Counted from the stretch's first letter, positions 1-64,000 are shown. The stretch is DNA of 64,000 nt from Planctomycetota bacterium (GCA_016235865.1 JACRIK010000001.1:1-64000); one strand, 5' to 3'. Numbers and translations are program-made. The notes: generated by a model from the letters alone, not told the origin.

Positions 1-1
1 C

Positions 2-229
2 CGGTCCTTTGAGGATAATCTCAGCGGCTTTGTCCGGTTCTGGCGGAATATGGGTCGGCCCAATGGCGATATTCTTTATATCCTGCTTATCTGGGATGAC
101 AAAGAACAGGACCGTCAGTCCACGGCTGATACAGTCGGGCTATCCAGCCGTGAGAGCCTCCGTAAGTTAATCGCCCGGCTGGCCAAGACCTATCGGAAAA
201 ACACCATTTCAGCGTCTCCCAATCTATAG
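2..229 (+). CDS. C-terminal end of an unrecognised protein (5' end outside window)
   Basis: An open frame runs from the left edge to a TAG at 227-229 and gives 75 residues ending KNTISASPNL. It has no internal stop and reads like ordinary soluble protein (charged helical stretch SSRESLRKLIARLAKTYRKN). The start is beyond the window. I recognise no family. The following genes are also accessory and same-strand, so it may belong to the same group. It is followed by 670 bp of repeat-rich non-coding DNA. Confidence 0.5.
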   Translation, partial: RSFEDNLSGFVRFWRNMGRPNGDILYILLIWDDKEQDRQSTADTVGLSSRESLRKLIARLAKTYRKNTISASPNL

Positions 230-285
230 TAGTTCTTATTAATTTTCAAACATCCGTATACCCCTTCAGCCCTGTCATCTCCCCC

Positions 286-354
286 CTCACCCTTCCCTCT
301 CCCCTATGGGGAGAGGACTCCACGAACCCGGTCTGTGAGGGGAAGGGACCGGGG
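286..354. repeat. GC-rich palindromic intergenic repeat
   Basis: CCCTCACCCTTCCCTCTCCCC is followed at short distance by GGGGAGAGG and then GAGGGGAAGGG...GGGGGTG. It forms an imperfect long hairpin of the type scattered between genes in many environmental genomes. It lies in the gene-free 230-902 stretch. No reading frame is evident. Confidence 0.55.
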
Positions 355-427
355 GTGGCTGAAATATCGCGTCTGGAAAAGTGGTGTGCCCGGTGCGCTT
401 TAGCCACTGGCTAAATGCTCCCGACCA

Positions 428-447
428 GTCCCGATTCTTATCGGGAC
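428..447. repeat. perfect hairpin in the 230-902 gene-free stretch
   Basis: GTCCCGAT, a 4-nt loop and ATCGGGAC form a perfect 8-bp stem. No T-tract follows, so it is not a convincing intrinsic terminator. The rest of 230-902 outside the listed repeats holds no supported gene. Confidence 0.5.
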
Positions 448-631
448 AGGGGCCAATTTTTAACCACCCGGAAAACAGGTAGCCAAAAACAGCCACCCAC
501 TAATTTTCTTCATTTTCTTTAATCCTCTGTTCCCTAATGTTTTGTGGCAAATCCCGGAAAACACTTTTTCCCCAAGGTCGGAAAAGTGGTTGCCACGGGG
601 GGCTATTATGCCGGGGGATTATGAGGGGTTC

Positions 632-820
632 CTTAAGAGTTTCAAGGGACATCTTAAGAGTTTCCAAGGACATCTTAAGAGTTTCAAGGGACATCTTAAG
701 AGTTTCAAGGGACATCTTAAGAGTTTCCAGGGACATCTTAAGAGTTTCCAGGGACATCTGGAGAGTTTCCAGAGACATCTGGAGAGTTTCAAGGGACATC
801 TGGAGAGTTATAAGGGATAC
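632..820. repeat. nine tandem 21-bp repeats upstream of the small unknown gene
   Basis: Nine head-to-tail 21-bp units fill 632-820. They differ at a few positions: the first six start CTTAAGAG and the last three CTGGAGAG. Because 21 is a multiple of three, the array stays open in two forward frames (heptads LRVSRDI or LKSFKGH) and in one reverse frame (MSLETLK). Long ORFs crossing it are therefore by-products. It ends about 80 bp before the ribosome binding site of the next gene. There are no spacers, so it is not a CRISPR. Confidence 0.85.
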
Positions 821-902
821 CTTTAAACTGATAATGCCAATGGGGTATAAAGAAACGCCCAACCTTACGTTTCTGTGCCCTGATGGCCGAGAGGAGATAT
901 AT

Positions 903-1577
903 ATGGACTGGTTACCGAGCAAGGCGGCTGCTTTTAATAATAAGCAGTCGATATACTTCCCCAAGGTGGTGGCAAACAAGGTGGCCTGGGGCATACCGGA
1001 TGCGGCGATTGCGCCGCTGTTGGTCCTGCAGGCCGAGTTTGTCGGGCTCTACAATATCGTCAAGGACCGGGAAAACCGGACCGCGGCCCAGGTGGCTGAC
1101 TTCTATGGCTGCCACACGCGCTTTGCCAAGGCCTGGCGGCTGTTCCACAAGGAATGGGTGGCATTTAACACGGCTATCTCCAAGCAGGATATGGTCATCC
1201 TGGTGGGCAAGGATTACGACCCTTCGCACACCCCGCGCGGAAAGATAACCGGGTTCCCGTATATGAATCTCAAGGCCCTGGGCGGCGGCACTATCGAGGT
1301 CCGGGCCCAGGTGGAAAAGGACGCCACCCGTCCGAGCATGCATCCGCTGGCTGATGGGGTGGAGTGCCGCTATATCCTGGTGCCTAAGGGCGAGATGGCG
1401 CCGGGCGGGCATACCGATGCCAAGGAGACCATCGTGTCCCGGAAGTCCATCTTCAAAATCAAATGCGGCGACCAGAACGCCGGAGAGAGCTTTTGGGGAT
1501 TCTTCCGCTGGGTGAATCTGACCACGCCGGATAATAGCGGCGAATGGACCCAGGGATTGAAGGTGGTGTTGTCTTAA
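903..1577 (+). CDS. small hypothetical protein of the 'MDWLP' type
   Basis: The product is 224 residues. I start it at ATG 903 because a strong Shine-Dalgarno (GAGGAGA) lies just upstream and because the longer frame from 537 only adds the translated 21-bp repeats. The N-terminus MDWLPSK, a helical middle (FVGLYNIVKDRENRTAAQVADF, split here by family resemblance only) and a C-terminus of the kind FFRWVN...GEWTQGLKVVL resemble small hypothetical proteins common in uncultured bacteria. Those begin DWLP, carry A-rich helices and end with a beta-sandwich-like tail. There is no signal peptide or membrane segment. Function is unknown. The neighbouring tail-fibre-like gene suggests an accessory or phage-derived cassette, which is inference. 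Confidence 0.7.
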   Translation: MDWLPSKAAAFNNKQSIYFPKVVANKVAWGIPDAAIAPLLVLQAEFVGLYNIVKDRENRTAAQVADFYGCHTRFAKAWRLFHKEWVAFNTAISKQDMVILVGKDYDPSHTPRGKITGFPYMNLKALGGGTIEVRAQVEKDATRPSMHPLADGVECRYILVPKGEMAPGGHTDAKETIVSRKSIFKIKCGDQNAGESFWGFFRWVNLTTPDNSGEWTQGLKVVLS

Positions 1578-1581
1578 AGAG

Positions 1582-1729
1582 GTTACAATAAAAGTTACAG
1601 AAGGTTACAGGGGGTTACAGGAAGTTGACCTGCGTTCCCCGCCCGTACGGGTCGGGGTACTCGGATTCACGCTCCGCTTAGTTGCAACCTCTTGTAACCT
1701 CGATGTAACATCGTGTAACTTCTTGTAAC
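1582..1729. repeat. 10-bp-periodic GTTACA / TGTAAC dyad, copy 1
   Basis: Direct GTTACA boxes lie at 1582, 1594, 1604 and 1614, with a variant GTTGAC at 1624. A GC-rich hairpin (CCCCGCCCGTACGGGTCGGGG) fills the centre. Then come GTTGCA at 1681 and TGTAAC boxes at 1693, 1704, 1714 and 1724. The boxes are spaced about one helical turn and the two halves are inverted, so DNA could bind a phased protein array or RNA could fold into a long hairpin. The last box is 14 bp before the ATG of the tail-fibre-like gene. A second copy lies at 55340-55420. Confidence 0.85.
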
Positions 1730-1742
1730 AGAAAGGTGCTTT

Positions 1743-2882
1743 ATGTCATTACAACCAGGTGAAGTCAAGACCGAGAACATCTCGGCTGGCGCAGTAGTCA
1801 GCAGTAAGTTGGCAGTAGACAGTGTAAATACTGAGAAAATAAAAAATTCTGCTGTGACAACGGAAAAGATAGCCACCGGAGCAGTGAACGGTTCCAAAAT
1901 AGCTGATAATGCGGTCACCGGTTCCAAGATTCGGGATGGCACGGTGCGTAGTGAGAAGATTGCGGCCGGGGCAATTACCACCTCAAAGATAGGGGAGTTA
2001 CAGGTTACCGGCTCAAGGTTACAAGACAAGGCGATAACTACGGAAAAGATTGCCAATAGCGCCGTGACCACGGAGAAAATAGCCAACGGCGCGGTCACGC
2101 CGGCGAAGTTGTCCTTTACCCCGCCGTCTATTGCCAGACCCATCACGCCGCCGATTGTCACCGAAGAAATCGGGAACGCACAGGTGACGCCGGTCAAACT
2201 CTCGTTCTCAGTGCCGACCAGGCCGATGGCGCCGCCATTGACGAGTGCGGAACTCGGAATGGGGAGTGTGGAATCGGATAAAATAGCGGATAGCGCAGTA
2301 ACTGGGGCTAAGATAGCGGCCAATGCGATTACAGCCGGGAAGATTGCATCCGGCGCGGTCGGGCCGTCTGAAATCCAGTCCGGCGCGGTCGGAACGGACG
2401 AGATTGCGGCTGGCGCAGTAGACAGTAGTAGGTTGGCAGTAGACAGTGTAACGACAGAGAAGATAGTAAATGGGGCAGTGACAGCCGAGAAATTAGCGCC
2501 CGGCGTGGGCGGCGGAGATACGTTGACCATGTTCCCAACGCCACAGACCGCGCTGGACCAAGGCGGGATTATTGCCACGACCCAACCGGCTCAGGTGGAT
2601 TTATCGGCGATTATTCCGCTCAACACCAAAGGGGTGATTGTGTCAATCGCAGTCATCAACCAGAGTTATGCCAACGGCGGGATGATGGCTTACATTTATC
2701 GGCAGGTCGGAGCGGAGTATGCATTGCAGGTCATGGCTCCGCCGGTTAATTCTCCGGGGATTAGTAATGGCGGCTCGGTCCTGATGCCGGTGGCGGCTGA
2801 TAGGACGCTGCTTTGGCAAGCCTACGTGGCCGGGAATAATTCCACGGAGTTGGTGATATACATCTTAGGATACGTCGTTTAG
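1743..2882 (+). CDS. tail-fibre-like repeat protein
   Basis: The product is 379 residues. AAAGGTG a few bases upstream of ATG 1743 serves as ribosome binding site. Residues 1 to about 250 consist of an 11-13-residue repeat of the form GAVTTEKIADNAVTGSKI, interrupted by two proline-rich spacers. This repeat is typical of trimeric phage tail-fibre stalks and related surface fibres and is predicted to form a beta-helical shaft. The last 125 residues (from GGGDTLTMFPTPQ) lack the repeat and end in beta-rich sequence, plausibly a globular tip. There is no signal peptide. No other phage structural gene is visible nearby, so a domesticated or orphan fibre is possible. The conserved GTTACA dyad directly upstream may regulate it. 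Confidence 0.75.
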   Translation: MSLQPGEVKTENISAGAVVSSKLAVDSVNTEKIKNSAVTTEKIATGAVNGSKIADNAVTGSKIRDGTVRSEKIAAGAITTSKIGELQVTGSRLQDKAITTEKIANSAVTTEKIANGAVTPAKLSFTPPSIARPITPPIVTEEIGNAQVTPVKLSFSVPTRPMAPPLTSAELGMGSVESDKIADSAVTGAKIAANAITAGKIASGAVGPSEIQSGAVGTDEIAAGAVDSSRLAVDSVTTEKIVNGAVTAEKLAPGVGGGDTLTMFPTPQTALDQGGIIATTQPAQVDLSAIIPLNTKGVIVSIAVINQSYANGGMMAYIYRQVGAEYALQVMAPPVNSPGISNGGSVLMPVAADRTLLWQAYVAGNNSTELVIYILGYVV

Positions 2883-2910
2883 CACGTTCGCTGCGCTCAG
2901 TGTAAACTCC

Positions 2911-2955
2911 GAGCGAAGAGCGTATAGCGTATAGTGGAAATACTATATGCTCTAT
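2911..2955. repeat. TATACGC/TATAGCG-type short iterated repeat
   Basis: GCGTATAGCGTATAG is followed by a reversed part, CTATATGCTCTATGC. The same vocabulary (TACGCTATACGCTC) recurs at 57647-57672, 59255-59268 and 60219-60253, always at gene ends. It lies between convergent genes. Confidence 0.6.
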
Positions 2956-2956
2956 G

Positions 2957-3523
2957 CTACTTGCTCTTAGCTCGTTCAATCTCCGCTTCCGGCACGCCGA
3001 GTTTCTTTAATGCCTCTTCGGCGGTTTCGCGCACTTCGGCATAGTTTACGACTATAATATCCTCTAATTCAATTAGGCCATGGGGTTTTTGTTTAAGCAG
3101 CTTGATTATTTCTGGGATAGATGCCGTGTCTTTTAATTCACCAAGCGCATATATTGCCTGAATAAGCAGATATGCGTCTTTATTGTTAAGAAACTCTCTT
3201 ATTTTAGGGATAGATTCATTGTCATTTAAGTTTACGAGAGCATTAATGGCTTCAGCATTTACTTCTCGGTCATTAAGGAGTTCTCGTATTTTATGGATAG
3301 ATTCCTTATCTTTCAGTGATTTGCTAAGAATGACAATAGCGCGGTGAATAACACGAGGGTCTTTATGGTTGAGTAGTTCTCGTACATCAGAGGTGGATTT
3401 GCAGGAATTAAGTATATTATCAATATCTAGTTCTTTAGGATTGTTATACCACATAATCCCGGCGGCGGAAACGAGGGCGCAGGCGATGCCCAGGCTAATA
3501 ATGATGGTGCGATTCATATACAA
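2957..3523 (-). CDS. membrane-anchored HEAT-repeat protein
   Basis: The product is 188 residues; ATG 3517 (MNRTII) is an equally good start. Residues about 5-25 form a single hydrophobic segment (IIISLGIACALVSAAGIMW), a signal anchor or uncleaved signal. The rest consists of four to five HEAT/PBS-lyase-type helical repeats of about 30 residues, recognisable by repeated cores such as DPRVIHRAIVIL, ESIPKIREFL and DAYLLIQAIYALGEL. These folds act as protein-binding scaffolds and have no catalytic motif here. The gene is convergent with the tail-fibre-like gene. Its partner is unknown. Confidence 0.75.
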   Translation of the reverse strand: MYMNRTIIISLGIACALVSAAGIMWYNNPKELDIDNILNSCKSTSDVRELLNHKDPRVIHRAIVILSKSLKDKESIHKIRELLNDREVNAEAINALVNLNDNESIPKIREFLNNKDAYLLIQAIYALGELKDTASIPEIIKLLKQKPHGLIELEDIIVVNYAEVRETAEEALKKLGVPEAEIERAKSK

Positions 3524-4026
3524 TCCAATTGCGTAAGCGGATTAAGCGGATAGCGCTGATTAAACAGATTTTTCCGTTCAATCCGTCTTGTCTGCTGAAT
3601 CTGTTTACGAAATCGTCTTTCTACCAAATCAAAAGGGGAGTGTCAATGTAATTACTTCGTGTTCTGTGTGGTGCGCGCGACTGAGTATGTTCGGTCCGCT
3701 CCTATCGGTGCTCCCGGTCTCGCAGTAGCGAGTTCCCAGTGCGTTCCAGTGGGTAGTCCTGACCATTGCCTACGGCAAAGGGGCAACCACAGATAGCACA
3801 GATGTACCCGATGCGCTCCAGTGGGTGCTTCATTTCACGCTACGCGGGCGCTCCGCTTAGTTTATTTCGTTACATTCATATTTAGGTTTTGCTTAATACA
3901 GAATGCACTCCCGGCAAAAACTGCCGGGATTAAGAGGCTGTACGTCCCCCGAAACAAATTCGGGGTCCTACAGACTCTAAAGGCACAGGCGATTCCGACA
4001 ATAATTAACAGGGTCTTTGACATAGT
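3524..4026. other. gene-free interval with degenerate repeats
   Basis: No supported ORF. The first 100 bp contain iterated GCGGATTAAGCGGATAGCG and its approximate inverse (CAATCCGTCTTGTCTGCTG), another palindromic microrepeat. CGCTCCAGTGGGT-like words recur around 3740-3830. The element at 3910-3978 is listed separately. Confidence 0.5.
3910..3978. repeat. double-hairpin element, copy 1
   Basis: CCCGGCA-AAAAC-TGCCGGG (3910-3928) is followed by AGAGGCTGTA (3933) pairing with TACAGACTCT (3969-3978), with an inner CCCCGAA/TTCGGGG stem. It lies just beyond the stop of the kinase gene. The same two-stem design with near-identical sequence recurs at 6622-6677, also at the 3' end of a minus-strand gene. 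It could serve as terminator or REP-like element. Confidence 0.8.
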
Positions 4027-5898
4027 TTACTTATTAAGTTGTTGTTTCCATTCTTCAACCGACCGGCTGATTATTATCGCTTTCGGGTTCTGCGGCATCG
4101 TTTTATACGGCTCTAACTCTTTTTCCCCGTCCTTGATGGCGCGCTCCCAATCGCCTTTTTGGGCAAAGGCCAGCGCCCGGCCGTAATAAATCATCATAAA
4201 TGGTTTGGTCCGGAATTTCATTATGGACAAACTTTTAGACAAGTCATTTGGGTCGGCCTTAACCAGTTCAGTGTATTTTATGTCCAGTTCTATAGCCCGG
4301 GTCAGGTCATCAATCGCCTGGTCGGATTCCTTTAATTTGTAATGGATTTTAGCGCGGTCGGCAAAGTAGTTGGCGTTTTCAGGGAAAAGTCCTATGGCTT
4401 TGTCATAGTCGGAGAGTAGGTCTTTATCATCCGCGTTCGGGGTGGCCGATTTAATCATAGCCCGCCAGTAATAGGATTCGTGCAGGCCGGGGTCTAATTC
4501 CACGGCCCGGTTAAGCGACTTGACCGCTTCGTCTGGTTTCTCTTGTGCCATATAGGCTAATCCGAGGACCTGATAGGCGTATCCCAGAGTCGGGTCTATT
4601 TTGAGCGCCGCTTCGGCGGACGCTATTTTTTTCTCCGGTAAAATCGCTACGGCGTGGGCATCAGCGCCTTCCAGCATCTTCATGGCTTTTGCCCGCGTTT
4701 CCATTGTTTGTTGCTTTGCCCGCTGAGTTGTCATTTCTTTCTTGGTGGAAGCGTTATTTATGCGCCAGGCCGTAGATATGGCGATGAGGGCCAGCAAAAA
4801 TCCGGCCAGGGAAAAACTGATGATTTTATTCTGGCGCGCCTTGCGGAAACCCCAGGTGATAAATCCGATATGCCGGGCTGAGATGGGTTCGCCTTTGAGA
4901 TAACGCGTCAAGTCATCGGCCAGTTCCTGGGCCGATTGATAACGGCGGGGTTGTTCCTTTTCCAGGCATTTCAGGCAGATGGTTTCCATATCCCGGGTCA
5001 GATGGCGGGTCAGCCGGCTGGGTGGAATCGGGTCTTTGCGGACCACGCTTTCCAGTATCTGGTATAATTCCCGGCCCCGGAACGGGGTGTGCCCGGTGAG
5101 CGTATGGTATAACGTGGCGCCCAGTGAGAAGATGTCGCTGAGGGCGTTTATTTTTTCCTTTTCGCCCTGGGCCTGTTCCGGCGACATGTAGTCGGCCGTG
5201 CCCATAATGGTTCCGGTCAGGGTTAATGATTTTTCGGTGCCGCCGATTTCTTTGGCCAGCCCGAAATCGGTCAGGTAGGGCCGGCCTAGTTTGTCTATCA
5301 GGATATTGGCCGGTTTGATGTCACGGTGGATTATGCCCTGGGTGTGGGCATAATGAAGGGCTGAAGCAATCGTAGAGATAATCTCGGCGATGCGCTGGGG
5401 CGTCAGATGATTGTCTTTTTGGCTGATGAGTTTGTCCAGCGAAACGCCGGCGATATATTCCATGGTAAAGTAATGATATTTGCCCTCAATGCCGATTTCA
5501 TGCACCTGGATGATATTTGGGTGTTTTAATTTAGCCGAGGCGCGCGCCTCGCGCATAAAACGCTCGGTGGCGTCCGGGCCCTTTAAAAGCATGATTTTCA
5601 GGGCGACCTTGCGGTTAAGGGCCGGGTCGTGCGCCAGATAAACCGCGCCCATGCCGCCCTGGCCTAATTTCTTCTCTATGAGATATTTGCCGAAGGTCTT
5701 GCCGGATGGTTGTTCCCGGTCAACCTGCTCAGATTCTTCCAGGCGGTTTAGCCAGGGCTGGACCCAGCGATGCGCTTTAATCGGGGCTATTTTATCAGGA
5801 TATTTTTGTCGGAATCCGGCGACTTCCGGGCTGGTCCACCAGATGAGGAATTCATCGTATGATTTGAAGTCGTGGATTCTTAACTGGTCTTGAGTCAT
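4027..5898 (-). CDS. transmembrane Ser/Thr protein kinase with TPR domain
   Basis: The product is 623 residues from ATG 5898. An upstream in-frame ATG at 5991 lies in repeat-like DNA and beyond the promoter, so I reject it. Residues about 70-335 are a bacterial Hanks-type kinase with all key elements: glycine loop GQGGMG (79-84), VALK lysine 101, HRDIKPAN catalytic loop (191-198), DFG (211-213) and SPE (239-241). The first 65 residues are a conserved-looking extension (FLIWWTSPEV). One membrane segment follows at about 359-378, then about four TPRs in the extracytoplasmic C-terminus (YAYQVLGLAYMAQEKPDEAV and similar). This kinase-TM-TPR plan is common in Planctomycetota. It presumably phosphorylates cytoplasmic targets in response to an envelope signal. 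No cognate phosphatase is visible. Confidence 0.93.
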   Translation of the reverse strand: MTQDQLRIHDFKSYDEFLIWWTSPEVAGFRQKYPDKIAPIKAHRWVQPWLNRLEESEQVDREQPSGKTFGKYLIEKKLGQGGMGAVYLAHDPALNRKVALKIMLLKGPDATERFMREARASAKLKHPNIIQVHEIGIEGKYHYFTMEYIAGVSLDKLISQKDNHLTPQRIAEIISTIASALHYAHTQGIIHRDIKPANILIDKLGRPYLTDFGLAKEIGGTEKSLTLTGTIMGTADYMSPEQAQGEKEKINALSDIFSLGATLYHTLTGHTPFRGRELYQILESVVRKDPIPPSRLTRHLTRDMETICLKCLEKEQPRRYQSAQELADDLTRYLKGEPISARHIGFITWGFRKARQNKIISFSLAGFLLALIAISTAWRINNASTKKEMTTQRAKQQTMETRAKAMKMLEGADAHAVAILPEKKIASAEAALKIDPTLGYAYQVLGLAYMAQEKPDEAVKSLNRAVELDPGLHESYYWRAMIKSATPNADDKDLLSDYDKAIGLFPENANYFADRAKIHYKLKESDQAIDDLTRAIELDIKYTELVKADPNDLSKSLSIMKFRTKPFMMIYYGRALAFAQKGDWERAIKDGEKELEPYKTMPQNPKAIIISRSVEEWKQQLNK

Positions 5899-5907
5899 AG
5901 TAATGGA

Positions 5908-5936
5908 ACTATATTTTTGATATGAAGTAATGTCAA
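5908..5936 (-). promoter_or_regulatory. sigma70-like promoter of the kinase, apparently leaderless
   Basis: On the minus strand TTGACA (5936-5931), a 17-bp spacer and TATAGT (5913-5908) precede ATG 5898. The expected transcription start falls within about 3 nt of the ATG, and no Shine-Dalgarno is present. Confidence 0.7.
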
Positions 5937-6078
5937 GAGAAATGGTTAAGCGTAGAGGATGCCGCCCTTCCCGCCCCGAAAGGCGAGGCACACAGTGCCC
6001 CTGTTGGGGCTCGCCAGAGGCGGGGGACTGCGTTGCGACTCCGTTTATTAGAGGGAATTAATCAGTGAAATCTGTGGT

Positions 6079-6597
6079 TTACTTTACCAGCGCTTGGACG
6101 TCATTGAGCGTGGCGTCGCGTTTGACGATTTCGCCCTGGGCGTTGATAATGATTATGGTCGGGATGCCGTGGACATGGTAAAAATTGGCGACCATGCCTT
6201 GCGCATCGTAGAGGTTGGGATAGGGGATATTGTGCTCCCTGGTGTATTCCTGGGCATCGGCGAATGTCTTGTCCAGATTGATGCCGACGATGGTGATTTT
6301 GTCTTTGTATTGGTTGTAGAGTTCAACGACATTGGGTATCTCAGCCCGGCAGGTCGGGCACCAGGATGCCCAGAAGTCCAGGACTAATGGTTTGTCGCTA
6401 ATCAGGTCCTTCAGCTTGACCTCCTGGTTGTTCATGTCTTGGAGGGTAAACCCCCACACCAAAGATTTTGGTGTGGGGGTAAAGTCCGGAGCATGGGTAT
6501 TTTGGGCGGTTTGCGGCGGAGTTGGCTTGTCACAGCCGGCCAGGATTATGGTTGATAAGATGATGAGCGCGATAAGTTGATAGGTTTTGGTTCTCAT
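6079..6597 (-). CDS. TlpA/ResA-like thioredoxin lipoprotein
   Basis: The product is 172 residues. The N-terminus has a lipoprotein signal ending LAGC (Cys about 22), so the protein is membrane-anchored outside the cytoplasm. A thioredoxin fold follows, with the redox motif WCPTC in FWASWCPTCRAEIPN, the cis-Pro loop GIPTIIII and a typical TlpA/AhpC-type start (LKDLISDKPLVLDFWASW). It probably passes electrons from the adjacent CcdA protein to periplasmic disulfides, as in ResA/CcmG systems. It lies at the distal end of the molybdoenzyme operon, consistent with maturation of the respiratory complex; the exact substrate is unknown. Confidence 0.88.
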   Translation of the reverse strand: MRTKTYQLIALIILSTIILAGCDKPTPPQTAQNTHAPDFTPTPKSLVWGFTLQDMNNQEVKLKDLISDKPLVLDFWASWCPTCRAEIPNVVELYNQYKDKITIVGINLDKTFADAQEYTREHNIPYPNLYDAQGMVANFYHVHGIPTIIIINAQGEIVKRDATLNDVQALVK

Positions 6598-6621
6598 ATA
6601 ATTTCTCTCTGCGGCTCTAAT

Positions 6622-6677
6622 CCCGGCAAAAACTGCCGGGACAAGAGTCTGTACGTCACTTCGTTTCTACAGACTCT
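6622..6677. repeat. double-hairpin element, copy 2
   Basis: CCCGGCA-AAAAC-TGCCGGG (6622-6640), then AGAGTCTGTA (6644-6653) perfectly complementary to TACAGACTCT (6668-6677). Compared with 3910-3978 it lacks the inner stem. It overlaps the stop codon of the ccdA-like gene and separates it from the tlpA-like gene. Confidence 0.82.
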
Positions 6678-7395
6678 AGTAGAACATTTGGAACAGGCCC
6701 ATTTCGCCGGCCTTAATCAAAAAATATTCACCGACCAGTATGACGGCCACGCCGAAGAATTTCTGGACCCCGACCATCCAGTTGCCGGCCTTGGGCAATG
6801 AGGTAATGAATCCGCTGAAGGTGCCGATGAGAATCAGCAGGATGCCCATGCCAAAGGCGTAGGTGAAGAGCAGGGCGCCGCCGAAGACGATGCTCTGTTG
6901 GATGGAGACGTAGGTTAATAGGGCGCCCAGGACGGCCGTGGTGCAGGGCGCGGCGATAAAGCCCGAGGTGATGCCCAATATGAACGCGCCGAAGATGCTC
7001 TTGCCTTTGCCGGAACCGCTGCCGCTTAACGAGCCCAGGAACGGGAAGTGGAAGACGTCTAACAGCGACAGCCCGAACAGGATGAACAGGTTGCCGACCA
7101 CCAGATTGACCCAGGGATTGGTCTGGACATTGCCGAAGACCCGGCCGCCCAGCGATGCCAGCACGCCCAGGAAGGCGAATGTTACGGCGATGCCGAGCAC
7201 GTAAAACACCGAGACGAAGAAGCTGTAAACCGCGGTCTTTTCGGCCCGGGAGCCGGTGTATGACGCTACGATGGGGATTAAGGGATAGATGCACGGGGTG
7301 AGCGAGGTGATGATGCCGGCCAGGAAGACCACGCCAAAGGCAATCAGCGACCCCGATTCCAGGTATTGGTTCAGGAGCGTGACTAATTTTTCCAT
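6676..7395 (-). CDS. CcdA/DsbD-family thiol:disulfide interchange membrane protein
   Basis: The product is 239 residues with about six membrane segments. The two family cysteines are visible in SLTPCIYPLIPI (near residue 34) and GFIAAPCTTAVLGAL. They shuttle electrons from cytoplasmic thioredoxin across the membrane. Length and topology match CcdA/DsbD-beta proteins. The tlpA-like gene directly downstream is the expected periplasmic acceptor. Placement in the molybdoenzyme operon suggests a role in keeping cysteines of the exported complex or of cytochromes reduced, which is inference. No cytochrome c gene is in view. Confidence 0.9.
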   Translation of the reverse strand: MEKLVTLLNQYLESGSLIAFGVVFLAGIITSLTPCIYPLIPIVASYTGSRAEKTAVYSFFVSVFYVLGIAVTFAFLGVLASLGGRVFGNVQTNPWVNLVVGNLFILFGLSLLDVFHFPFLGSLSGSGSGKGKSIFGAFILGITSGFIAAPCTTAVLGALLTYVSIQQSIVFGGALLFTYAFGMGILLILIGTFSGFITSLPKAGNWMVGVQKFFGVAVILVGEYFLIKAGEMGLFQMFY

Positions 7396-7427
7396 ATGAA
7401 ATATTATCGGTAATATAGAGGGTTATA

Positions 7428-8024
7428 TTAACTAAAACCGGCGATTTTGTTATGGCGCATCTCCTGCCTGAGAAAACCGGCGGCCAGATGGGCCAGACGG
7501 CAATAGAAGTGGTTTTCCGGCGCGCCGCTCTTCAGGCGCTCCAGGAATTCATAGACCCAGTGTTGCAGATATTCCAATAGGGCATTGAGCGGATGGTTAT
7601 TGGCGGCCAGCAGCCCGGACAACTCCAGGATTATTGAGATATGGTCCAGCGGCTCGTTTCCCTGGCCGGGCGCAAGGTTGTATTCCTTCATCAGTTTCCG
7701 GACCGGCTCGGCGGAACCGCCATAGAGTGATTTGTCCAGATAGACCGAGCCGTAAGGCAGGCAGGGCGTGGCCGGGTAGCCGCTGATAAAAAGTGCCGTG
7801 TATTTTTCCGGCATATTCTCGCGCGACGCCGCGGCCAGGTTGCGCCATTCGTTCGCCAAGGGATAGCCCCGGCCTTGCAGGGCGTTGATTATAACGGCGC
7901 CCCGGTCAAGGGTTGTTTCTATTTCCGTCATCCGGGCCTTGTCGGGATAGAGGAAGAATAATGAGAGGATTGAATACATCTGCGCCTGCGGAGTCAGTCT
8001 TGCGCCAATAGCCGGTGAGGTCAT
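7428..8024 (-). CDS. TorD/DmsD-like molybdoenzyme chaperone
   Basis: The product is 198 residues and all-helical. It starts with the family-typical segment RLTPQAQMYSILSLFFLYPDK and contains CLPYGSVYLDKSLYGGSAEPVRKLMKEYNL, followed by EPLDHISIILELSGLL, which matches the TorD family signature (P-Y-x-S-x-y, E-P-D-H-I). Such chaperones bind the twin-arginine signal of the catalytic subunit and delay export until cofactor insertion. Its start overlaps the NrfD-like gene by 4 nt, so the two are translationally coupled. It supports assembly of the enzyme encoded upstream. Confidence 0.88.
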   Translation of the reverse strand: MTSPAIGARLTPQAQMYSILSLFFLYPDKARMTEIETTLDRGAVIINALQGRGYPLANEWRNLAAASRENMPEKYTALFISGYPATPCLPYGSVYLDKSLYGGSAEPVRKLMKEYNLAPGQGNEPLDHISIILELSGLLAANNHPLNALLEYLQHWVYEFLERLKSGAPENHFYCRLAHLAAGFLRQEMRHNKIAGFS

Positions 8025-9259
8025 TTGTTTTCTGTATAGGATTTAAACGGGAATATTGCCGACGCTATCGTGATTATCATCGCGACCAAAGATAGAACGC
8101 CGAGCGTAATACTTATTTCTGTCAGCGAAGGGACGTAATGCCAGTAGGCGCTGAAGACCGGCTGGCCCGGAATCACCTCGCCGACCGCAATCGGATACGC
8201 CCAGGCGCTCTCGATGCCCGGCATATGCAGGGTCAGGGGAATGAAATTATAGGCCGAGGGCATCAGGAGAAAGCGGTGGCTGAATGCGCCAACCAGCATA
8301 AAGACAATACCGGTCACCAGGACGGCCGGCTTGCTCCGCAGGCCGTTGCTCAGGAATATTATCATCGCCAGGATTGGTAGGGCGACTTCAATTAGGTGCG
8401 GGCCGAGCATCCGGCTGAACAGCAGTTCCAGGGCGTCAAATTCGCCGGGCTTCTGGGCCCAACTCCGTATCACGAAGTCGTTATACATAAAGAAGAGGTG
8501 GACAATCAGGGCAATAGCCGAGAGTTTGGCCAGTATCCGGTAAGCCGGCAGGAGGCGTTCCCTGAATCCGTAGGATATGATTGAGACCAGAAGCACCAGG
8601 GCCGAGCCCGAGGCCACGGCCACGGCAATGAAGTCCGGTGCCAGGATTGCCGAATACCACCAGGGCCGGGCCGGCTGGGTGGCAAATATCCAGGCCGTGA
8701 CCGTGTGAATCAGCACTGCAAAGGGCAGCGCCACCGGCGCCAGTATTTTGGATGCGCTATGCGAAACGGCGTTTAGCTTTTCTGCCTGCATTTTATTAAA
8801 CGGCAACGAGAATATGCTCCTGCCCTGCGCCAGGTGCGGCAACAGCAGGACATAGGCGTAAACCAGCGAGATGGTCGCATAGCCGGAAATCACAATGATG
8901 TCCCAGACCAGGGGTGAGAGGAAATTCGGATGGAGCATCAGGTTGTAAAGCCGGTCCGGCCGTCCGATATCCGGGATGACCATCAGCCCGGCGCCGGACA
9001 CGCAGGCGAATGCGCTCAGCGCCCCGGTCGCGGCCAGCGGCTTGAGGGCCTCAATCTTGAATACATATATGGACGATGAAACTATCAGCCCGCCCGCGGC
9101 AACGCCCACCAGAAACGCAAAGGTGGAGATATACAATCCCCAACTAAACGGATTGCGCAGGTTGGTTAATATTAAGCCCGCCTGTAACTGGGACAGCCAG
9201 CTGATAAATCCGGCAATAATAAGGGCGCACAGAACGATTATCCAGATTGTTCGTTTCAT
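8021..9259 (-). CDS. NrfD/PsrC-type membrane anchor subunit
   Basis: The product is 412 residues with about ten hydrophobic helices. Family motifs are present: NPFSWGLYISTFAFLVGVAAGGLIVSS and DIGRPDRLYNLMLHPNFLSPLVWD. NrfD-type proteins exchange electrons with quinone in the membrane and pass them to or from the Fe-S subunit. It follows the Fe-S gene by 6 nt and overlaps torD-like by 4 nt. Pairing an NrfD anchor with a NarG-class catalytic subunit is unusual, since that class normally uses a haem b NarI or NapC-like partner or is periplasmic with a haem gamma subunit. Confidence 0.9.
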   Translation of the reverse strand: MKRTIWIIVLCALIIAGFISWLSQLQAGLILTNLRNPFSWGLYISTFAFLVGVAAGGLIVSSSIYVFKIEALKPLAATGALSAFACVSGAGLMVIPDIGRPDRLYNLMLHPNFLSPLVWDIIVISGYATISLVYAYVLLLPHLAQGRSIFSLPFNKMQAEKLNAVSHSASKILAPVALPFAVLIHTVTAWIFATQPARPWWYSAILAPDFIAVAVASGSALVLLVSIISYGFRERLLPAYRILAKLSAIALIVHLFFMYNDFVIRSWAQKPGEFDALELLFSRMLGPHLIEVALPILAMIIFLSNGLRSKPAVLVTGIVFMLVGAFSHRFLLMPSAYNFIPLTLHMPGIESAWAYPIAVGEVIPGQPVFSAYWHYVPSLTEISITLGVLSLVAMIITIASAIFPFKSYTENK

Positions 9260-9265
9260 ATTACA

Positions 9266-9943
9266 TTATCTCTTGGGCGGAAGGTAGAAGACCTTCGGCT
9301 TTGTGCCGTATTCTTCCATCAGTTTGAATCCGCCGCGTTCCCGGACGAGTTTGCTGACCTGGCTGTTCGGGTCGTCCAGGTCGCCGAAGAACCGGGCATT
9401 GCCCGGGCAGCCGCGCACACAAGCCGGTTTGATGCCCTGGTCAATATACTGGACGCAAAGCGTACACTTTTCCACCACGCCCTTGGGCCGCTTGTGCATA
9501 TAGACCAGCCGGCCTTCGGAGCGGTGTTCTTCAGGCAGTCCATATACATAATCGCTGACTGCGTATTGGGTCTTGGCAAATTCCTTGTCCGGGTTCTGCC
9601 AGTTGAATTGCCGCACGCCGTAAGGGCAGGCGGTCATGCAATAACGGCAGCCGATGCAGCGCTCGTAATCAACCAGAACCACGCCGTCCTTGCGCTGGTA
9701 GGTGGCCTTAACCGGGCAGACCTTGACGCAGGGCGCATTGTCGCAGTGCATACAGGTTAAAGGCAGGTACTGCATTGACAGGAACGGATACTTGCCGGTG
9801 GCGACCTGATGATGCTCCGAGCCCGGCGTCAGCACCCGGTTCCACCAGGTGCCCGGCGGCTGGGAATTATGCTGGTGGCAGACCACCGCGCAGGTCTGGC
9901 AACCGATGCACTTGAATAAATCTATAACTAAAGTGTGTCTCAT
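9266..9943 (-). CDS. PsrB/DmsB-like 4x[4Fe-4S] electron-transfer subunit
   Basis: The product is 225 residues from ATG 9943, which overlaps the TGA of the catalytic gene (ATGA) and has AAGGAAAA upstream. The longer frame to 10084 merely overlaps the catalytic gene. Four cysteine groups are seen: CIGCQTCAVVC (12-22), CMHCDNAPCVKVCP, CIGCRYCMTACP and CTLC...CVRGCP, enough for four [4Fe-4S] clusters. There is no signal peptide, so it would be exported together with the Tat-dependent catalytic subunit. Its length fits the PsrB/NrfC group rather than the longer NarH/DdhB proteins. Confidence 0.93.
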   Translation of the reverse strand: MRHTLVIDLFKCIGCQTCAVVCHQHNSQPPGTWWNRVLTPGSEHHQVATGKYPFLSMQYLPLTCMHCDNAPCVKVCPVKATYQRKDGVVLVDYERCIGCRYCMTACPYGVRQFNWQNPDKEFAKTQYAVSDYVYGLPEEHRSEGRLVYMHKRPKGVVEKCTLCVQYIDQGIKPACVRGCPGNARFFGDLDDPNSQVSKLVRERGGFKLMEEYGTKPKVFYLPPKR

Positions 9944-12501
9944 GTTTTCCTTACGTCGCAAAGGCATTCGTTCCAGGCCGTATTCGGGCTCCAGACACCA
10001 GCGGCGAAATATATCTCGTGGGTCGGTTTTATCCAGGGGTATAACAAACTGTTGTAGGACGTTCCCTGCAGATACCGGCTCCACCAGCCCTGTTCAAATG
10101 TGATGATGCCGCGCTGGATGCCGTGGTCCAAGGTCGCGAAGCCGTAGACCTTGCCGCGGTCGTTATACACCTCTACTTTGTCGTTATTATTAATACCCTT
10201 TGGCTTGGCGTCTTCGGGATTAATCCAGACCCGCGCCTTGAAATCCTGCAACTCGTTCATCACCGGATTGTTGGAGTGGGTTGAATGCGTCCGGTAAAGC
10301 GAATTACGGGTCAGGTAAACGAACTTGTATTTATCCCTTGAGCCGGGATTGAGTAGGTATTCCGTCTCCTCAAACGTCGGTTTATGGACCGGCAATGCCT
10401 CGCCGCTCTTGATGAAGACGTCCTCATCCTTATAGAATTCTATCCGGCCGCTCTTGACGAATTGGGCGGTCCCAGCCAGCGGATACGGATAGGTCACCGG
10501 CGGGAACGGTTTCTTTGAATGAATCTGTTCGTAGAACGGAATCTGGCGTTGGTCAGGCGTAGGCAGTTTGAGCCGGACCGGTCCTTTCTTCAAATCGGAC
10601 AAGGTAATTCCGGCCACCAGAGGCCCGCCTTTTTCCAGCATCAGGTTTATCGCCTTTTCAGCCGCTTGGTCAATCTCCATATCTTTGAAGAAATATTTGT
10701 CATAGTCCGGATTCAGCCGGTGGGCCAGTTCCTGGACTATCCATAATTCCGGTTTGCTCTCAAAGAGCGGTTTGATTGCCGGCTGGACCAGTTGCAGATA
10801 GGGATGCGCCGGCGTTGCCACCAGGTCGGTCTTTTCGTACCAGGTTACGCCCGGGAGAACCACATCAGACCAGAGCGCGGACGTGGTCATCTGGAAATCT
10901 ATAGTGACAATTAGTTCCAGTTCGTCCTTGGCGGCGATTTCCTTGAGCCGGTTATTAAGGTTGTGCTGGTCAAACGGATTGCCCCAGGCCTGGATATACG
11001 CCTTAACCCCGTTCTTGGGATATTTGGCGGACATTGTTTTGGTCGGTCCGTGCAGGAGGTAGTTGAAGGGGAACCAGTTCGGCTTTTTGCCGTCCGGCAC
11101 CCACCAGACGCCAATCGGGAACCTGATTTTATACTGGCCCGCATAGGTGGAGATACCGGCCCCTGATTTGCCGACGTTTCCGGTCAGGACCGTAAGAAGC
11201 GCCAGGGCGCGGCCTTTCAGGTCGCCGTGATACCATTGATAATTGCTGGCTCCGTATATAATGTGCAAGGGCTTTTGCCGGGCTATCTCCTGTGCCAGTC
11301 GTTCAATCGTCTCAACCGGTGCGCCCGTTACCCGGCTGACCGTTTTCAGGTCGTAGCCGTCAAGCATCTCGCGCAGCATCTGAAATGCCGGCTTGCATTT
11401 TACGGCCTGGCCGCCTTTAAGCGTTATTGAGTATTCGCCTTTCAGCGCCGGATTAACGTTGCCCAAATCCAGATTCTCCGGATTAAGCGGCGCGGGCGCG
11501 TTTCTATTCTCGTCAAATACCAGATAGACCTCGCGATAATCTGGTGCGGTGATTTTGGAATAGGCATCCTCCGGTAAATCGCCTGCCTTGAGCCGCTTGC
11601 CGTTGTCCTGCCTTATCAGGATTGGCAAATCGCTGTAGGTCTTTACGAAATTACTGTCGTAGAGTTCCTGCTCAATCATAACCCGGGCCAGCCCCAAGGC
11701 GAAGGCCGCATCCGTATTGGGCGCGATGGGTATCCACTCATCCGCCTTTGATGCAGTTGACGAATAATTCGGGTCGACAATGACCATCCGGCCGCCCTGC
11801 AGGCGGTTCTCGGTCAGGAAATGCGCATCAGGCAGGCGGGTGTACATCGGGTTTGAGCCGAAGATAACGGTTAGGCGCGAGTTGAGCCACTCCAGTGTCT
11901 CCAACTCCTCGCTCTGGACTCCAAAGGTCATGGGCCAGAACATGGGCAGGTCGCCGTTCTGGTCATAGGCGTGGCAGGCGCTCCAGTTATCCAGCGCGGC
12001 CAGGCGGATAAATGCGCCTTTGGCCACATAGCCGGTGCCGCCTACCTGGATGGTGGTCATAATTGACTCAGGGCCGTATTTTGACTTGATGGATTTAAGG
12101 CGTCCGGCGATGTAATCCAGCGCCTCCTCCCAGGTGGCTTTGCGGAACTTGCCCTCGCCGCGTTGTCCGGTCCTGATAAGCGGATATTTCAGGCGGTCCG
12201 GCCCATAAACCAGGTTCATCGTGCTCAGTCCCTTGAGGCATCCCCTGGGATTGTAAGCCGCCTCGGGATAATCCGCGGCTTGAATCAGGGTCTGGATGCG
12301 GCCGTCCTTGACATAAGCCATCATCCCGCAGGCGCCGGTATCGTTCGGCGAACAGGTGGAACGAATCCATTGTCCCGGGGTTGAGAAAACAGTATTATCT
12401 TTATCAAGAGAAAGCAACCGGAGCGGCAGGGAGTTAAGGATGAACAGTCCGCTGCTGGCTGTCCCAATCTTTAACAACTCGCGTCGCGATATTTTATGCA
12501 T
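9940..12501 (-). CDS. molybdopterin oxidoreductase catalytic subunit, NarG-like class II of the DMSO reductase family
   Basis: The product is 853 residues from ATG 12501; a frame start at 12516 would lie upstream of the predicted transcript start. The N-terminus has a twin-arginine signal (SRRELLKIG). Motifs RSTCSPNDTGACGMMAYVKDG, YNPRGCLKG, DRLKYPLIR, and the run from GSNPMYTRLPDAHFL to TASKADEWIPIAPNTDAAFALGL align with NarG-class enzymes. The molybdenum-ligand aspartate corresponds to D184 in QNGDLP. In the FS0 cluster motif the NarG His and second Cys are replaced by Cys50 and Asp54 (C-x3-D-x3-C-x29-C). The substrate cannot be read from sequence: oxyanion reduction, hydroxylation or nitrite/sulfur chemistry all remain possible. 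It is the first gene of an operon with Fe-S, NrfD, TorD, CcdA and TlpA genes. Confidence 0.9.
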   Translation of the reverse strand: MHKISRRELLKIGTASSGLFILNSLPLRLLSLDKDNTVFSTPGQWIRSTCSPNDTGACGMMAYVKDGRIQTLIQAADYPEAAYNPRGCLKGLSTMNLVYGPDRLKYPLIRTGQRGEGKFRKATWEEALDYIAGRLKSIKSKYGPESIMTTIQVGGTGYVAKGAFIRLAALDNWSACHAYDQNGDLPMFWPMTFGVQSEELETLEWLNSRLTVIFGSNPMYTRLPDAHFLTENRLQGGRMVIVDPNYSSTASKADEWIPIAPNTDAAFALGLARVMIEQELYDSNFVKTYSDLPILIRQDNGKRLKAGDLPEDAYSKITAPDYREVYLVFDENRNAPAPLNPENLDLGNVNPALKGEYSITLKGGQAVKCKPAFQMLREMLDGYDLKTVSRVTGAPVETIERLAQEIARQKPLHIIYGASNYQWYHGDLKGRALALLTVLTGNVGKSGAGISTYAGQYKIRFPIGVWWVPDGKKPNWFPFNYLLHGPTKTMSAKYPKNGVKAYIQAWGNPFDQHNLNNRLKEIAAKDELELIVTIDFQMTTSALWSDVVLPGVTWYEKTDLVATPAHPYLQLVQPAIKPLFESKPELWIVQELAHRLNPDYDKYFFKDMEIDQAAEKAINLMLEKGGPLVAGITLSDLKKGPVRLKLPTPDQRQIPFYEQIHSKKPFPPVTYPYPLAGTAQFVKSGRIEFYKDEDVFIKSGEALPVHKPTFEETEYLLNPGSRDKYKFVYLTRNSLYRTHSTHSNNPVMNELQDFKARVWINPEDAKPKGINNNDKVEVYNDRGKVYGFATLDHGIQRGIITFEQGWWSRYLQGTSYNSLLYPWIKPTHEIYFAAGVWSPNTAWNECLCDVRKT

Positions 12502-12507
12502 GCGCTG

Positions 12508-12548
12508 ATTATACAAATATAGCTAAAAACGTCTTTGACTTAAGTCAA
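12508..12548 (-). promoter_or_regulatory. FNR/DNR-type operator and -10 box of the molybdoenzyme operon
   Basis: TTGACTTAAGTCAA (12535-12548) is a perfect palindrome of the FNR/CRP-family form TTGAC-N4-GTCAA. On the minus strand TATAAT occupies 12513-12508. A start at about 12501-12500 places the operator centre at about -41, the classical class II activation position, with no separate -35 needed. The start coincides with the ATG, implying a leaderless mRNA. An oxygen- or NO-responsive activator is the natural inference. Confidence 0.82.
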
Positions 12549-12609
12549 GGACGCATGAAATTATCCGGCAGCGAAAAGCGGCTGGGATGATATTCGGCAT
12601 CCATAAAGC

Positions 12610-12870
12610 TTATAGGTTCAGTTTTTTAATCAGGTTATCCCGGGAGATAAAGCCGGTGATGCGGTCTACTTCATGGTTATCTTTGGATATAATCAGGGTA
12701 GGCACGCTGAGTATCTCGTTTTGGCTGGCCAGGTCCGGCTGCGCGACGATGTCGACCTCTGCTAATTTTATTTTATCAGGATATTGCTGGGCGACCTGCT
12801 GGATAATGGGCGATACCTGTTTACAGGAGGCGCACCATTGGTTCTTAAATAAGGTTAAAACTAAAGCCAT
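12610..12870 (-). CDS. small thioredoxin-like protein
   Basis: The product is 86 residues, shorter than normal thioredoxin. The redox pair is WCASC (Cys 13 and 16), and the cis-proline motif is SVPTLII. There is no signal peptide, so it is cytoplasmic. Its start overlaps the end of the ferritin-like gene by 10 nt. It could serve as a glutaredoxin-like reductant for the neighbouring redox proteins or feed CcdA. Confidence 0.85.
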   Translation of the reverse strand: MALVLTLFKNQWCASCKQVSPIIQQVAQQYPDKIKLAEVDIVAQPDLASQNEILSVPTLIISKDNHEVDRITGFISRDNLIKKLNL

Positions 12871-13310
12871 TTTATTAGCTTGGCCAGCGCGGCCTGGTGG
12901 ATAGTTTCCTCAATGCGGATGGCGTCGATAACGTCGGCCAGGCGATGGTCGGTGATGACCTTGAGGCACTGGTTGTAGAGGGCCACGGCGCCTTGTTCGT
13001 TCTTCAGGTGCTGGTTGACTATTTCCCTGATGCTCTTTTTGGCGTCAATCAGGTTGAAGTCAGTAGTCGGGGCAAAGCCCAGTTTCTTCAGCTCCAGTGA
13101 GAGCAGGTCGGCATGCCGGGTCTCCATCTGGGAGAAATTTCTGAACAGGTCGCCGATGCCGGGATATTTGGCGAAGTAGTCGACATGGCGCTGGTAGAGG
13201 AAGATATCGCCGTATTCCATGACCAGGGCCTTGTTCAGCAGGGCCGCGACCTTCCCGCTCAAGCGGGATGGGGAATGAACAATATTGTCGGGCCCCATGT
13301 TTTTCTCCAT
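12861..13310 (-). CDS. ferritin-like (rubrerythrin-type) domain protein
   Basis: The product is 149 residues; ATG 13298 (MGPDN), preceded by GGAG, is an alternative start. A four-helix bundle is suggested by the two carboxylate motifs E-Y-G-D-I-F-L-Y...E-T-R-H and E-Q-G-A...E-E-T-I-H, which fit a diiron site of the rubrerythrin/bacterioferritin superfamily. No rubredoxin-like CxxC domain is attached. Ferredoxin and thioredoxin genes sit directly on either side in the same direction (2-nt gap and 10-nt overlap), so peroxide or oxygen detoxification in an anaerobic or microaerobic cell is a reasonable inference. Confidence 0.75.
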   Translation of the reverse strand: MEKNMGPDNIVHSPSRLSGKVAALLNKALVMEYGDIFLYQRHVDYFAKYPGIGDLFRNFSQMETRHADLLSLELKKLGFAPTTDFNLIDAKKSIREIVNQHLKNEQGAVALYNQCLKVITDHRLADVIDAIRIEETIHQAALAKLIKWL

Positions 13311-13312
13311 AT

Positions 13313-13507
13313 TTACTCGAGTTTAATGGACTCGGACGGACAGCCTTCGGCGGCTTCCTTGGCCGTGCCTTCGGCGCCGGCCGGAACAGGCGAGGCCTTG
13401 ACTTTGGCAATGTCGTCATCGCCCATCTCAAATACGTCAGGGCAGGTTTCGGCGCACAGGCCGCAGCCGGAGCAGGTTTCTTTATCTACTGTTGCTTTCA
13501 TCTTCAC
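13313..13507 (-). CDS. single-cluster [4Fe-4S] ferredoxin
   Basis: The product is 64 residues. CSGCGLCAETCP supplies three ligands plus a disulfide-type Cys, and the remote Cys is in GCPSESI. The length and acidic composition fit the monocluster ferredoxins of the Thermotoga/Desulfovibrio kind. It lies 2 nt from the ferritin-like gene and probably donates electrons to it or to nearby redox enzymes. Confidence 0.92.
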   Translation of the reverse strand: MKMKATVDKETCSGCGLCAETCPDVFEMGDDDIAKVKASPVPAGAEGTAKEAAEGCPSESIKLE

Positions 13508-13521
13508 TCCTCTTCTAATGT

Positions 13522-14415
13522 TTATTTTTCTTCCGGTTCATCTTTGGCATCTAGGACTTCTTTAATCTCGTCCGGAACGGTGATGTCGATATCCTTGTCA
13601 TAATCGGTGATATTGATATCCACCGAGACCTTGCGGCCGCTGGGGGCCGGGGCTTCCTGGCCTTCCTCGGGCGTTTCCGAGCCGGGCATCCGGGCTGAAA
13701 CCTCGACGAAGAATACCATCTTGGAAATAAGGGAGGTTTTCTTGTCGACCCAGATTCTGAATCCGGATTTATCGCAGGTCAGTTTGGCCTCGGCCGGCAG
13801 GGGCATGGGCAGTTCGGAAATCAGCTTGCTGGCGCCTTCTTCCTTGATAGTCGCCTCGATGACCGCGTAGTCGACTTCTTCAATTTTTTCATCCTTGCCG
13901 AATTTGTATCCTTCCAGCGCGGTGGCCAGCCGGTCGCCCTGGAGTATGGGCGATGGCGCCTTGCCTTCGGCCCGTTCCTCGGAGGCGACGTTGCGGGTGT
14001 ATTTTTTGTCGCCTTTTTGGTAGAGTTCGTATCTTTGCGGCCCGCTCATGACCTTGGTCTCATAGACCATGTAGAGCAGGTTTTCGGTGTTATTTTTTAC
14101 GCCTTCAAATGAGGCCGGGATGGGCATGCCCATTTCCACGTAGAGGGTCTCCCGTTTTCCGTTGAAATGGTATCCCTTGGCTTTATTCCTTTTTTCCAGG
14201 GCGTCGGTGAACGCCTTCTTGGCCTTGACATCGCCGTCCTTTGAGGGTGGGGCGTCTGGTTTCTTGGCTTCCGGCGCTGGTTTGGTTTCCGGGGCCGGTT
14301 TGCCGGCCGGCGGCTTGGTAGCCGGCGGCTTGGCGTTGGGGTTGGCCATCAGCAGCAGGCCGCCCAGGCACAGGATCAGGGCGATGGCCCCGCCTGTGAG
14401 CAGTTTGTTTCTCAT
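13522..14415 (-). CDS. secreted protein with Pro/Lys-rich linker, function unknown
   Basis: The product is 297 residues. A signal sequence (LLTGGAIALILCLGGLLLMA) is followed by a linker of KPAPETKP-like repeats (about 28-60). The mature domain (FTDALEKRNKAKGYHFNGKRE...) has alternating beta-strand sequence reminiscent of LolA/LppX-type lipid-binding folds, but I cannot confirm this. The C-terminus is acidic. AAGGAG precedes the ATG. The roughly 120-nt leader contains two hairpins. The four redox-type genes downstream are codirectional. Confidence 0.7.
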   Translation of the reverse strand: MRNKLLTGGAIALILCLGGLLLMANPNAKPPATKPPAGKPAPETKPAPEAKKPDAPPSKDGDVKAKKAFTDALEKRNKAKGYHFNGKRETLYVEMGMPIPASFEGVKNNTENLLYMVYETKVMSGPQRYELYQKGDKKYTRNVASEERAEGKAPSPILQGDRLATALEGYKFGKDEKIEEVDYAVIEATIKEEGASKLISELPMPLPAEAKLTCDKSGFRIWVDKKTSLISKMVFFVEVSARMPGSETPEEGQEAPAPSGRKVSVDINITDYDKDIDITVPDEIKEVLDAKDEPEEK

Positions 14416-14467
14416 AGAGAACTCCTTTTTGGCGCCGCAGCGCCATGGCGCCTTATGGCGCCACTTA

Positions 14468-14484
14468 CCCGATGTTACATCGGG
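14468..14484. repeat. hairpin in the leader of the secreted-protein gene
   Basis: CCCGATG-TTA-CATCGGG is a perfect 7-bp stem. Immediately to its left lie iterated GGCGCC words (14441-14463), giving further dyad potential. Both lie between the proposed promoter and the Shine-Dalgarno of the minus-strand gene starting at 14415. Confidence 0.55.
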
Positions 14485-14506
14485 GCATTATTACAGCCCG
14501 TTCGAG

Positions 14507-14528
14507 GGTCCCGAAAGCATTCTGGACC
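14507..14528. repeat. hairpin with CCGAAAGCATTC core, copy 1
   Basis: GGTCC...GGACC arms surround CCGAAAGCATTCTGG. Nearly the same palindrome occurs at 24614-24635 (also in a 5' leader) and at 54475-54502. Confidence 0.75.
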
Positions 14529-14541
14529 ACTTGCATTGATT

Positions 14542-14570
14542 ACACTAATAATAATTTCCAACGGGGTCAA
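14542..14570 (-). promoter_or_regulatory. possible promoter for the secreted-protein gene
   Basis: On the minus strand TTGACC (14570-14565), 17 bp and a weak -10, TAGTGT (14547-14542). The leader to ATG 14415 would be about 120 nt and would include the two hairpins. Confidence 0.4.
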
Positions 14571-15622
14571 GCATTTTCAACCAGTTTTTTTCTGAGATAC
14601 TGGGCCCGGGCGATATCGCGTTCGGCGGCAGTAAGCGTCTTTTTTTCCATCTTCTGCAGGTGGGCCGGTTGGGAGAAGATGAATATTTCGTTGAGGGTTT
14701 TTATGTCCATGTCCTTAATCAGCCCGACGGTGATGCCGACCCGGATAACCGAGAGCAATTCGGAGATTTCCTGCGAGGTGATGGACGAGGCGTAGCGCAG
14801 GGTACCGTAGGCGCGCCAGATGCGGTCTTCCAGGTGCTTGGTCGGGTCGGCCAGCAGTTTCTCGCGCCAGGTCCGCTCGTATTTGATTATTTCCGGGATG
14901 ATGTTGTATATTTCGTTGATGATGTTTTTCTCGGAATAGCCCAGGGCGATCTGGTTGGCAATCTGGTAGAAGTCGCCGGTGGCATAGGTGCCTTCGCCGT
15001 ATAAGCCCCGGACGATGAATTTAATCCGGATGAGCGACTGGAAGACCTTTTCAATCTGCTTGGTCACGGTCAGGGCCGGCAGGTGGAGCATGACCGAGAT
15101 GCGCATGCCGGTGCCGACATTGGTCGGGCAGGCGGTCAGATATCCGAACTGGGGCGAGAAGGCGTAAGGCAGCTCTTTTTCCAGTTTATTGTCCAGTTCG
15201 TCTATTTCCTTCCAGCTCTCGGTCAGCTGGAGCCCGGATTTTAATATCTGCAGCCGGAGGTGGTCTTCCTCGTTAATCATGATGCTCAGGGATTCGTCCT
15301 TGTCCAGGGCCAGGGCCCGGGCGCCGTTTTTCTCGGCGTGGTCCTTGCTGATGAGATGGCGCTCAACCAGCAGGGTCCGTTCCAGCTGGGTCAGTTCCTT
15401 GAGTTTGAGATAGGTCATGTCCGGGATGATGTTGCCAGTCTCCAGTTTGGACCGGATAAGCGTTTCCACCTCGGACAGCTGAGCCTCCTTGCCGATGCTG
15501 GTAAAAGGGTGTCCCCGGAGATTGCGGGCCAGGCGGATCCGGCTGCTGATGACGATGTCATTGTCCGGCCCGTTGGCCTTGAGCCACTCGCCGACCTGGG
15601 CGATGAAAATGTCTGTCTTCAT
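14567..15622 (-). CDS. mcsB: protein arginine kinase McsB
   Basis: The product is 351 residues, full length. It has the phosphagen-kinase fold signatures: SSRIRLARN (26-34), NEEDHLR (117-123) and YLTACPTNVGTGMRISVMLH with active-site Cys165. McsB phosphorylates arginines and in Firmicutes marks proteins for ClpCP. The start is one base from the mcsA stop, so the pair is coupled. ctsR and clpC, usual partners in Bacillus, are not in the window. Confidence 0.96.
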   Translation of the reverse strand: MKTDIFIAQVGEWLKANGPDNDIVISSRIRLARNLRGHPFTSIGKEAQLSEVETLIRSKLETGNIIPDMTYLKLKELTQLERTLLVERHLISKDHAEKNGARALALDKDESLSIMINEEDHLRLQILKSGLQLTESWKEIDELDNKLEKELPYAFSPQFGYLTACPTNVGTGMRISVMLHLPALTVTKQIEKVFQSLIRIKFIVRGLYGEGTYATGDFYQIANQIALGYSEKNIINEIYNIIPEIIKYERTWREKLLADPTKHLEDRIWRAYGTLRYASSITSQEISELLSVIRVGITVGLIKDMDIKTLNEIFIFSQPAHLQKMEKKTLTAAERDIARAQYLRKKLVENA

Positions 15623-16132
15623 TTATTTATTATTCGTCTTATTCTTTTTGAATTCCTTGATGCTGTCGCGGATTTTGGCCGCCTCCTCGAATTTTTCCTC
15701 CTTGACCAGCTGTTCCAGTTCCTGCTGTAGTTTTTTCAGCTCAGCCTCTTTATGCACGGTCTTGGAGACGTGGGTCGGGATTTTACCGCGGTGCTGGGCG
15801 GTGCCGTGTATCTTTTCTATCAGCTGTTCGATGCCGTTCTTGAAAACGTCGTAGTCCTCGGCGCAGCCGAACCGGCCGAGTTTCTTGAATTCCAGATAGG
15901 TCATTCCGCAATGCGGGCAGACCAGGGTGCCCATCTCCTTGACCATCTTGCCGATAATCGGCTCCATCAGCCCGGCCAGGAGTTCGGGCAGGAGCAGCGA
16001 CTGCTTGGCATTAACCGGTGTAATGTGCTGGGCGCAGTCCTTGCACAGATGGACTTCCTGGACCACATTGTTATTTATCAGGTGCGACAGATGCACCGAG
16101 GCTGGTTTTTTCTGGCACTTTTCACATAGCAT
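15623..16132 (-). CDS. mcsA: McsA, zinc-finger activator of McsB
   Basis: The product is 169 residues. Two CxxC pairs near the N-terminus (CEKC, CKDC) and a third, CPHC, form zinc sites. The C-terminal 40 residues are a UVR domain (ELEQLVKEEKFEEAAKIRDSI). McsA activates McsB autophosphorylation and binds stress clients in known systems. It overlaps the queD-like gene by 11 nt and directly precedes mcsB. Confidence 0.94.
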   Translation of the reverse strand: MLCEKCQKKPASVHLSHLINNNVVQEVHLCKDCAQHITPVNAKQSLLLPELLAGLMEPIIGKMVKEMGTLVCPHCGMTYLEFKKLGRFGCAEDYDVFKNGIEQLIEKIHGTAQHRGKIPTHVSKTVHKEAELKKLQQELEQLVKEEKFEEAAKIRDSIKEFKKNKTNNK

Positions 16133-16490
16133 CGGAATAACACGCTCCTGCCTTGGCTGATTCCCAGATACAAACCTTTATCCGGTTTGATTTAGGAAGT
16201 TTCTTCTGAATCCTCCGGTGAATCATCAAGGCAATATTTTCGGCCGTGGGGTTGAGTTTGGTAAAGTCCTTGAGCTCGTTCAGGTACTTATGATCGTACT
16301 CGGCCAGCACTAGGTCGAGCGCCTTCTTGAGGACGGTAAAATCAATGGCCAGGCCGAGTTTATCGAGATTATTCTGCCGGATATAAAGTTCCACGCCGTA
16401 ATTATGGCCGTGGAGTTTTTCGCATTTGCCTTTGTATCCGCGCAAATGATGGGCGGCCGAGAACTCGCTCTTGATTACTAGTTCGTACAT
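16122..16490 (-). CDS. queD: 6-carboxy-tetrahydropterin synthase / PTPS family (QueD-like)
   Basis: The product is 122 residues from ATG 16490 (MYELVIKSEFSAAHHL). The nine residues added by an upstream start lie over the promoter. Zinc ligands are His15, His27 and His29 (HGHNY), catalytic Cys is Cys23, and the conserved end motif is WESAKAGACY. It converts dihydroneopterin triphosphate to a tetrahydropterin in queuosine precursor or biopterin synthesis. No other que genes are present here to decide the pathway. Confidence 0.9.
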   Translation of the reverse strand: MYELVIKSEFSAAHHLRGYKGKCEKLHGHNYGVELYIRQNNLDKLGLAIDFTVLKKALDLVLAEYDHKYLNELKDFTKLNPTAENIALMIHRRIQKKLPKSNRIKVCIWESAKAGACYSDAM

Positions 16491-16500
16491 GGTGTATATA

Positions 16501-16527
16501 TTTATAATTGCCGTCAAAATCTGTCAA
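16501..16527 (-). promoter_or_regulatory. probable promoter of the queD-mcsA-mcsB unit
   Basis: Minus strand TTGACA (16527-16522) and TATAAA (16506-16501) with a 15-bp spacer. A shifted -10, TAAATA, would give 17 bp. The -10 lies about 10 nt before ATG 16490, so the leader is very short. It is divergent from the glmS promoter. Confidence 0.5.
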
Positions 16528-16535
16528 ATTATTTC

Positions 16536-16563
16536 TTGACTATTAAGGCGCGAGGTATAGAAT
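16536..16563 (+). promoter_or_regulatory. glmS promoter, apparently leaderless
   Basis: TTGACT (16536-16541), 16-bp spacer, TAGAAT (16558-16563), then 7 nt to ATG 16571. There is no Shine-Dalgarno at normal distance. There is no room for a glmS ribozyme. Confidence 0.7.
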
Positions 16564-16570
16564 GCTTCTC

Positions 16571-18391
16571 ATGTGCGGAATTATCGGATGTGTCAGTAAC
16601 CGACCGGTGGCGCCGATTTTAATGGACGGATTAAAGCGGCTGGAGTATCGCGGCTATGATTCGGCCGGCATTGTGGTCCTGGAAAGCGGGGGTTTTCGCA
16701 GCCAGAAGACCGTGGGCAAGGTGCGGGCGCTGGACATCCTCCTTAAGGGACAGGGTTTTTCCGGCCACATCGGCATCGGGCATACCCGTTGGGCTACGCA
16801 CGGCGCGCCGGCCACCTGCAACGCCCATCCTTTCTTTTCCTGTGATAATTCGGTGGCGGTGGTTCACAACGGCGTGATTGAGAATTACCAGGAGCTGCGT
16901 CGGGAATTGATAAAGCGGAAGCATTCTTTCCAATCAGAGACCGACAGCGAAGTGGTGGTCCATCTGGTGGAGGAGTATTTGGAGAAGCATCAGCCATTGG
17001 AGGCGGTGCGCCTGGTCTGCCAGCGATTAAGGGGCAGTTTTGCCCTGGTGTTTATGTTTACCCGTTTCCCGAATCTGGTTATCGGGGCGCGGCTCTACAG
17101 CCCGCTGGTGGTCGGACTGGGAAAACACGAGACCTTCCTGGCATCCGATGTGCCGGCATTCCTGAAACACACCCGGAAGGTGGTTTATCTCCAGGATCGG
17201 CAGATTGTCGAGATAAAGAAATCAGGCGCCAAGCCGGCATTGAAGATAATTGATTTCGGCGGTAAGGTGCAGAGTTATCATATCGCACAGGTGAAATGGA
17301 ATATCCAGTCGGCCGAGAAAGAGGGCTATGCCCATTTTATGCTCAAGGAGATTGAGGAGCAACCCGAGGCAGTCAGGCGGACCGTGAATTATCCGCATTA
17401 TTCGGCGCTGGAGCCGATAAAGAAACGGCTGGCCCGAATCAACCGGGTGGTGCTGGTGGCCTGCGGCACGGCCTGGCACGCGTCATTAGCCGCTAAATAC
17501 GCCATAGAGGAACTGGCCAGGTTGCCGACTGAGGCGTTCTTGGGCAGCGAGTTCCGGTATGCCTTGCCGCCGTTGGATAAGAATACGCTGGTGGTGGCGG
17601 TGTCGCAGTCCGGCGAGACGGCCGATACCCTGGCGGCGGTGCGGGCGGCTAAGGAGCATAATGCCTTGTGCTTGGCCATCTGCAATGTGGTCGGTTCATC
17701 GCTGACCCGGGAGGCCCAGACCACGCTTTACACCTTTGCCGGCCCGGAAATCAGCGTGGCATCCACCAAGGCCTATACCTGCCAGCTGGCTTTGCTGACT
17801 GTCTTGGCGGTGTATCTGGCCCGGGGCAGGAAGTCGATCGGCCCGGCAACCGAGAAGAGGCTGCTGGGCGAGATAAAGAAACTGCCTGATAAAATTAGGA
17901 AGGTCCTGGCCGATAAGAAGACCATCGAGAACTGCGCCGAGTCGTATAAGAAGGTTTTTAACTATATGTATATCGGCCGGAAGAATAATCTGGCCACGGC
18001 TTATGAGGGCGCGCTGAAGATGAAGGAGATTTCCTACACCCACGCCGAAGGCTACGGGGCCGGGGAGATGAAGCACGGGCCGTTGGCCCTGGTGGACGGA
18101 ACTTTCCCGACCATTGCCGTGGCGCTTAAGGACAGCGTTTATGAAAAGATGATTTCCAATATCCGGGTAATCAAGGCGCGCAACGGCATTGTGGTGGCGG
18201 TGGTTACCCGGGGCGATAAGGATGTCCGGGAGATTGCGAACCGGGTGATTGAGATTCCGGCGGTCAATGAGATATTGTCGCCCATTGTGACGGCCATTCC
18301 GATGCAGCTGCTGGCATACTATACGGCAGTCAAAAAGGGCCGGGAGATTGACCAGCCGCGCAATCTGGCCAAGAGCGTGACTATAGAATAA
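16571..18391 (+). CDS. glmS: glutamine-fructose-6-phosphate aminotransferase
   Basis: The product is 606 residues. I choose ATG 16571 because the mature enzyme must begin MCGIIG, with Cys as the glutaminase nucleophile. Residues 1-220 are the class II glutamine amidotransferase domain (GHTRWATHG, HNGVIENY). Two SIS sugar-isomerase domains follow (CGTAWHASL, SQSGETADTL, EISVASTKAY), and the C-terminus ends LAKSVTIE as in the family. It makes glucosamine-6-phosphate for cell wall and LPS. It is a single gene. Confidence 0.97.
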   Translation: MCGIIGCVSNRPVAPILMDGLKRLEYRGYDSAGIVVLESGGFRSQKTVGKVRALDILLKGQGFSGHIGIGHTRWATHGAPATCNAHPFFSCDNSVAVVHNGVIENYQELRRELIKRKHSFQSETDSEVVVHLVEEYLEKHQPLEAVRLVCQRLRGSFALVFMFTRFPNLVIGARLYSPLVVGLGKHETFLASDVPAFLKHTRKVVYLQDRQIVEIKKSGAKPALKIIDFGGKVQSYHIAQVKWNIQSAEKEGYAHFMLKEIEEQPEAVRRTVNYPHYSALEPIKKRLARINRVVLVACGTAWHASLAAKYAIEELARLPTEAFLGSEFRYALPPLDKNTLVVAVSQSGETADTLAAVRAAKEHNALCLAICNVVGSSLTREAQTTLYTFAGPEISVASTKAYTCQLALLTVLAVYLARGRKSIGPATEKRLLGEIKKLPDKIRKVLADKKTIENCAESYKKVFNYMYIGRKNNLATAYEGALKMKEISYTHAEGYGAGEMKHGPLALVDGTFPTIAVALKDSVYEKMISNIRVIKARNGIVVAVVTRGDKDVREIANRVIEIPAVNEILSPIVTAIPMQLLAYYTAVKKGREIDQPRNLAKSVTIE

Positions 18392-18403
18392 TTTTGGTAT
18401 TTC

Positions 18404-18432
18404 TTGACGCAGCGTTTTCAGTCGGATATAAA
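18404..18432 (+). promoter_or_regulatory. promoter of the sdh operon
   Basis: TTGACG (18404-18409), 17 bp, TATAAA (18427-18432). The predicted start leaves a leader of about 27 nt with an AGAAGG-like site before ATG 18466. Confidence 0.75.
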
Positions 18433-18465
18433 TCGCCTTGAGGGAATTTAGAAGGTTCTTGTAAG

Positions 18466-18804
18466 ATGAGTTTCATCCGTTGGTTGTTGCAGCGAATTAC
18501 AGGACTCCTGTTGGTATTGGGACTGGGCACGCATACGATTGTTATTCATTTCTCCGGACATTCGCCGATAGATGTTAATGTGGTTCATGACCGGCTCAAA
18601 GACACTTTTTGGCTGGTATTTTACATCGTATTCCTGGCCGCCACTCTTTTTCACGGCTTGAATGGTTTTTACGAAGTCATTGATGATTACAAACCCAGCC
18701 AACGCCTGCGGGCGCTATTAGGCTTGGCGCTTTGGGGGATTGGTCTGCTTGCTTTGGTATGGGGTATATACGTATTGATGGCCTGGAGCAATCTGGTGAT
18801 ATGA
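18466..18804 (+). CDS. succinate dehydrogenase/fumarate reductase membrane anchor (first)
   Basis: The product is 112 residues with three membrane helices. The motif WLLQRITGLLLVLGLGTHTIV and the histidine in FHGLNGFYEVIDDY match the SdhC/SdhD anchor superfamily, which binds haem b and quinone. It overlaps the next anchor gene by an ATGA junction. I leave the C/D designation open. Confidence 0.85.
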   Translation: MSFIRWLLQRITGLLLVLGLGTHTIVIHFSGHSPIDVNVVHDRLKDTFWLVFYIVFLAATLFHGLNGFYEVIDDYKPSQRLRALLGLALWGIGLLALVWGIYVLMAWSNLVI

Positions 18805-19184
18805 TAAAAAAGATATTTTCCGTTTTTTGTGAATTGGTGCTGAACCGTAATGAAGGCACAATGGCCTTTATCCTGCACCGCCTGACCGGGCTGTGCCTGG
18901 TCGGCTATATCTTCCTGCATCTGGTGGTGGTGGGCAGCAATTTCATCTTCGGCGGCACCGCCTTCAATACCCTGATGAGTACATTCGAGACGCCGCTGGT
19001 GAAGTTGCTGGAGATTTGCCTGATCAGCGTGATTGCCTTCCATAGCATAAACGGCCTGCGGATAATCATAGTTGATTTCCTGAATATTACCAGAACCCAG
19101 CGGGCGTTGTTCTGGGTGGTGCTGGGGCTGTGTGTCTCGGCAGTAATAATTACGGGAGTGCTTTTCTTGCCTAAGATAATTTAA
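18801..19184 (+). CDS. succinate dehydrogenase cytochrome b-type anchor (second)
   Basis: The product is 127 residues from ATG 18801 (MIKKIFSVFCEL); an earlier in-frame ATG at 18732 is inside the preceding gene. Three membrane helices carry FILHRLTGLCLVGYIFLHLVVVG and HSINGLRIIIVDFL, the typical SdhC signature with haem-ligand histidines. Its stop overlaps the flavoprotein start (TAATG). Confidence 0.88.
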   Translation: MIKKIFSVFCELVLNRNEGTMAFILHRLTGLCLVGYIFLHLVVVGSNFIFGGTAFNTLMSTFETPLVKLLEICLISVIAFHSINGLRIIIVDFLNITRTQRALFWVVLGLCVSAVIITGVLFLPKII

Positions 19185-20911
19185 TGATGTTAGCTAACAA
19201 ATATGATGTTATTGTAATCGGCGGGGGACTGGCCGGACTGCGGGCGGCTATTGAGGCCCAGGCCAAGGGCGCTTCGGTGTTGATTGTGTCTAAACTCCAT
19301 CCGTTGCGTTCCCATTCCGGCGCGGCCCAGGGCGGAGTCAATGCGCCGCTGGCCAATAATCCCGAGGCCAAGGATGATACGCCTGAAAAACACGCCTATG
19401 ATACGGTCAAGGGCAGCGACTTTTTAGCGGACCAGGACGCGGTTCAGCTGATGACGGCTACGGCGCCTGAAATTATATATGAGTTGGAACACTGGGGCTG
19501 TCCGTTTTCCCGGACAGATGACGGCCGGATTGCCCAGCGGCCGTTCGGCGGCGCCGGTTACCCGCGCACCTGCTACGGCGCTGATAAGACCGGGCTTTAT
19601 ATGCTCCATACGCTTTACGAGCAGGTCATCAAGCGGAATATCACGATAATCTCCGATTTCTTTGTTACGGCATTGATTGTGGAAGGCGATACCTGCTATG
19701 GTGTTGCGGGTATTGATATGGTTAAAGGACGGATTGAGACCATCGTAGGCCATTCAGTGATTGTTGCCACCGGCGGGGCCGGACGGGTCTACGGCAAGAG
19801 CAGTAACGCCCTGACCTCAACCGGCTTGGGTATGGCGCTGGCCTACTGGGTAGGCGCGCCGCTCAAGGATATGGAGTTTATCCAGTTCCATCCGACCGGC
19901 ATTATCTATAAACATATTCTGATGACCGAGGGTTGCCGGGGCGAGGGTGGATACCTGGTCAATAGTAAGAATGAGCGTTTTATGCAGAAATACGCGCCCA
20001 GCAAGATGGAACTGGCCCAGCGCGATATCGTTTCCCGCTCGATTGCCACGGAGATTGAGCAGGGCCGGGGATTTACGGCCCGGGACGGTTCGGGCTATGT
20101 CCATTTGGATATGAGGCATTTGGGTGCGGAAAAGATAATGGAACGCCTGCCCGGAGTCCGGGATATCTGCCTGGAATTCCTGGGGCTGGATATTGTCAAG
20201 GAGCCGGCGCCGATTCAGCCGGTCCAGCATTATACCATGGGCGGGATTGATACCGATGTCAATGGCGCTACCTCGGTCAGGGGTCTTTATGCGGCCGGCG
20301 AGTGTGCCTGCGTTTCAGTGCACGGCGCCAACCGGCTGGGCGGTAATTCGCTCCTGGAAACGCTGGTATTCGGAAAACTCAGCGGTCTGGCCGCCGCGCG
20401 CTACATTGCCGATGTCAAGCAGAAGTCATATATACCGCAGAATTTAATCGCCAATATATCACGATTCTACGAGTCTAATTTCAAGCGAATTACTAATTCC
20501 AAGGGCGAGGAGAAACACCGGGTTCTTAAGAACGAGCTTAATGAGACAATGGATAAGCTGGTGGGTATCTTCCGGACGGCCCAGGATTTACAGGCGGCTT
20601 TGGCCAAAGTAAAGACGCTGAAAGAGCGGTTCAATCATTTGGGTCCGCCCCAGGATGGCTTGAAGTTCAATTATGATATCCTGACCCATCTGGAGTTGGA
20701 GGCCAATATCGATGTGGCCGAGGCGGTGATTGTGGGCGCCTTGAAGCGCGAGGAAAGCCGAGGCTCTCATTCCCGAAAGGATTTCCCGGCCCGGAACGAC
20801 AAGGATTTTCTTAAGCATACTTTGGTGTATTACAGGGCCAAGGGTGAGGTGGATGTCCAGTATAGGCCGGTGGCGATGACTAAATATCAGCCGGAGGAGC
20901 GGAAGTACTAA
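19184..20911 (+). CDS. sdhA: succinate dehydrogenase/fumarate reductase flavoprotein subunit
   Basis: The product is 575 residues. FAD-binding GGGLAGLRAA is at 13-22, and the flavin-linking histidine is in HSGAAQGG (His44). Substrate-site elements are present: HPTGI, RGEGGYLVN, RDIVSRSIATEI, and HGANRLGGNSLLE near the C-terminal FAD contact. It interconverts succinate and fumarate. Its close spacing with both anchors and the Fe-S gene shows a four-gene operon. Direction of catalysis in vivo cannot be told from sequence. Confidence 0.95.
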   Translation: MMLANKYDVIVIGGGLAGLRAAIEAQAKGASVLIVSKLHPLRSHSGAAQGGVNAPLANNPEAKDDTPEKHAYDTVKGSDFLADQDAVQLMTATAPEIIYELEHWGCPFSRTDDGRIAQRPFGGAGYPRTCYGADKTGLYMLHTLYEQVIKRNITIISDFFVTALIVEGDTCYGVAGIDMVKGRIETIVGHSVIVATGGAGRVYGKSSNALTSTGLGMALAYWVGAPLKDMEFIQFHPTGIIYKHILMTEGCRGEGGYLVNSKNERFMQKYAPSKMELAQRDIVSRSIATEIEQGRGFTARDGSGYVHLDMRHLGAEKIMERLPGVRDICLEFLGLDIVKEPAPIQPVQHYTMGGIDTDVNGATSVRGLYAAGECACVSVHGANRLGGNSLLETLVFGKLSGLAAARYIADVKQKSYIPQNLIANISRFYESNFKRITNSKGEEKHRVLKNELNETMDKLVGIFRTAQDLQAALAKVKTLKERFNHLGPPQDGLKFNYDILTHLELEANIDVAEAVIVGALKREESRGSHSRKDFPARNDKDFLKHTLVYYRAKGEVDVQYRPVAMTKYQPEERKY

Positions 20912-20919
20912 GAAAGTTT

Positions 20920-21672
20920 ATGACTGAGTTCAGAGTATTTAGATTTGACCCGGCGGACAACAAACCGGCCCGGTTTGATACCTACACCGTGCCCTGGGAA
21001 AAAGGCATGACGGTGCTGGAGGGCTTGCTTTATATTTCCGACTATTTCCAGGATTCGCCGTCCTTCAGGTATTCCTGCCGGGCCGCGGTCTGCGGTTCCT
21101 GCGCCATGCACATCAACGGCAAATACCGGCTGGCCTGCAATACCCTGATTGAGACATTACTCAAAGAGGGCAATGGCACGATTACCATCCAGCCGCTGGC
21201 CCACCTGCCGGTCTATAAGGACTTGGTGGTGAATATGGATAATTTCTTCAGGAACTATGAGGCCATTAGGCCGTATCTGATACCGGATAAGTCAGTGCCT
21301 GAGAATGGTTCGGCGGCGCTCACCACAAGGGAATTTATCCAGTCGCCCAAGGACCGTAAAAAGATAGACGGCGCCATAGATTGCATACTCTGCGGTGCTT
21401 GTTACGGCTCCTGCCCGGTGGCCGGGACCAATCCGGAATACCTTGGGCCGCATGCGATTCTCAAGGCAGCCAGGTTTTATAACGACAGCCGGGATGCGGC
21501 CAGTAAAGAGCGTCTCTCCATTATCGGAAATAATCACGGACTCTTCCGTTGCCATTCCATATTCAATTGCCAAGTGGTCTGCCCCAAGAACCTTGACCCG
21601 GCCGGCGCCATATCGCAGATGAAGATGAAGCTGGTCTGGTCAAAGGTAAAAGGACTCTTCGGGCTGGGATAA
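20920..21672 (+). CDS. sdhB: succinate dehydrogenase/fumarate reductase Fe-S subunit
   Basis: The product is 250 residues. The N-terminal plant-type ferredoxin domain carries the [2Fe-2S] motif CRAAVCGSC. The C-terminal domain has CILCGACYGSCP ([4Fe-4S]) and CHSIFNCQVVCPKNLDP ([3Fe-4S]/[4Fe-4S]). It links the flavin to quinone. It begins 8 nt after sdhA and is the last gene of the operon. Confidence 0.95.
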   Translation: MTEFRVFRFDPADNKPARFDTYTVPWEKGMTVLEGLLYISDYFQDSPSFRYSCRAAVCGSCAMHINGKYRLACNTLIETLLKEGNGTITIQPLAHLPVYKDLVVNMDNFFRNYEAIRPYLIPDKSVPENGSAALTTREFIQSPKDRKKIDGAIDCILCGACYGSCPVAGTNPEYLGPHAILKAARFYNDSRDAASKERLSIIGNNHGLFRCHSIFNCQVVCPKNLDPAGAISQMKMKLVWSKVKGLFGLG

Positions 21673-21679
21673 ATTATAT

Positions 21680-21826
21680 CACCACAAAGGACACTAAGAG
21701 GAACACGAATCGCACGAATTAAACGAATCACACGAATAGATTCGTTTTACTCACTATAAGTAATTATTATTCGTCTTATTCGCCGTATTCGTCTGATTCG
21801 TGTTCTCTTTTATTCCTCTGTGGGTA
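21680..21826. repeat. ACGAAT-iterated long inverted repeat, copy 1
   Basis: Left arm ACCACAAAGGA...GAACACGAATCGCACGAAT...CACGAAT. Right arm is built of ATTCG words (TATTCGTCTTATTCG, CGTATTCGTCTGATTCG) and ends CTCTGTGGGT. The arms are inverted and iterate ACGAAT about every 9-10 bp. It lies between sdhB and the convergent GH57 gene. A close relative lies at 59119-59236. Confidence 0.82.
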
Positions 21827-21827
21827 A

Positions 21828-23450
21828 TCAGGCATAAACCCGATAATCCATTTCCTCAAAGAGATTATCCTCGGCCTGTATTTCGTCAATATAGGCTTCG
21901 TCAATCGTGTCGTTCTTTATATCATCATAAAGCCGGTTAAAGCGGCTGAGGTGGGTCTTGAATCTATTCTGGGCATAGCATTCGGAATGCTGGGTGGTAA
22001 TCAGGAATGTCCAGTCGCTGCTCTGGGCCAGGAGCAGTTCCCGGGCCATCTGGTTCAGCGCCTTTTGATGCAACCCGTTTACGGACGGATACTGATTTAC
22101 CGGTTCGCTGGCGCGGTCTCTGGTGAGTTCCAGCATCCGCTCTTCGGCCTTATGCAGATGCCGGTAGAACCAGTCGTTCTTGCCGTTGAGCCAGACCTTG
22201 CAATAGCCGCCGTCGCCCCAGGTGGAGAATGACGGTTGGGAGACCTGTAATTTGGGTTGTTGCTTAAGGTATTCATTGGGTGTGATTAGTTTTAATTCTT
22301 CCTGTGTGTTTAGCTTTCGGACCAGCGCCTCAATAAAATCCGGTCCCTCAAACCACCAGTGCCCGAATAATTCCGCGTCATAAGGGGCGATAATAATTGG
22401 GAATTGCGAATTGCGAATAGCGAATTTACCAGAAATATAATTAATCTGCTGCTGGCGGTTGAAGATAAAGTTATCCACGTGGTTCTGTATCTTGGCCAGG
22501 GCATTGCGGCGGTTATATGGTTGCTTTAGGTGCAGAGGCACATCGCCGGTAATCCGGTAGTATTTGATGCCGACATTACGCCGGACGCCGTCCGAATGAA
22601 GATATGGTTTGATATACTGGTAATCAGCGTCATAGCCCAGGTCGCGGTAGAATTCGCGGTAGTTGGCATCGCCCGGATAGCCCTCCTTGGCGCTCCAGAC
22701 CTGGCGCGAGGTCTCGGCATCCCGGCCAAAGGCCGCTACCTTATACTGCCGGTCCGCGTATACCGGCAGATAGGTGTTCATTATCGGTGTCGGTGAGCCG
22801 TTGGTAATGCCGTGGGTATCAATGATAAAATACTTGATGCCGGCCTGTGCCAGGATGGCTTCCAATCCTGGATAATAGCCGCATTCCGGCAGCCAGATGC
22901 CGGCGGGCTTCCGGGCAAAATGTTTCTGATAATTTCGGACCGAGGTCATTACCTGTGCCCGGACCGATTCCGGATGTTTCATCAAGGGCAGGAATCCGTG
23001 CGTGCCGGCGCAGGTGATGATTTCCAGATAACCCAATTGTTGAAACCTGCCAAATGCCTGGACCAGGTTGCGGTTATAATTGTTATGGTATAAATCCTGT
23101 AATTTCCTGAATCGCTCGTGATACATCCGGGCGGTATCACGGAATAAGCCATCACCTGCGGTATTGACTATTTCCTTTTCGGCTAACTCCACCAGACGGG
23201 ACAGATGCTGTGAATAGCGGTTCTGTAAGAGTTCATCCGTGAGCATCTCGCACAATGGCGGCGACAGCGAGATGGTCATCCGGAAAGGCACGTTATCGCG
23301 GTACAGTTCCTCAAATGCGGCCAGGAGCGGCAGATAGGTCTCGGTGATGGCCTCATACAGCCAGTCCTCTTCCATAAAGTCGGTAAAATTCGGATGCCGG
23401 ACATAGGGCAGATGGGCGTGCAGGACAATAGATAAATAACCCTTGAGCAT
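21828..23450 (-). CDS. GH57 glycoside hydrolase, probable 1,4-alpha-glucan branching enzyme
   Basis: The product is 540 residues. The GH57 barrel starts GYLSIVLHAHLPYVRHP. The nucleophile Glu189 is in WLPECGYYPG, and the acid/base Asp358 is in APYDAELFGHWWFEGP. A helical C-terminal (DUF1957-type) region follows, with DWTFLITT and YA at the end, as in glycogen branching GH57 enzymes. Residues about 341-351 (GKFAIRNSQFP) are encoded by a GCGAAT-type microrepeat inserted next to the catalytic Asp loop, and the frame is intact. It has a leaderless-type promoter. It would act in cytoplasmic glycogen metabolism. Confidence 0.9.
   Translation of the reverse strand: MLKGYLSIVLHAHLPYVRHPNFTDFMEEDWLYEAITETYLPLLAAFEELYRDNVPFRMTISLSPPLCEMLTDELLQNRYSQHLSRLVELAEKEIVNTAGDGLFRDTARMYHERFRKLQDLYHNNYNRNLVQAFGRFQQLGYLEIITCAGTHGFLPLMKHPESVRAQVMTSVRNYQKHFARKPAGIWLPECGYYPGLEAILAQAGIKYFIIDTHGITNGSPTPIMNTYLPVYADRQYKVAAFGRDAETSRQVWSAKEGYPGDANYREFYRDLGYDADYQYIKPYLHSDGVRRNVGIKYYRITGDVPLHLKQPYNRRNALAKIQNHVDNFIFNRQQQINYISGKFAIRNSQFPIIIAPYDAELFGHWWFEGPDFIEALVRKLNTQEELKLITPNEYLKQQPKLQVSQPSFSTWGDGGYCKVWLNGKNDWFYRHLHKAEERMLELTRDRASEPVNQYPSVNGLHQKALNQMARELLLAQSSDWTFLITTQHSECYAQNRFKTHLSRFNRLYDDIKNDTIDEAYIDEIQAEDNLFEEMDYRVYA
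22398..22426. repeat. GCGAATTGCGAATAGCGAAT microrepeat inside the GH57 gene
   Basis: GGAATTGCGAATTGCGAATA is followed by GCGAATTT. On the coding strand it reads FAIRNSQF. Related copies occur in the giant gene near 33711, 33868, 35926, 40018 and 40188. Confidence 0.75.
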
Positions 23451-23457
23451 GGATTAG

Positions 23458-23486
23458 ATTATATTATGGCTCTCTGACCGAGTCAA
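23458..23486 (-). promoter_or_regulatory. GH57 promoter, apparently leaderless
   Basis: Minus strand TTGACT (23486-23481), 17 bp, TATAAT (23463-23458), then 7 nt to ATG 23450. There is no Shine-Dalgarno. Confidence 0.78.
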
Positions 23487-23489
23487 GAA

Positions 23490-24120
23490 AATACATAATC
23501 ACTCATGGGCAGAATATCCCTCTCTGACCTGCGCACATTTATACCGGTGTAAGATACTCTCTATCTTTGTTATCCGTATAATGCATCTCCGGTAGGTGTG
23601 TGAAATATAGTGGGGGACTATTTTATTAACTACTGGTATTTGTATAATAGCCGGGCATGAGAGATGCAATATATCCCGCCCAGAGATAAAGAGTATCCCG
23701 GCCGGAGATGCAGATAATGGGGGTTATGGGATTTATAGAGTTCCGGCAGAGATATAAAGCATCGTGGTTGGAGATATCTGGTCTATCGGAGCGCGGCCTT
23801 ATTAACTACTGCCGGAGATATATTTTATTTCCGGCATCGATATAATACCTGACGGACGGATATACACATTATCTGCGGCATTTGCATAGAGTCAATTTGC
23901 CGGAGATAAGGAGTATTTATACGGTAGGGAAAGGCACGATAGGTGTAGGGAATTATAACGGCCCAACAGCGGTATAGAATATATCGGCGAGTAGAGTTAT
24001 GGCATAACGGCAGGGGTATCCCTACGGGAGGCAGTAGCACTAAAGTATGGATGCCAGGGGTAGGGAGCAGGGATGTGGGGGGGAGGGGTATAGGAGGGGG
24101 GTAAGGCAGATTTCAAGCAT
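23490..24120. other. left odd-composition non-coding segment ending in G-tracts
   Basis: No supported ORF over about 630 bp. Short words recur: GCCGGAGAT at 23701, 23811 and 23899, and TTATTAACTACTG at 23623 and 23799. The stretch is dense in GATA/TATA/CCGG tetramers. It ends with G-runs at 24077-24083, 24085-24088 and 24096-24101, a possible G-quadruplex. A counterpart with the same ending style lies at 55430-55990, and the two bracket the accessory island. Confidence 0.6.
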
Positions 24121-24156
24121 AAAGCAGGCAAAATAATGGACTGAAGGTGCCAATGG

Positions 24157-24402
24157 CTATTTCTGGATAAACGGCTTTAGACCATGTTTTTTGTATCGGT
24201 AGATATTCCATCTGACCGTATTATAAGAGCATTTAAGCCGTTGGGCAATCCGCTCAAACTCTATTTTCTGGTCAGAGAGGTAAAGAATCTGGAGACGCCG
24301 GCGTTTTTTATATTTACCTGCAATATTCAGATTTCGCAACTCGTCGCTGACTATCTTACGTTCCTGGTCGGTTAATCTGATAAATTGATGCGGATAAGGC
24401 AT
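24157..24402 (-). pseudogene. IS630-type transposase N-terminal HTH fragment
   Basis: The product is 81 residues, all helical. EFERIAQRLKCSYNTVRWNIYRYKKHGLKPFIQK is the helix-turn-helix plus start of the linker found at the N-terminus of IS630/Tc1-type transposases, where it would continue LxxL. The catalytic DDE domain is missing; a TAG follows at once. It could also be a stand-alone HTH regulator. It is more AT-rich than its neighbours. It lies at the left edge of the accessory island. Confidence 0.6.
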
Positions 24403-24460
24403 AGTTTTATTGTATCAGATGGCGTGAAATAACTCAAGGATAAAATGATTAAAAGGAATA

Positions 24461-24514
24461 CCCCGCGATTCGCGGGGTCTAACTGCCCCTAATTCGCTTC
24501 GCTCAAAGGGGCAG
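24461..24514. repeat. tandem hairpins between the HTH fragment and the island promoter
   Basis: CCCCGCGATTCGCGGGG (24461-24477) is followed by CTGCCCCT (24483) pairing with AGGGGCAG (24507-24514). The loop holds AATTCGCTTCGCTCA, a word also found inside atpG (59984-59998). The design resembles the double-hairpin elements at 3910 and 6622. Confidence 0.65.
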
Positions 24515-24535
24515 TAAGAAAATACCTAATTCCAC

Positions 24536-24564
24536 TTGACAAACCCTGGTATATGGGGTATATT
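24536..24564 (+). promoter_or_regulatory. strong promoter for the island surface-protein genes
   Basis: TTGACA (24536-24541), exactly 17 bp, TATATT (24559-24564). The predicted leader of about 85 nt contains the 24614-24635 hairpin and ends in AAAGGAG before ATG 24656. Confidence 0.82.
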
Positions 24565-24613
24565 ACTATATAATAAATATAAATCAATCATGCCTACTAA
24601 AGCGGGAGCTAAT

Positions 24614-24635
24614 GGTCCCGAAAGCATTCGGAACC
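24614..24635 (+). repeat. 5'-leader hairpin with CCGAAAGCATTCGG core, copy 2
   Basis: GGTCC/GGAACC arms surround the palindromic core CCGAAAGCATTCGG. It sits between the promoter and the ribosome binding site of the tail-fibre-like secreted gene, as copy 1 does for the 14415 gene. Confidence 0.75.
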
Positions 24636-24655
24636 AGAAGAAAAGGAGTTTTACT

Positions 24656-25750
24656 ATGCATAATAAAAAGTGGCAATGGTGGTTAACCTGGAGGGTGATA
24701 CCGATTCTCGGTATTTCTTTATTGCTTTATGCGGCGGATGATGTCAAGATGAAACTGACCGACAGCGCCGGCGTGTCCGAATTCGCGGTCCAGGATTCCA
24801 CCGGCGCATCCGTCTTCCGGGTAAACTCGGACGGCAATGTCACCTTAGGCGCCTGGCAGGGGACTAATATCGCGGTCGCCAATGGCGGCACCGGACAGGC
24901 AACGGCCAATGCGGCTTTTAATGCTTTAGCGCCGACACAAACTGGTAACGCAGGTAAATTCCTTACCACAGATGCGACTAATACCTCCTGGGGAACTAGT
25001 GTTTCCGGTGCAATCATTAATTTAAACGCAAGTTCCAATTTTGCCACTAATATCAATACCGGGACCTCTACCGGCGCGGTTTCCATAGGGAACGCGTCAG
25101 CGACTGGTATTTCCGAACAAGTCGGCACAGGCAACTATACTCTTAATGGTACTACCGCTTCAAATTATACCATTGGCGCTTCAACCACTACAGGAACGAT
25201 GACTATAGGGGGAACCGCTCAAACCGGCGCTATTACCCTTGGTTCATCTTCTGGAACGCAAACGTTGAATCTTGGAACCGGCGCCGGCGCTTCAATAGTA
25301 AGGATTGCCACTGGTGCAGGTAACAACGACATAACTATTGGTGGAGGAACAGTCGCCGCCGGAAATGGCGTGCGCATAGGCATTGGCAAGTTCACCGTGA
25401 ATAAGTCGGTAGCACCAACTATCGGATTAAACGCGAATACAACTGCGACAGTAGCTCAAATTCTTGACGCTGGTGTAATTGGCTTTGCGGCTTCTGCAGC
25501 TCGCACCTTAACATTTCCTACTGCTCAGGGAGCTACCGGATTGGTGCAAGCCCTGCCTGGAACCCCGGCCGTTGGAGATACGTTTACTTTTGTGGTCTTC
25601 AATACTGGCACTTTTGCCGTAACCTTGGTCGCTGGAGCTGGCGGCACTATTGTCAACACCAATACCATTAGCAGTACCACTGGTTCTAGGGTCGTAACCT
25701 GTCGCGTCACTGGTGTAACTGCGGGCTCGGAAACGATAAGCATTTATTAA
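24656..25750 (+). CDS. secreted tail-fibre-like beta-structured protein
   Basis: The product is 364 residues from ATG 24656, which has AAAGGAG at ideal distance; an in-frame TTG at 24536 is part of the -35 box. A signal peptide (WLTWRVIPILGISLLLYAA) precedes MKLTDSAGVSEFAVQDSTGASVFRV and NIAVANGGTGQATANAAFNAL, a segment typical of phage tail fibres and fibre-like surface proteins. A long Gly/Thr/Ser-rich stretch with 8-12-residue periodicity (TGAITLGSSSGTQTLNLGTGAG, abbreviated) then suggests a beta-helix. It is the first gene before the giant protein, 113 bp upstream, so co-expression is likely. The role is probably extracellular adhesion or structure. Confidence 0.72.
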   Translation: MHNKKWQWWLTWRVIPILGISLLLYAADDVKMKLTDSAGVSEFAVQDSTGASVFRVNSDGNVTLGAWQGTNIAVANGGTGQATANAAFNALAPTQTGNAGKFLTTDATNTSWGTSVSGAIINLNASSNFATNINTGTSTGAVSIGNASATGISEQVGTGNYTLNGTTASNYTIGASTTTGTMTIGGTAQTGAITLGSSSGTQTLNLGTGAGASIVRIATGAGNNDITIGGGTVAAGNGVRIGIGKFTVNKSVAPTIGLNANTTATVAQILDAGVIGFAASAARTLTFPTAQGATGLVQALPGTPAVGDTFTFVVFNTGTFAVTLVAGAGGTIVNTNTISSTTGSRVVTCRVTGVTAGSETISIY

Positions 25751-25814
25751 GTAAACACTGGCGCTCGTTACAAAAGCACGAGATAAATCGGTGGGGGGAT
25801 GTTCCTATAACTCG

Positions 25815-25828
25815 TAGCGTTAACGCTA
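25815..25828. repeat. 14-bp perfect palindrome before the giant gene
   Basis: TAGCGTTAACGCTA lies 35 bp before ATG 25864, followed by related AGGCGTAGCGATAAGG. It may be an operator or a microrepeat; no promoter is evident beside it. Confidence 0.45.
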
Positions 25829-25863
25829 TAAGGCGTAGCGATAAGGATATAAGCCGTATTTAT

Positions 25864-28800
25864 ATGAGATTTATCAGTTTTATATATTATCTTTGCATCC
25901 TTTGCGTCTTTGCGGTGCTAATGCCGCTCAGCGCCCGGGCTGCGGATGTAATTATTGATAGTCCTTCGGCCGTGATTACCATTGAATCATCAGCCGAGTT
26001 CACCATTTCGGGCACTATCACCGGCGCCGGCACCCTGGCCTCTACCGGTTCCAATAAGGTCTATGTCTCGGGCGACTGGGGTATTGCCAATTTCACACCG
26101 GCTAACTCCACGGTCTATTTTAACGGGAGCAGCGTCATCACCGCTACCAGCGCCAATAATACCTTTTATAATCTGGTCGTCAGCGGCAGCGCAAACGTGA
26201 GCAATTCGTCAGCAGTTGGCCTGGCAATAACCCAGGGTCTGACGATTAACGCATCTGCATCATTAAATCTTGGTAATGGTCTGGCGTATAGTGTGGCGCT
26301 GAATACTACTGTCTCAGGAACGTTGAATTTGGGCCTGAGCGAGTTGCAATCCAATGGCGACCTGACGGTTGCCGCCGGCGGCATATTGAATATGAACGGC
26401 ACATCACTAAGCCAGCAACCACAACTGAAGATGGCCAACGGCAGGGCTCTGCTGATAGACGGAACTCTAAATACCACCTGGTCCTCACCCAATCTGAAGC
26501 CGGTTATTACCGCTACCGCCTCCGGCGCTTACTATAGTTTTACGGTCAATGGCAAGGTGACGCTCAACGGGTTAATTGTGGGCAAGGTTGATGGTAACGG
26601 CTTGACTATCTCTGATGCGGCTGATACCACCAGCGATATGAATGATCTGGATTTCGTGTCTATGACTGCGGACGGCACGTGTTTGAGGGTACTGGAGACC
26701 TCAGCCGTAACCTATAATTTTAGTAATTTGACCTTTGATGACTCCATCTTCGGGGCCGGACCGAACCCGCCGGGATATAACATAGAAACCGTCTCGGCAT
26801 TCGTGACGGCCGGTGGGATTATTACCCTGCCCAATGCGACCGGCGCGGGCGCCGGGGACGATTACGAGAACGACGGCGGCAGCGGGATAGTTATACCCGG
26901 TTCAATCAGGTGGGACAGCGGGAATACCAATTACTGGACATCCGGCTCGGGCACGACCAACTGGGCAACGGCCGGTAACTGGACAAACGGAATTCCGACA
27001 AACTTACAGGATGTGGATATTCCCATAGTGGGAAGCGGATTATATCCGGCGATTGGCGGCACGACCAACCGCGTCTGCGGAAGTTTAACCGTGCGCAACG
27101 GCGCCTCGCTGACCATCCAGTTTTCCGGGACAAGAACCCTGAGCGTCAACGGCACGACCGGTAATGTCCTGATTAAGAACGGCGGCGAGATTAAGATTCT
27201 GACCGCCACCAGCCAATTAAGGGTCGCGGGCAGTTGGACTAATTACGGCACGCTTACGATTACCGAGGGCGATTTGACTTTCTATGGCACAACCAGCGCC
27301 TGCAGGATAGAAACGGACTGCATCGGCACAGGTAAGACCATAAAGTCGTTGCGTATCCCAACTGGAGCGCAGCTAAACATCGCCGATAACGTAAACGTTG
27401 AAGCCAGTGGCGCAGGGATGTTTTATCTGACCGGCACGCTAAACATGGGGAATAATGCAGCGCTTATTACTTATAACTCCTGGGGCGATACGACTGGCAC
27501 ATTTAACAGGGGAGTGTCTTCGACCGTTGTTTTACGGGGCAGCGGGAATATTCCGCCCAAGGATTTTCATAATCTTACTATAGACGGGACGTTTTCCCTG
27601 GCTTCAACGCCGAGGAATATTTATAACCACTTGGAGATTACATCAGCAGGTGATTTGTCCACCGGCGCCAACCAGTTAAATATTTATGGCAACTGGGTGA
27701 ATAACGGGGCGTTTAATGCCGGGACCGGCGAGGTGCAGTTTATTGGGACCGGCGCGCATGCGATTACCGGCACGACCCAGTTTAATATCGTACGTTTTGG
27801 CGGCACGGGTACGACTACTCTGCAAGGCGGGAGCCAGGTATCAGGAATAAATACGATAGACCTGCAGGCCGGGCATACACTTAATGGCAGTCCGGTGGGC
27901 GGTCCGGATGCCACATTGATTGTGCCGGCTGGTTGCACGTTGTCCGGCTCTGTGGTCGGCTGGAATCCCCAACAAGGCACCTTTATCTGGCGCAAACAGG
28001 ATGCAGAACAACAACTCATTGCCTTTAACAACGGTTATTATAACCTGACCATTGAATCTCCGGGCACGGCCTCGTCTAACAATTCCCTTAATATCGACAA
28101 CAATCTTTATATCAAGTCCGGGACCTTCAGCGGCGGAAGCGGGTTGACGCATAGCATCGGCGGTGATTGGAGCCAGGACGGCTCCTTCTCGGCCGGGACG
28201 TCTACGGTGCGGTTCACAGGCAGTGATTGCGAAATACTCAAATCGCCTTCCGTGGCAGGGACTATCACCTTTAATAACCTGACGGTTTCTTCCACCAATT
28301 TGACTAAGATTGAGTATGGCAAGTCGGTAACCGTAACCGGCACATTCAATATCACCGCCGGGACGTTTAATGCCGGCACTGCCACGGTCTTTACCACCGG
28401 CAGTTGGACCAATAGCGGGGTATTCCAGTCCGGCACTTCAGAGTTTATCTGGAATGGGACGACTATACCTGAACAGTCAGGCGGTACGGCGCACGAGGAT
28501 TTTTATTCTCTGACCATAAACGGCGCAGGCGCTCTTGATGGGACTAATTCTGATAAGATATTTACGGTTAGTGGAAACCTGAAGGTTTCCGCTACCGGTT
28601 CTCTTAATGCCTCTACAGGCGGTTACACCATTGAGGTCAAGAAGGATTTTGAGAATAACGGCACATTTACAGCCGGGAATTCCAAACTACTCCTGAACGG
28701 CACGACCAAGCAGACCCTGAAAGGTTCGGCGGCGCTCATTCTGAATAACCTGGAGATAAATAAGACCAGCGGTGATACTGCGGCTAAAACCGTGGAAATG

Positions 28801-31800
28801 GCCTTTGGATTAGCCGGAACAGACCTGACCGCCAACGGGACTACCGATATCCTGGCCGGTATCCTGGACTTCGGCTCAACCTTGGACACCTTTGTTTCAA
28901 CCGGTAATCTTACGGTAGGCAATGGTTCAGGCACAGATGATGCGACCCTGAAACTCCTGGGCGGCGTGACATTGCAGATGGGGAACGGAACGATACTGGA
29001 GGTCAAGACGCCGGATGGAATCATAGAGAGTGCCCAGAGCGGCTCTGTGCCTCTGATTACCTCAACCAATCCGGGTATTAACTTCTATTATGTTCGGGTT
29101 GCAGGCAAGACCAAGATTAACGGGTTGCAGGTGAAGTCATTGGGCTCGGCCGGTCTGTTTAGCGACCCGGCCGCTAATCACGGATTCACCATCCTGACTA
29201 CGGCCAGTGTTTATGCGGCCGGTGATACATATTTTGATCGGGCTATCTTTGACGATATCCAGAATTCCGGCACGCGCGATACCTACCTAAGGATTTTCAG
29301 GAATGCCTCCTCACCGCAGTTGGAGATGGATTTTAATAATCATACCTATGATGAAGGGACAGTGGATAGTAATGCCGATGTCAATGTCTATCTCAACCGA
29401 GGTTCCACCGGCTCCACGATTTTGCAGACCATCTCTTTAGGCAATAAGGGCGGCGGCAACGGCGAGCCATATGATATGCGGGACGATTCGGTAAATCCGG
29501 GTGATGACCCTGACCCGGGTTCTATCCAGTGGCCGGTGGAGAAAATCTGGACCGGACTGGCCAGTTCGGCCTGGAGCGGCGTTGGAAACTGGAAGTATCC
29601 GGACGGTTCTCCGGCCGACCCGCCCCAGGGTTCTGACTCGCTGACCATTCCGGCCAATCCGGACAGCAGCCCGGACCGCTGGCCGGTAATATCCGGCAAT
29701 GCCGCAATCAAGAATATCACGATGGAGTCGCCATTTAGCGGTAGCGCCACGACTATGCTGGCCGTTTCCGGCTCCTGGACCCTGACCATCTACGGCTCCT
29801 GGACCGTAAATACCAATGCCAACTTTGACCCCGGGACGTCCACGGTCGACTATGCCGGTTCATCAGGCCAGGGCGTGGTGGCCACCACTTATTATAACCT
29901 CAAACTTTCCAATACCTCCGGGCTGCAGATGGTCTTTGAGCCGATAGTGGTTTATAATGATGTGACGATTCTGGAAGGGGTCAACTTTATCGCCACGACC
30001 ACGGACGTCCGGGTAGGCGGTAACTGGAATAATTATGGGACTTTCTCTCCGGGCAACTGCCTGCTTAAGTTTAACGGCAACAGCGGCGGGCAGGAACAGA
30101 ACATCACCGGCGGACAATTCAAGTATCTGGAATTCAGCGGACTGGAGCCAAAGGTGTTGAACGGTAATATTGAGGCGCTGGGCGGTATCACGATTACAGT
30201 CGGGGCAACGGTCTCCGCGACCAACGAATCAGCTATTGATATCAAGCTAGGCGGTCATTTCATCCTCAGCGGGACGTTTTCAGCCGGGCTTTCAACTGTA
30301 ATATTCAACGGCGCAACAACGCAGGAATTGGTACGGCCTACAGGTGGAGCGGTCGTCTTAAACAATCTTAAACTGTTGAATACTGGAACTATTCTGAGAT
30401 TAGTCCAGCAGTCCGGCGGTCCAACAGGTGATAGTATTATGGTTACTACCAGGGACAATGCCGGCAACACCAACCTGGGTAATATCAATATCGGCAGCGG
30501 CACAACATTGGATGCCACGAATGACATAATTAACTGCGGCGGGAACTGGACCGTGAACGGAACCTTCACCTATTCCGGTTCAACCGTGAACTTCAACGCC
30601 TCGGCGGCCCAATCCATTAAGACCAACTCATCGTTTAATACGCTTGTCATTACCAATACCGGTTCAGGTTATGTAAGCGCCGAAGGCAACCTGACTATTT
30701 ATAATAATCTTAATGTCAGCGATGGGCAGTTCAAACTTGATATCGGAGCGGCCCTGGCGCATACGGTGTTAGACGATGTGACTATCTCGGCTGGCGCGGT
30801 GCTGGATATGGGCATTAGTCAATTGGCCATAGGCAGTAGTTCGGTCTTTGGCGATTTATCCATAAGCGGAACGTTTGTAATGTCCGGCGCGGCTACGGCC
30901 GCACCGACCCTGAAGATGCAAGGCGATTCGGCAACGGTTAACTACACGAATGCCATAAGCCGGTCGGACATTACGGTTCAATCAGGCGGTTTAATGCAAT
31001 GCCTCTGGTCAAGCGGTACCAAGCCGATAATTCAGGCGTATAACCCGATTGCGCCCGGGCCGTTCTATGGCTTTGTGGTTCAGTCCGGCGGGGCGATTGA
31101 TGTAGCCGGATTGGTTATTGATTCGGCCTACACCTATGATAGTGTCGGGGCATTTTATTCGGCGCTCCTGTTAGAGGCCGGTGCTATCTGTTCAGACCTG
31201 GACAATGTAGCTTATCAGAATGTCCAGGGCGGGAGCGGGCCGCGCGGGCTTCATTTCCGGATTGCCAGCGGCACCTATAACTTTGACGGCTGCACCTTTG
31301 ACGCCTCCTGCACGGTCAATGTCCGGATGGACAACGGAGCGCCGGCGCTTAACTTTACCAATTGGGGCGGCGCCCGGGGCGGCGGTAATTATGACGAGCC
31401 GGTAGTCGGGACAATAAACTGGACCACCAATTGCGTCTGGAACGGCGGCCTGTCAGCCAACTGGAGCATGGGTTCTAATTGGGATAACACCAACATTGCA
31501 AATACTACAGGAGAAAACGCCATTATCAACCGGGTTTTACCCAGCGGTTATAATCCCAGGGTAAGAACCGCGAGTTATAGCATCAGGAATCTCGTTATTA
31601 AGAACAGCAATACGGTCTTCATAGATGATACCACAGGCTATGACCTGACTGTGGCCGGCGATGTGGTTATAGAAGCAGGTGGCGGTATTACGATGAAGGA
31701 TACCACCGGCGCATTGTTATATGTCTCCGGTAATTGGGATAATCAGGGCGGGGTATTAGACCAACAATCAACCGGCGGTATCATTTATCTGAGAGGGACA

Positions 31801-34800
31801 AATAATACTATATCCACCGAGAACGGATTCAGGAATTTGTCTTTAGATACTGCGACCGCCAGTTATACCTTGACCGACGGCGCTGTGGTTGCTATCAGCG
31901 GGACGTCTGCTTCATACTTTATCAATACCGCGGCCTGGCTTTCTGGCGGGAATAACACCAACCAGGCAACTCTTAAGGCATCGGTCTGGACAACTAATCT
32001 GGGCAGGTTTGGAGCCGGAAATTCCAAGTTTACCTGGATGAGCACGTCTGATGTCCCATTAGAAACATATTACGACCTGCAGATTGGGAGTAACATAGAC
32101 AGCTATAATATTGCGACCACATATACTTATGGGGTGAACCAGACAATCAACCGTCATCTTATAGTGGATTTGGGCTCAACCCTGACGCTTAACCAAACCG
32201 GCGGAACGCTCACCGTTAAAGGTAATATCTGGGTTAAGCAGGGCGGAATACTTAATCTTAATAATGCCACGGTTCGGCTGGAAGGTGATTTGATTGTGGA
32301 TGGGACTATTAATATGGGCGCATCTACACTGATATTTGGCGGCGGTGTGGTCCAGAAGATAAGGAGCACAATAACCCCGCCGTCCCTGACGCTTAATAAC
32401 ATTCAGGTGACTACTACAACTACGGCAGAACTCAATATGCCGATTGCGGTTACCAATATCAATTCCGGTCTGGCCTCGCCGCATGGCATTATCAAGCTCA
32501 ATGCATATCAACTAACGATAACCGGTTTCTGGAATGATGCGGATAGTGGCGATAATCTCTCGGAAGACACCGGAACGGTATATTTCTATGGCACGAGTGC
32601 TACGATACCCAATGAGACCTGGTATAATCTGGCCGTCGGCGCAGCCAGCGCTGATACGACATACATCCTACCAACTAATAGTACGGTAAAGAATGATATC
32701 ACCTTTAATGAGAATGGGATACTTAACAGCGGTGGTTTTATACTCTATGTTGGCCGGCACTGGGTGGACAACGGGACAGAAGATAACTTTGTGGAAGGGG
32801 CCGGGGCCGTGGTATTCAACGGCTCTGTCGGCCAAAACATCAGTAGCGACACCTTTAATAACCTGACAATATCCAATACCGGGGTGGCGGTAAACGTAAT
32901 AGCCCTTGGCAAGATAGGGGTGAACGGAAATCTGGTCATTAGCAGCGGCACATTGGATTTAGGCAGCGGCTTTACCGGAGTAAACAAGCATACGGTAGGC
33001 GGTTATTGTTATATAAATAACGGTAAGTTGAAACTTAACACCTCGTCCATGTCTATAACAGGATTATTAAGAATCGGAGACGGGACAAGCAGCGGTATTG
33101 TGGATATGACCGGAAATTCCGCGGATGACCCGGATTTGACCTCAACCGGCGGGGTGGATATAACCGCCAGTGGGATACTGGATATGACCGGTTCATCCGC
33201 ATCAATTTCAGCCGGCGGCAACTGGACAAAAGCTGGCAGTTTCAATATCGGCCAATCCAAGGTGACCTTAAGCGGGGCCGGCAATTATATTACCGCCAGC
33301 GGGAGCAGTGATTTCTATGCCTTGTACATAAATAGCGGCAGTACCATTACGGCCTCGACCAATTGCGGCATCACCAATAACTTGGTTATTACCGGGCAAT
33401 TCTATACATCCAGCAAGACGATTGCCGTCAGCGGGAACATCGCTAACAGCGGCACGTTGACGGTCAATAACTCCGGGCTATTGGATTTAGAGGGCAATAT
33501 TGCCGGTGGGATATTGGGATTTGGGAGTGGAAGTTGTCAGATGCAGATAGCCGGGAGCTTTAGCCCAGCCACGCTTAATGCCGGAGGCGGGACGATTGTC
33601 TTTGATAATACCGCGGCCGGGCAGAATATACCGTCATACACTTACAACAACCTGACCATGTCCAAGGCCGGCCAGATAGGCACAGCTACAGGCAATATAA
33701 TTGTGAATGGCGAATTGCGAATAGCGAATGGCACGTTTGATGTTGATGACACATCTGTCAAGGTGCATAACATAGGGAGTTTTTCCAACAGCGGGACAGT
33801 CAGGATGGACCTGGCTTCGACTATAACTGTAACTGGAGCAACCACTAATACCGGGACAATCCAATTGGGAATTGCGAATAGCGAATTGCGAATTGCAGGC
33901 AATTTGAATAACACTTCAGGAATAGTTAATATAAGCAACGGATTACTTGATATCAATGGTAACCTAAGCAACGGGACGCTGGATTTCAATAACAGCAGTG
34001 GTACACTACGGATTGGCGGGGTATTTGCACCGAGCACATTAAACGAAGACCAGGGGACAATAGTATTTAAGGGGTCAGGGCAGACCATACCGGCCGAGAC
34101 CTATTATCACCTAAAGACCGGGAGCATCAATGCGACATATACCTTAGGCGGGGACATATCTGTTAAAGGAGACATGACTATAGATGAGACGGATGATGGG
34201 ACCAAATCAACATTAAGCACCGGCAGTTACGGGATAAGCATCACCGGCAATGCCATATTCAATGGTTCGTTTACTGCCGGAAGCGGAACAGTGGAATTCA
34301 ATGCCGCGACAGGCAGCGTCTCCATAAGCAAGGGGACAAACGGTGATGCGATAATATTCAGTAATTTCAAGGTCAATGTCGGGACAAACGCAGTATTACA
34401 ACCATCAATCGGTTTCGATTGCAGCGGAAATCTATTGGTTTCCAGCGGTAAATTGGATTTAGGCACTGCTTTAGGTTACATCATTACCGGCACAAGCACG
34501 GCTAATAACGGCATTATAGACATAAACGGAAGCACACTTACCTGCAAGGATAATCTAACCATTCAGGCATCAGGCAAGTTGATAATGAGGAACAGCGGCA
34601 TATTGAAAATGGCAGACAGCAAGGCCATAGCCATTAATGGCGGATTTGAGACCTATTGGACCACAGGGCAAACAAAGCCAAAAATAACCACCTCAGGGAC
34701 AGTCGGGACGAATGCCTATTCATTCAATGGCAATGCAGGCAGCGACGTAGACATCAGCGGATTGACCGTAGAGAGCATAGATGCCAGTGGTATAAGGATA

Positions 34801-37800
34801 AACAGCGGGGCGACCATAGTGGACATAGACGACGTGGCGTTTGCCACCCAGGTAGCGCCGACCGGCGGGGCGGCATTAAACCTGCAGGCAACCGCCGGGT
34901 ATGCCACTTCGCAGTCGTTTACCTTCTCGGATATGAGTTTTGACGGCAGTTACAAGGGCAGTGCAATAACCGCCACAGCCACGGTTGGCAATGTGGTGGT
35001 GGCCAATAACGCTGTCAGCGTGGTTATCACGATGTCCAATGCCATAGACAATGTGGCGCCGCCGCCCGGCAAGGAGGAATGGGATTGGGACAGCGGCAAT
35101 GTAACGGTGGATTGGATACAGTTAAACACCTGGCTGGGCAATACCACGAGCTGGAATTTAGCCGGGAACTGGACCAACGGCATACCGGACGGCAGCAAGG
35201 ATATTCTGATACCAACGGGTCTAAGTAATTATCCGACACTGGATACGACCGGTAATTGCATTGGATTGAAGGTGGAAAACGGGGCAAGCATAACCTTAAG
35301 CGCGACATATAACTTTGAGATAAAGGGTGATATCTCAATAGAAGGCACCGGGGCATTTACGGCATTAAACGGCAAGGTGATACTGAACGGGACCGGCAGC
35401 CAGACCATTGACTTGGGCACGGCCGTAGCCAACAGATTCTATAATCTGGATATAAATAAGGCCTCAGGGACAGTCACGGTATTAAGGGACTTAACCATAG
35501 ACAATAACCTGGTCCTGACCGGGACGTTAAACAGCGGCAATAAGACCGTAACCATAAACGGAGCCGCGACTAACAACGGGACTATCCAGGTATCAGGAGG
35601 GATATTGGACCTAAACGGGAACCTGACCGGAGGCGTAGTAGACGGCGGGACTGGGACAATCAGGTTTGCCGGTACGACCTTTGCGCCGGCCACATTCACC
35701 GCGTCAGTATCAACCATTATCTTTGACAACAAGGCCGCAGACCAGAATATCCCGACTATGACATATAATAATTTAGAGATAGATAAATACTTAGGCAGCG
35801 TAAGTTATACGGCCAATGCCGCAAATACTGGTATCAATATCCAGGGTCGGTTTAAGGTGACGTCCGGGATATTCAAGGCAGACCCGGCGAGTAGCGGATG
35901 GAGCCACAGCATAGCCGGTAATTGCGAATTTGGGATGGCGAATGGCGAATTCAAGGCCGGGCAGGGCACGATAACCTTAACCGGAGTATCGCAGGTAATC
36001 ACGCCCAATAATAATTTCTATAGATTAGCAATAACCGGTTCAGCGCAGGTAACATCTGGATATAATCTCAAGGCAGATAACAACCTGGTAATTAAGAGTG
36101 GAGCAACGCTTATTCTAAACGGCAATACCGGACATACAATAGGCGGGAGTGTAACAGTAGAAAACACCGGCAGATTAGACCTGAACACCGGGGCATTGGC
36201 AATAACCGGAGGGCTTAACAACTCTGGCACCATAGATATGGACCAGGTATCTAACCTGAGTTGCAATGCCTTTACCAACACAGCCAGCGGCATATTGGAT
36301 TGCGGGACAAATACAACCAGCCAGATAACGGTGTCCGGCAATTGGAACGACTCTGGCACGGTCAATCCAGGGAATTCCACCATAACGCTGACCGGTGGGG
36401 CAGGCAGTACAATCGCCACGGCTGCTTCCACCGATATTTATAACCTTAACGTTAGCGGTAATTATACTAGTGTGAACGGATTGGATATAGAGGGTGACGT
36501 GAAAATCACCGGTACGTTTAATCCGGATGTTTATTCGCATAAGATAGCGGGAAATTGGGATGATTCTACCGGGGTCTTTGCCGCTACGGGTGGAACAGTA
36601 ACCTTTGACGGGGTCGGAGCAAGAACCATCACGACTAAAGTGGCAACCGGTGATAATAAATTCTACAATTTGAATATTGGCGATGATGCGAGTGCGCCTT
36701 CAGTAGTGATTTCCACAGGGGGCGACTTGCGGGTTGCTGGAGTCTTGGCTATTAATACTGGTAGTTTCCTGACCTTAAACAGCAATACCGGTCATAACAT
36801 TACCGGTTCTGTTACTATAGATAGCGCATCAGGTTTATTTATTAAGACAGGGCAACTAACCACTGGTGCTATTACTAATAACGGCACGATTGACTTATCC
36901 GAAACCACGGCGTCAAATGGTAAACTTATTGCCGGTTTAGTTACGAATAATAATTCCATCACCTTTGGCACGAGTGGAGGCGGTAAGATTACTTGCAATG
37001 GGTCATTCATCAGCAGTGCGGGAACCTTTGCTAAAGGCGTTTCAACCGTAGAGGTTAGTGGCGCCACCAGCAATATCAATTTGCCTCTGGCAAGAGGAGC
37101 TTTCTACAACCTAACCATTAGCGGGACAATCAGCGCCGCTTCATCATTGCTGATTGATAATAACCTGTCGGTTAATGCGGTCTGCAGCTTTAATCTCGGC
37201 ACATCATTAAGCACGACCGTTACAGGAAATATATCTGTTTCCGGAACGCTCAATGGCAATAATTCCCTACTGGTATCAAACGGGAATCTGACGGTAAATG
37301 GCGGAGGTGTTTTGCAGATATCAGGTTCTAATACCAGTGGGCAGGAAGGCCAACTCAAGGTGGCAAATACCAAGACGGTTAGTATCCAGGGATTATTCCA
37401 GTCCAATCCGTCCGGCAGTTTCACCTATAAGCCTATCATTACACGTTCCGTGAGTGGCGCAAGATATTCATTCTTGGTGGAGAACGGCGGTGGATTGGAT
37501 GTCAACGGGCTCATTCTTGAGTATGCAAACAGCAACGGTTTGTCTGTCGCATCTACTGCCAATTCGGCTAACATTGATATTGATGACTGCGTATTCCGTT
37601 ACGTCCAGGAAAATCCGGCCGGTACACGGCAGGGTAATGGGGCCAGGCATCTTTATATCGGATTTACTTCCGGCAGTTTTGCCCAGACCTTTGATGGCTG
37701 CACCTTTGATACTTCGTTTGGGACAACCACCGGCAACAATGTAGTGGGCGCATCAACCGGCGGCTCTACTCAGTCATCCTTCTCTAATTACGGAGGCAGC

Positions 37801-40800
37801 GGCTCTGGGCCGGTCTATGAATGGGAAGGTAATGCCAACGTTTCTATCGGCTGGTTGGGTGCGACCACTTGGGAGGGCAATAATTCGACGGCCTGGAGCG
37901 ATAACGGGAACTGGTCAAACGGCGCGCCAGGCACTGAGAATTCCGCCGTTATCCTTTATCCGGCGTCCGGACGTTTGCCAGTAATGGACCAGAACGGTTC
38001 CTGCGCATCCCTGGAAGTCAGGAATAACGGGAGTTTGGAAATAAATGGAAAGGTGTTGACCATCACTGGTAACTTTACCTTGGCGGTAACCGGCTCGTTT
38101 CAGATGACGACTGCGAATAGCGAGGTGCGTGTTGCCGGCAATTGGACTAACACGGGCGGAGCCTTAAACCAGACCGCCGGGTTGATTGTATTTAACGGCT
38201 CCAATTCAGTTATTTCTTCAGAGCAGAATTTCCGTTCCGTGAGCGTAACTGGCACGGCCTTTCTGGCAACCGGTGCGTCAGTAAAGGTATCAACTGGATT
38301 TACCATCCAGGGCGGGAGTTTCTCATTGAATAACGCCACATTTTATACGTCTAACTGGACCAAGACAGGAACTTTTAACGCTAATACCGGTACCTTTATT
38401 TGGTTGGGTACCGCATCCGTGCCGGTAGAGAACTACTATCATCTCCAGGTCGGAGACGGCTCCGCCGCCTTTGCAACAACCTTTGTTAACGCTACTTATA
38501 ATATCACCAAGAATCTTACGATACGAATGGTTGCGCCGAATTATGCGGATGCCCAGAATGCTGCAATCAAAATAGGCGGTAATTTGACCATTGATGGTAC
38601 CACGACCAGCGATAATGTCTTTAAGCCATCCGGCAGCGGTATCATATTTAATGGCGACACCACACAGACTATAGCCGGAACGGCCCAGCCGCCATTCATA
38701 TTAAATAATGTCAGTGTTTCAGGCACGACAACTATACTTTCACTTCAGGGGAATGTCAGAGTTACCAATATCAACTCTGGTCTGGCCTCGCCGCACGGTA
38801 TTATCAAGTTATCAGGATATCAGTTAACCATAACCGGACTCTGGAACGATGCGGATGCCGGAGACAATCTGAGCGAAGACACCGGCACGGCCTATTTCTA
38901 TGGCACGAGTTCGACTATCCCCAATGAAACCTGGTATAACCTATCAGTTGGAGCTCCGAGCGTTGATACCACCTACACCCTGCCTGCTGATACCACCGTC
39001 AAGAATGATATCACCTTTAATGAGAACGGTATACTCAACAGCGGAGGATTTGCGCTTTCTGTCGGCCGGCACTGGGTGGATAACGGCAGCGAGGATAATT
39101 TCACGGAAGGAGCCGGCGAGGTGCGGTTTAACGGCGCAGTCGGGCAGAATATAGCCGGCGAGACCTTTAATAACCTGGCCATATCCAATACCGGGGTAGC
39201 GGTGAATGTATCAGCCCTTGGCAAGATCGGGGTGACCGGCAATCTGGTGATTAGCAGCGGCACACTGGACTTGGGCATCAATTTTACCGGCGTAAGCAAA
39301 CATACGGTAGGCGGTTATTGTTATGTAAATAACGGTAAGTTGAAACTCAACACCTCGTCTATGTCTATAACCGGATTATTAAGAGTCGGAGACGGGACAA
39401 GCAGCGGGATTGTAGATATGACCGGGAATTCCACGGACGACTCGGATTTGGCAGTCACGGGCGGTGTAAATATTACCACGACCGGCACGCTGGACATGAC
39501 CGGCTCATCGGCATCAGTTTCAGCCGGCGGCAACTGGACAAAGGCCGGCGCCTTTAACCTGGGCCAGTCAAAGGTGACGCTAATCGGGAGCAACAATTAT
39601 ATCACCACAACCGGCGCCAGTGATTTCTATGCTCTGCACATAAACAGCGGCAGCGTTATCACGGCCTCAACCAATTGCGGCATCACCAATAACTTGGTTA
39701 TTACCGGGCAATTCTATACATCCAGCAAGACAATTGCCGTCAGCGGGAACATCGCTAACAACGGCACGTTGACGGTCAACAACTCCGGGTTATTGGATTT
39801 AGAGGGCAATATTGCCGGCGGGATATTGGGATTTGGGAGTGGAAGTTGTCAGATGCAGATAGCCGGGAGCTTTAGCCCAGCCACGCTTAATGCCGGAGGC
39901 GGGACAATAGTATTTGATAATACCGCGGCCGGGCAGAATATACCGTCATACACTTACAACAACCTGACCATATCCAAGGCCGGCCAGATAGGCACAGCCA
40001 CAGGTAACATAATTGCGAATGGCGAATTGCGAATTGCGAATGGTACGTTTGATGGAGATGATACATCTGTAAGACAGCATAACATTAGTTCTATCTCTAA
40101 CAGCGGGACGGTCAAATTAGATCTGGCTTCAACCATAACTGTAACTGGAGCAACCACTAATACCGGGACAATCCAATTGGGAATTGCGAATAGCGAATTG
40201 CGAATTGCAGGCAATCTGAATAACACTTCAGGAACAGTTAACATAAGCAACGGATTACTTGATATCACTGGTAACCTAAGCAACGGAACGCTGGACTTCA
40301 ATAACAGCACCGGGACGTTGCGGATAGGCGGGGCATTTGCGCCGGCTACCTTAAATGAAGACCAAGGGACAATAGTATTTAAGGGAACATCCCAGACCAT
40401 ACCGGCCGAAACCTATTATCATCTCAAGACCGGTAGTATCAACACGACCTATACCTTGGGCGGGGTTATTATAGTCAAAGGAGACATGACCATAGACGAG
40501 ATAGACGATGCGACCAAATCAACGCTAAACACCAATAACTATGGTATTACTATTACAGGCAATGCCGTATTCAATGGCTCATTTACTGCCGGAAGCGGGA
40601 CGGTGGAATTCAATGCACCTTCAGGAGGTGTATCCATAAGCCAGGGGACAAACGGAGATGCTATTATATTCAATAATCTCAAGGTCAACATAGGAGCGAA
40701 TACGGTATTACAACCCGAGAGTGGATTTTCCTGCAATGGGACACTTGATGTTGCCGGCGGCAAGTTGGACCTAGGGAACGGACTTAATTACACCATAACC

Positions 40801-43800
40801 GGCACGTCCGCAGCCAGCGGGACCATAGACATCAATGGAAGCACGCTTACCTGCCGGGACAATCTGACCATAAACGCATCAGGCAAGTTAATAATGAGAA
40901 ACAGCGGTGTTTTAAGGATGGCAGACGCCAAGGCCATAGCCGTAAATGGCAACTTTGAAACCTATTGGACAACCGGGCAAACCAAACCAAAGATAACCAC
41001 AGCCGGGGTAATTGGGACAAATGCCTATTCATTCAATGGCAATTCGGGCAGCAGCGTAGACATCAGCGGATTGACTGTAGAAAGCATAGACGCAGATGGC
41101 TTAAGGATAAACAGCGGGGCAAGCATAGTGGATATAGACGACGTGGCGTTTGTAACACAGGTAGCTCCGACCGGTGGCGCGGCCCTAAACCTGCAGGTAA
41201 CAGTCGGGTATGCCACGCCGCAGTCATTTACTTTTTCGGATATGAGTTTTGATGGGACATACAAAGGTACAGCACCAGGGCCATCTGCTACAATAGGCAA
41301 TGTGGTAGTAGCTAATAATAGTGTCAATGTGGTAATCACCATGTCCAACGCAGAAGATGTGTTACCGGGTAAGGAGGATTGGGATTGGGACAGTGGTAAT
41401 GTGGTGGTGAATTGGATACAATTAAATACCTGGGTGGGCAATACCTCGAATTGGGATTTAGGGATAAACTGGACGAACGGGATACCTGATGGGACAAAGG
41501 ATGTATTGATACCAACAGCGCCATTAGGGGGCAATTTCCCGACCCTGGATACGACCGGCAGTTGTATTGGGTTGAAGATAGAGAACGGGGCGAGCATCAC
41601 CTTAAGCAACACCTATAATTTAGAGGTCAAGGGCGATATTTCAATAGAAGGAACCGGGGCATTCACCGCATTAAACGGCAAGGTGATCCTAAACGGGGCC
41701 GGCAGCCAGACCATTGATTTGGGAACGGCAATAGGCAATAAACTCTATAATCTGGAGATAAACAAGACCTCTGGGACAGTCACGGTCTTAAGGAATTTGA
41801 CCATAGACAATAATCTGTTCCTGACCGGCACATTAAGCAGTGGTAACAAGACCGTGACCATAAATGGGGCTACGACCAACAACGGGACTATCCAGGTATC
41901 AGGAGGAATATTGGACCTGAACGGGAACGTAACCGGAGGCATATTAGACGGCGGAACCGGGACCATCAGGTTTGCCGGCACAACCTTTGCGCCGACGACG
42001 TTCGCTGCGTCATCGTCAACCGCCATATTTGACAATAAGTCAGCGGACCAGAACATACCGGCAATAACTTATAATAATCTGGAGATAGACAAATACTCTG
42101 GCGTAACGAGTTATACCGCCAATGCAGCGAATAGCGGGATAAATATCCTGGGCAGATTTAAAGTGACGACAGGGATATTCAAGGCAGACCCGGCGAGTAG
42201 CGGATGGAGCCATAGTATAGCCGGTAATTGCGAATTTGGGATGGCGAATGGCGAATTCAAGGCCGGGCAGGGTACGATAACCTTAACCGGAGTATCGCAG
42301 GTAATCACGCCGAATAATAATTTCTATAGATTGGTCGTAACCGGTTCAGCGCAGATATCATCGGGATATAATCTGAAATCAGATAATAACCTTACAGTAA
42401 AGAGCGGCGGGACGCTGGCTTTAAATAGCAATACCGGGCATACAATAGGGGGAAGTGTAAGTATAGAGAATACCGGCAGATTGGACCTGGGTACAGGCAC
42501 ATTGGTCATAACCGGCGGGATTAACAACAGCGGCGCGGTGGATATGGACCAGGTGTCAATCTTAAGCTGCAATGCTTTTACGAATACTGCCACCGGCGTC
42601 CTGGATTGCGGTGCGAATACGGCCAGCCAGATAACCGTCTCGGGCAACTGGACTGACTCCGGCACGGTCAATCCGGGGAATTCTACAGTGAATCTGACAG
42701 GTAATTCCAATACCATCACCACCGGTTCGTCCACCGATTTCTATCACCTTAATATTAATGGTAGTTACACGGCCTATAATGGACTGGACATAGCCGGCAA
42801 CATAAATATCAATACGGGGATTGGTTTTAATGCCGGTAGCTTCACCCATCGCGTTGCAGGTAACTGGAACGACTCTTCGGGCGTCTTTACCGGCGGTACC
42901 TCGACGGTTATTCTGGTTGGCACCACCCAGTCAATCAATACTGATGTCGGTACAGGCAATAACCGGTTCTACAACCTGACTATCGGCGACGGTATTGCCA
43001 CTCCATCGGTTTCTGTTGTAGCAGGCAAAGACCTTGAGGTTTCAAATAATCTGGTTATCCGCAGCGGGCAACTGACCCTGAACTCAAATACTGTTCATAC
43101 AGTCGGCGCATCACTTAGCGTTACCGCCACCTTGAATACCTCCACCGGTAAGATTACCATCAGCGGTCCGATCACCAACAGCGGCGTGATAGACCTGAGT
43201 TCGTCCAACTCAATTGTCCAAGGCCTTAGGTCAAATGGTTTGATCAATACCGGCACGCTTAATTTCGGTGTCTCAGGCGCCGGGATGATAGAATGCGACG
43301 GCAACTGGTCTGATACCGGCAGCTTTACCTTAGGCAATTCTACGATAAAGATTATGGGCGCAGGCAGGACCATCAAGGCAAACCGCTCAACCGGTGATTT
43401 CTATAACCTGACCGTTGTCGGTAGCGCCTCGATTGACAGCAGTTCGGCTAACGGACTGGACATTGACGGCGCGTTGAAGATAAATACCAACGGTTCGTTG
43501 GACTTGGGCGCCGGATTTGTCAATGATATCGCCTCTATCTTTGAGGTCGGCGATGCCTCTACGGCCGGCGCTTTTAATATTAACAATTCTAAACTCACGC
43601 TTAACGGTAATCTGACGGTTTATCCGAATTCCACGCTCCAAGTCAGCGGCTCCAATGCCGCGGCCCAGGTCGGTGAATTGAGGATGGCCAATAACACCAC
43701 GGTCTACATCCAGGGATTCTTCCAGTCCAATCCGTCCGGCAGTTTCACCTACAAGCCCAAGGTTACCCGCGCGGCTACCGGCGCCAGATATGATTTTATC

Positions 43801-46308
43801 GTGCAGTCCGGCGGCGGGATTGACCTGAACGGTCTTATATTTGAATACGCCAAGAAGGGCGGCCTGACCGTCCAGCCCACGGCTTCTGCAACCAACATGG
43901 ATATTGACGATGTTGCTTTCCAGTATGTTGAGGAAGACCCGGCCGGCACCGGCCAGGGCAATGGCGCCCGGCATATATACATTGGATTCGCGTCAGGAAC
44001 CGTGGCGCTCAACTTTGATAACTGCACGTTTGACACCTCGTTCGGCGCAACCACCGGCAACAATATCGTGGCCGTCAATACCTCCGATTCTACAACAATC
44101 AATTTCACCAACTGGTCCGGCGCCGGAGCCGGTGATTCCTACGAGTGGCAGGGCACCAATACCAACATTATCTGGATTGGCGATGTCCTCTGGCTGGGCG
44201 GCGCATCAGGCGCGGAAACTAACTGGAATAGTGGCGCCAACTGGTCAACGGGCAGCAAGCCGGGCGAAGGCAGCAACGTGGTCATCCAGGACCGGGCCTA
44301 TGATCCCGGTTTCAATGAAGCGGTAACCGTGGCATCTTTGGTCATCCAGGACAACGGTGTGCTCAATATGGGCGGCGCCTACCAACTAACCGTCAACGGC
44401 AATATCACCATAAACAGCGGTGCCATCGGCGGCCGGATAAATATTACCAATGCCGGCGCGGTCTTACGAGCCAAATCAGATCTGCTGGACAACACCTCGA
44501 CCGGCGGCATCAACCAAACCGCAGGTAAAATCATCCTGACCGGCAGTAATAACGTCTTCTATGCCCGGACCGTCAAGACGCTGGAAATTGGGGATGGCAC
44601 TTCGGCCATCACCATTACCGTGCCGGCTGGCAAAACCTCAGCTATTGCCTCCAACGGCACCCTGACTGTAAAACCACAGGCCACCCTGATTCTGAATAAT
44701 GCTACGTTCAATATGGCTAATGGCTCGACTCTTAATGTCAACGCCAACAGCACTTTTAAGGCATCTAATTCCTCTAATCTGGCTACGCCGGCGCCAGGCA
44801 CAGACCGGTTCTATTTTCTTGCCTCTGGTAATATTGACCTTGATGGTGTGACCATACGCAGTATGATGACCAACGGGCTGGACATCCAGCCGGGCGCTGC
44901 TATCCAGAATCTGAAGAACATCGCTTTCTATAATCATCCTGGCGTAGCTTCAGGCCGCTTTATCACTATTCCCCTGAATGATCTGGATACTGATTTCCCG
45001 GGCTGTTACTTTGATACCATTATCACCGGCTACAATGTCTCGGCCAGCGGCTCGGCATCCGTGCTCAGGTTTGAGAATTATAATGCCGGTCCGGGCGCCG
45101 GCGACATCAGGGATTATGACGACGATGCGGATGATGACGGCGTGCCGGACAGCGGCGGCGCCTTGGTTAACTGGTCGGAAAGGTCGGTTTTTGAGACCGC
45201 CTCAACCGGCGGCACCCAGGGATTCCCGGTTGTGGCCTATGACCTGAATACCTATGCCTACTACGGCACCTATGTGGTTTCCCGGGACATTGCCGGCACC
45301 ACCGACCGCCTGGCCGTGCTTAACGGCAACGGCTTCCAACAATATGCCTACGACGTCAGCCAGTCCTACGGCGACATTATCTTATTCCCGTGGTATTATA
45401 CCGAAGGAACGGCGCACACGGTCTATTTTGGTACGAGTGGCGGCTACCTCTTCCGCCTACTTGACACGGGCGCTGCCTTAAATCTGAGCACCGGCTGGCC
45501 GGTTAGGGTCTGCGATGAGATAACCTCAGCCGTAGTTCCGGACGGTACTAATATCTATTTCGGCGGAATAACCGGCGGTACGCCTAAAATTTACGGGGTT
45601 GAAATAACCACCCGTGCGGTTCCGTTAAGCGCCACGGTAACCTCGCCCATTAGGGCCACGCCGTCTTGGGACAAGAATACGGAAGGATTGACTTACCTCT
45701 TCGCCGGTTCTGATAATCCCACCCCGGTATTATACCGGGTGAATGTTACCGCCCATGCCATTGATAAACAGAATATGAGCCCGTTTGGCAGTGTCCGCGC
45801 CCCGACTGCTTACTGGCCCTGGACACAGGGGATCTATGTGGGTGATTATTCGGGCCGGATGCACGGAGTAAACGCCTGGTCGACTGAATTTACTAATTTG
45901 TCCGGGTTCTCTTTTGATTCCGGAGCCTTTTCTATTACCACCATGGCGTCCGTTGAATATTTTTCCGGGAATGGCGAAACCAAACTGCTCTATGCGGATA
46001 TGGGCGGTAATTTGCATATTCTCGGAATTACCGGCACGGCGGTTGCCTATAATCCGGGCAGTGGTGCCTATCCGATTCAGCTGGGCGGGGGCGTGGCTAT
46101 AGAATCATCCCCGCTGCCGGATAATACCGGCCTGATTTACCTGGGTAATAATAACGGCAAGGTGTTTATTGTTAACGAGTCCGCAAAGGCCGTAATAAAA
46201 ACCTATTCATTCGGTGCTGGCGTAAAAATCGGCGATATCAGCTACGACGGAGAGAACAGCCGGTATCTGATACCGACCAGCACCGGCCGGATTTACTATT
46301 TACAATAA
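25864..46308 (+). CDS. giant secreted repetitive beta-helix protein (6,814 residues)
   Basis: The single uninterrupted frame of 20.4 kb starts with a signal peptide (residues about 1-26, ending SARA). The body is built from hundreds of short beta-strand repeats of the form '[20 protein letters not shown]' / 'VTFNNLTVS', predicted right-handed beta-helix, rich in Gly/Thr/Asn/Ser and nearly Cys-free. Seven boundary motifs of the form W-x-G...W...G-N-W-x-N-G occur near residues 349, 1223, 1853, 3084, 3997, 5184 and 6104 and seem to start modules. Residues about 2190-3510 and 4294-5610 are near copies. From about 6436 a different C-terminal domain with propeller-like repeats ([31 protein letters not shown]) runs to the end. 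No membrane anchor or sorting tail is seen. The most likely role is a cell-surface or extracellular fibre/adhesin, which is inference. Confidence 0.88.
32430..36400 (+). repeat. giant-gene internal duplication, copy A
   Basis: Matches 38742-42700 at an offset of 6,312 bp (2,104 codons) over most of its length and 6,306 bp near its end. The 300-bp stretch from 33361 is almost identical to that from 39673, while flanking parts are clearly diverged. Confidence 0.9.
38742..42700 (+). repeat. giant-gene internal duplication, copy B
   Basis: Partner of 32430-36400. Shared landmarks include GGTCTGGCCTCGCCGCA (32467/38779) and GACCCGGCGAGTAGCGGATG (35881/42187). Indels are multiples of three, so both copies are maintained as coding sequence. 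Confidence 0.9.
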
Positions 46309-46309
46309 T

Positions 46310-49300
46310 ATGAGACTAATAACGATTATTCTTGTTCTTTGCGTCTCGGCGGTGAATCTTATTCACGCCGATGATTGGACCTCGCTGGGCAACGACGCCA
46401 CTCGCGCCAGAAGCACCGAGGAAAAACTCTCCGACACCTTTATTCCGGACTGGCAACATACGGTTACTGACAGCATAACTTCGTCTCCGGCAGTCGCAGA
46501 CGGATGCGTGGTCTTTGCCTGCCGTGATGGCGCAGTCCGGGCGCTGAAGGAAACCGACGGCTCCCTGCTCTGGACCTCGGCTATCAGCGGCGATATCATC
46601 GCCTCGCCGGCCATTTATCAGGGCCGGATCTATATTCCGTCGGACAACAAGGTGCATTGTCTGCGGCTTCTTGATGGCGTTCCGCTCTGGAACTATCAGA
46701 CCACCAGCACCGACATTTCCTCACCGCTGGTCCTGAATAACCGGATTTATCTGGGTTTAGGTTTCCCCAACCAGAAGGTCATTGCCATTGATATTACAGC
46801 GACGGCCACGCCGGCCTGGCAGGCGCCGACCGAACAGATTGTCTATTCGTCTCCGGCTATATCAGGCGCAACATTAATCATCGGCTGTGACAGCGGCCGG
46901 TATTACGCCCTGAACACGAATACCGGCTCGGAAACCTGGTCATATCCGACCGGCGGGGCAGTCCTGCTCTCATCGCCGCTCATCAGCAACACCAGTGTCT
47001 ATCTCCTGCCCGGCGGCAATGACCTTAATTTCTACTCAATAGACATTGACGACGCTAATTGGCCTGTATCAAATTACCAGATTGCCCTGGCTGACCCGGC
47101 ATCAGGAACGATTGTCGGTGATATTATCGCTACCAAACTGGCCACCTCATCGCCCATAAAGGCAGGGGACTATGTCGGATTCACGGTTCGGTTTGATTAC
47201 TCGGTGGATACTGATTCCGACACCATTGCCGACCAGTATGTGCTCAACGAATACGCCTTTGCCATTGACCCGGTTACGCCGACTGCCTCAGTTAAATGGC
47301 AGGTGGCGTTAGGCACCCTCATTACCGCCAACCAGAACAACATCCCGCCTTATGGCCTGTGTCCGACCCCGCTGGCTATGCAGAACCAGTCCGGACAGAC
47401 CGTGCTGGCAGTTGCCTCATCGCTCTCATCCGAGTTGCGGGTCCTCGGCGCAAGCAACGGCGCCATACTCTGGAATTATACCCTGGATTCAGCCACCCAG
47501 TCATCGCCCGTTGCCGCCAACGGCCGGCTGCTTGTCGCCACTAAGAACGGCTCGCTCTACGCTTTCCAGTCAACAAACAGCAGCCCGCAGCCGGTATCAA
47601 GCGGCTTCTCACCGGCTACCGGAACCACCATCACCGTCGGCACCGCTACCTTTACGCCCACGCTTACCTGGTCTTCGGCCACTGACACCAATGACGCGTC
47701 CGTGACACTGCAATATCAGGTCAGAATTGATGATGATGGTGAGGTCATAGAAAGTTACGACTCCATAACCACCACCTCAGCCGGGATTACCTCTATCACC
47801 TTTGCGCCGATTCCGATAACCAGCACACTCCAACTGACCTATTCCATCCGGACCATAGACCCGTCCAACGCATATTCTGCCTGGTCTGACCGGCAGACCT
47901 ATTCTGTATTCCTTGATACCACTGCGCCTGATGCGCCGGGCAACCTGATGGCCACGCCCAGCAACGGTTATGTCAATCTGTTTTGGACTGCCTCGCCCAG
48001 CACGGATACGGCCGGATATCTGGTGGCCTACGGGGAAATATCCGGCACATTCGGCTCCTATCTGGCTATCGGTAATGTGACCAATTATCAGGTCACCGGC
48101 CTGACCAACGGAATCACATATGTCTTCAGTGTCGTGGCTGAGGATATGGTCGGCCTGCAGAGCAGTCCGGTTGAGGCAACCGCCGCGCCGGACTATCATA
48201 TCTTCCTGAACGGCGCGCCGTATGAGACGCTATCAGATGCCGTCAGCATTGCCCAGTCTGGCGACACGATTACCTTGAGTCCGATAACCTTTGTTGTTCC
48301 GGGAACTTTATATCTCAAGCCGGGCGTCAGCATCTCTGGTTATGCCCCGCACCTGACCATACTGCAAGGCCCGAGTATGGCCACCCTGTTTGAGTTGACT
48401 GGTCCCACGGTCGTTACCAAGGGCGTGATTTCTAATCTTACCCTGACCGGCGCCGGCATCGGTATTGACGCCTCATCCTACGGCCTGGAGGTCAGGAACG
48501 TCATCCTCCGGCAGATGGGCACCGGAATCTTCGGCAACGATACATCCGACCTCATTATCGTCAACAATACCTTTATTTCTCATACCGACGCGGCCATAAA
48601 TGTGGCCGGCCAGACCGCGATTCGCAACAATATCATCGTCCGCAATGCCATCGGCATCTGGTGGTCCGGCATTGAGGCCGACCTGCCCAAGTTATCCATT
48701 ACCTACAACGACGTCTATGGCAATGCCACGGACTATCTTGATTGCACGATCGGGAATGGAAACATCTCGGAGAATGTGGCATTCAGGAACGAGGCAGCTA
48801 ATGATTACCGCGAGGTGGTTGGTTCCAAAACAGTGGATACGGGAAGTCCGTCCGACACGTATGCATTGGAGCCGTCACCCAATGGCGGCCGGATTAATAT
48901 GGGCGCATTCGGCAATACGCCTTATGCCACGATTTCCCAGAGTGCCGGAAGTAGCGCTGCATACAAGGGAATGAACAATGGCTGTTTCATTGCCACGGCC
49001 GTCTATGGCAGTTATAACCATCCCAATGTCATGGTCCTGCGCAACTTCCGGGACAGGCATCTGATTACTAATGCCCCGGGCCGGCGCTTTGTTAGTTTAT
49101 ATTATAAGGTCAGTCCGCCGATCGCGGAGTATCTGAAACAATCCCCTGTTAAGGCGGGTGTTGTACGTCTGGCCCTGACACCGGTGGTGTATGCCATGAA
49201 ATATCATTTTACAGTATTAGGGTTTTTCATCTTGTTAGCAGGAGTATTATACTTCACCACAAAGGTCACAAAGAATAAAATCCCCTCTATCAAGAGGGGA

Positions 49301-49315
49301 TTTAGGGGTGTGTAA
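46310..49315 (+). CDS. secreted PQQ-type propeller / FnIII / beta-helix protein with CFI-box C-terminal anchor
   Basis: The product is 1,001 residues. Signal peptide at 1-20. Residues about 25-430 are PQQ-like propeller blades ([43 protein letters not shown] split by blade). About 440-530 is beta-rich, 540-630 a fibronectin III domain ([21 protein letters not shown]), and 630-880 a parallel beta-helix ([21 protein letters not shown]). At about 892-965 comes the CFI-box: [19 protein letters not shown] and [12 protein letters not shown], followed by one membrane helix. This C-terminal module is known from several uncultured phyla as a probable surface-sorting anchor. The last ten residues ([11 protein letters not shown]) are encoded by a palindromic repeat. 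It starts 1 nt after the giant gene, so the two are co-translated. Confidence 0.88.
49279..49315. repeat. TCCCCTCT..AGAGGGGA palindromic repeat at a gene junction
   Basis: TCCCCTCTATCAAGAGGGGA is followed by TTTAGGGGTGTGTAATG. It encodes the last residues and the stop of the CFI-box protein and provides the TAATG overlap with the next gene. The same element occurs at 49675-49713, 50263-50296 and, as an inverted pair, 61796-61881. Confidence 0.85.
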
Positions 49316-50382
49316 TGAATTATGCCTTGGCGCGTAATATTATTATCTACGATGAATTAAGTAGAATCCTCCCCGCCTTTCATTCTGCCGGCATTAAAAC
49401 CATCCTCCTGGCCGGCGCGGCCCTGGGCGCCACGGTCTATGACAATATCGGCCAGCGCCAGATGGGCGATATTGACCTGTTAATCCGGCATCGGGATACG
49501 CAGAGGATAGGGGAGTTATTGGGTGATTTAGGGTATGTATTGGACACGGCCCGTTCTGATGAGGCGCATTATTCCAAGACCATTGGAGAATTCACCCTGC
49601 ACATTGACTGTCATACTGACCTTAGGCACTATCTGGACGATAAGGCATTGGCCGGCGTTTGGGCCCGCGCCGTAAAGTCCCCTCTATTAAGAGGGGATTT
49701 AGGGGTGTGTAATTCCTTTGTATTATCTCCGGAGGACACCCTCATCTACACCGCCGTGGATTCTGCCGTCTATCACGGACGCATCACCCCGACCGTCCTT
49801 AAGGATATTGAACTGATTATAAAACATTACTCTATTTCTTCTGAACTCCCCCTTAGTAAAGGGGGACAGGGGGTTGTGCGGGTAGGGGTGAGTGGGCTTG
49901 ACTGGCATCTGGTCATCCAACTCCTCAAATCCTACCGCCTGGAAACGCCTTTACACATCCTCTTTGACCGCTGTCGGAAAGAGGGCGTTCCTATCCCTGA
50001 TGAAGTGATGCATTCTCTCCATCCCCGTAAGCGTTCCTTGGAATATTATCTTTATACAATATTACTGGGCATGTCTAAATCCCCCCATCCCCCTTTTGCA
50101 AAGGGGGAGCGAGGGGGATTAGAAGATAAGGGTGTGTTAAGCGACGACCTTTCTCGAATCCTCCGCTTCCTCACCCGTCCGGCTGCCCGCTGGGAGGTAT
50201 TCCTGAACTCCTTCTTCCCGTCTTTACGTTTTGTAAAGCAGAGCTATGACCTGAATGACGAAATCCCCTCTAATAAGAGGGGCAGGGGTGTGTTACTGAC
50301 AATACTTTATCCGTTAAGATTTCTTTCGCTTATTTGGAGAATGAATAAAGCCATGTATCAATTTACACTGAGGATGTTATAG
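49315..50382 (+). CDS. uncharacterised nucleotidyltransferase-fold protein with in-frame repeat inserts
   Basis: The product is 355 residues. The N-terminal half has the NTP_transf_5-type pattern: KTILLAGAALGATVYDN, MGDIDLLI with the metal-binding D-x-D, and HIDCHTDL. Such proteins are often near surface polysaccharide or peptide-modification genes; substrate is unknown. Four stretches look foreign and match palindromic repeats in [16 protein letters not shown] (about 122-134), LPLSKGGQGVV (about 181-191), SPHPPFAKGERGGL (about 256-270) and IPSNKRGRGVL (about 320-330). None breaks the frame. Whether the protein still works is open. The start overlaps the upstream stop. Confidence 0.75.
   Translation: MNYALARNIIIYDELSRILPAFHSAGIKTILLAGAALGATVYDNIGQRQMGDIDLLIRHRDTQRIGELLGDLGYVLDTARSDEAHYSKTIGEFTLHIDCHTDLRHYLDDKALAGVWARAVKSPLLRGDLGVCNSFVLSPEDTLIYTAVDSAVYHGRITPTVLKDIELIIKHYSISSELPLSKGGQGVVRVGVSGLDWHLVIQLLKSYRLETPLHILFDRCRKEGVPIPDEVMHSLHPRKRSLEYYLYTILLGMSKSPHPPFAKGERGGLEDKGVLSDDLSRILRFLTRPAARWEVFLNSFFPSLRFVKQSYDLNDEIPSNKRGRGVLLTILYPLRFLSLIWRMNKAMYQFTLRML
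49675..49713. repeat. palindromic repeat inserted in the nucleotidyltransferase gene (1)
   Basis: GTCCCCTCTATTAAGAGGGG, then ATTTAGGGGTGTGTAATT. It matches the reverse complement of 61841-61880 almost base for base. Confidence 0.85.
49845..49876. repeat. palindromic repeat inserted in the nucleotidyltransferase gene (2)
   Basis: CTCCCCCTTAGTAAAGGGGG, then ACAGGGGGTTGTG. A variant of the same family with C5/G5 stems. Confidence 0.75.
50080..50136. repeat. palindromic repeat inserted in the nucleotidyltransferase gene (3)
   Basis: ATCCCCCTTTTGCAAAGGGGGAG lies here in shorter form as CCCCCTTTTGCAAAGGGGG, with flanking GAGGGGGATTAG and AAGGGTGTGTTAA. It encodes HPPFAKGERGGLEDKGVL. Confidence 0.75.
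50263..50296. repeat. palindromic repeat inserted in the nucleotidyltransferase gene (4)
   Basis: ATCCCCTCTAATAAGAGGGG, then CAGGGGTGTGTTAC. In frame as IPSNKRGRGVLL. Confidence 0.8.
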
Positions 50383-50403
50383 ATTAAAACAGGAGAATTC
50401 CAT

Positions 50404-50976
50404 ATGAAATGCCCTTCCTGCGGTTCTGACAATGGTGATATGTCGAAGTCATGCAATCTCTGCGGCAAGATATTAAAGGAAACGCCAAGCCCAGACGTTC
50501 AGCAGGGGCCTGAGCCCGGCGGACAGGACGACAAACTGGCCCAACTGAGACGGGAGTACGAGGCCAGAACCGAGGAACAGGCGCGCCAGGCAAAAGAACG
50601 CCGTCGCTATAAGATGAGAGACCACGGGATTACCGGCATCATCACATTTTTTATATTAAATACGCTGGCCGGGTTGCCTGGCAGTTTGCTCCCATGGAAT
50701 TTAGTACTGAATGCGGTCTTAAGCGCCATCTTCGGTTTCCCGGTCGGCTATCTGATAAGCCGCTGGGGCGGCGGCATTGGCAGGGGTGTTCTTATTTCCT
50801 GGGGATTCTTTGCCCTGTTATTGCTGGTCGTATCGGCGCCGTCAGTTTTGAGCGGCAATCTTACCTTGAATGTATTCGGCCTGTGGATTGGAATCACGTT
50901 GCTTAAGGGCCTGATTATGGGCATCATACCAGGGGCAATTATCGGGTACCACGTGATGCTTTCTGAGGGCGGGTGA
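50404..50976 (+). CDS. zinc-ribbon membrane protein
   Basis: The product is 190 residues, preceded by AGGAG. CPSC...CNLC (residues 3-21) forms a zinc ribbon. A charged helix (LRREYEARTEEQARQAKERRRY) follows, then four membrane segments with Gly-rich ends (GFPVGYLISRWGGGIGRG). This layout recurs in small planctomycete-like membrane proteins of unknown role. It begins 21 nt after the nucleotidyltransferase gene. Confidence 0.72.
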   Translation: MKCPSCGSDNGDMSKSCNLCGKILKETPSPDVQQGPEPGGQDDKLAQLRREYEARTEEQARQAKERRRYKMRDHGITGIITFFILNTLAGLPGSLLPWNLVLNAVLSAIFGFPVGYLISRWGGGIGRGVLISWGFFALLLLVVSAPSVLSGNLTLNVFGLWIGITLLKGLIMGIIPGAIIGYHVMLSEGG

Positions 50977-51062
50977 AGAGGCAATGTGTCAATTAACGCT
51001 GAGGATGTAATAATTTGCACAACAGGATTAAACGGTTTAAACTGATTAAGATAGGAGTAGAT

Positions 51063-51842
51063 ATGAACTCAGAGAGACCGCGTCCAGCGAAAACCACCGC
51101 TATTGTTCTTCTGGTGCTGGCTGGTTTGATGTTCGCCGGCCTCGGTTGCACCGGCATAAAACAGTCGGAAATGGATGCCAAGAACAGGGAAATAAAGACC
51201 CTGAATGAGCAACTGGCCGAGGCGTCCAGGAATGAGGCCTTCTTAGTAAATTCAATCAAGGCGCAGAGCATCGAAATAGAGAAGAGAGGCGAAAACATTA
51301 GGGAATTGCGAATAGAGATGAGAAAACTGCTGGTCAAGATGATTGGCCTTCCCGAAGCGGATATGCCTTATGTGGATGAGTACTTTACGAAGATGTTAGA
51401 TTTGACAAAGGGCTCGGAACTTAAACCTAATCCAGGTCAAACTATTGAGGATATATCGTTTGCACTTCGGGTTAGCCCTGATAACAGTCCTATTTCGCCC
51501 ACCGCCATCTTCAAGTCAGGCGACCGGCGCATCTATGCCTGCTTTAAGAATCAGGGCGTGCTTGAGGGGCTGGCTAAAGTGATTACCCGATGGATGAATA
51601 AAACAACTAATGAGGTTATCGGATTAGATACCAAGGCCCTAAATCCCGGTGTTTCCGATAACTTCATCTGGCGTGAGAAGAAGGACGGCTGGCCAGCCGG
51701 GGAATATCTGGTGGAACTCTTCAGCACCGATATATTAACCCGCATTGCCCAGGGCGCGTTTATGGTTCTGCCGGAGCACAAGAAAGAAAAGCCTAAGGAA
51801 GATACGCCCGATAAATCCAGAGAACCGGATAGTCCAAAGTAG
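51063..51842 (+). CDS. probable lipoprotein with coiled coil, function unknown
   Basis: The product is 259 residues from ATG 51063 (AGGAG upstream). The 16 residues added by an earlier ATG come from a repeat-like ATTAAACGG stretch. A hydrophobic N-terminus ends AGLGCTG, a possible but non-canonical lipobox. Residues about 35-90 are a coiled coil (REIKTLNEQLAEASRNEAF). A beta-rich domain (RIYACFKNQGVLEG ... DGWPAGEYLVELFSTD) and a charged KKEKPKEDTPDK tail follow. It is 19 nt upstream of the protease gene. Confidence 0.65.
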   Translation: MNSERPRPAKTTAIVLLVLAGLMFAGLGCTGIKQSEMDAKNREIKTLNEQLAEASRNEAFLVNSIKAQSIEIEKRGENIRELRIEMRKLLVKMIGLPEADMPYVDEYFTKMLDLTKGSELKPNPGQTIEDISFALRVSPDNSPISPTAIFKSGDRRIYACFKNQGVLEGLAKVITRWMNKTTNEVIGLDTKALNPGVSDNFIWREKKDGWPAGEYLVELFSTDILTRIAQGAFMVLPEHKKEKPKEDTPDKSREPDSPK

Positions 51843-51861
51843 TGTGATAGAATTCTAACCT

Positions 51862-53940
51862 ATGTCAGCTAACGCCATCAAGTGGATATGTCTTGGGCTA
51901 ATCGGAATAGCATTATGCCTGCTGCTTGTCTTCTATATCCTCGGAAGCTGGCATTTTCAATCGCCTAAAGATACGCCGGCACTAACAGGCACATCAGTTC
52001 CTGATGTTCCTATAAGCAATAGCCCGGCTGCCCAAATAGTGTATTCCTTTGGGCTGGAGCCGTTATCCGACGATGAATACCAGGCCATACCTGAGGCCGT
52101 GGTTCCATCTGATGCGCCGAGGTTGCTACCTGCTGTTTGGTCATTGGCCCATAAGATGCCTCCAGCCGGAGCGCAGGGGCACCAGGGTTCCTGCACTGCC
52201 TGGGCCGTGGCCTATGCCTTAAAGAGTTATCAGGAGGAGGTGGAACGGAACTGGGGGCTGGACCACCCCGGACACCTGTTCAGCCCGGCTTATGTTTATA
52301 ACCAGCTGAACCGTGGCCGTGATAGGGGAATATCCATAAAAGGGGCCCTGAATTTATTGTCCGCACAAGGATGCGCTACTTTAGCGGCTATGCCTTATAA
52401 TTCCTACGACTCGTCAACTAAGCCATCTGACCGGGCTAAGGATGAAGCCAGGAGTTATAAGATTGCCTCTTGGGCGCGGATTAATAAGAATCAGGATACC
52501 ATTAAGCAGTTCCTGGTAAGCGGATATCCCCTGATTATTGGCATAATGACCGGCAGTAACCTGGGTCAGGAAAACCTGATTAAGGCAAATTATATCTATC
52601 GGAGCTTGGGGGAAGAAAAGTGGGATTGGCACGCCGCTATACTGGTCGGTTACAACGATGAAAAATCCGCCTACCGGTTCCTGAATTCCTGGGGCACGGA
52701 CTGGGGTGAGAATGGCTATGCCTGGATTGATTATGACTTCTTCCCCAAGGTCTGCCGCGAGATATTTTACTGCCGTGATGCCGGAGAAGAGCCGGTCAGG
52801 GAGACCCGGGAACCCGGCAAGGTCTCTATTAGAATATCGCCGCCTAATGCGCCGTCTAATCTTAGGGCCGAGTATTTTGGTTTAGACCGGGTTTATCTGA
52901 CCTGGAATGATAATTCAGACAATGAGGCGGGCTTTATAATCGAACAGCGCACTGAACAATCCAGCTTTAGGCCGTTTGGTTTAGTTGCCGCCAATGTAAC
53001 TACCTACCTGAAGCCAAACCTCGCCGTTTCCACCACTTATTATTACCGTATCCGGGCCGATAATGTCGGTGGTTATAGTGACTATTCCAACGAGGTATCA
53101 ATCACGACTAAAGATATATCCCAAAGGATTATCGTGGTTCGGAACGACATATGCGATGGGAGTAAAAGGTTCGATGGTAATTATGACCGGATAGAAGACG
53201 TTCTGAAGCGATGGCGTTTTCCCCATACCGTGGTGGGCAAGTCAGAGTTTGACAAGGATTCTTATCTGCTGGATGACAAGATAATGGTTATCTTCAATTG
53301 TAACCGCCATGGGAATCATTGCTGTAATCCTAATCATACTATCATCTCTAAAGAAGACGGAACGGCGCTTAAATGCCAGGGTGCTGGAGATTGTCTGAGG
53401 CACAATACTAAACTTAGCGATAAAAGCATTGAAAAGATACGCCAATTTGTAGGAAACGGTGGCTGCCTTTTTACTGAGGATCGACAATTTGATGAAATAA
53501 TCAGTAGGACATTTAAGAATTTGCTGACTTATACAGGGGTGTATATCGACAATAGCCTGAAATGGGAGGAGGAAACGGTTAAGGTACTTCCGGTTATAAC
53601 CAATTCGTCTTACGTACTGTTAGATGGTATATTTGACGGGAGTCAGACTGAAGAGTCTGACATTACCATAAAAATCCATAATTATAGTACTGATATAAAA
53701 ATATTGGACAAGGATACTGTTACGGTTTTGTTGATGAGTCCGGATGTGTCGGGTGATGATAATGATGCTGATGGCATTGTGGCCGTAACATTTAAATATT
53801 ACTCCAGTCCGGAGAAATACGGCCGGGTAGTGCATCTGATGGGGCATCTAACCGGACAGGGGCTACAGAATACCGACCTGGCATTGGTGAAATTGCTGGT
53901 CAATTTACTCAGGGATTATAATGCCCGGGGCGGGAAATAG
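51862..53940 (+). CDS. membrane-tethered papain-like (C1A) protease with FnIII and GATase-like C-terminal domain
   Basis: The product is 692 residues. One N-terminal membrane anchor lies at about 8-28. The papain domain spans about 85-300, with QGSCTAWA (Cys111), WDWHAAILVGYND (His257) and FLNSWGTDWGENGYAW (Asn275), so the catalytic triad is complete. The FnIII domain is about 325-415 (APSNLRAEYFGLDRVYLTWND). Residues about 425-690 have the motif RQFVGNGGCLFTEDRQFDEI, like DUF4159/ThuA-type class I glutaminase-like folds, and a Cys-rich HGNHCCNPNHTI segment that may bind metal. It probably acts outside the cytoplasm. Its position behind the giant surface proteins suggests processing or turnover of them, which is inference. 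Confidence 0.85.
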   Translation: MSANAIKWICLGLIGIALCLLLVFYILGSWHFQSPKDTPALTGTSVPDVPISNSPAAQIVYSFGLEPLSDDEYQAIPEAVVPSDAPRLLPAVWSLAHKMPPAGAQGHQGSCTAWAVAYALKSYQEEVERNWGLDHPGHLFSPAYVYNQLNRGRDRGISIKGALNLLSAQGCATLAAMPYNSYDSSTKPSDRAKDEARSYKIASWARINKNQDTIKQFLVSGYPLIIGIMTGSNLGQENLIKANYIYRSLGEEKWDWHAAILVGYNDEKSAYRFLNSWGTDWGENGYAWIDYDFFPKVCREIFYCRDAGEEPVRETREPGKVSIRISPPNAPSNLRAEYFGLDRVYLTWNDNSDNEAGFIIEQRTEQSSFRPFGLVAANVTTYLKPNLAVSTTYYYRIRADNVGGYSDYSNEVSITTKDISQRIIVVRNDICDGSKRFDGNYDRIEDVLKRWRFPHTVVGKSEFDKDSYLLDDKIMVIFNCNRHGNHCCNPNHTIISKEDGTALKCQGAGDCLRHNTKLSDKSIEKIRQFVGNGGCLFTEDRQFDEIISRTFKNLLTYTGVYIDNSLKWEEETVKVLPVITNSSYVLLDGIFDGSQTEESDITIKIHNYSTDIKILDKDTVTVLLMSPDVSGDDNDADGIVAVTFKYYSSPEKYGRVVHLMGHLTGQGLQNTDLALVKLLVNLLRDYNARGGK

Positions 53941-53978
53941 GAGTCGATTATTCCGGGGACGCCTGGCCTAATTATTTG

Positions 53979-54200
53979 TTAGAGCGCATTGAATTCCTCA
54001 GCGGTTATGCCGGCTTGTTTGATTAGCTTCCTCAAAATACCCGGTCCCAATTCATGGTGTTGCGGGATGGATAGGGTGTAAAAATAACCGGCTCTGGTCA
54101 GCATCAGATGTGAACCTTTTTGCCGGGCGATTGTCCAGCCGATGCGTTGGAACTTCTTGACGGCCTCGGCTCCGGAACAGGTTTTTATCTTCTCGGACAT
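53979..54200 (-). CDS. hicA: HicA-type mRNA interferase toxin
   Basis: The product is 73 residues with the double-stranded-RNA-binding-like HicA fold. The catalytic His31 is in RQKGSHLML, followed by YTLSIPQHHELGPGILRKLIKQAG, the family signature. It starts immediately after hicB. It cleaves mRNA when free of its antitoxin. It sits near the right end of the accessory island. Confidence 0.9.
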   Translation of the reverse strand: MSEKIKTCSGAEAVKKFQRIGWTIARQKGSHLMLTRAGYFYTLSIPQHHELGPGILRKLIKQAGITAEEFNAL

Positions 54201-54401
54201 TTATAGATTAACCGCAATGGCCTTTTTATGGTTAAACCGGGCCTTTTCCTCCATTACCTCCAGCCAGCCCGCGACGGCTTCCCTGATATTCTTTATGGCA
54301 TCCTGTTTGGTTTTGCCTTGGGACAGACAGCCAGGTAACGCCGGCACCTCAGCCACAAAATATCCTTTTTCGTCCTGTTCAATCTTGACATACAATTTCA
54401 T
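54201..54401 (-). CDS. hicB: HicB-type antitoxin
   Basis: The product is 66 residues. The partial RNase H-like HicB fold shows KIEQDEKGYFVAEVPALPGCLSQGKTKQDAIKNIREA. No separate C-terminal DNA-binding domain is present (short form). AGGAG precedes the ATG. Gene order is antitoxin then toxin with no gap. Confidence 0.9.
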   Translation of the reverse strand: MKLYVKIEQDEKGYFVAEVPALPGCLSQGKTKQDAIKNIREAVAGWLEVMEEKARFNHKKAIAVNL

Positions 54402-54428
54402 AATTGAATCTCCTACTATCTATATGAT

Positions 54429-54457
54429 ATTATATCTATAATGATGTAAGGAGTCAA
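54429..54457 (-). promoter_or_regulatory. hicBA promoter
   Basis: Minus strand TTGACT (54457-54452), 17 bp, TATAAT (54434-54429). The leader is about 22 nt with AGGAG. The surrounding ATGATATTATAT words give dyad symmetry that could bind the HicAB complex. Confidence 0.82.
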
Positions 54458-54474
54458 GTAAAATCTGTAGCCCA

Positions 54475-54502
54475 CCCCGCCCCGAATGCTTTCGGAGCGG
54501 GG
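54475..54502. repeat. hairpin with CCGAATGCTTTCGG core, copy 3
   Basis: CCCCGC and GCGGGG arms enclose the palindromic core (reverse of CCGAAAGCATTCGG). It lies between the end of the minus-strand 54525 gene and the hicBA promoter and may act as terminator. Confidence 0.7.
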
Positions 54503-54524
54503 TATCTACTCACCGGGTCTGTCC

Positions 54525-55313
54525 CTACGCATTCCGTCCGATTACCACATGCAGCAGGAACATGTTCATGTCCATCTCCCAGCCGCAGAAGCTCTTGCCG
54601 TCCGTCAGGGTGGGCGCGAATTCCGCGCACAGGGCCGGGTCGCGCATATGGTTGAGCAACATAGCATTGATGGCATTCTCCGCGTCCATAATGCCTTGGC
54701 CGTATTCGGACTTAATCACCGCCATGCCGCCCTGGACCAGCCGTTGCTGGAGCGCGGCCTTTAATGCCGAGCGCTCCCGGGTAGTCACGATGCAATAGGG
54801 CGCGCCGTCCACTGTCCAGGACGGGGCTATCCAGCCCACCGCGCTCTTTTCCCCGGCCAGGAAATGCACCGCCACCGGCACCACCGAACGGGCCTTCTTG
54901 CTTCCGGTCAGCCGATAGACCGTATTAGACGCCTCCTTTATCCAGTCCTCGACCGAGGAATCAATCTTCTCCTTGTAGAGTTTGGCGTTGTCCGCGTACT
55001 GCTTGTTCAGGTTCTTGAGCCATTTTTTGTATTTGGTGACCATATTCTGGCCCTGGGCATTGATGATTTCCTGGGCCGTCTTGCCGTGCTTGGAGATAAA
55101 GGCCGGGTTAATCATCTCCTTATATGCCCGGTTGGCCGGAATGGCCATCATAGATATGAACCGCTCGTCAAACCCGACCTTCTTAATCAGGCGCTGATAG
55201 GCGTAGATGGCCGCGTTCTTGGTGTTCTCCTGGTAGCGCTTGGACATATCCTCAGGCACCGTCCAGCGCTCCGGCACATAGAGAAACATCTCTAACTCTT
55301 TTATGAACTCCAT
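54525..55313 (-). CDS. unrecognised protein downstream of a GTTACA dyad
   Basis: The product is 262 residues from ATG 55313, which has GGGGTGAG upstream (GTG 55322 is less likely). It is mostly helical with basic stretches (KYKKWLKNLNKQYADNAKLYKEKI) and a short beta/hydrophobic part (SVVPVAVHFLAGEKSAVGWIAPSW, abridged) ending FLLHVVIGRNA. There is no signal peptide or Cys motif. I recognise no family. It shares with the 1743 gene the GTTACA dyad directly before its start, so the two may belong to one regulated or mobile class. Confidence 0.65.
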   Translation of the reverse strand: MEFIKELEMFLYVPERWTVPEDMSKRYQENTKNAAIYAYQRLIKKVGFDERFISMMAIPANRAYKEMINPAFISKHGKTAQEIINAQGQNMVTKYKKWLKNLNKQYADNAKLYKEKIDSSVEDWIKEASNTVYRLTGSKKARSVVPVAVHFLAGEKSAVGWIAPSWTVDGAPYCIVTTRERSALKAALQQRLVQGGMAVIKSEYGQGIMDAENAINAMLLNHMRDPALCAEFAPTLTDGKSFCGWEMDMNMFLLHVVIGRNA

Positions 55314-55339
55314 ATTTCTCACCCCCCTTCGTGGAAGGG

Positions 55340-55420
55340 GTTACACGGGGTTACAGGATGTTACAAGCGGTTGCAGTAACCTCTTGTAACTTATCGTAAC
55401 TTCTTGTAACCTTATGTAAC
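55340..55420. repeat. 10-bp-periodic GTTACA / TGTAAC dyad, copy 2
   Basis: GTTACA at 55340, 55350 and 55360, GTTGCA at 55370, then GTAAC at 55376 and TGTAAC or GTAAC at 55385, 55396, 55405 and 55415. Spacing is 10 bp nearly throughout. On the minus strand it ends just before a CCCCTTC/GAAGGGG hairpin overlapping the Shine-Dalgarno of the 54525-55313 gene. Confidence 0.88.
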
Positions 55421-55429
55421 CATCATTCG

Positions 55430-55990
55430 TTCCCACAGATAATATACCCATCTCTTACCGGAAAACAAGTGGAATCTGAAAAATATCCGTAAATATTTTG
55501 CATCCCGATTATTAAACTAGAGTAGGGCTGGTAGATACCTATCCCGTATATGGCGGTTCGGATGATATGGCCTGGCCGGCCTTATTATATCGCACGCCCT
55601 GCCGCACCATCAGGGACGGTGTATGCTAAGGTTAGGGATATGGTTCCCTACATTGCTGATGGCGGTATCATATGGTCTGGCATGCGCTACCTGACCACCC
55701 AATAGCCCATCGCATATCTTCTGGGCCGGCTTTGCTTACCTTATCCTATTAGGTAGTGTATGATATGGTATTGGTATCCATACCGTATGGACTGATATGC
55801 CATAGCATACATAAGTGCGTATTCTACCGCAAGGTATAAGCTACCTAACCGTATAATATGACGTAGGTTATGGTAAGAACTGATATACCCTACAGTATAA
55901 ACCGTCATTCCTTACGGTCAGGTATGTGGGTAGGGGGGGTGGGGGAGGGGGTAGGGTACGGTAGGGTACGGCGTGTGATAGATAGGTATC
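55430..55990. other. right odd-composition non-coding segment ending in G-tracts
   Basis: No supported ORF over about 560 bp. It is full of short GATATGG/GGTATC/TATACC-like words and mini-palindromes (for example TGGTATCCATACCG with GTATGG) and avoids long A or T runs. It ends with G-runs at 55928-55930, 55933-55939, 55941-55945, 55947-55951 and 55954-55956, then TACGGTAGGGTACGG. Similar in style and orientation to 23490-24120. Confidence 0.6.
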
Positions 55991-56023
55991 TGGGTGTAGG
56001 TGGTTGAGAGTCAATCTGAGATA

Positions 56024-56260
56024 TTATAGGTCATTATTATCATGTCTTTTCGCGGCCAGTCGGTATGTAATCCAGGCCGCCCCGGAGGGCAGTCCAAGCA
56101 CCACTGCCAGGAAGAGTAGCCGGTCCAGCCAGACCGAGACATAGGGGATAATCCTGCCGTGGCCCAGGACAAAGGTGATACCGAGGTATAATGCCGGCAG
56201 GAGCACGGCAATAAATACCGCGGCGCAGATAAGAATGCCTTTTACCTTTGGATTACTCAT
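56024..56260 (-). CDS. small two-helix membrane protein
   Basis: The product is 78 residues: two hydrophobic segments (ILICAAVFIAVLLPALYLGI and LFLAVVLGLPSGAAW) and a basic C-terminus. No family recognised. Three small membrane genes (56024-56959) lie in the same direction with 2-8 nt gaps and form a likely operon. Confidence 0.6.
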   Translation of the reverse strand: MSNPKVKGILICAAVFIAVLLPALYLGITFVLGHGRIIPYVSVWLDRLLFLAVVLGLPSGAAWITYRLAAKRHDNNDL

Positions 56261-56262
56261 AT

Positions 56263-56607
56263 TTAACTATGGTTGATAATAATGACCAGATAAATAAATG
56301 AGGCGATGTTGAGCAGGGACAGAACGCCGGGGAATAGTATCCGGCCGGAGTGTCTTGTAGATAATGTGAGCATGACATTAAAGAGCGCCAACAGGGTTGC
56401 AACAGCCGAGGATGCGATTCCAGCCAGCATCAAGCCACCCAGTCCGATGACAAATAAATGGCCTATCAATGGCGGGAAATTACCGTTGCCCCAGCCGCTC
56501 ATCTGCCACTTGCCGATAATCACGACTATCACGCACAATACGGTAACCAGACAGAAGAAGACACCTGTCCAGTTTACAATCCTGATGTGTGTCCGTTGCG
56601 ATATCAT
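56263..56607 (-). CDS. small membrane protein, three to four helices
   Basis: The product is 114 residues from ATG 56607 (GGTGGG upstream); GTG 56622 is possible. Hydrophobic segments include VNWTGVFFCLVTVLCVIVVI and GHLFVIGLGGLMLAGIASSA. No motif recognised. It sits between two similar small membrane genes. Confidence 0.6.
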   Translation of the reverse strand: MISQRTHIRIVNWTGVFFCLVTVLCVIVVIIGKWQMSGWGNGNFPPLIGHLFVIGLGGLMLAGIASSAVATLLALFNVMLTLSTRHSGRILFPGVLSLLNIASFIYLVIIINHS

Positions 56608-56614
56608 ATTCGTA

Positions 56615-56959
56615 TTACCCACCCATCAGCAGTCCGAGGGCCATTATCCCGACCATACCGATAAGGATTATCAGATTGAAGATGAGGCCGAGGATAGCCA
56701 AGACCTTCTTTCTATCCCGGGCCAGAAGGCCGACTATGCCAAAGGCCAGGCCGGCCAGATTAAGGACAAATCCGCCAATCATGATTAATCCCAGGATGAC
56801 GGCGCTGGCGGATTTGTCGTCTATGCCTCCCGGCGTGCTGACTTCCATGATACCGGCAGCCGCCAGAAGAAGAAAGTCTGCCACGCCCATTACCAGGGAT
56901 ATGATAAATGAGGCAATCCCGAATCCGGAGTGTCTCAGCGGTCTGGTTTCTTCAGTCAT
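56615..56959 (-). CDS. DUF4190-like small membrane protein
   Basis: The product is 114 residues from ATG 56959, chosen for AGGAGG directly upstream. It begins RHSGFGIASFIISLVMG and contains VLNLAGLAFGIVGLLARDRKKVLAILGLIFNL, the pattern of DUF4190-type proteins (hydrophobic hairpins with a polar loop). Function unknown. Confidence 0.68.
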   Translation of the reverse strand: MTEETRPLRHSGFGIASFIISLVMGVADFLLLAAAGIMEVSTPGGIDDKSASAVILGLIMIGGFVLNLAGLAFGIVGLLARDRKKVLAILGLIFNLIILIGMVGIMALGLLMGG

Positions 56960-57001
56960 AAATCCTCCTATCTGCAACCACCTCAAGTGGCGCGAGCTCC
57001 T

Positions 57002-57619
57002 CTAACCGGGTTTAGCGGCGGAAACCGCATAATACATCGATGCCGAGGCTAAGCTGATCCAGAAAAAGGTCGGGATAACACCAACACACAGGCAAATAAT
57101 TCCGCCGATAATAATCGGGATTGACAATAGCCCGATCAGGAATATCTTTAAGGTATAGCCGCGGGTCATAATCCAGCTCTGCGCAATGGCGTCACCCGCG
57201 TCTGCCTTGCCTTCCATCACCAGATAGGGCACAAAGGCCAGCTTGCAGGCGAAGATGATGCCGGGCACAATCAACATGATAAATCCGGTCGTGATTATAA
57301 TTGTGGTCAACAGAGAGGCCAAGAGCACATTGCCGTAGTTCTTAAATCCGGCAAAAAGGTCTTCCACCTGTATTTGCTCGCCCCGGGCGGCTTTGAGATT
57401 GACCAGCATCGTGCCGTATGATAACGGCCAGCCGACCATAATGCCATAGATATAACCCAGGCAAAAAGGCATGAAGTTTGGGGTAGTCAGGAGGAAGAGG
57501 ATGAAATTCACCAAAAGGAGCATGAGAAATGTTTTCCATAAACGTCTCCAGGCATGACCGTAACAGGCAAAGACCTTAGCCTGAGGGGGAGGTACTAACA
57601 GATTTATTTCGTCAGCCAT
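57002..57619 (-). CDS. polytopic membrane protein, DUF975/YciC-like
   Basis: The product is 205 residues, preceded by AGGAGG. It has about five helices, with LLVNFILFLLTTPNFMPFC and the motif GIIFACKLAFVPYLVMEGKADAGDAIAQSWIMTRG (abridged family signature P-G-I-x-x-x-x-x-x-F-x-P-Y-L, E-x-x-x-x-x-A-I-x-x-S-W-x-M-x-x-G). Such proteins are uncharacterised envelope proteins. It lies next to the small membrane genes and downstream of atpD. Confidence 0.7.
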   Translation of the reverse strand: MADEINLLVPPPQAKVFACYGHAWRRLWKTFLMLLLVNFILFLLTTPNFMPFCLGYIYGIMVGWPLSYGTMLVNLKAARGEQIQVEDLFAGFKNYGNVLLASLLTTIIITTGFIMLIVPGIIFACKLAFVPYLVMEGKADAGDAIAQSWIMTRGYTLKIFLIGLLSIPIIIGGIICLCVGVIPTFFWISLASASMYYAVSAAKPG

Positions 57620-57676
57620 AAGTCCTCCTTTGGTTTTCCAGTACTTTCCGCTATACGCTTCACTCTCTACGCTTAC

Positions 57677-59236
<1,560 letters not shown>

Positions 59237-59277
59237 AGGGCATATTAAATTTCTCCGCTATACGCTCCACGTCCCCG

Positions 59278-60213
59278 CTACTTCATCCCCTCCGCGCCGC
59301 CGACAATATCCAGCAGTTCACGGGTGATATTGGCCTGGCGGGCTTTGTTAAATGTCAGGGTTAATTCATCTATTACTTCGGAGGCGTTCTTGGAGGCGTT
59401 GCGCATGGCTATCATCCGGGCTGAGTGCTCGCTGGAATACGCCTCGAGCAGCATCCGGTAAAACACCACCTCCAGATAGCGCGGGATAATCAGGTTTAAT
59501 AATTCAGTTGGTTCGGGCTCGAAGAGATAGTCTTCCGTTGAGCGTGGAGCGTTGAGCGTGGAGCGTGGAGGGTTATCTGTCTCTGTAACAAACGGCAGGA
59601 ATCTCTGGACCTTGGGCCGGTTAATCATCGGATTGACAAACTCGCTATAGACCAGCCAGACCTCGCTCAATAAGCCGTTTTCGTAGTCATTTATTATCGG
59701 CGTGATTATCTCCTTGGCCAGCCCGATATTTATGTCGCCCGGGGCCTTAATGTCCCGCATTTTAATATCCCGTTTCCGGGCAAAGTCCTGAATCTTCTTG
59801 CCGATTGGCACGATTTCTATTGTTTTGGTTGTTTCTATCGAAGTAATAAAGTTAGCCAGCGCCTTGGTCATATTGGCATTATAGCCGCCGCACAGACCCT
59901 TGCTGGACGAGACTGCGATAACGCACATCTTGCCTTTTTTGGCTGTGACTGCGGGCGATGCCTCATTGCCGGTTTGCTTCATAGATTCGCTTCGCTCACT
60001 ATAAATAAACGGGTGCTTGAACCCGATATCCTTGAGATTAGCCAGGAGGTTTTCGGTCATACTCTTGAGTTTAGACGAGTATGGGCGGATAGCCGTGAGT
60101 TTGGTCCAGACCCGCTTGAACTTGGCGGCTGAGACCATTTCCATGGCCCGGGTTATCTTCTTGATGTTCTGGACGCTTCGGATTTTTCTCTTAATCTTAC
60201 GACCGCTTAACAT
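59278..60213 (-). CDS. atpG: ATP synthase F1 gamma subunit with microrepeat insertions
   Basis: The product is 311 residues, about 20 longer than usual. N-terminus (KIRSVQNIKKITRAMEMVSAAKFKR) and C-terminus (TRELLDIVGGAEG) are typical. Two variable loops carry repeat-derived residues: YSERSESMKQ (about 73-82; DNA TTCGCTTCGCTCA) and NPPRSTLNAPRST (about 214-226; DNA GTTGAGCGTGGAGC iterations at 59536-59571). The central rotor shaft is otherwise intact. Confidence 0.93.
   Translation of the reverse strand: MLSGRKIKRKIRSVQNIKKITRAMEMVSAAKFKRVWTKLTAIRPYSSKLKSMTENLLANLKDIGFKHPFIYSERSESMKQTGNEASPAVTAKKGKMCVIAVSSSKGLCGGYNANMTKALANFITSIETTKTIEIVPIGKKIQDFARKRDIKMRDIKAPGDINIGLAKEIITPIINDYENGLLSEVWLVYSEFVNPMINRPKVQRFLPFVTETDNPPRSTLNAPRSTEDYLFEPEPTELLNLIIPRYLEVVFYRMLLEAYSSEHSARMIAMRNASKNASEVIDELTLTFNKARQANITRELLDIVGGAEGMK
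59536..59571. repeat. GTTGAGCGTGGAGC microrepeat inside atpG
   Basis: GTTGAGCGTGGAGC occurs twice in a row with a partial third unit. In frame as PRSTLNAPRST on the minus strand. Confidence 0.8.
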
Positions 60214-60218
60214 AATAG

Positions 60219-60253
60219 TATACGCTATACGCTCTACGCTTTACGCTCAACGT
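60219..60253. repeat. TACGCTATACGCTC microrepeat at the atpA-atpG junction
   Basis: ATACGCTATACGCTC, TACGCTTTACGCTC and AACG iterate. They encode the last atpA residues NVERKA and the stop, and fill the gap to atpG. Same vocabulary as 2911-2955. Confidence 0.7.
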
Positions 60254-61778
60254 TTTGGTATTCCTCCACTGCTTTATTTAAATGTTCGATTGTCTGCATA
60301 TCCAGTTTCCTGGTCTTTTTGATATTCTCGGCAATACCCGGATGCTGTTCGTGGATGAATTTGATAATTCCTTCCACGAAAGACCGGACCTTTTCAGTGG
60401 CCATGGTATCCAGATGGCCGTTGGTGCCCAGCCAGATCAGGATAATTTGTTCGGTCACCGGCATGGGTTTGAATTGGGGCTGTTTCAGGAGCTCGACCAG
60501 CCGCTCGCCGCGGGTCAGCTGGGCCTGGGTGGTCTTATCCAGTTCCGAGGCAAACTGGGCAAAGGCAGCCAATTCTCGGTATTGGGCCAGGTCCAGGCGC
60601 AGGCGTCCGGCTACCTGTCTCATCGCCGATACCTGGGCCGAGCCGCCCACCCGGGAGACCGAGTTGCCCACGTTAATAGCCGGCCGGATACCGGCATAGA
60701 ACATGTCCGGTTCCAGGTAAATCTGGCCGTCGGTGATGGAAATAATATTGGTCGGGATATAGCCGGCGATGTCGCCAGCCTGGGTTTCCACGATGGGCAG
60801 GGCAGTCAGCGACCCGCCGCCCAGTTCATCGGATAATTTAGCGGCCCGTTCCAACAAGCGGGAATGGAGGTTGAAGATATCGCCCGGGAACGCCTCGCGG
60901 CCCGGCGGCCGCCTTAACAGGAGGGATAATTGCCGGTAGGCAGCGGCGTGCTTGGATAAATCATCGTAGATGACCAGGACGTGCTGTTTATTATCCCGGA
61001 AATATTCGCCGATGGCGCAGCCGGCGTAGGGCGCGATATAGAGCAGCGGCGCCGGGTCAGAGGCCGCGGCCGCGACCACGATGGTGTATTTCATGGCTCC
61101 GTATTTTTCCAGTGTATCTACAATGCTGGCGATGGTGGATGCCTTTTGCCCGATAGCCACATAGATGCAGATGACATTTTCCTCTTTTTGGTTGATGATG
61201 GCATCAATGGTGATAGCGGTCTTGCCGGTCTGGCGGTCGCCGATGATAAGTTCACGCTGACCCCGGCCGATAGGTATCATGGAGTCGATGGATAGCCATC
61301 CGGTCTGGAGCGGCTCCTTGACGGGCTGGCGCTGGATGACATTAGGCGAACGGCCTTCGATGGGCCGGTATTCGGTGGTGGCAATCGGGCCTTTGTTGTC
61401 CAGTGGTTGGCCCAGGGCATTGACTACCCGGCCGACCAGCGCCGGCCCGACCGGCACCTGGGTAATCCGTCCGGTGGTCCGGACCTCGTCGCCTTCTTTA
61501 ATCTTGGTGTCATCGCCCAGCACCACGCAGCCGACATGGTCTTCTTCCAGGTTGAGCGCCATGCCGAAAATCGGCTCGGCGGATTTACCATCTGCTTTGG
61601 TGGGTATGAATTCCACCAGTTCGGCGGACATAACCTTGTCCAGTCCCCAGACCCGGGCGATGCCGTCGCCCACCTGGAGGACCGTGCCGACCGTCTCCAT
61701 TTTTAGTTTGGCATCATACTTGCCGATTTCCTTCTGAATAATGGAACTGATTTCTGCGGGCCGAATGTTTTGGCTCAT
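60234..61778 (-). CDS. atpA: ATP synthase F1 alpha subunit
   Basis: The product is 514 residues. N-terminus [32 protein letters not shown]-loop GDRQTGKT and the arginine-finger region ([10 protein letters not shown]) are all normal. Only the extreme C-terminus (VERKA) looks repeat-derived. The gap to atpH upstream is 103 bp and is filled by a palindromic element. Confidence 0.97.
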
Positions 61779-61795
61779 AATAATTTCTCCTTATA

Positions 61796-61881
61796 AACTC
61801 CCCTCTAAAAAGAGGGGGCAGGGGGTGTGTAAAATATATTATAACACACCCCTAAATCCCCTCTTAATAAGAGGGGACTTG
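61796..61881. repeat. inverted pair of TCCCCTCT..AGAGGGG elements between atpH and atpA
   Basis: CTCCCCTCTAAAAAGAGGGG, then CAGGGGGTGTGT, a short AT linker, ACACACCCCTAAAT and CCCCTCTTAATAAGAGGGG. Nested inverted repeats of a MITE-like or REP-like kind. Same family as the inserts near 49-50 kb. Confidence 0.87.
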
Positions 61882-62421
61882 TTATGCTTTCTGCAATAAC
61901 TTCTCTTTCAAGTCCCTTAATCTGGTCTGAACGCTACCGTCCATTACCCGGTCGCCTATTTTAACGGCCAATCCGCCCAGCAGCGCTGGTTTTATTTCAA
62001 TATCCATAATCACCCGTTTCCCGGTAAGGCGGGCGAGTTTATCTTTAATTATGGCCTGTTGCGGTTCGGAGATAGGAAACGGCGTCCGGACCCGGGCCTT
62101 GACGATGCCGAGCGATTCGTCGGCCAGAAGATTATACATCTCAACGATATCAGGCAGGATACCGATGCGGCGCTTGGTTATCAACGCCTCAAGGAAATGG
62201 ATGAGCAATTCATCTACCTGGCCCTTGAGAATCTGGGCCAGGATTTCTTTCTTGGAGTTTTGGGGTATCATCGGGTGCCGGAGAATCCCGGGCAGTTCGG
62301 TGCCGGACTGGTATATGGCCAGGGTGGCCTGGAGGTCCTGGCGGATTTTATCCACTTTTCCAGGAAGGGCAGTATTCAATAATGCCCGGGCGTACCGTGA
62401 AGCAATGGTTTTACTGGTCAT
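61882..62421 (-). CDS. atpH: ATP synthase F1 delta subunit
   Basis: The product is 179 residues. N-terminal helical domain (IASRYARALLNTALPG) and C-terminal signature (DIEIKPALLGGLAVKIGDRVMDGSVQTRLRDL in two parts) fit the OSCP/delta family. It overlaps atpF by 4 nt. Confidence 0.94.
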   Translation of the reverse strand: MTSKTIASRYARALLNTALPGKVDKIRQDLQATLAIYQSGTELPGILRHPMIPQNSKKEILAQILKGQVDELLIHFLEALITKRRIGILPDIVEMYNLLADESLGIVKARVRTPFPISEPQQAIIKDKLARLTGKRVIMDIEIKPALLGGLAVKIGDRVMDGSVQTRLRDLKEKLLQKA

Positions 62422-62933
62422 TTATTTCTATCTATCTCTTCCAGGAATTCGGATACCACCCTGGAATTGGTTTTCTCGTCCAGTTCCTTGCTGATAATCT
62501 TTTCCGCCGCGCTGATGGCCAGCGTGATTATTTCCTGGCGCATCTCTTTCATGGCCTTGTTCTTTTCCAGTCCGATTTCGTCCTTGGCCTTGCGCAGGAC
62601 ATTATCGGCCTGAAGGTGGGCCTCGGAGATAATGTCGGTCTTGGCGGTCAGGCCTTCCTTAACGGCCGATTGGATTTTCTGGTAGGCCTCTTTTTCTATC
62701 TGGCTGAGTTTGGCCTGGTATTCATCGGTCATCTGGGTAATATGTTTCTTGTCCTGCTCTATTTTACCGAAAGTGTCCTCAATTTCCTTCTTGCGGTTGT
62801 CCAGATGGGTGAGCACGCGCTTGAACAGGAATTTATTGAGGATGAGAATCAATATGATGAAATTTACTGACAAAAGGATGATGACTTGGACCTGCCCGCC
62901 CAGGGCTGAGAATAAATTCTTTATCGCTTCCAT
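62418..62933 (-). CDS. atpF: ATP synthase F0 b subunit
   Basis: The product is 171 residues: one N-terminal membrane helix (VIILLSVNFIILILILNKFL) and a long charged stalk helix. Only one b-type gene is seen, so this is a b homodimer rather than b/b'. Confidence 0.94.
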   Translation of the reverse strand: MEAIKNLFSALGGQVQVIILLSVNFIILILILNKFLFKRVLTHLDNRKKEIEDTFGKIEQDKKHITQMTDEYQAKLSQIEKEAYQKIQSAVKEGLTAKTDIISEAHLQADNVLRKAKDEIGLEKNKAMKEMRQEIITLAISAAEKIISKELDEKTNSRVVSEFLEEIDRNK

Positions 62934-63001
62934 AATTATTCCTTATCTTCCATGAAAGGCCCAGTCCCCCGGTTTAGTGGGGGACTGGGCATATTTAGAT
63001 A

Positions 63002-63346
63002 TTAATGTCCGCCGCCTGTTTTGGCTTTTTCAGATTCGTAGTTATCCTGCAGTTTCTGGGCTTCCACGTTGGCTTTTCCGTAGTTGGCCTGGACCATCTT
63101 GGTTAAATCGCCCTTTAGGATGATGCCGGTCACCAGGAATGTGAACAGCACCAGGGTTTCAATCAGTGCCAAACCGATAATCATCGATGTAAAAATCCTG
63201 CCGCCGGCTTCGGGCTGTCTGGCAATGGCCTCTACAGCGCGCCAGATAGCGCGCGATTGGCTTAATGCGCCAATAGCTGCGGCGATTGCCATTCCTAACC
63301 CGATGGCTAATGCTACCAAACCCACGTTATAATCCACTATGCTCAC
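63002..63346 (-). CDS. atpE: ATP synthase F0 c subunit with C-terminal extension
   Basis: The product is 114 residues; the usual length is 75-90. The two-helix hairpin has the loop ARQPE, and the ion carboxylate Glu63 is in GLALIETLVLF. Gln30 and Thr64 align with two Na+ ligands (Gln32, Ser/Thr66) of sodium-type rings, but Tyr70 is Phe here. A charged 28-residue tail (KANVEAQKLQDNYESEKAKT) follows the second helix and is unusual. The gap to atpF is 68 bp. Confidence 0.93.
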   Translation of the reverse strand: MSIVDYNVGLVALAIGLGMAIAAAIGALSQSRAIWRAVEAIARQPEAGGRIFTSMIIGLALIETLVLFTFLVTGIILKGDLTKMVQANYGKANVEAQKLQDNYESEKAKTGGGH

Positions 63347-63363
63347 CCCCTCTCATTCGTTTA

Positions 63364-64000
63364 TTATTCATGCGCGGTTATTAGTTTAATATATATTGCC
63401 GATAAGGCCGTAAAGATAAACGCCTGTAAAAACGAGGTGAATACGGCAAAACAGAACATTATCAGCTGCAGGCCAATCATGGGCACGCCCATATTAACCA
63501 GTGAGATAATGATCATATCCTCGCCGTAGATATTGACGTAGAGCCGTAGGGACAGGGACATGACCCGGATTATTTCGCTTAATATCTCCACCACTAGTAT
63601 TAATGGGGCAATCAACCAGGTGGCCAGCTCCTTGGGCGAACCCATATAATGTTTGATATAACCCAGGAAACCGTGTTCCTTTAGGCCATATACCTGGACC
63701 ATGAAAATCATCACGATGGCCATGGAGACGGTGCAATTCCAGTTAGCGGTCGGGGAAATCAGTCCGGGGATCAGGCCCATGAAGTTAAGGCAGAATATGA
63801 ACAAGAATGCGGTGCCGAGAAGTCCCAGATAGTTGCGCCCGCCGTGGCCGATAAGCGAATCGAGCATATTGCCGAGCGAGTCCACCACGGTTTCCATTAT
63901 GCCCTGCATCCGGCCTGGGACGCGCTTCAAGCGGCCGGACCAGATGAATGACATCAGCACTAGGAAACCCATGACCACCCAGCTCAGGACAATCAGCTGG
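63364..64000 (-). CDS. atpB: ATP synthase F0 a subunit (start beyond window)
   Basis: The frame stays open to the right edge (QLIVLSWVVMGFLVL...), so 212 residues are visible and the N-terminus is missing. The proton or sodium channel arginine is in SLSLRLYVNIYGED, where most a subunits have SLRLFGN. Later helices (FTSFLQAFIFTALSAIYI) are typical. It is the most upstream gene seen in the operon. Confidence 0.93.
   Translation of the reverse strand, partial: QLIVLSWVVMGFLVLMSFIWSGRLKRVPGRMQGIMETVVDSLGNMLDSLIGHGGRNYLGLLGTAFLFIFCLNFMGLIPGLISPTANWNCTVSMAIVMIFMVQVYGLKEHGFLGYIKHYMGSPKELATWLIAPLILVVEILSEIIRVMSLSLRLYVNIYGEDMIIISLVNMGVPMIGLQLIMFCFAVFTSFLQAFIFTALSAIYIKLITAHE

Follow-up and report, generated by a model that had tools for sequence, protein, structure and literature searches.

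In the window, a stretch of 64,000 nucleotides from an uncultured Planctomycetota bacterium, two adjacent genes encode a giant secreted protein of 6,814 residues and a shorter protein bearing a C-terminal membrane anchor. A joint role at the cell surface, the first as a fibre and the second as its holder, is probable; this role is suggested by the recurrence of the gene pair in distant relatives, in which the first protein, referred to below as the rod, ranges from about 1,000 to 8,500 residues. The preferred explanation, held with moderate confidence, is a two-gene surface-fibre cassette in which a Sec-exported solenoid rod would be kept at the envelope by a propeller-docked, anchored partner.

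The giant gene (25864–46308, + strand) is a single ATG-started open frame of 6,814 codons with 0 internal stops, in agreement with the intact 20.4-kb frame reported in the initial annotation. Its description as a secreted, putatively beta-solenoid protein draws on the open frame, a co-linear homologue in another family (G005), and a solenoid model of one module. Judged by hydropathy and by the pattern of the cleavage site, the N-terminus (29 residues) is a Sec signal peptide, as had already been noted, and no other hydrophobic segment is present in the 6,814 residues. The composition is enriched in G, T, N, S, and A, while Cys accounts for 0.6% of the residues. The signal peptide belongs to a 342-residue N-terminal cap region, M0 (25864–26889, +), which is homologous to module ends. 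It is followed by six full modules of about 630–1,230 residues, M1–M6 (26890–44190, +; starts at 26890, 29536, 31429, 35110, 37858, and 41431), by a seventh module start with the last solenoid stretch, M7 (44191–45036, +), and by a C-terminal domain (45037–46305, +). The seven starts carry the motif W.G...W....NW, near residues 350, 1229, 1859, 3090, 4003, 5190, and 6110. The earlier count of seven W..GNW starts holds for the W...NW pattern, but literal GNW occurs in only four, the others reading SNW, INW, or ANW. A Pfam/NCBIfam search over the whole giant gave no significant model match, the sole Pfam row being Pirin_C_2 at E 0.063, under its cut-off. With a single frame of more than 5,000 codons, a Sec signal peptide, and extracellular-type repeats, the protein shares these features with the giant extracellular proteins of the PVC superphylum.

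Structure prediction by module, which had been proposed as a check, was successful for one module of the solenoid region. The M4 model, obtained with AlphaFold2 from an alignment of six paralogous stretches of the same giant, is an all-beta, continuous beta-solenoid with a mean pLDDT of 80, in which short strands occur about every eight residues through most of the 927 residues; the hydrophobic residues of the giant show a lag-8 correlation. A Foldseek comparison of this model with the PDB gave no significant match (best E 0.016, none reaching E 0.001), and the head of the weak list is occupied by right-handed beta-helix autotransporter passengers (Ag43, SepA, Hap, and Hbp). A search of solved structures with the module alignment gave no matches. 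Judging from the model, the modules are likely, but not proven, to form a beta-solenoid. With about 24 residues per turn (eight per strand) and a rise of 0.48 nm, a fibre of 6,350 residues would be roughly 125 nm long. The model of the C-terminal region, built from an alignment of window sequences only, failed: its mean pLDDT is 48, and the propeller is left without a confident model, while the first ~200 residues of M7 show a short-strand beta pattern. The last ~425 residues of the giant match PQQ-type propellers (3hxj with E 2e-13, designed PQQ-like propellers with E down to 1e-47), and the domain at 45037–46305, previously described as propeller-like, is by these matches a PQQ-type propeller.

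The second gene (46310–49315, +) starts one base past the stop of the giant. Its product comprises a signal peptide, a PQQ/BamB-like propeller, an Ig-like/FnIII region, a right-handed beta-helix, a CFI-box-CTERM domain, and a TM helix; both this order of domains and the start position agree with the initial annotation, which had placed a CFI-box anchored propeller/FnIII/beta-helix protein 1 nt behind the giant. The CFI-box-CTERM domain (48983–49189, +) belongs to NF041770, with 105 bits against a cut-off of 40; it is C-terminal and is followed by the TM helix, about 70 residues separating the Cys motif from the helix. Such domains are also found on other proteins, four in this genome and 24 matches in G009, as expected of a shared sorting signal. 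No paper was found in a literature search on CFI-box-CTERM as a term. Among relatives, the partner is conserved across its propeller/FnIII/helix length at 31–49% identity. A common origin of the giant and partner propellers was also considered; their similarity is only marginal (hhalign probability 36%), and consequently shared descent is not supported.

In the proposed mechanism, the first gene would provide a Sec-exported rod, consisting of solenoid modules each opened by W...NW and a PQQ-type propeller end, without an anchor. The second gene would provide the holder, whose propeller, Ig/FnIII, and short beta-helix regions would be fixed to the envelope by the Cys-box and TM sorting signal. 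The C-terminal end of the rod would dock on the holder, by which the rod would be retained at the cell surface, and the solenoid would point away from the cell and serve as a fibre for adhesion or structure. Between the conserved ends, modules would be gained, lost, and duplicated, and the length of the rod would evolve in this way. The distribution of anchors is consistent with this mechanism. The giant itself lacks an anchor, and the partner has a C-terminal TM helix behind its CFI-box. The tail of a distant partner in G010 is different but analogous (GGGCF...TM...RRR). In G019, where no partner is detectable, one beta-helix and propeller protein has an extra Ig-like region and its own tail, GGGCG-TM-RRRRR; this one case, together with the anchor on the partner, supports the notion that a rod has to be anchored, either in cis or in trans. 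The G019 protein is not a rod–partner fusion, as its tail is an Ig-like region with a Cys-TM-Arg end and not a homologue of the partner. The other partner-less rods that were followed to the stop end in the propeller.

The recurrence of the pair was studied with two profiles, A2 for the C-terminal domain of the giant and A3 for the partner, searched in the class (23 genomes) and across the phylum (about 250–300 genomes). The neighbouring positions of the matches were checked on the contigs of the relatives, and classes and families were counted by the kinship labels of the genome collection. Adjacent same-strand pairs, with the rod followed by the partner, were found 11 times in eight genomes from five families and two classes (G000, G001, G003, G004 twice, G005, G010 three times, G039, and G178); the two pairs in G010 C88 are A2 matches in the genome search combined with ORF ends. 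The search for the same gene order in related genomes, suggested in the initial annotation, was positive for the giant and its partner. A further G004 partner (C93) lies behind a beta-helix protein that was missed by the profile and has a similar-looking sequence. The module alignment, when scanned against genome contigs, gave a Flavipsychrobacter locus (28% identity) as its only match, and a scan of viral contigs gave no matches. PF07596, presumably a family associated with Planctomycetes, is present in 18 of 40 relatives and in none of 14 controls, which is suggestive only as to a PVC lineage.

By these profile matches, the pair is recurrent yet not obligatory. Six of the 17 rod loci with a readable downstream side have no adjacent partner (two in G019, two in G203, G010 C162, and G039 C522), and only one of the six has a tail of its own; in two more cases the contig ends. 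Partner-type genes without an adjacent rod are found in G039 C117, G203 C948, G067, and G042 (four, outside the class). The six partner-less rods and four lone partner-type genes count against the preferred explanation. They also favour the strongest alternative explanation, according to which the two genes encode independent surface proteins that share an operon by chance and are sorted separately, the giant being released into the medium. The clustering of surface-protein genes is common, which also speaks for independence. However, adjacency, order, and orientation recur 11 times over two classes despite changing flanks, and chance association, while retaining an appreciable probability, is considered unlikely.

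The genes surrounding the pair are less constant. Upstream lies a tail-fibre-like secreted protein (24536–25750, +), with an N-terminal homologue also located upstream of the pair in G003. The genes behind the partner are those listed in the initial annotation: a PF14907 nucleotidyltransferase with in-frame palindromic repeat inserts (49315–50382, +), a zinc-ribbon membrane protein with a CxxC zinc-ribbon, about 4–5 hydrophobic helices, and a Pfam match under the cut-off (50404–50976, +), a lipobox protein (51015–51842, +), and a papain-family protease with FnIII (51862–53940, +), in which the C1 match has E 1.6e-10 and the catalytic residues Q..C, H, and N are visible. The last three follow the pair at short distances, and co-transcription with it is possible, but no homologue of the zinc-ribbon protein, the lipoprotein, or the protease is located beside the pair in any relative examined. 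The C-terminal domain of the lipoprotein is widespread in the order and lies beside secretin-type genes in three genomes; this may hint at a link with outer-membrane secretion that is unspecific to this locus. The nucleotidyltransferase follows the pair directly in one relative, G005, where radical-SAM and signal-peptidase-like genes on the opposite strand lie beyond it. In G067, it is found about 7 kb from the lone partner-type gene, together with HprK-like and radical-SAM genes, in an apparent exopolysaccharide locus. By gene order, it is a recurring neighbour and not a demonstrated part of the cassette. A six-gene operon as a functional unit was consequently rejected, since only the first two genes reliably travel together. 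The initial proposal of a system that makes, anchors, and processes a giant fibre is retained with respect to anchoring, for which the 11 pairs and the tail in G019 speak, and is not borne out for making and processing; likewise, the term undescribed system applies to the two-gene cassette only and not to the whole set.

The presence of a protease gene a few positions downstream is relevant to a second alternative, namely that the giant serves as a weapon for degradation or predation. Giants of the PVC superphylum have been published as predation weapons or carbohydrate-degrading complexes (PMC12057145). This role is improbable for the present giant: no enzyme domain is detected by Pfam/NCBIfam in its 6,814 residues, and relatives do not keep a protease gene in synteny with the pair.

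A third alternative concerns the role of the partner. BamB assists the assembly of beta-barrel outer-membrane proteins, and the N-terminal half of the partner matches BamB structures with E about 1e-38. In a two-partner or chaperone-type secretion system, the BamB-like propeller would aid the folding of the giant or its crossing of the outer membrane rather than its anchoring. However, the partner scores 102 bits against an equivalog cut-off of 285 and is not a BamB equivalog, it has no barrel or POTRA match in Pfam/NCBIfam, and its FnIII, beta-helix, and C-terminal anchor are all absent from BamB. In addition, no TPS secretion domain is found in the giant (Pfam/NCBIfam, E up to 0.1), and the gene beside it encodes the propeller/FnIII/helix protein and no Omp85-type TpsB barrel. 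Two-partner or chaperone-type secretion is therefore regarded as quite improbable, and the anchored holder remains the preferred reading of the partner. No outer-membrane export machinery for the giant was identified among the genes nearby, which counts against the preferred explanation, as do the marginal similarity of the two propellers, the failed model of the C-terminal propeller, and the lack of a significant Foldseek match.

The giant contains a 4.0-kb internal duplication (32449–36467 and 38761–42770, both +) with an offset of 6.3 kb and 81.6% nucleotide identity, which is absent from the initial annotation. About 18% of bases are different between the copies. Exact repeats within the giant reach at most 86 nt and no 100-mer recurs, and consequently the duplication should have been resolvable by ordinary read pairs. 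The dN/dS values of the duplicated modules, 0.24 for M3/M5 and 0.20 for M4/M6, indicate that both copies are maintained under purifying selection. The homologue in G005, which belongs to the same order and another family, consists of three frame pieces on two contigs that are co-linear with residues 372–6814 of the giant at 55–67% identity; their lengths add up to about 7,100 residues. In this genome, a 140-nt exact repeat is the site of both the contig end and the frame break. The overlap of the two contigs at this site is exactly 140 nt long, and part of the repeat sequence is duplicated where the frame breaks. The simplest reading of the break is therefore an assembly join. It follows from this homologue that the long form, including the internal duplication, is older than the split of the families or was transferred whole. 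That the window gene is misassembled or decaying, without a product, as the split G005 homologue might suggest, has a negligible probability given its short exact repeats, its 20.4-kb open frame, a dN/dS of about 0.2, and the expected place of the G005 break at a duplicated overlap. Purifying selection on the internal copies and a co-linear homologue in another family confirm that the frame is more than chance.

Rod size varies from 995 to about 8,470 residues across relatives. The shortest homologue, from G001 of the same family, is complete at 995 residues; its cap at the N-terminus, its last solenoid stretch, and its propeller are retained, whereas W...NW modules are missing. The G003 homologue is also short and has a frame break, and homologues in family f26 have open frames of about 890–1,890 residues. 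In G010, open frames of 4,840 and 8,478 codons are each followed by a partner. Giant size is consequently not a defining property of the rods; size is not conserved, and the ends are common to short and long forms. The simplest reading is that a short ancestral rod gained modules by insertion and duplication, with secondary loss.

Several known systems resemble parts of the cassette. In Apilactobacillus kunkeei, Giant1–5 are secreted surface proteins of 3,000–8,000 aa with an elongated predicted shape, of which Giant1–4 contain a beta-solenoid domain, and attachment is by the C-terminal end (PMC12863079). They are similar to the present giant in being very long, elongated, solenoid-bearing, secreted surface proteins; however, their solenoid is an N-terminal domain, whereas here solenoid seems to make up almost the full length, and direct binding to the wall is presumed for their C-terminus, via an SH3b-like domain (PMC12863079), whereas here the anchor seems to be a separate protein and the giant has no SH3 match, ending in the PQQ-type propeller instead. 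Proteins of more than 5,000 residues are unusually frequent in Planctomycetota, Omnitrophota, and Elusimicrobiota (PMC11573180), and predatory or degradative roles are proposed for giants of the superphylum (PMC12057145). The present giant is similarly extracellular and above 5,000 aa, and probably belongs to the same superphylum; the described proteins carry adhesion, dockerin, or carbohydrate-active domains, while a CTERM-anchored propeller pairing is not mentioned in the available text of the two papers (PMC11573180, PMC12057145).

Cys-motif C-terminal sorting on the diderm cell surface is established for MYXO-CTERM/myxosortase anchoring (PMC11980579). The tails resemble this type in their short Cys motif and their TM helix, and those of G010 and G019 also in being Arg-rich at the end. 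In MYXO-CTERM, the Cys motif stands directly before the TM helix and the end is Arg-rich, whereas the partner in the window has its ~70-residue spacing; the G010 and G019 tails look closer. The autotransporters and two-partner-secretion adhesins Ag43, Hap, and EtpA are long right-handed beta-helix adhesins of the kind that top the weak Foldseek list for M4, but no TpsB or autotransporter barrel occurs in or beside the giant, and E never reached 0.001. BamB/PQQ-type propellers form the fold family of the N-terminal domain of the partner and of the C-terminal domain of the giant, in a different domain context.

Giant proteins were already known in the superphylum, and the part that may be new is the rod/partner cassette, of which no description was found among the papers covered by a literature search. 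It is possible, though rather doubtful, that the cassette is a widespread and previously undescribed two-component system, in which docking of the C-terminal propeller on that of a CTERM-anchored partner would keep a freely elongating beta-solenoid, some 1,000 to 8,500 residues in size, on diderm cells, so that the length of the fibre could evolve while the anchor is unchanged. Giants are frequent in the PVC superphylum, yet little is known of their attachment to the cell. With a recurrent partner whose sorting signal is obvious, and with short homologues (about 1,000 residues) in which both functional ends are preserved, the way in which giants are anchored would become accessible to tests on ordinary recombinant proteins.

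The nucleotidyltransferase gene (PF14907, 49315-50382) contains short palindromic elements, comprising CCCCTCTNNTAAGAGGGGATTTAGGGGTGTG and related forms, as in-frame inserts at 49679-49709, about 49846-49876, 50090-50120 and 50263-50292; another (49282-49312) sits at the partner gene's 3' end. A genome-wide pattern count for the first form, CCCCTCTNNTAAGAGGGGATTTAGGGGTGTG, returned 12 copies, compared with 0 for its reversed control pattern. PF14907 nucleotidyltransferase genes also occur near partner genes at two loci (L042 1-3600 and L068 8386-11528), accompanied by radical SAM/SPASM genes and by HprK-like or signal-peptidase-like ones.

Upstream of the rod gene, the window encodes a secreted protein with phage-tail-fibre-like repeats (24536-25750). 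In the related genome G003, a secreted tail-fibre-like protein occupies the same position (L053 251-1660), and the two proteins have their N-terminal 47 residues in common, at 72% identity. The rod gene on contig C90 of another relative, G010, is likewise preceded by a secreted protein with such repeats (L059 16585-19998), for which no homology to the window counterpart was detectable.

The C-terminal domain of the window lipoprotein (51015-51842) recurs in many proteins of the same order. In three genomes it immediately adjoins secretin-type genes (L050, L051 and L063), the secretin assignment being Pfam-confirmed for L051 only. The papain-family protease (51862-53940) also carries FnIII, its C-terminal region weakly resembles DUF4159, and its catalytic residues appear intact.

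In the relative G019 (contig C186), a beta-helix/propeller protein of 2.8 kaa (L060 10900-19362) ends in a MYXO-CTERM-like tail; polysaccharide-export-type genes lie about 8-10 kb upstream.
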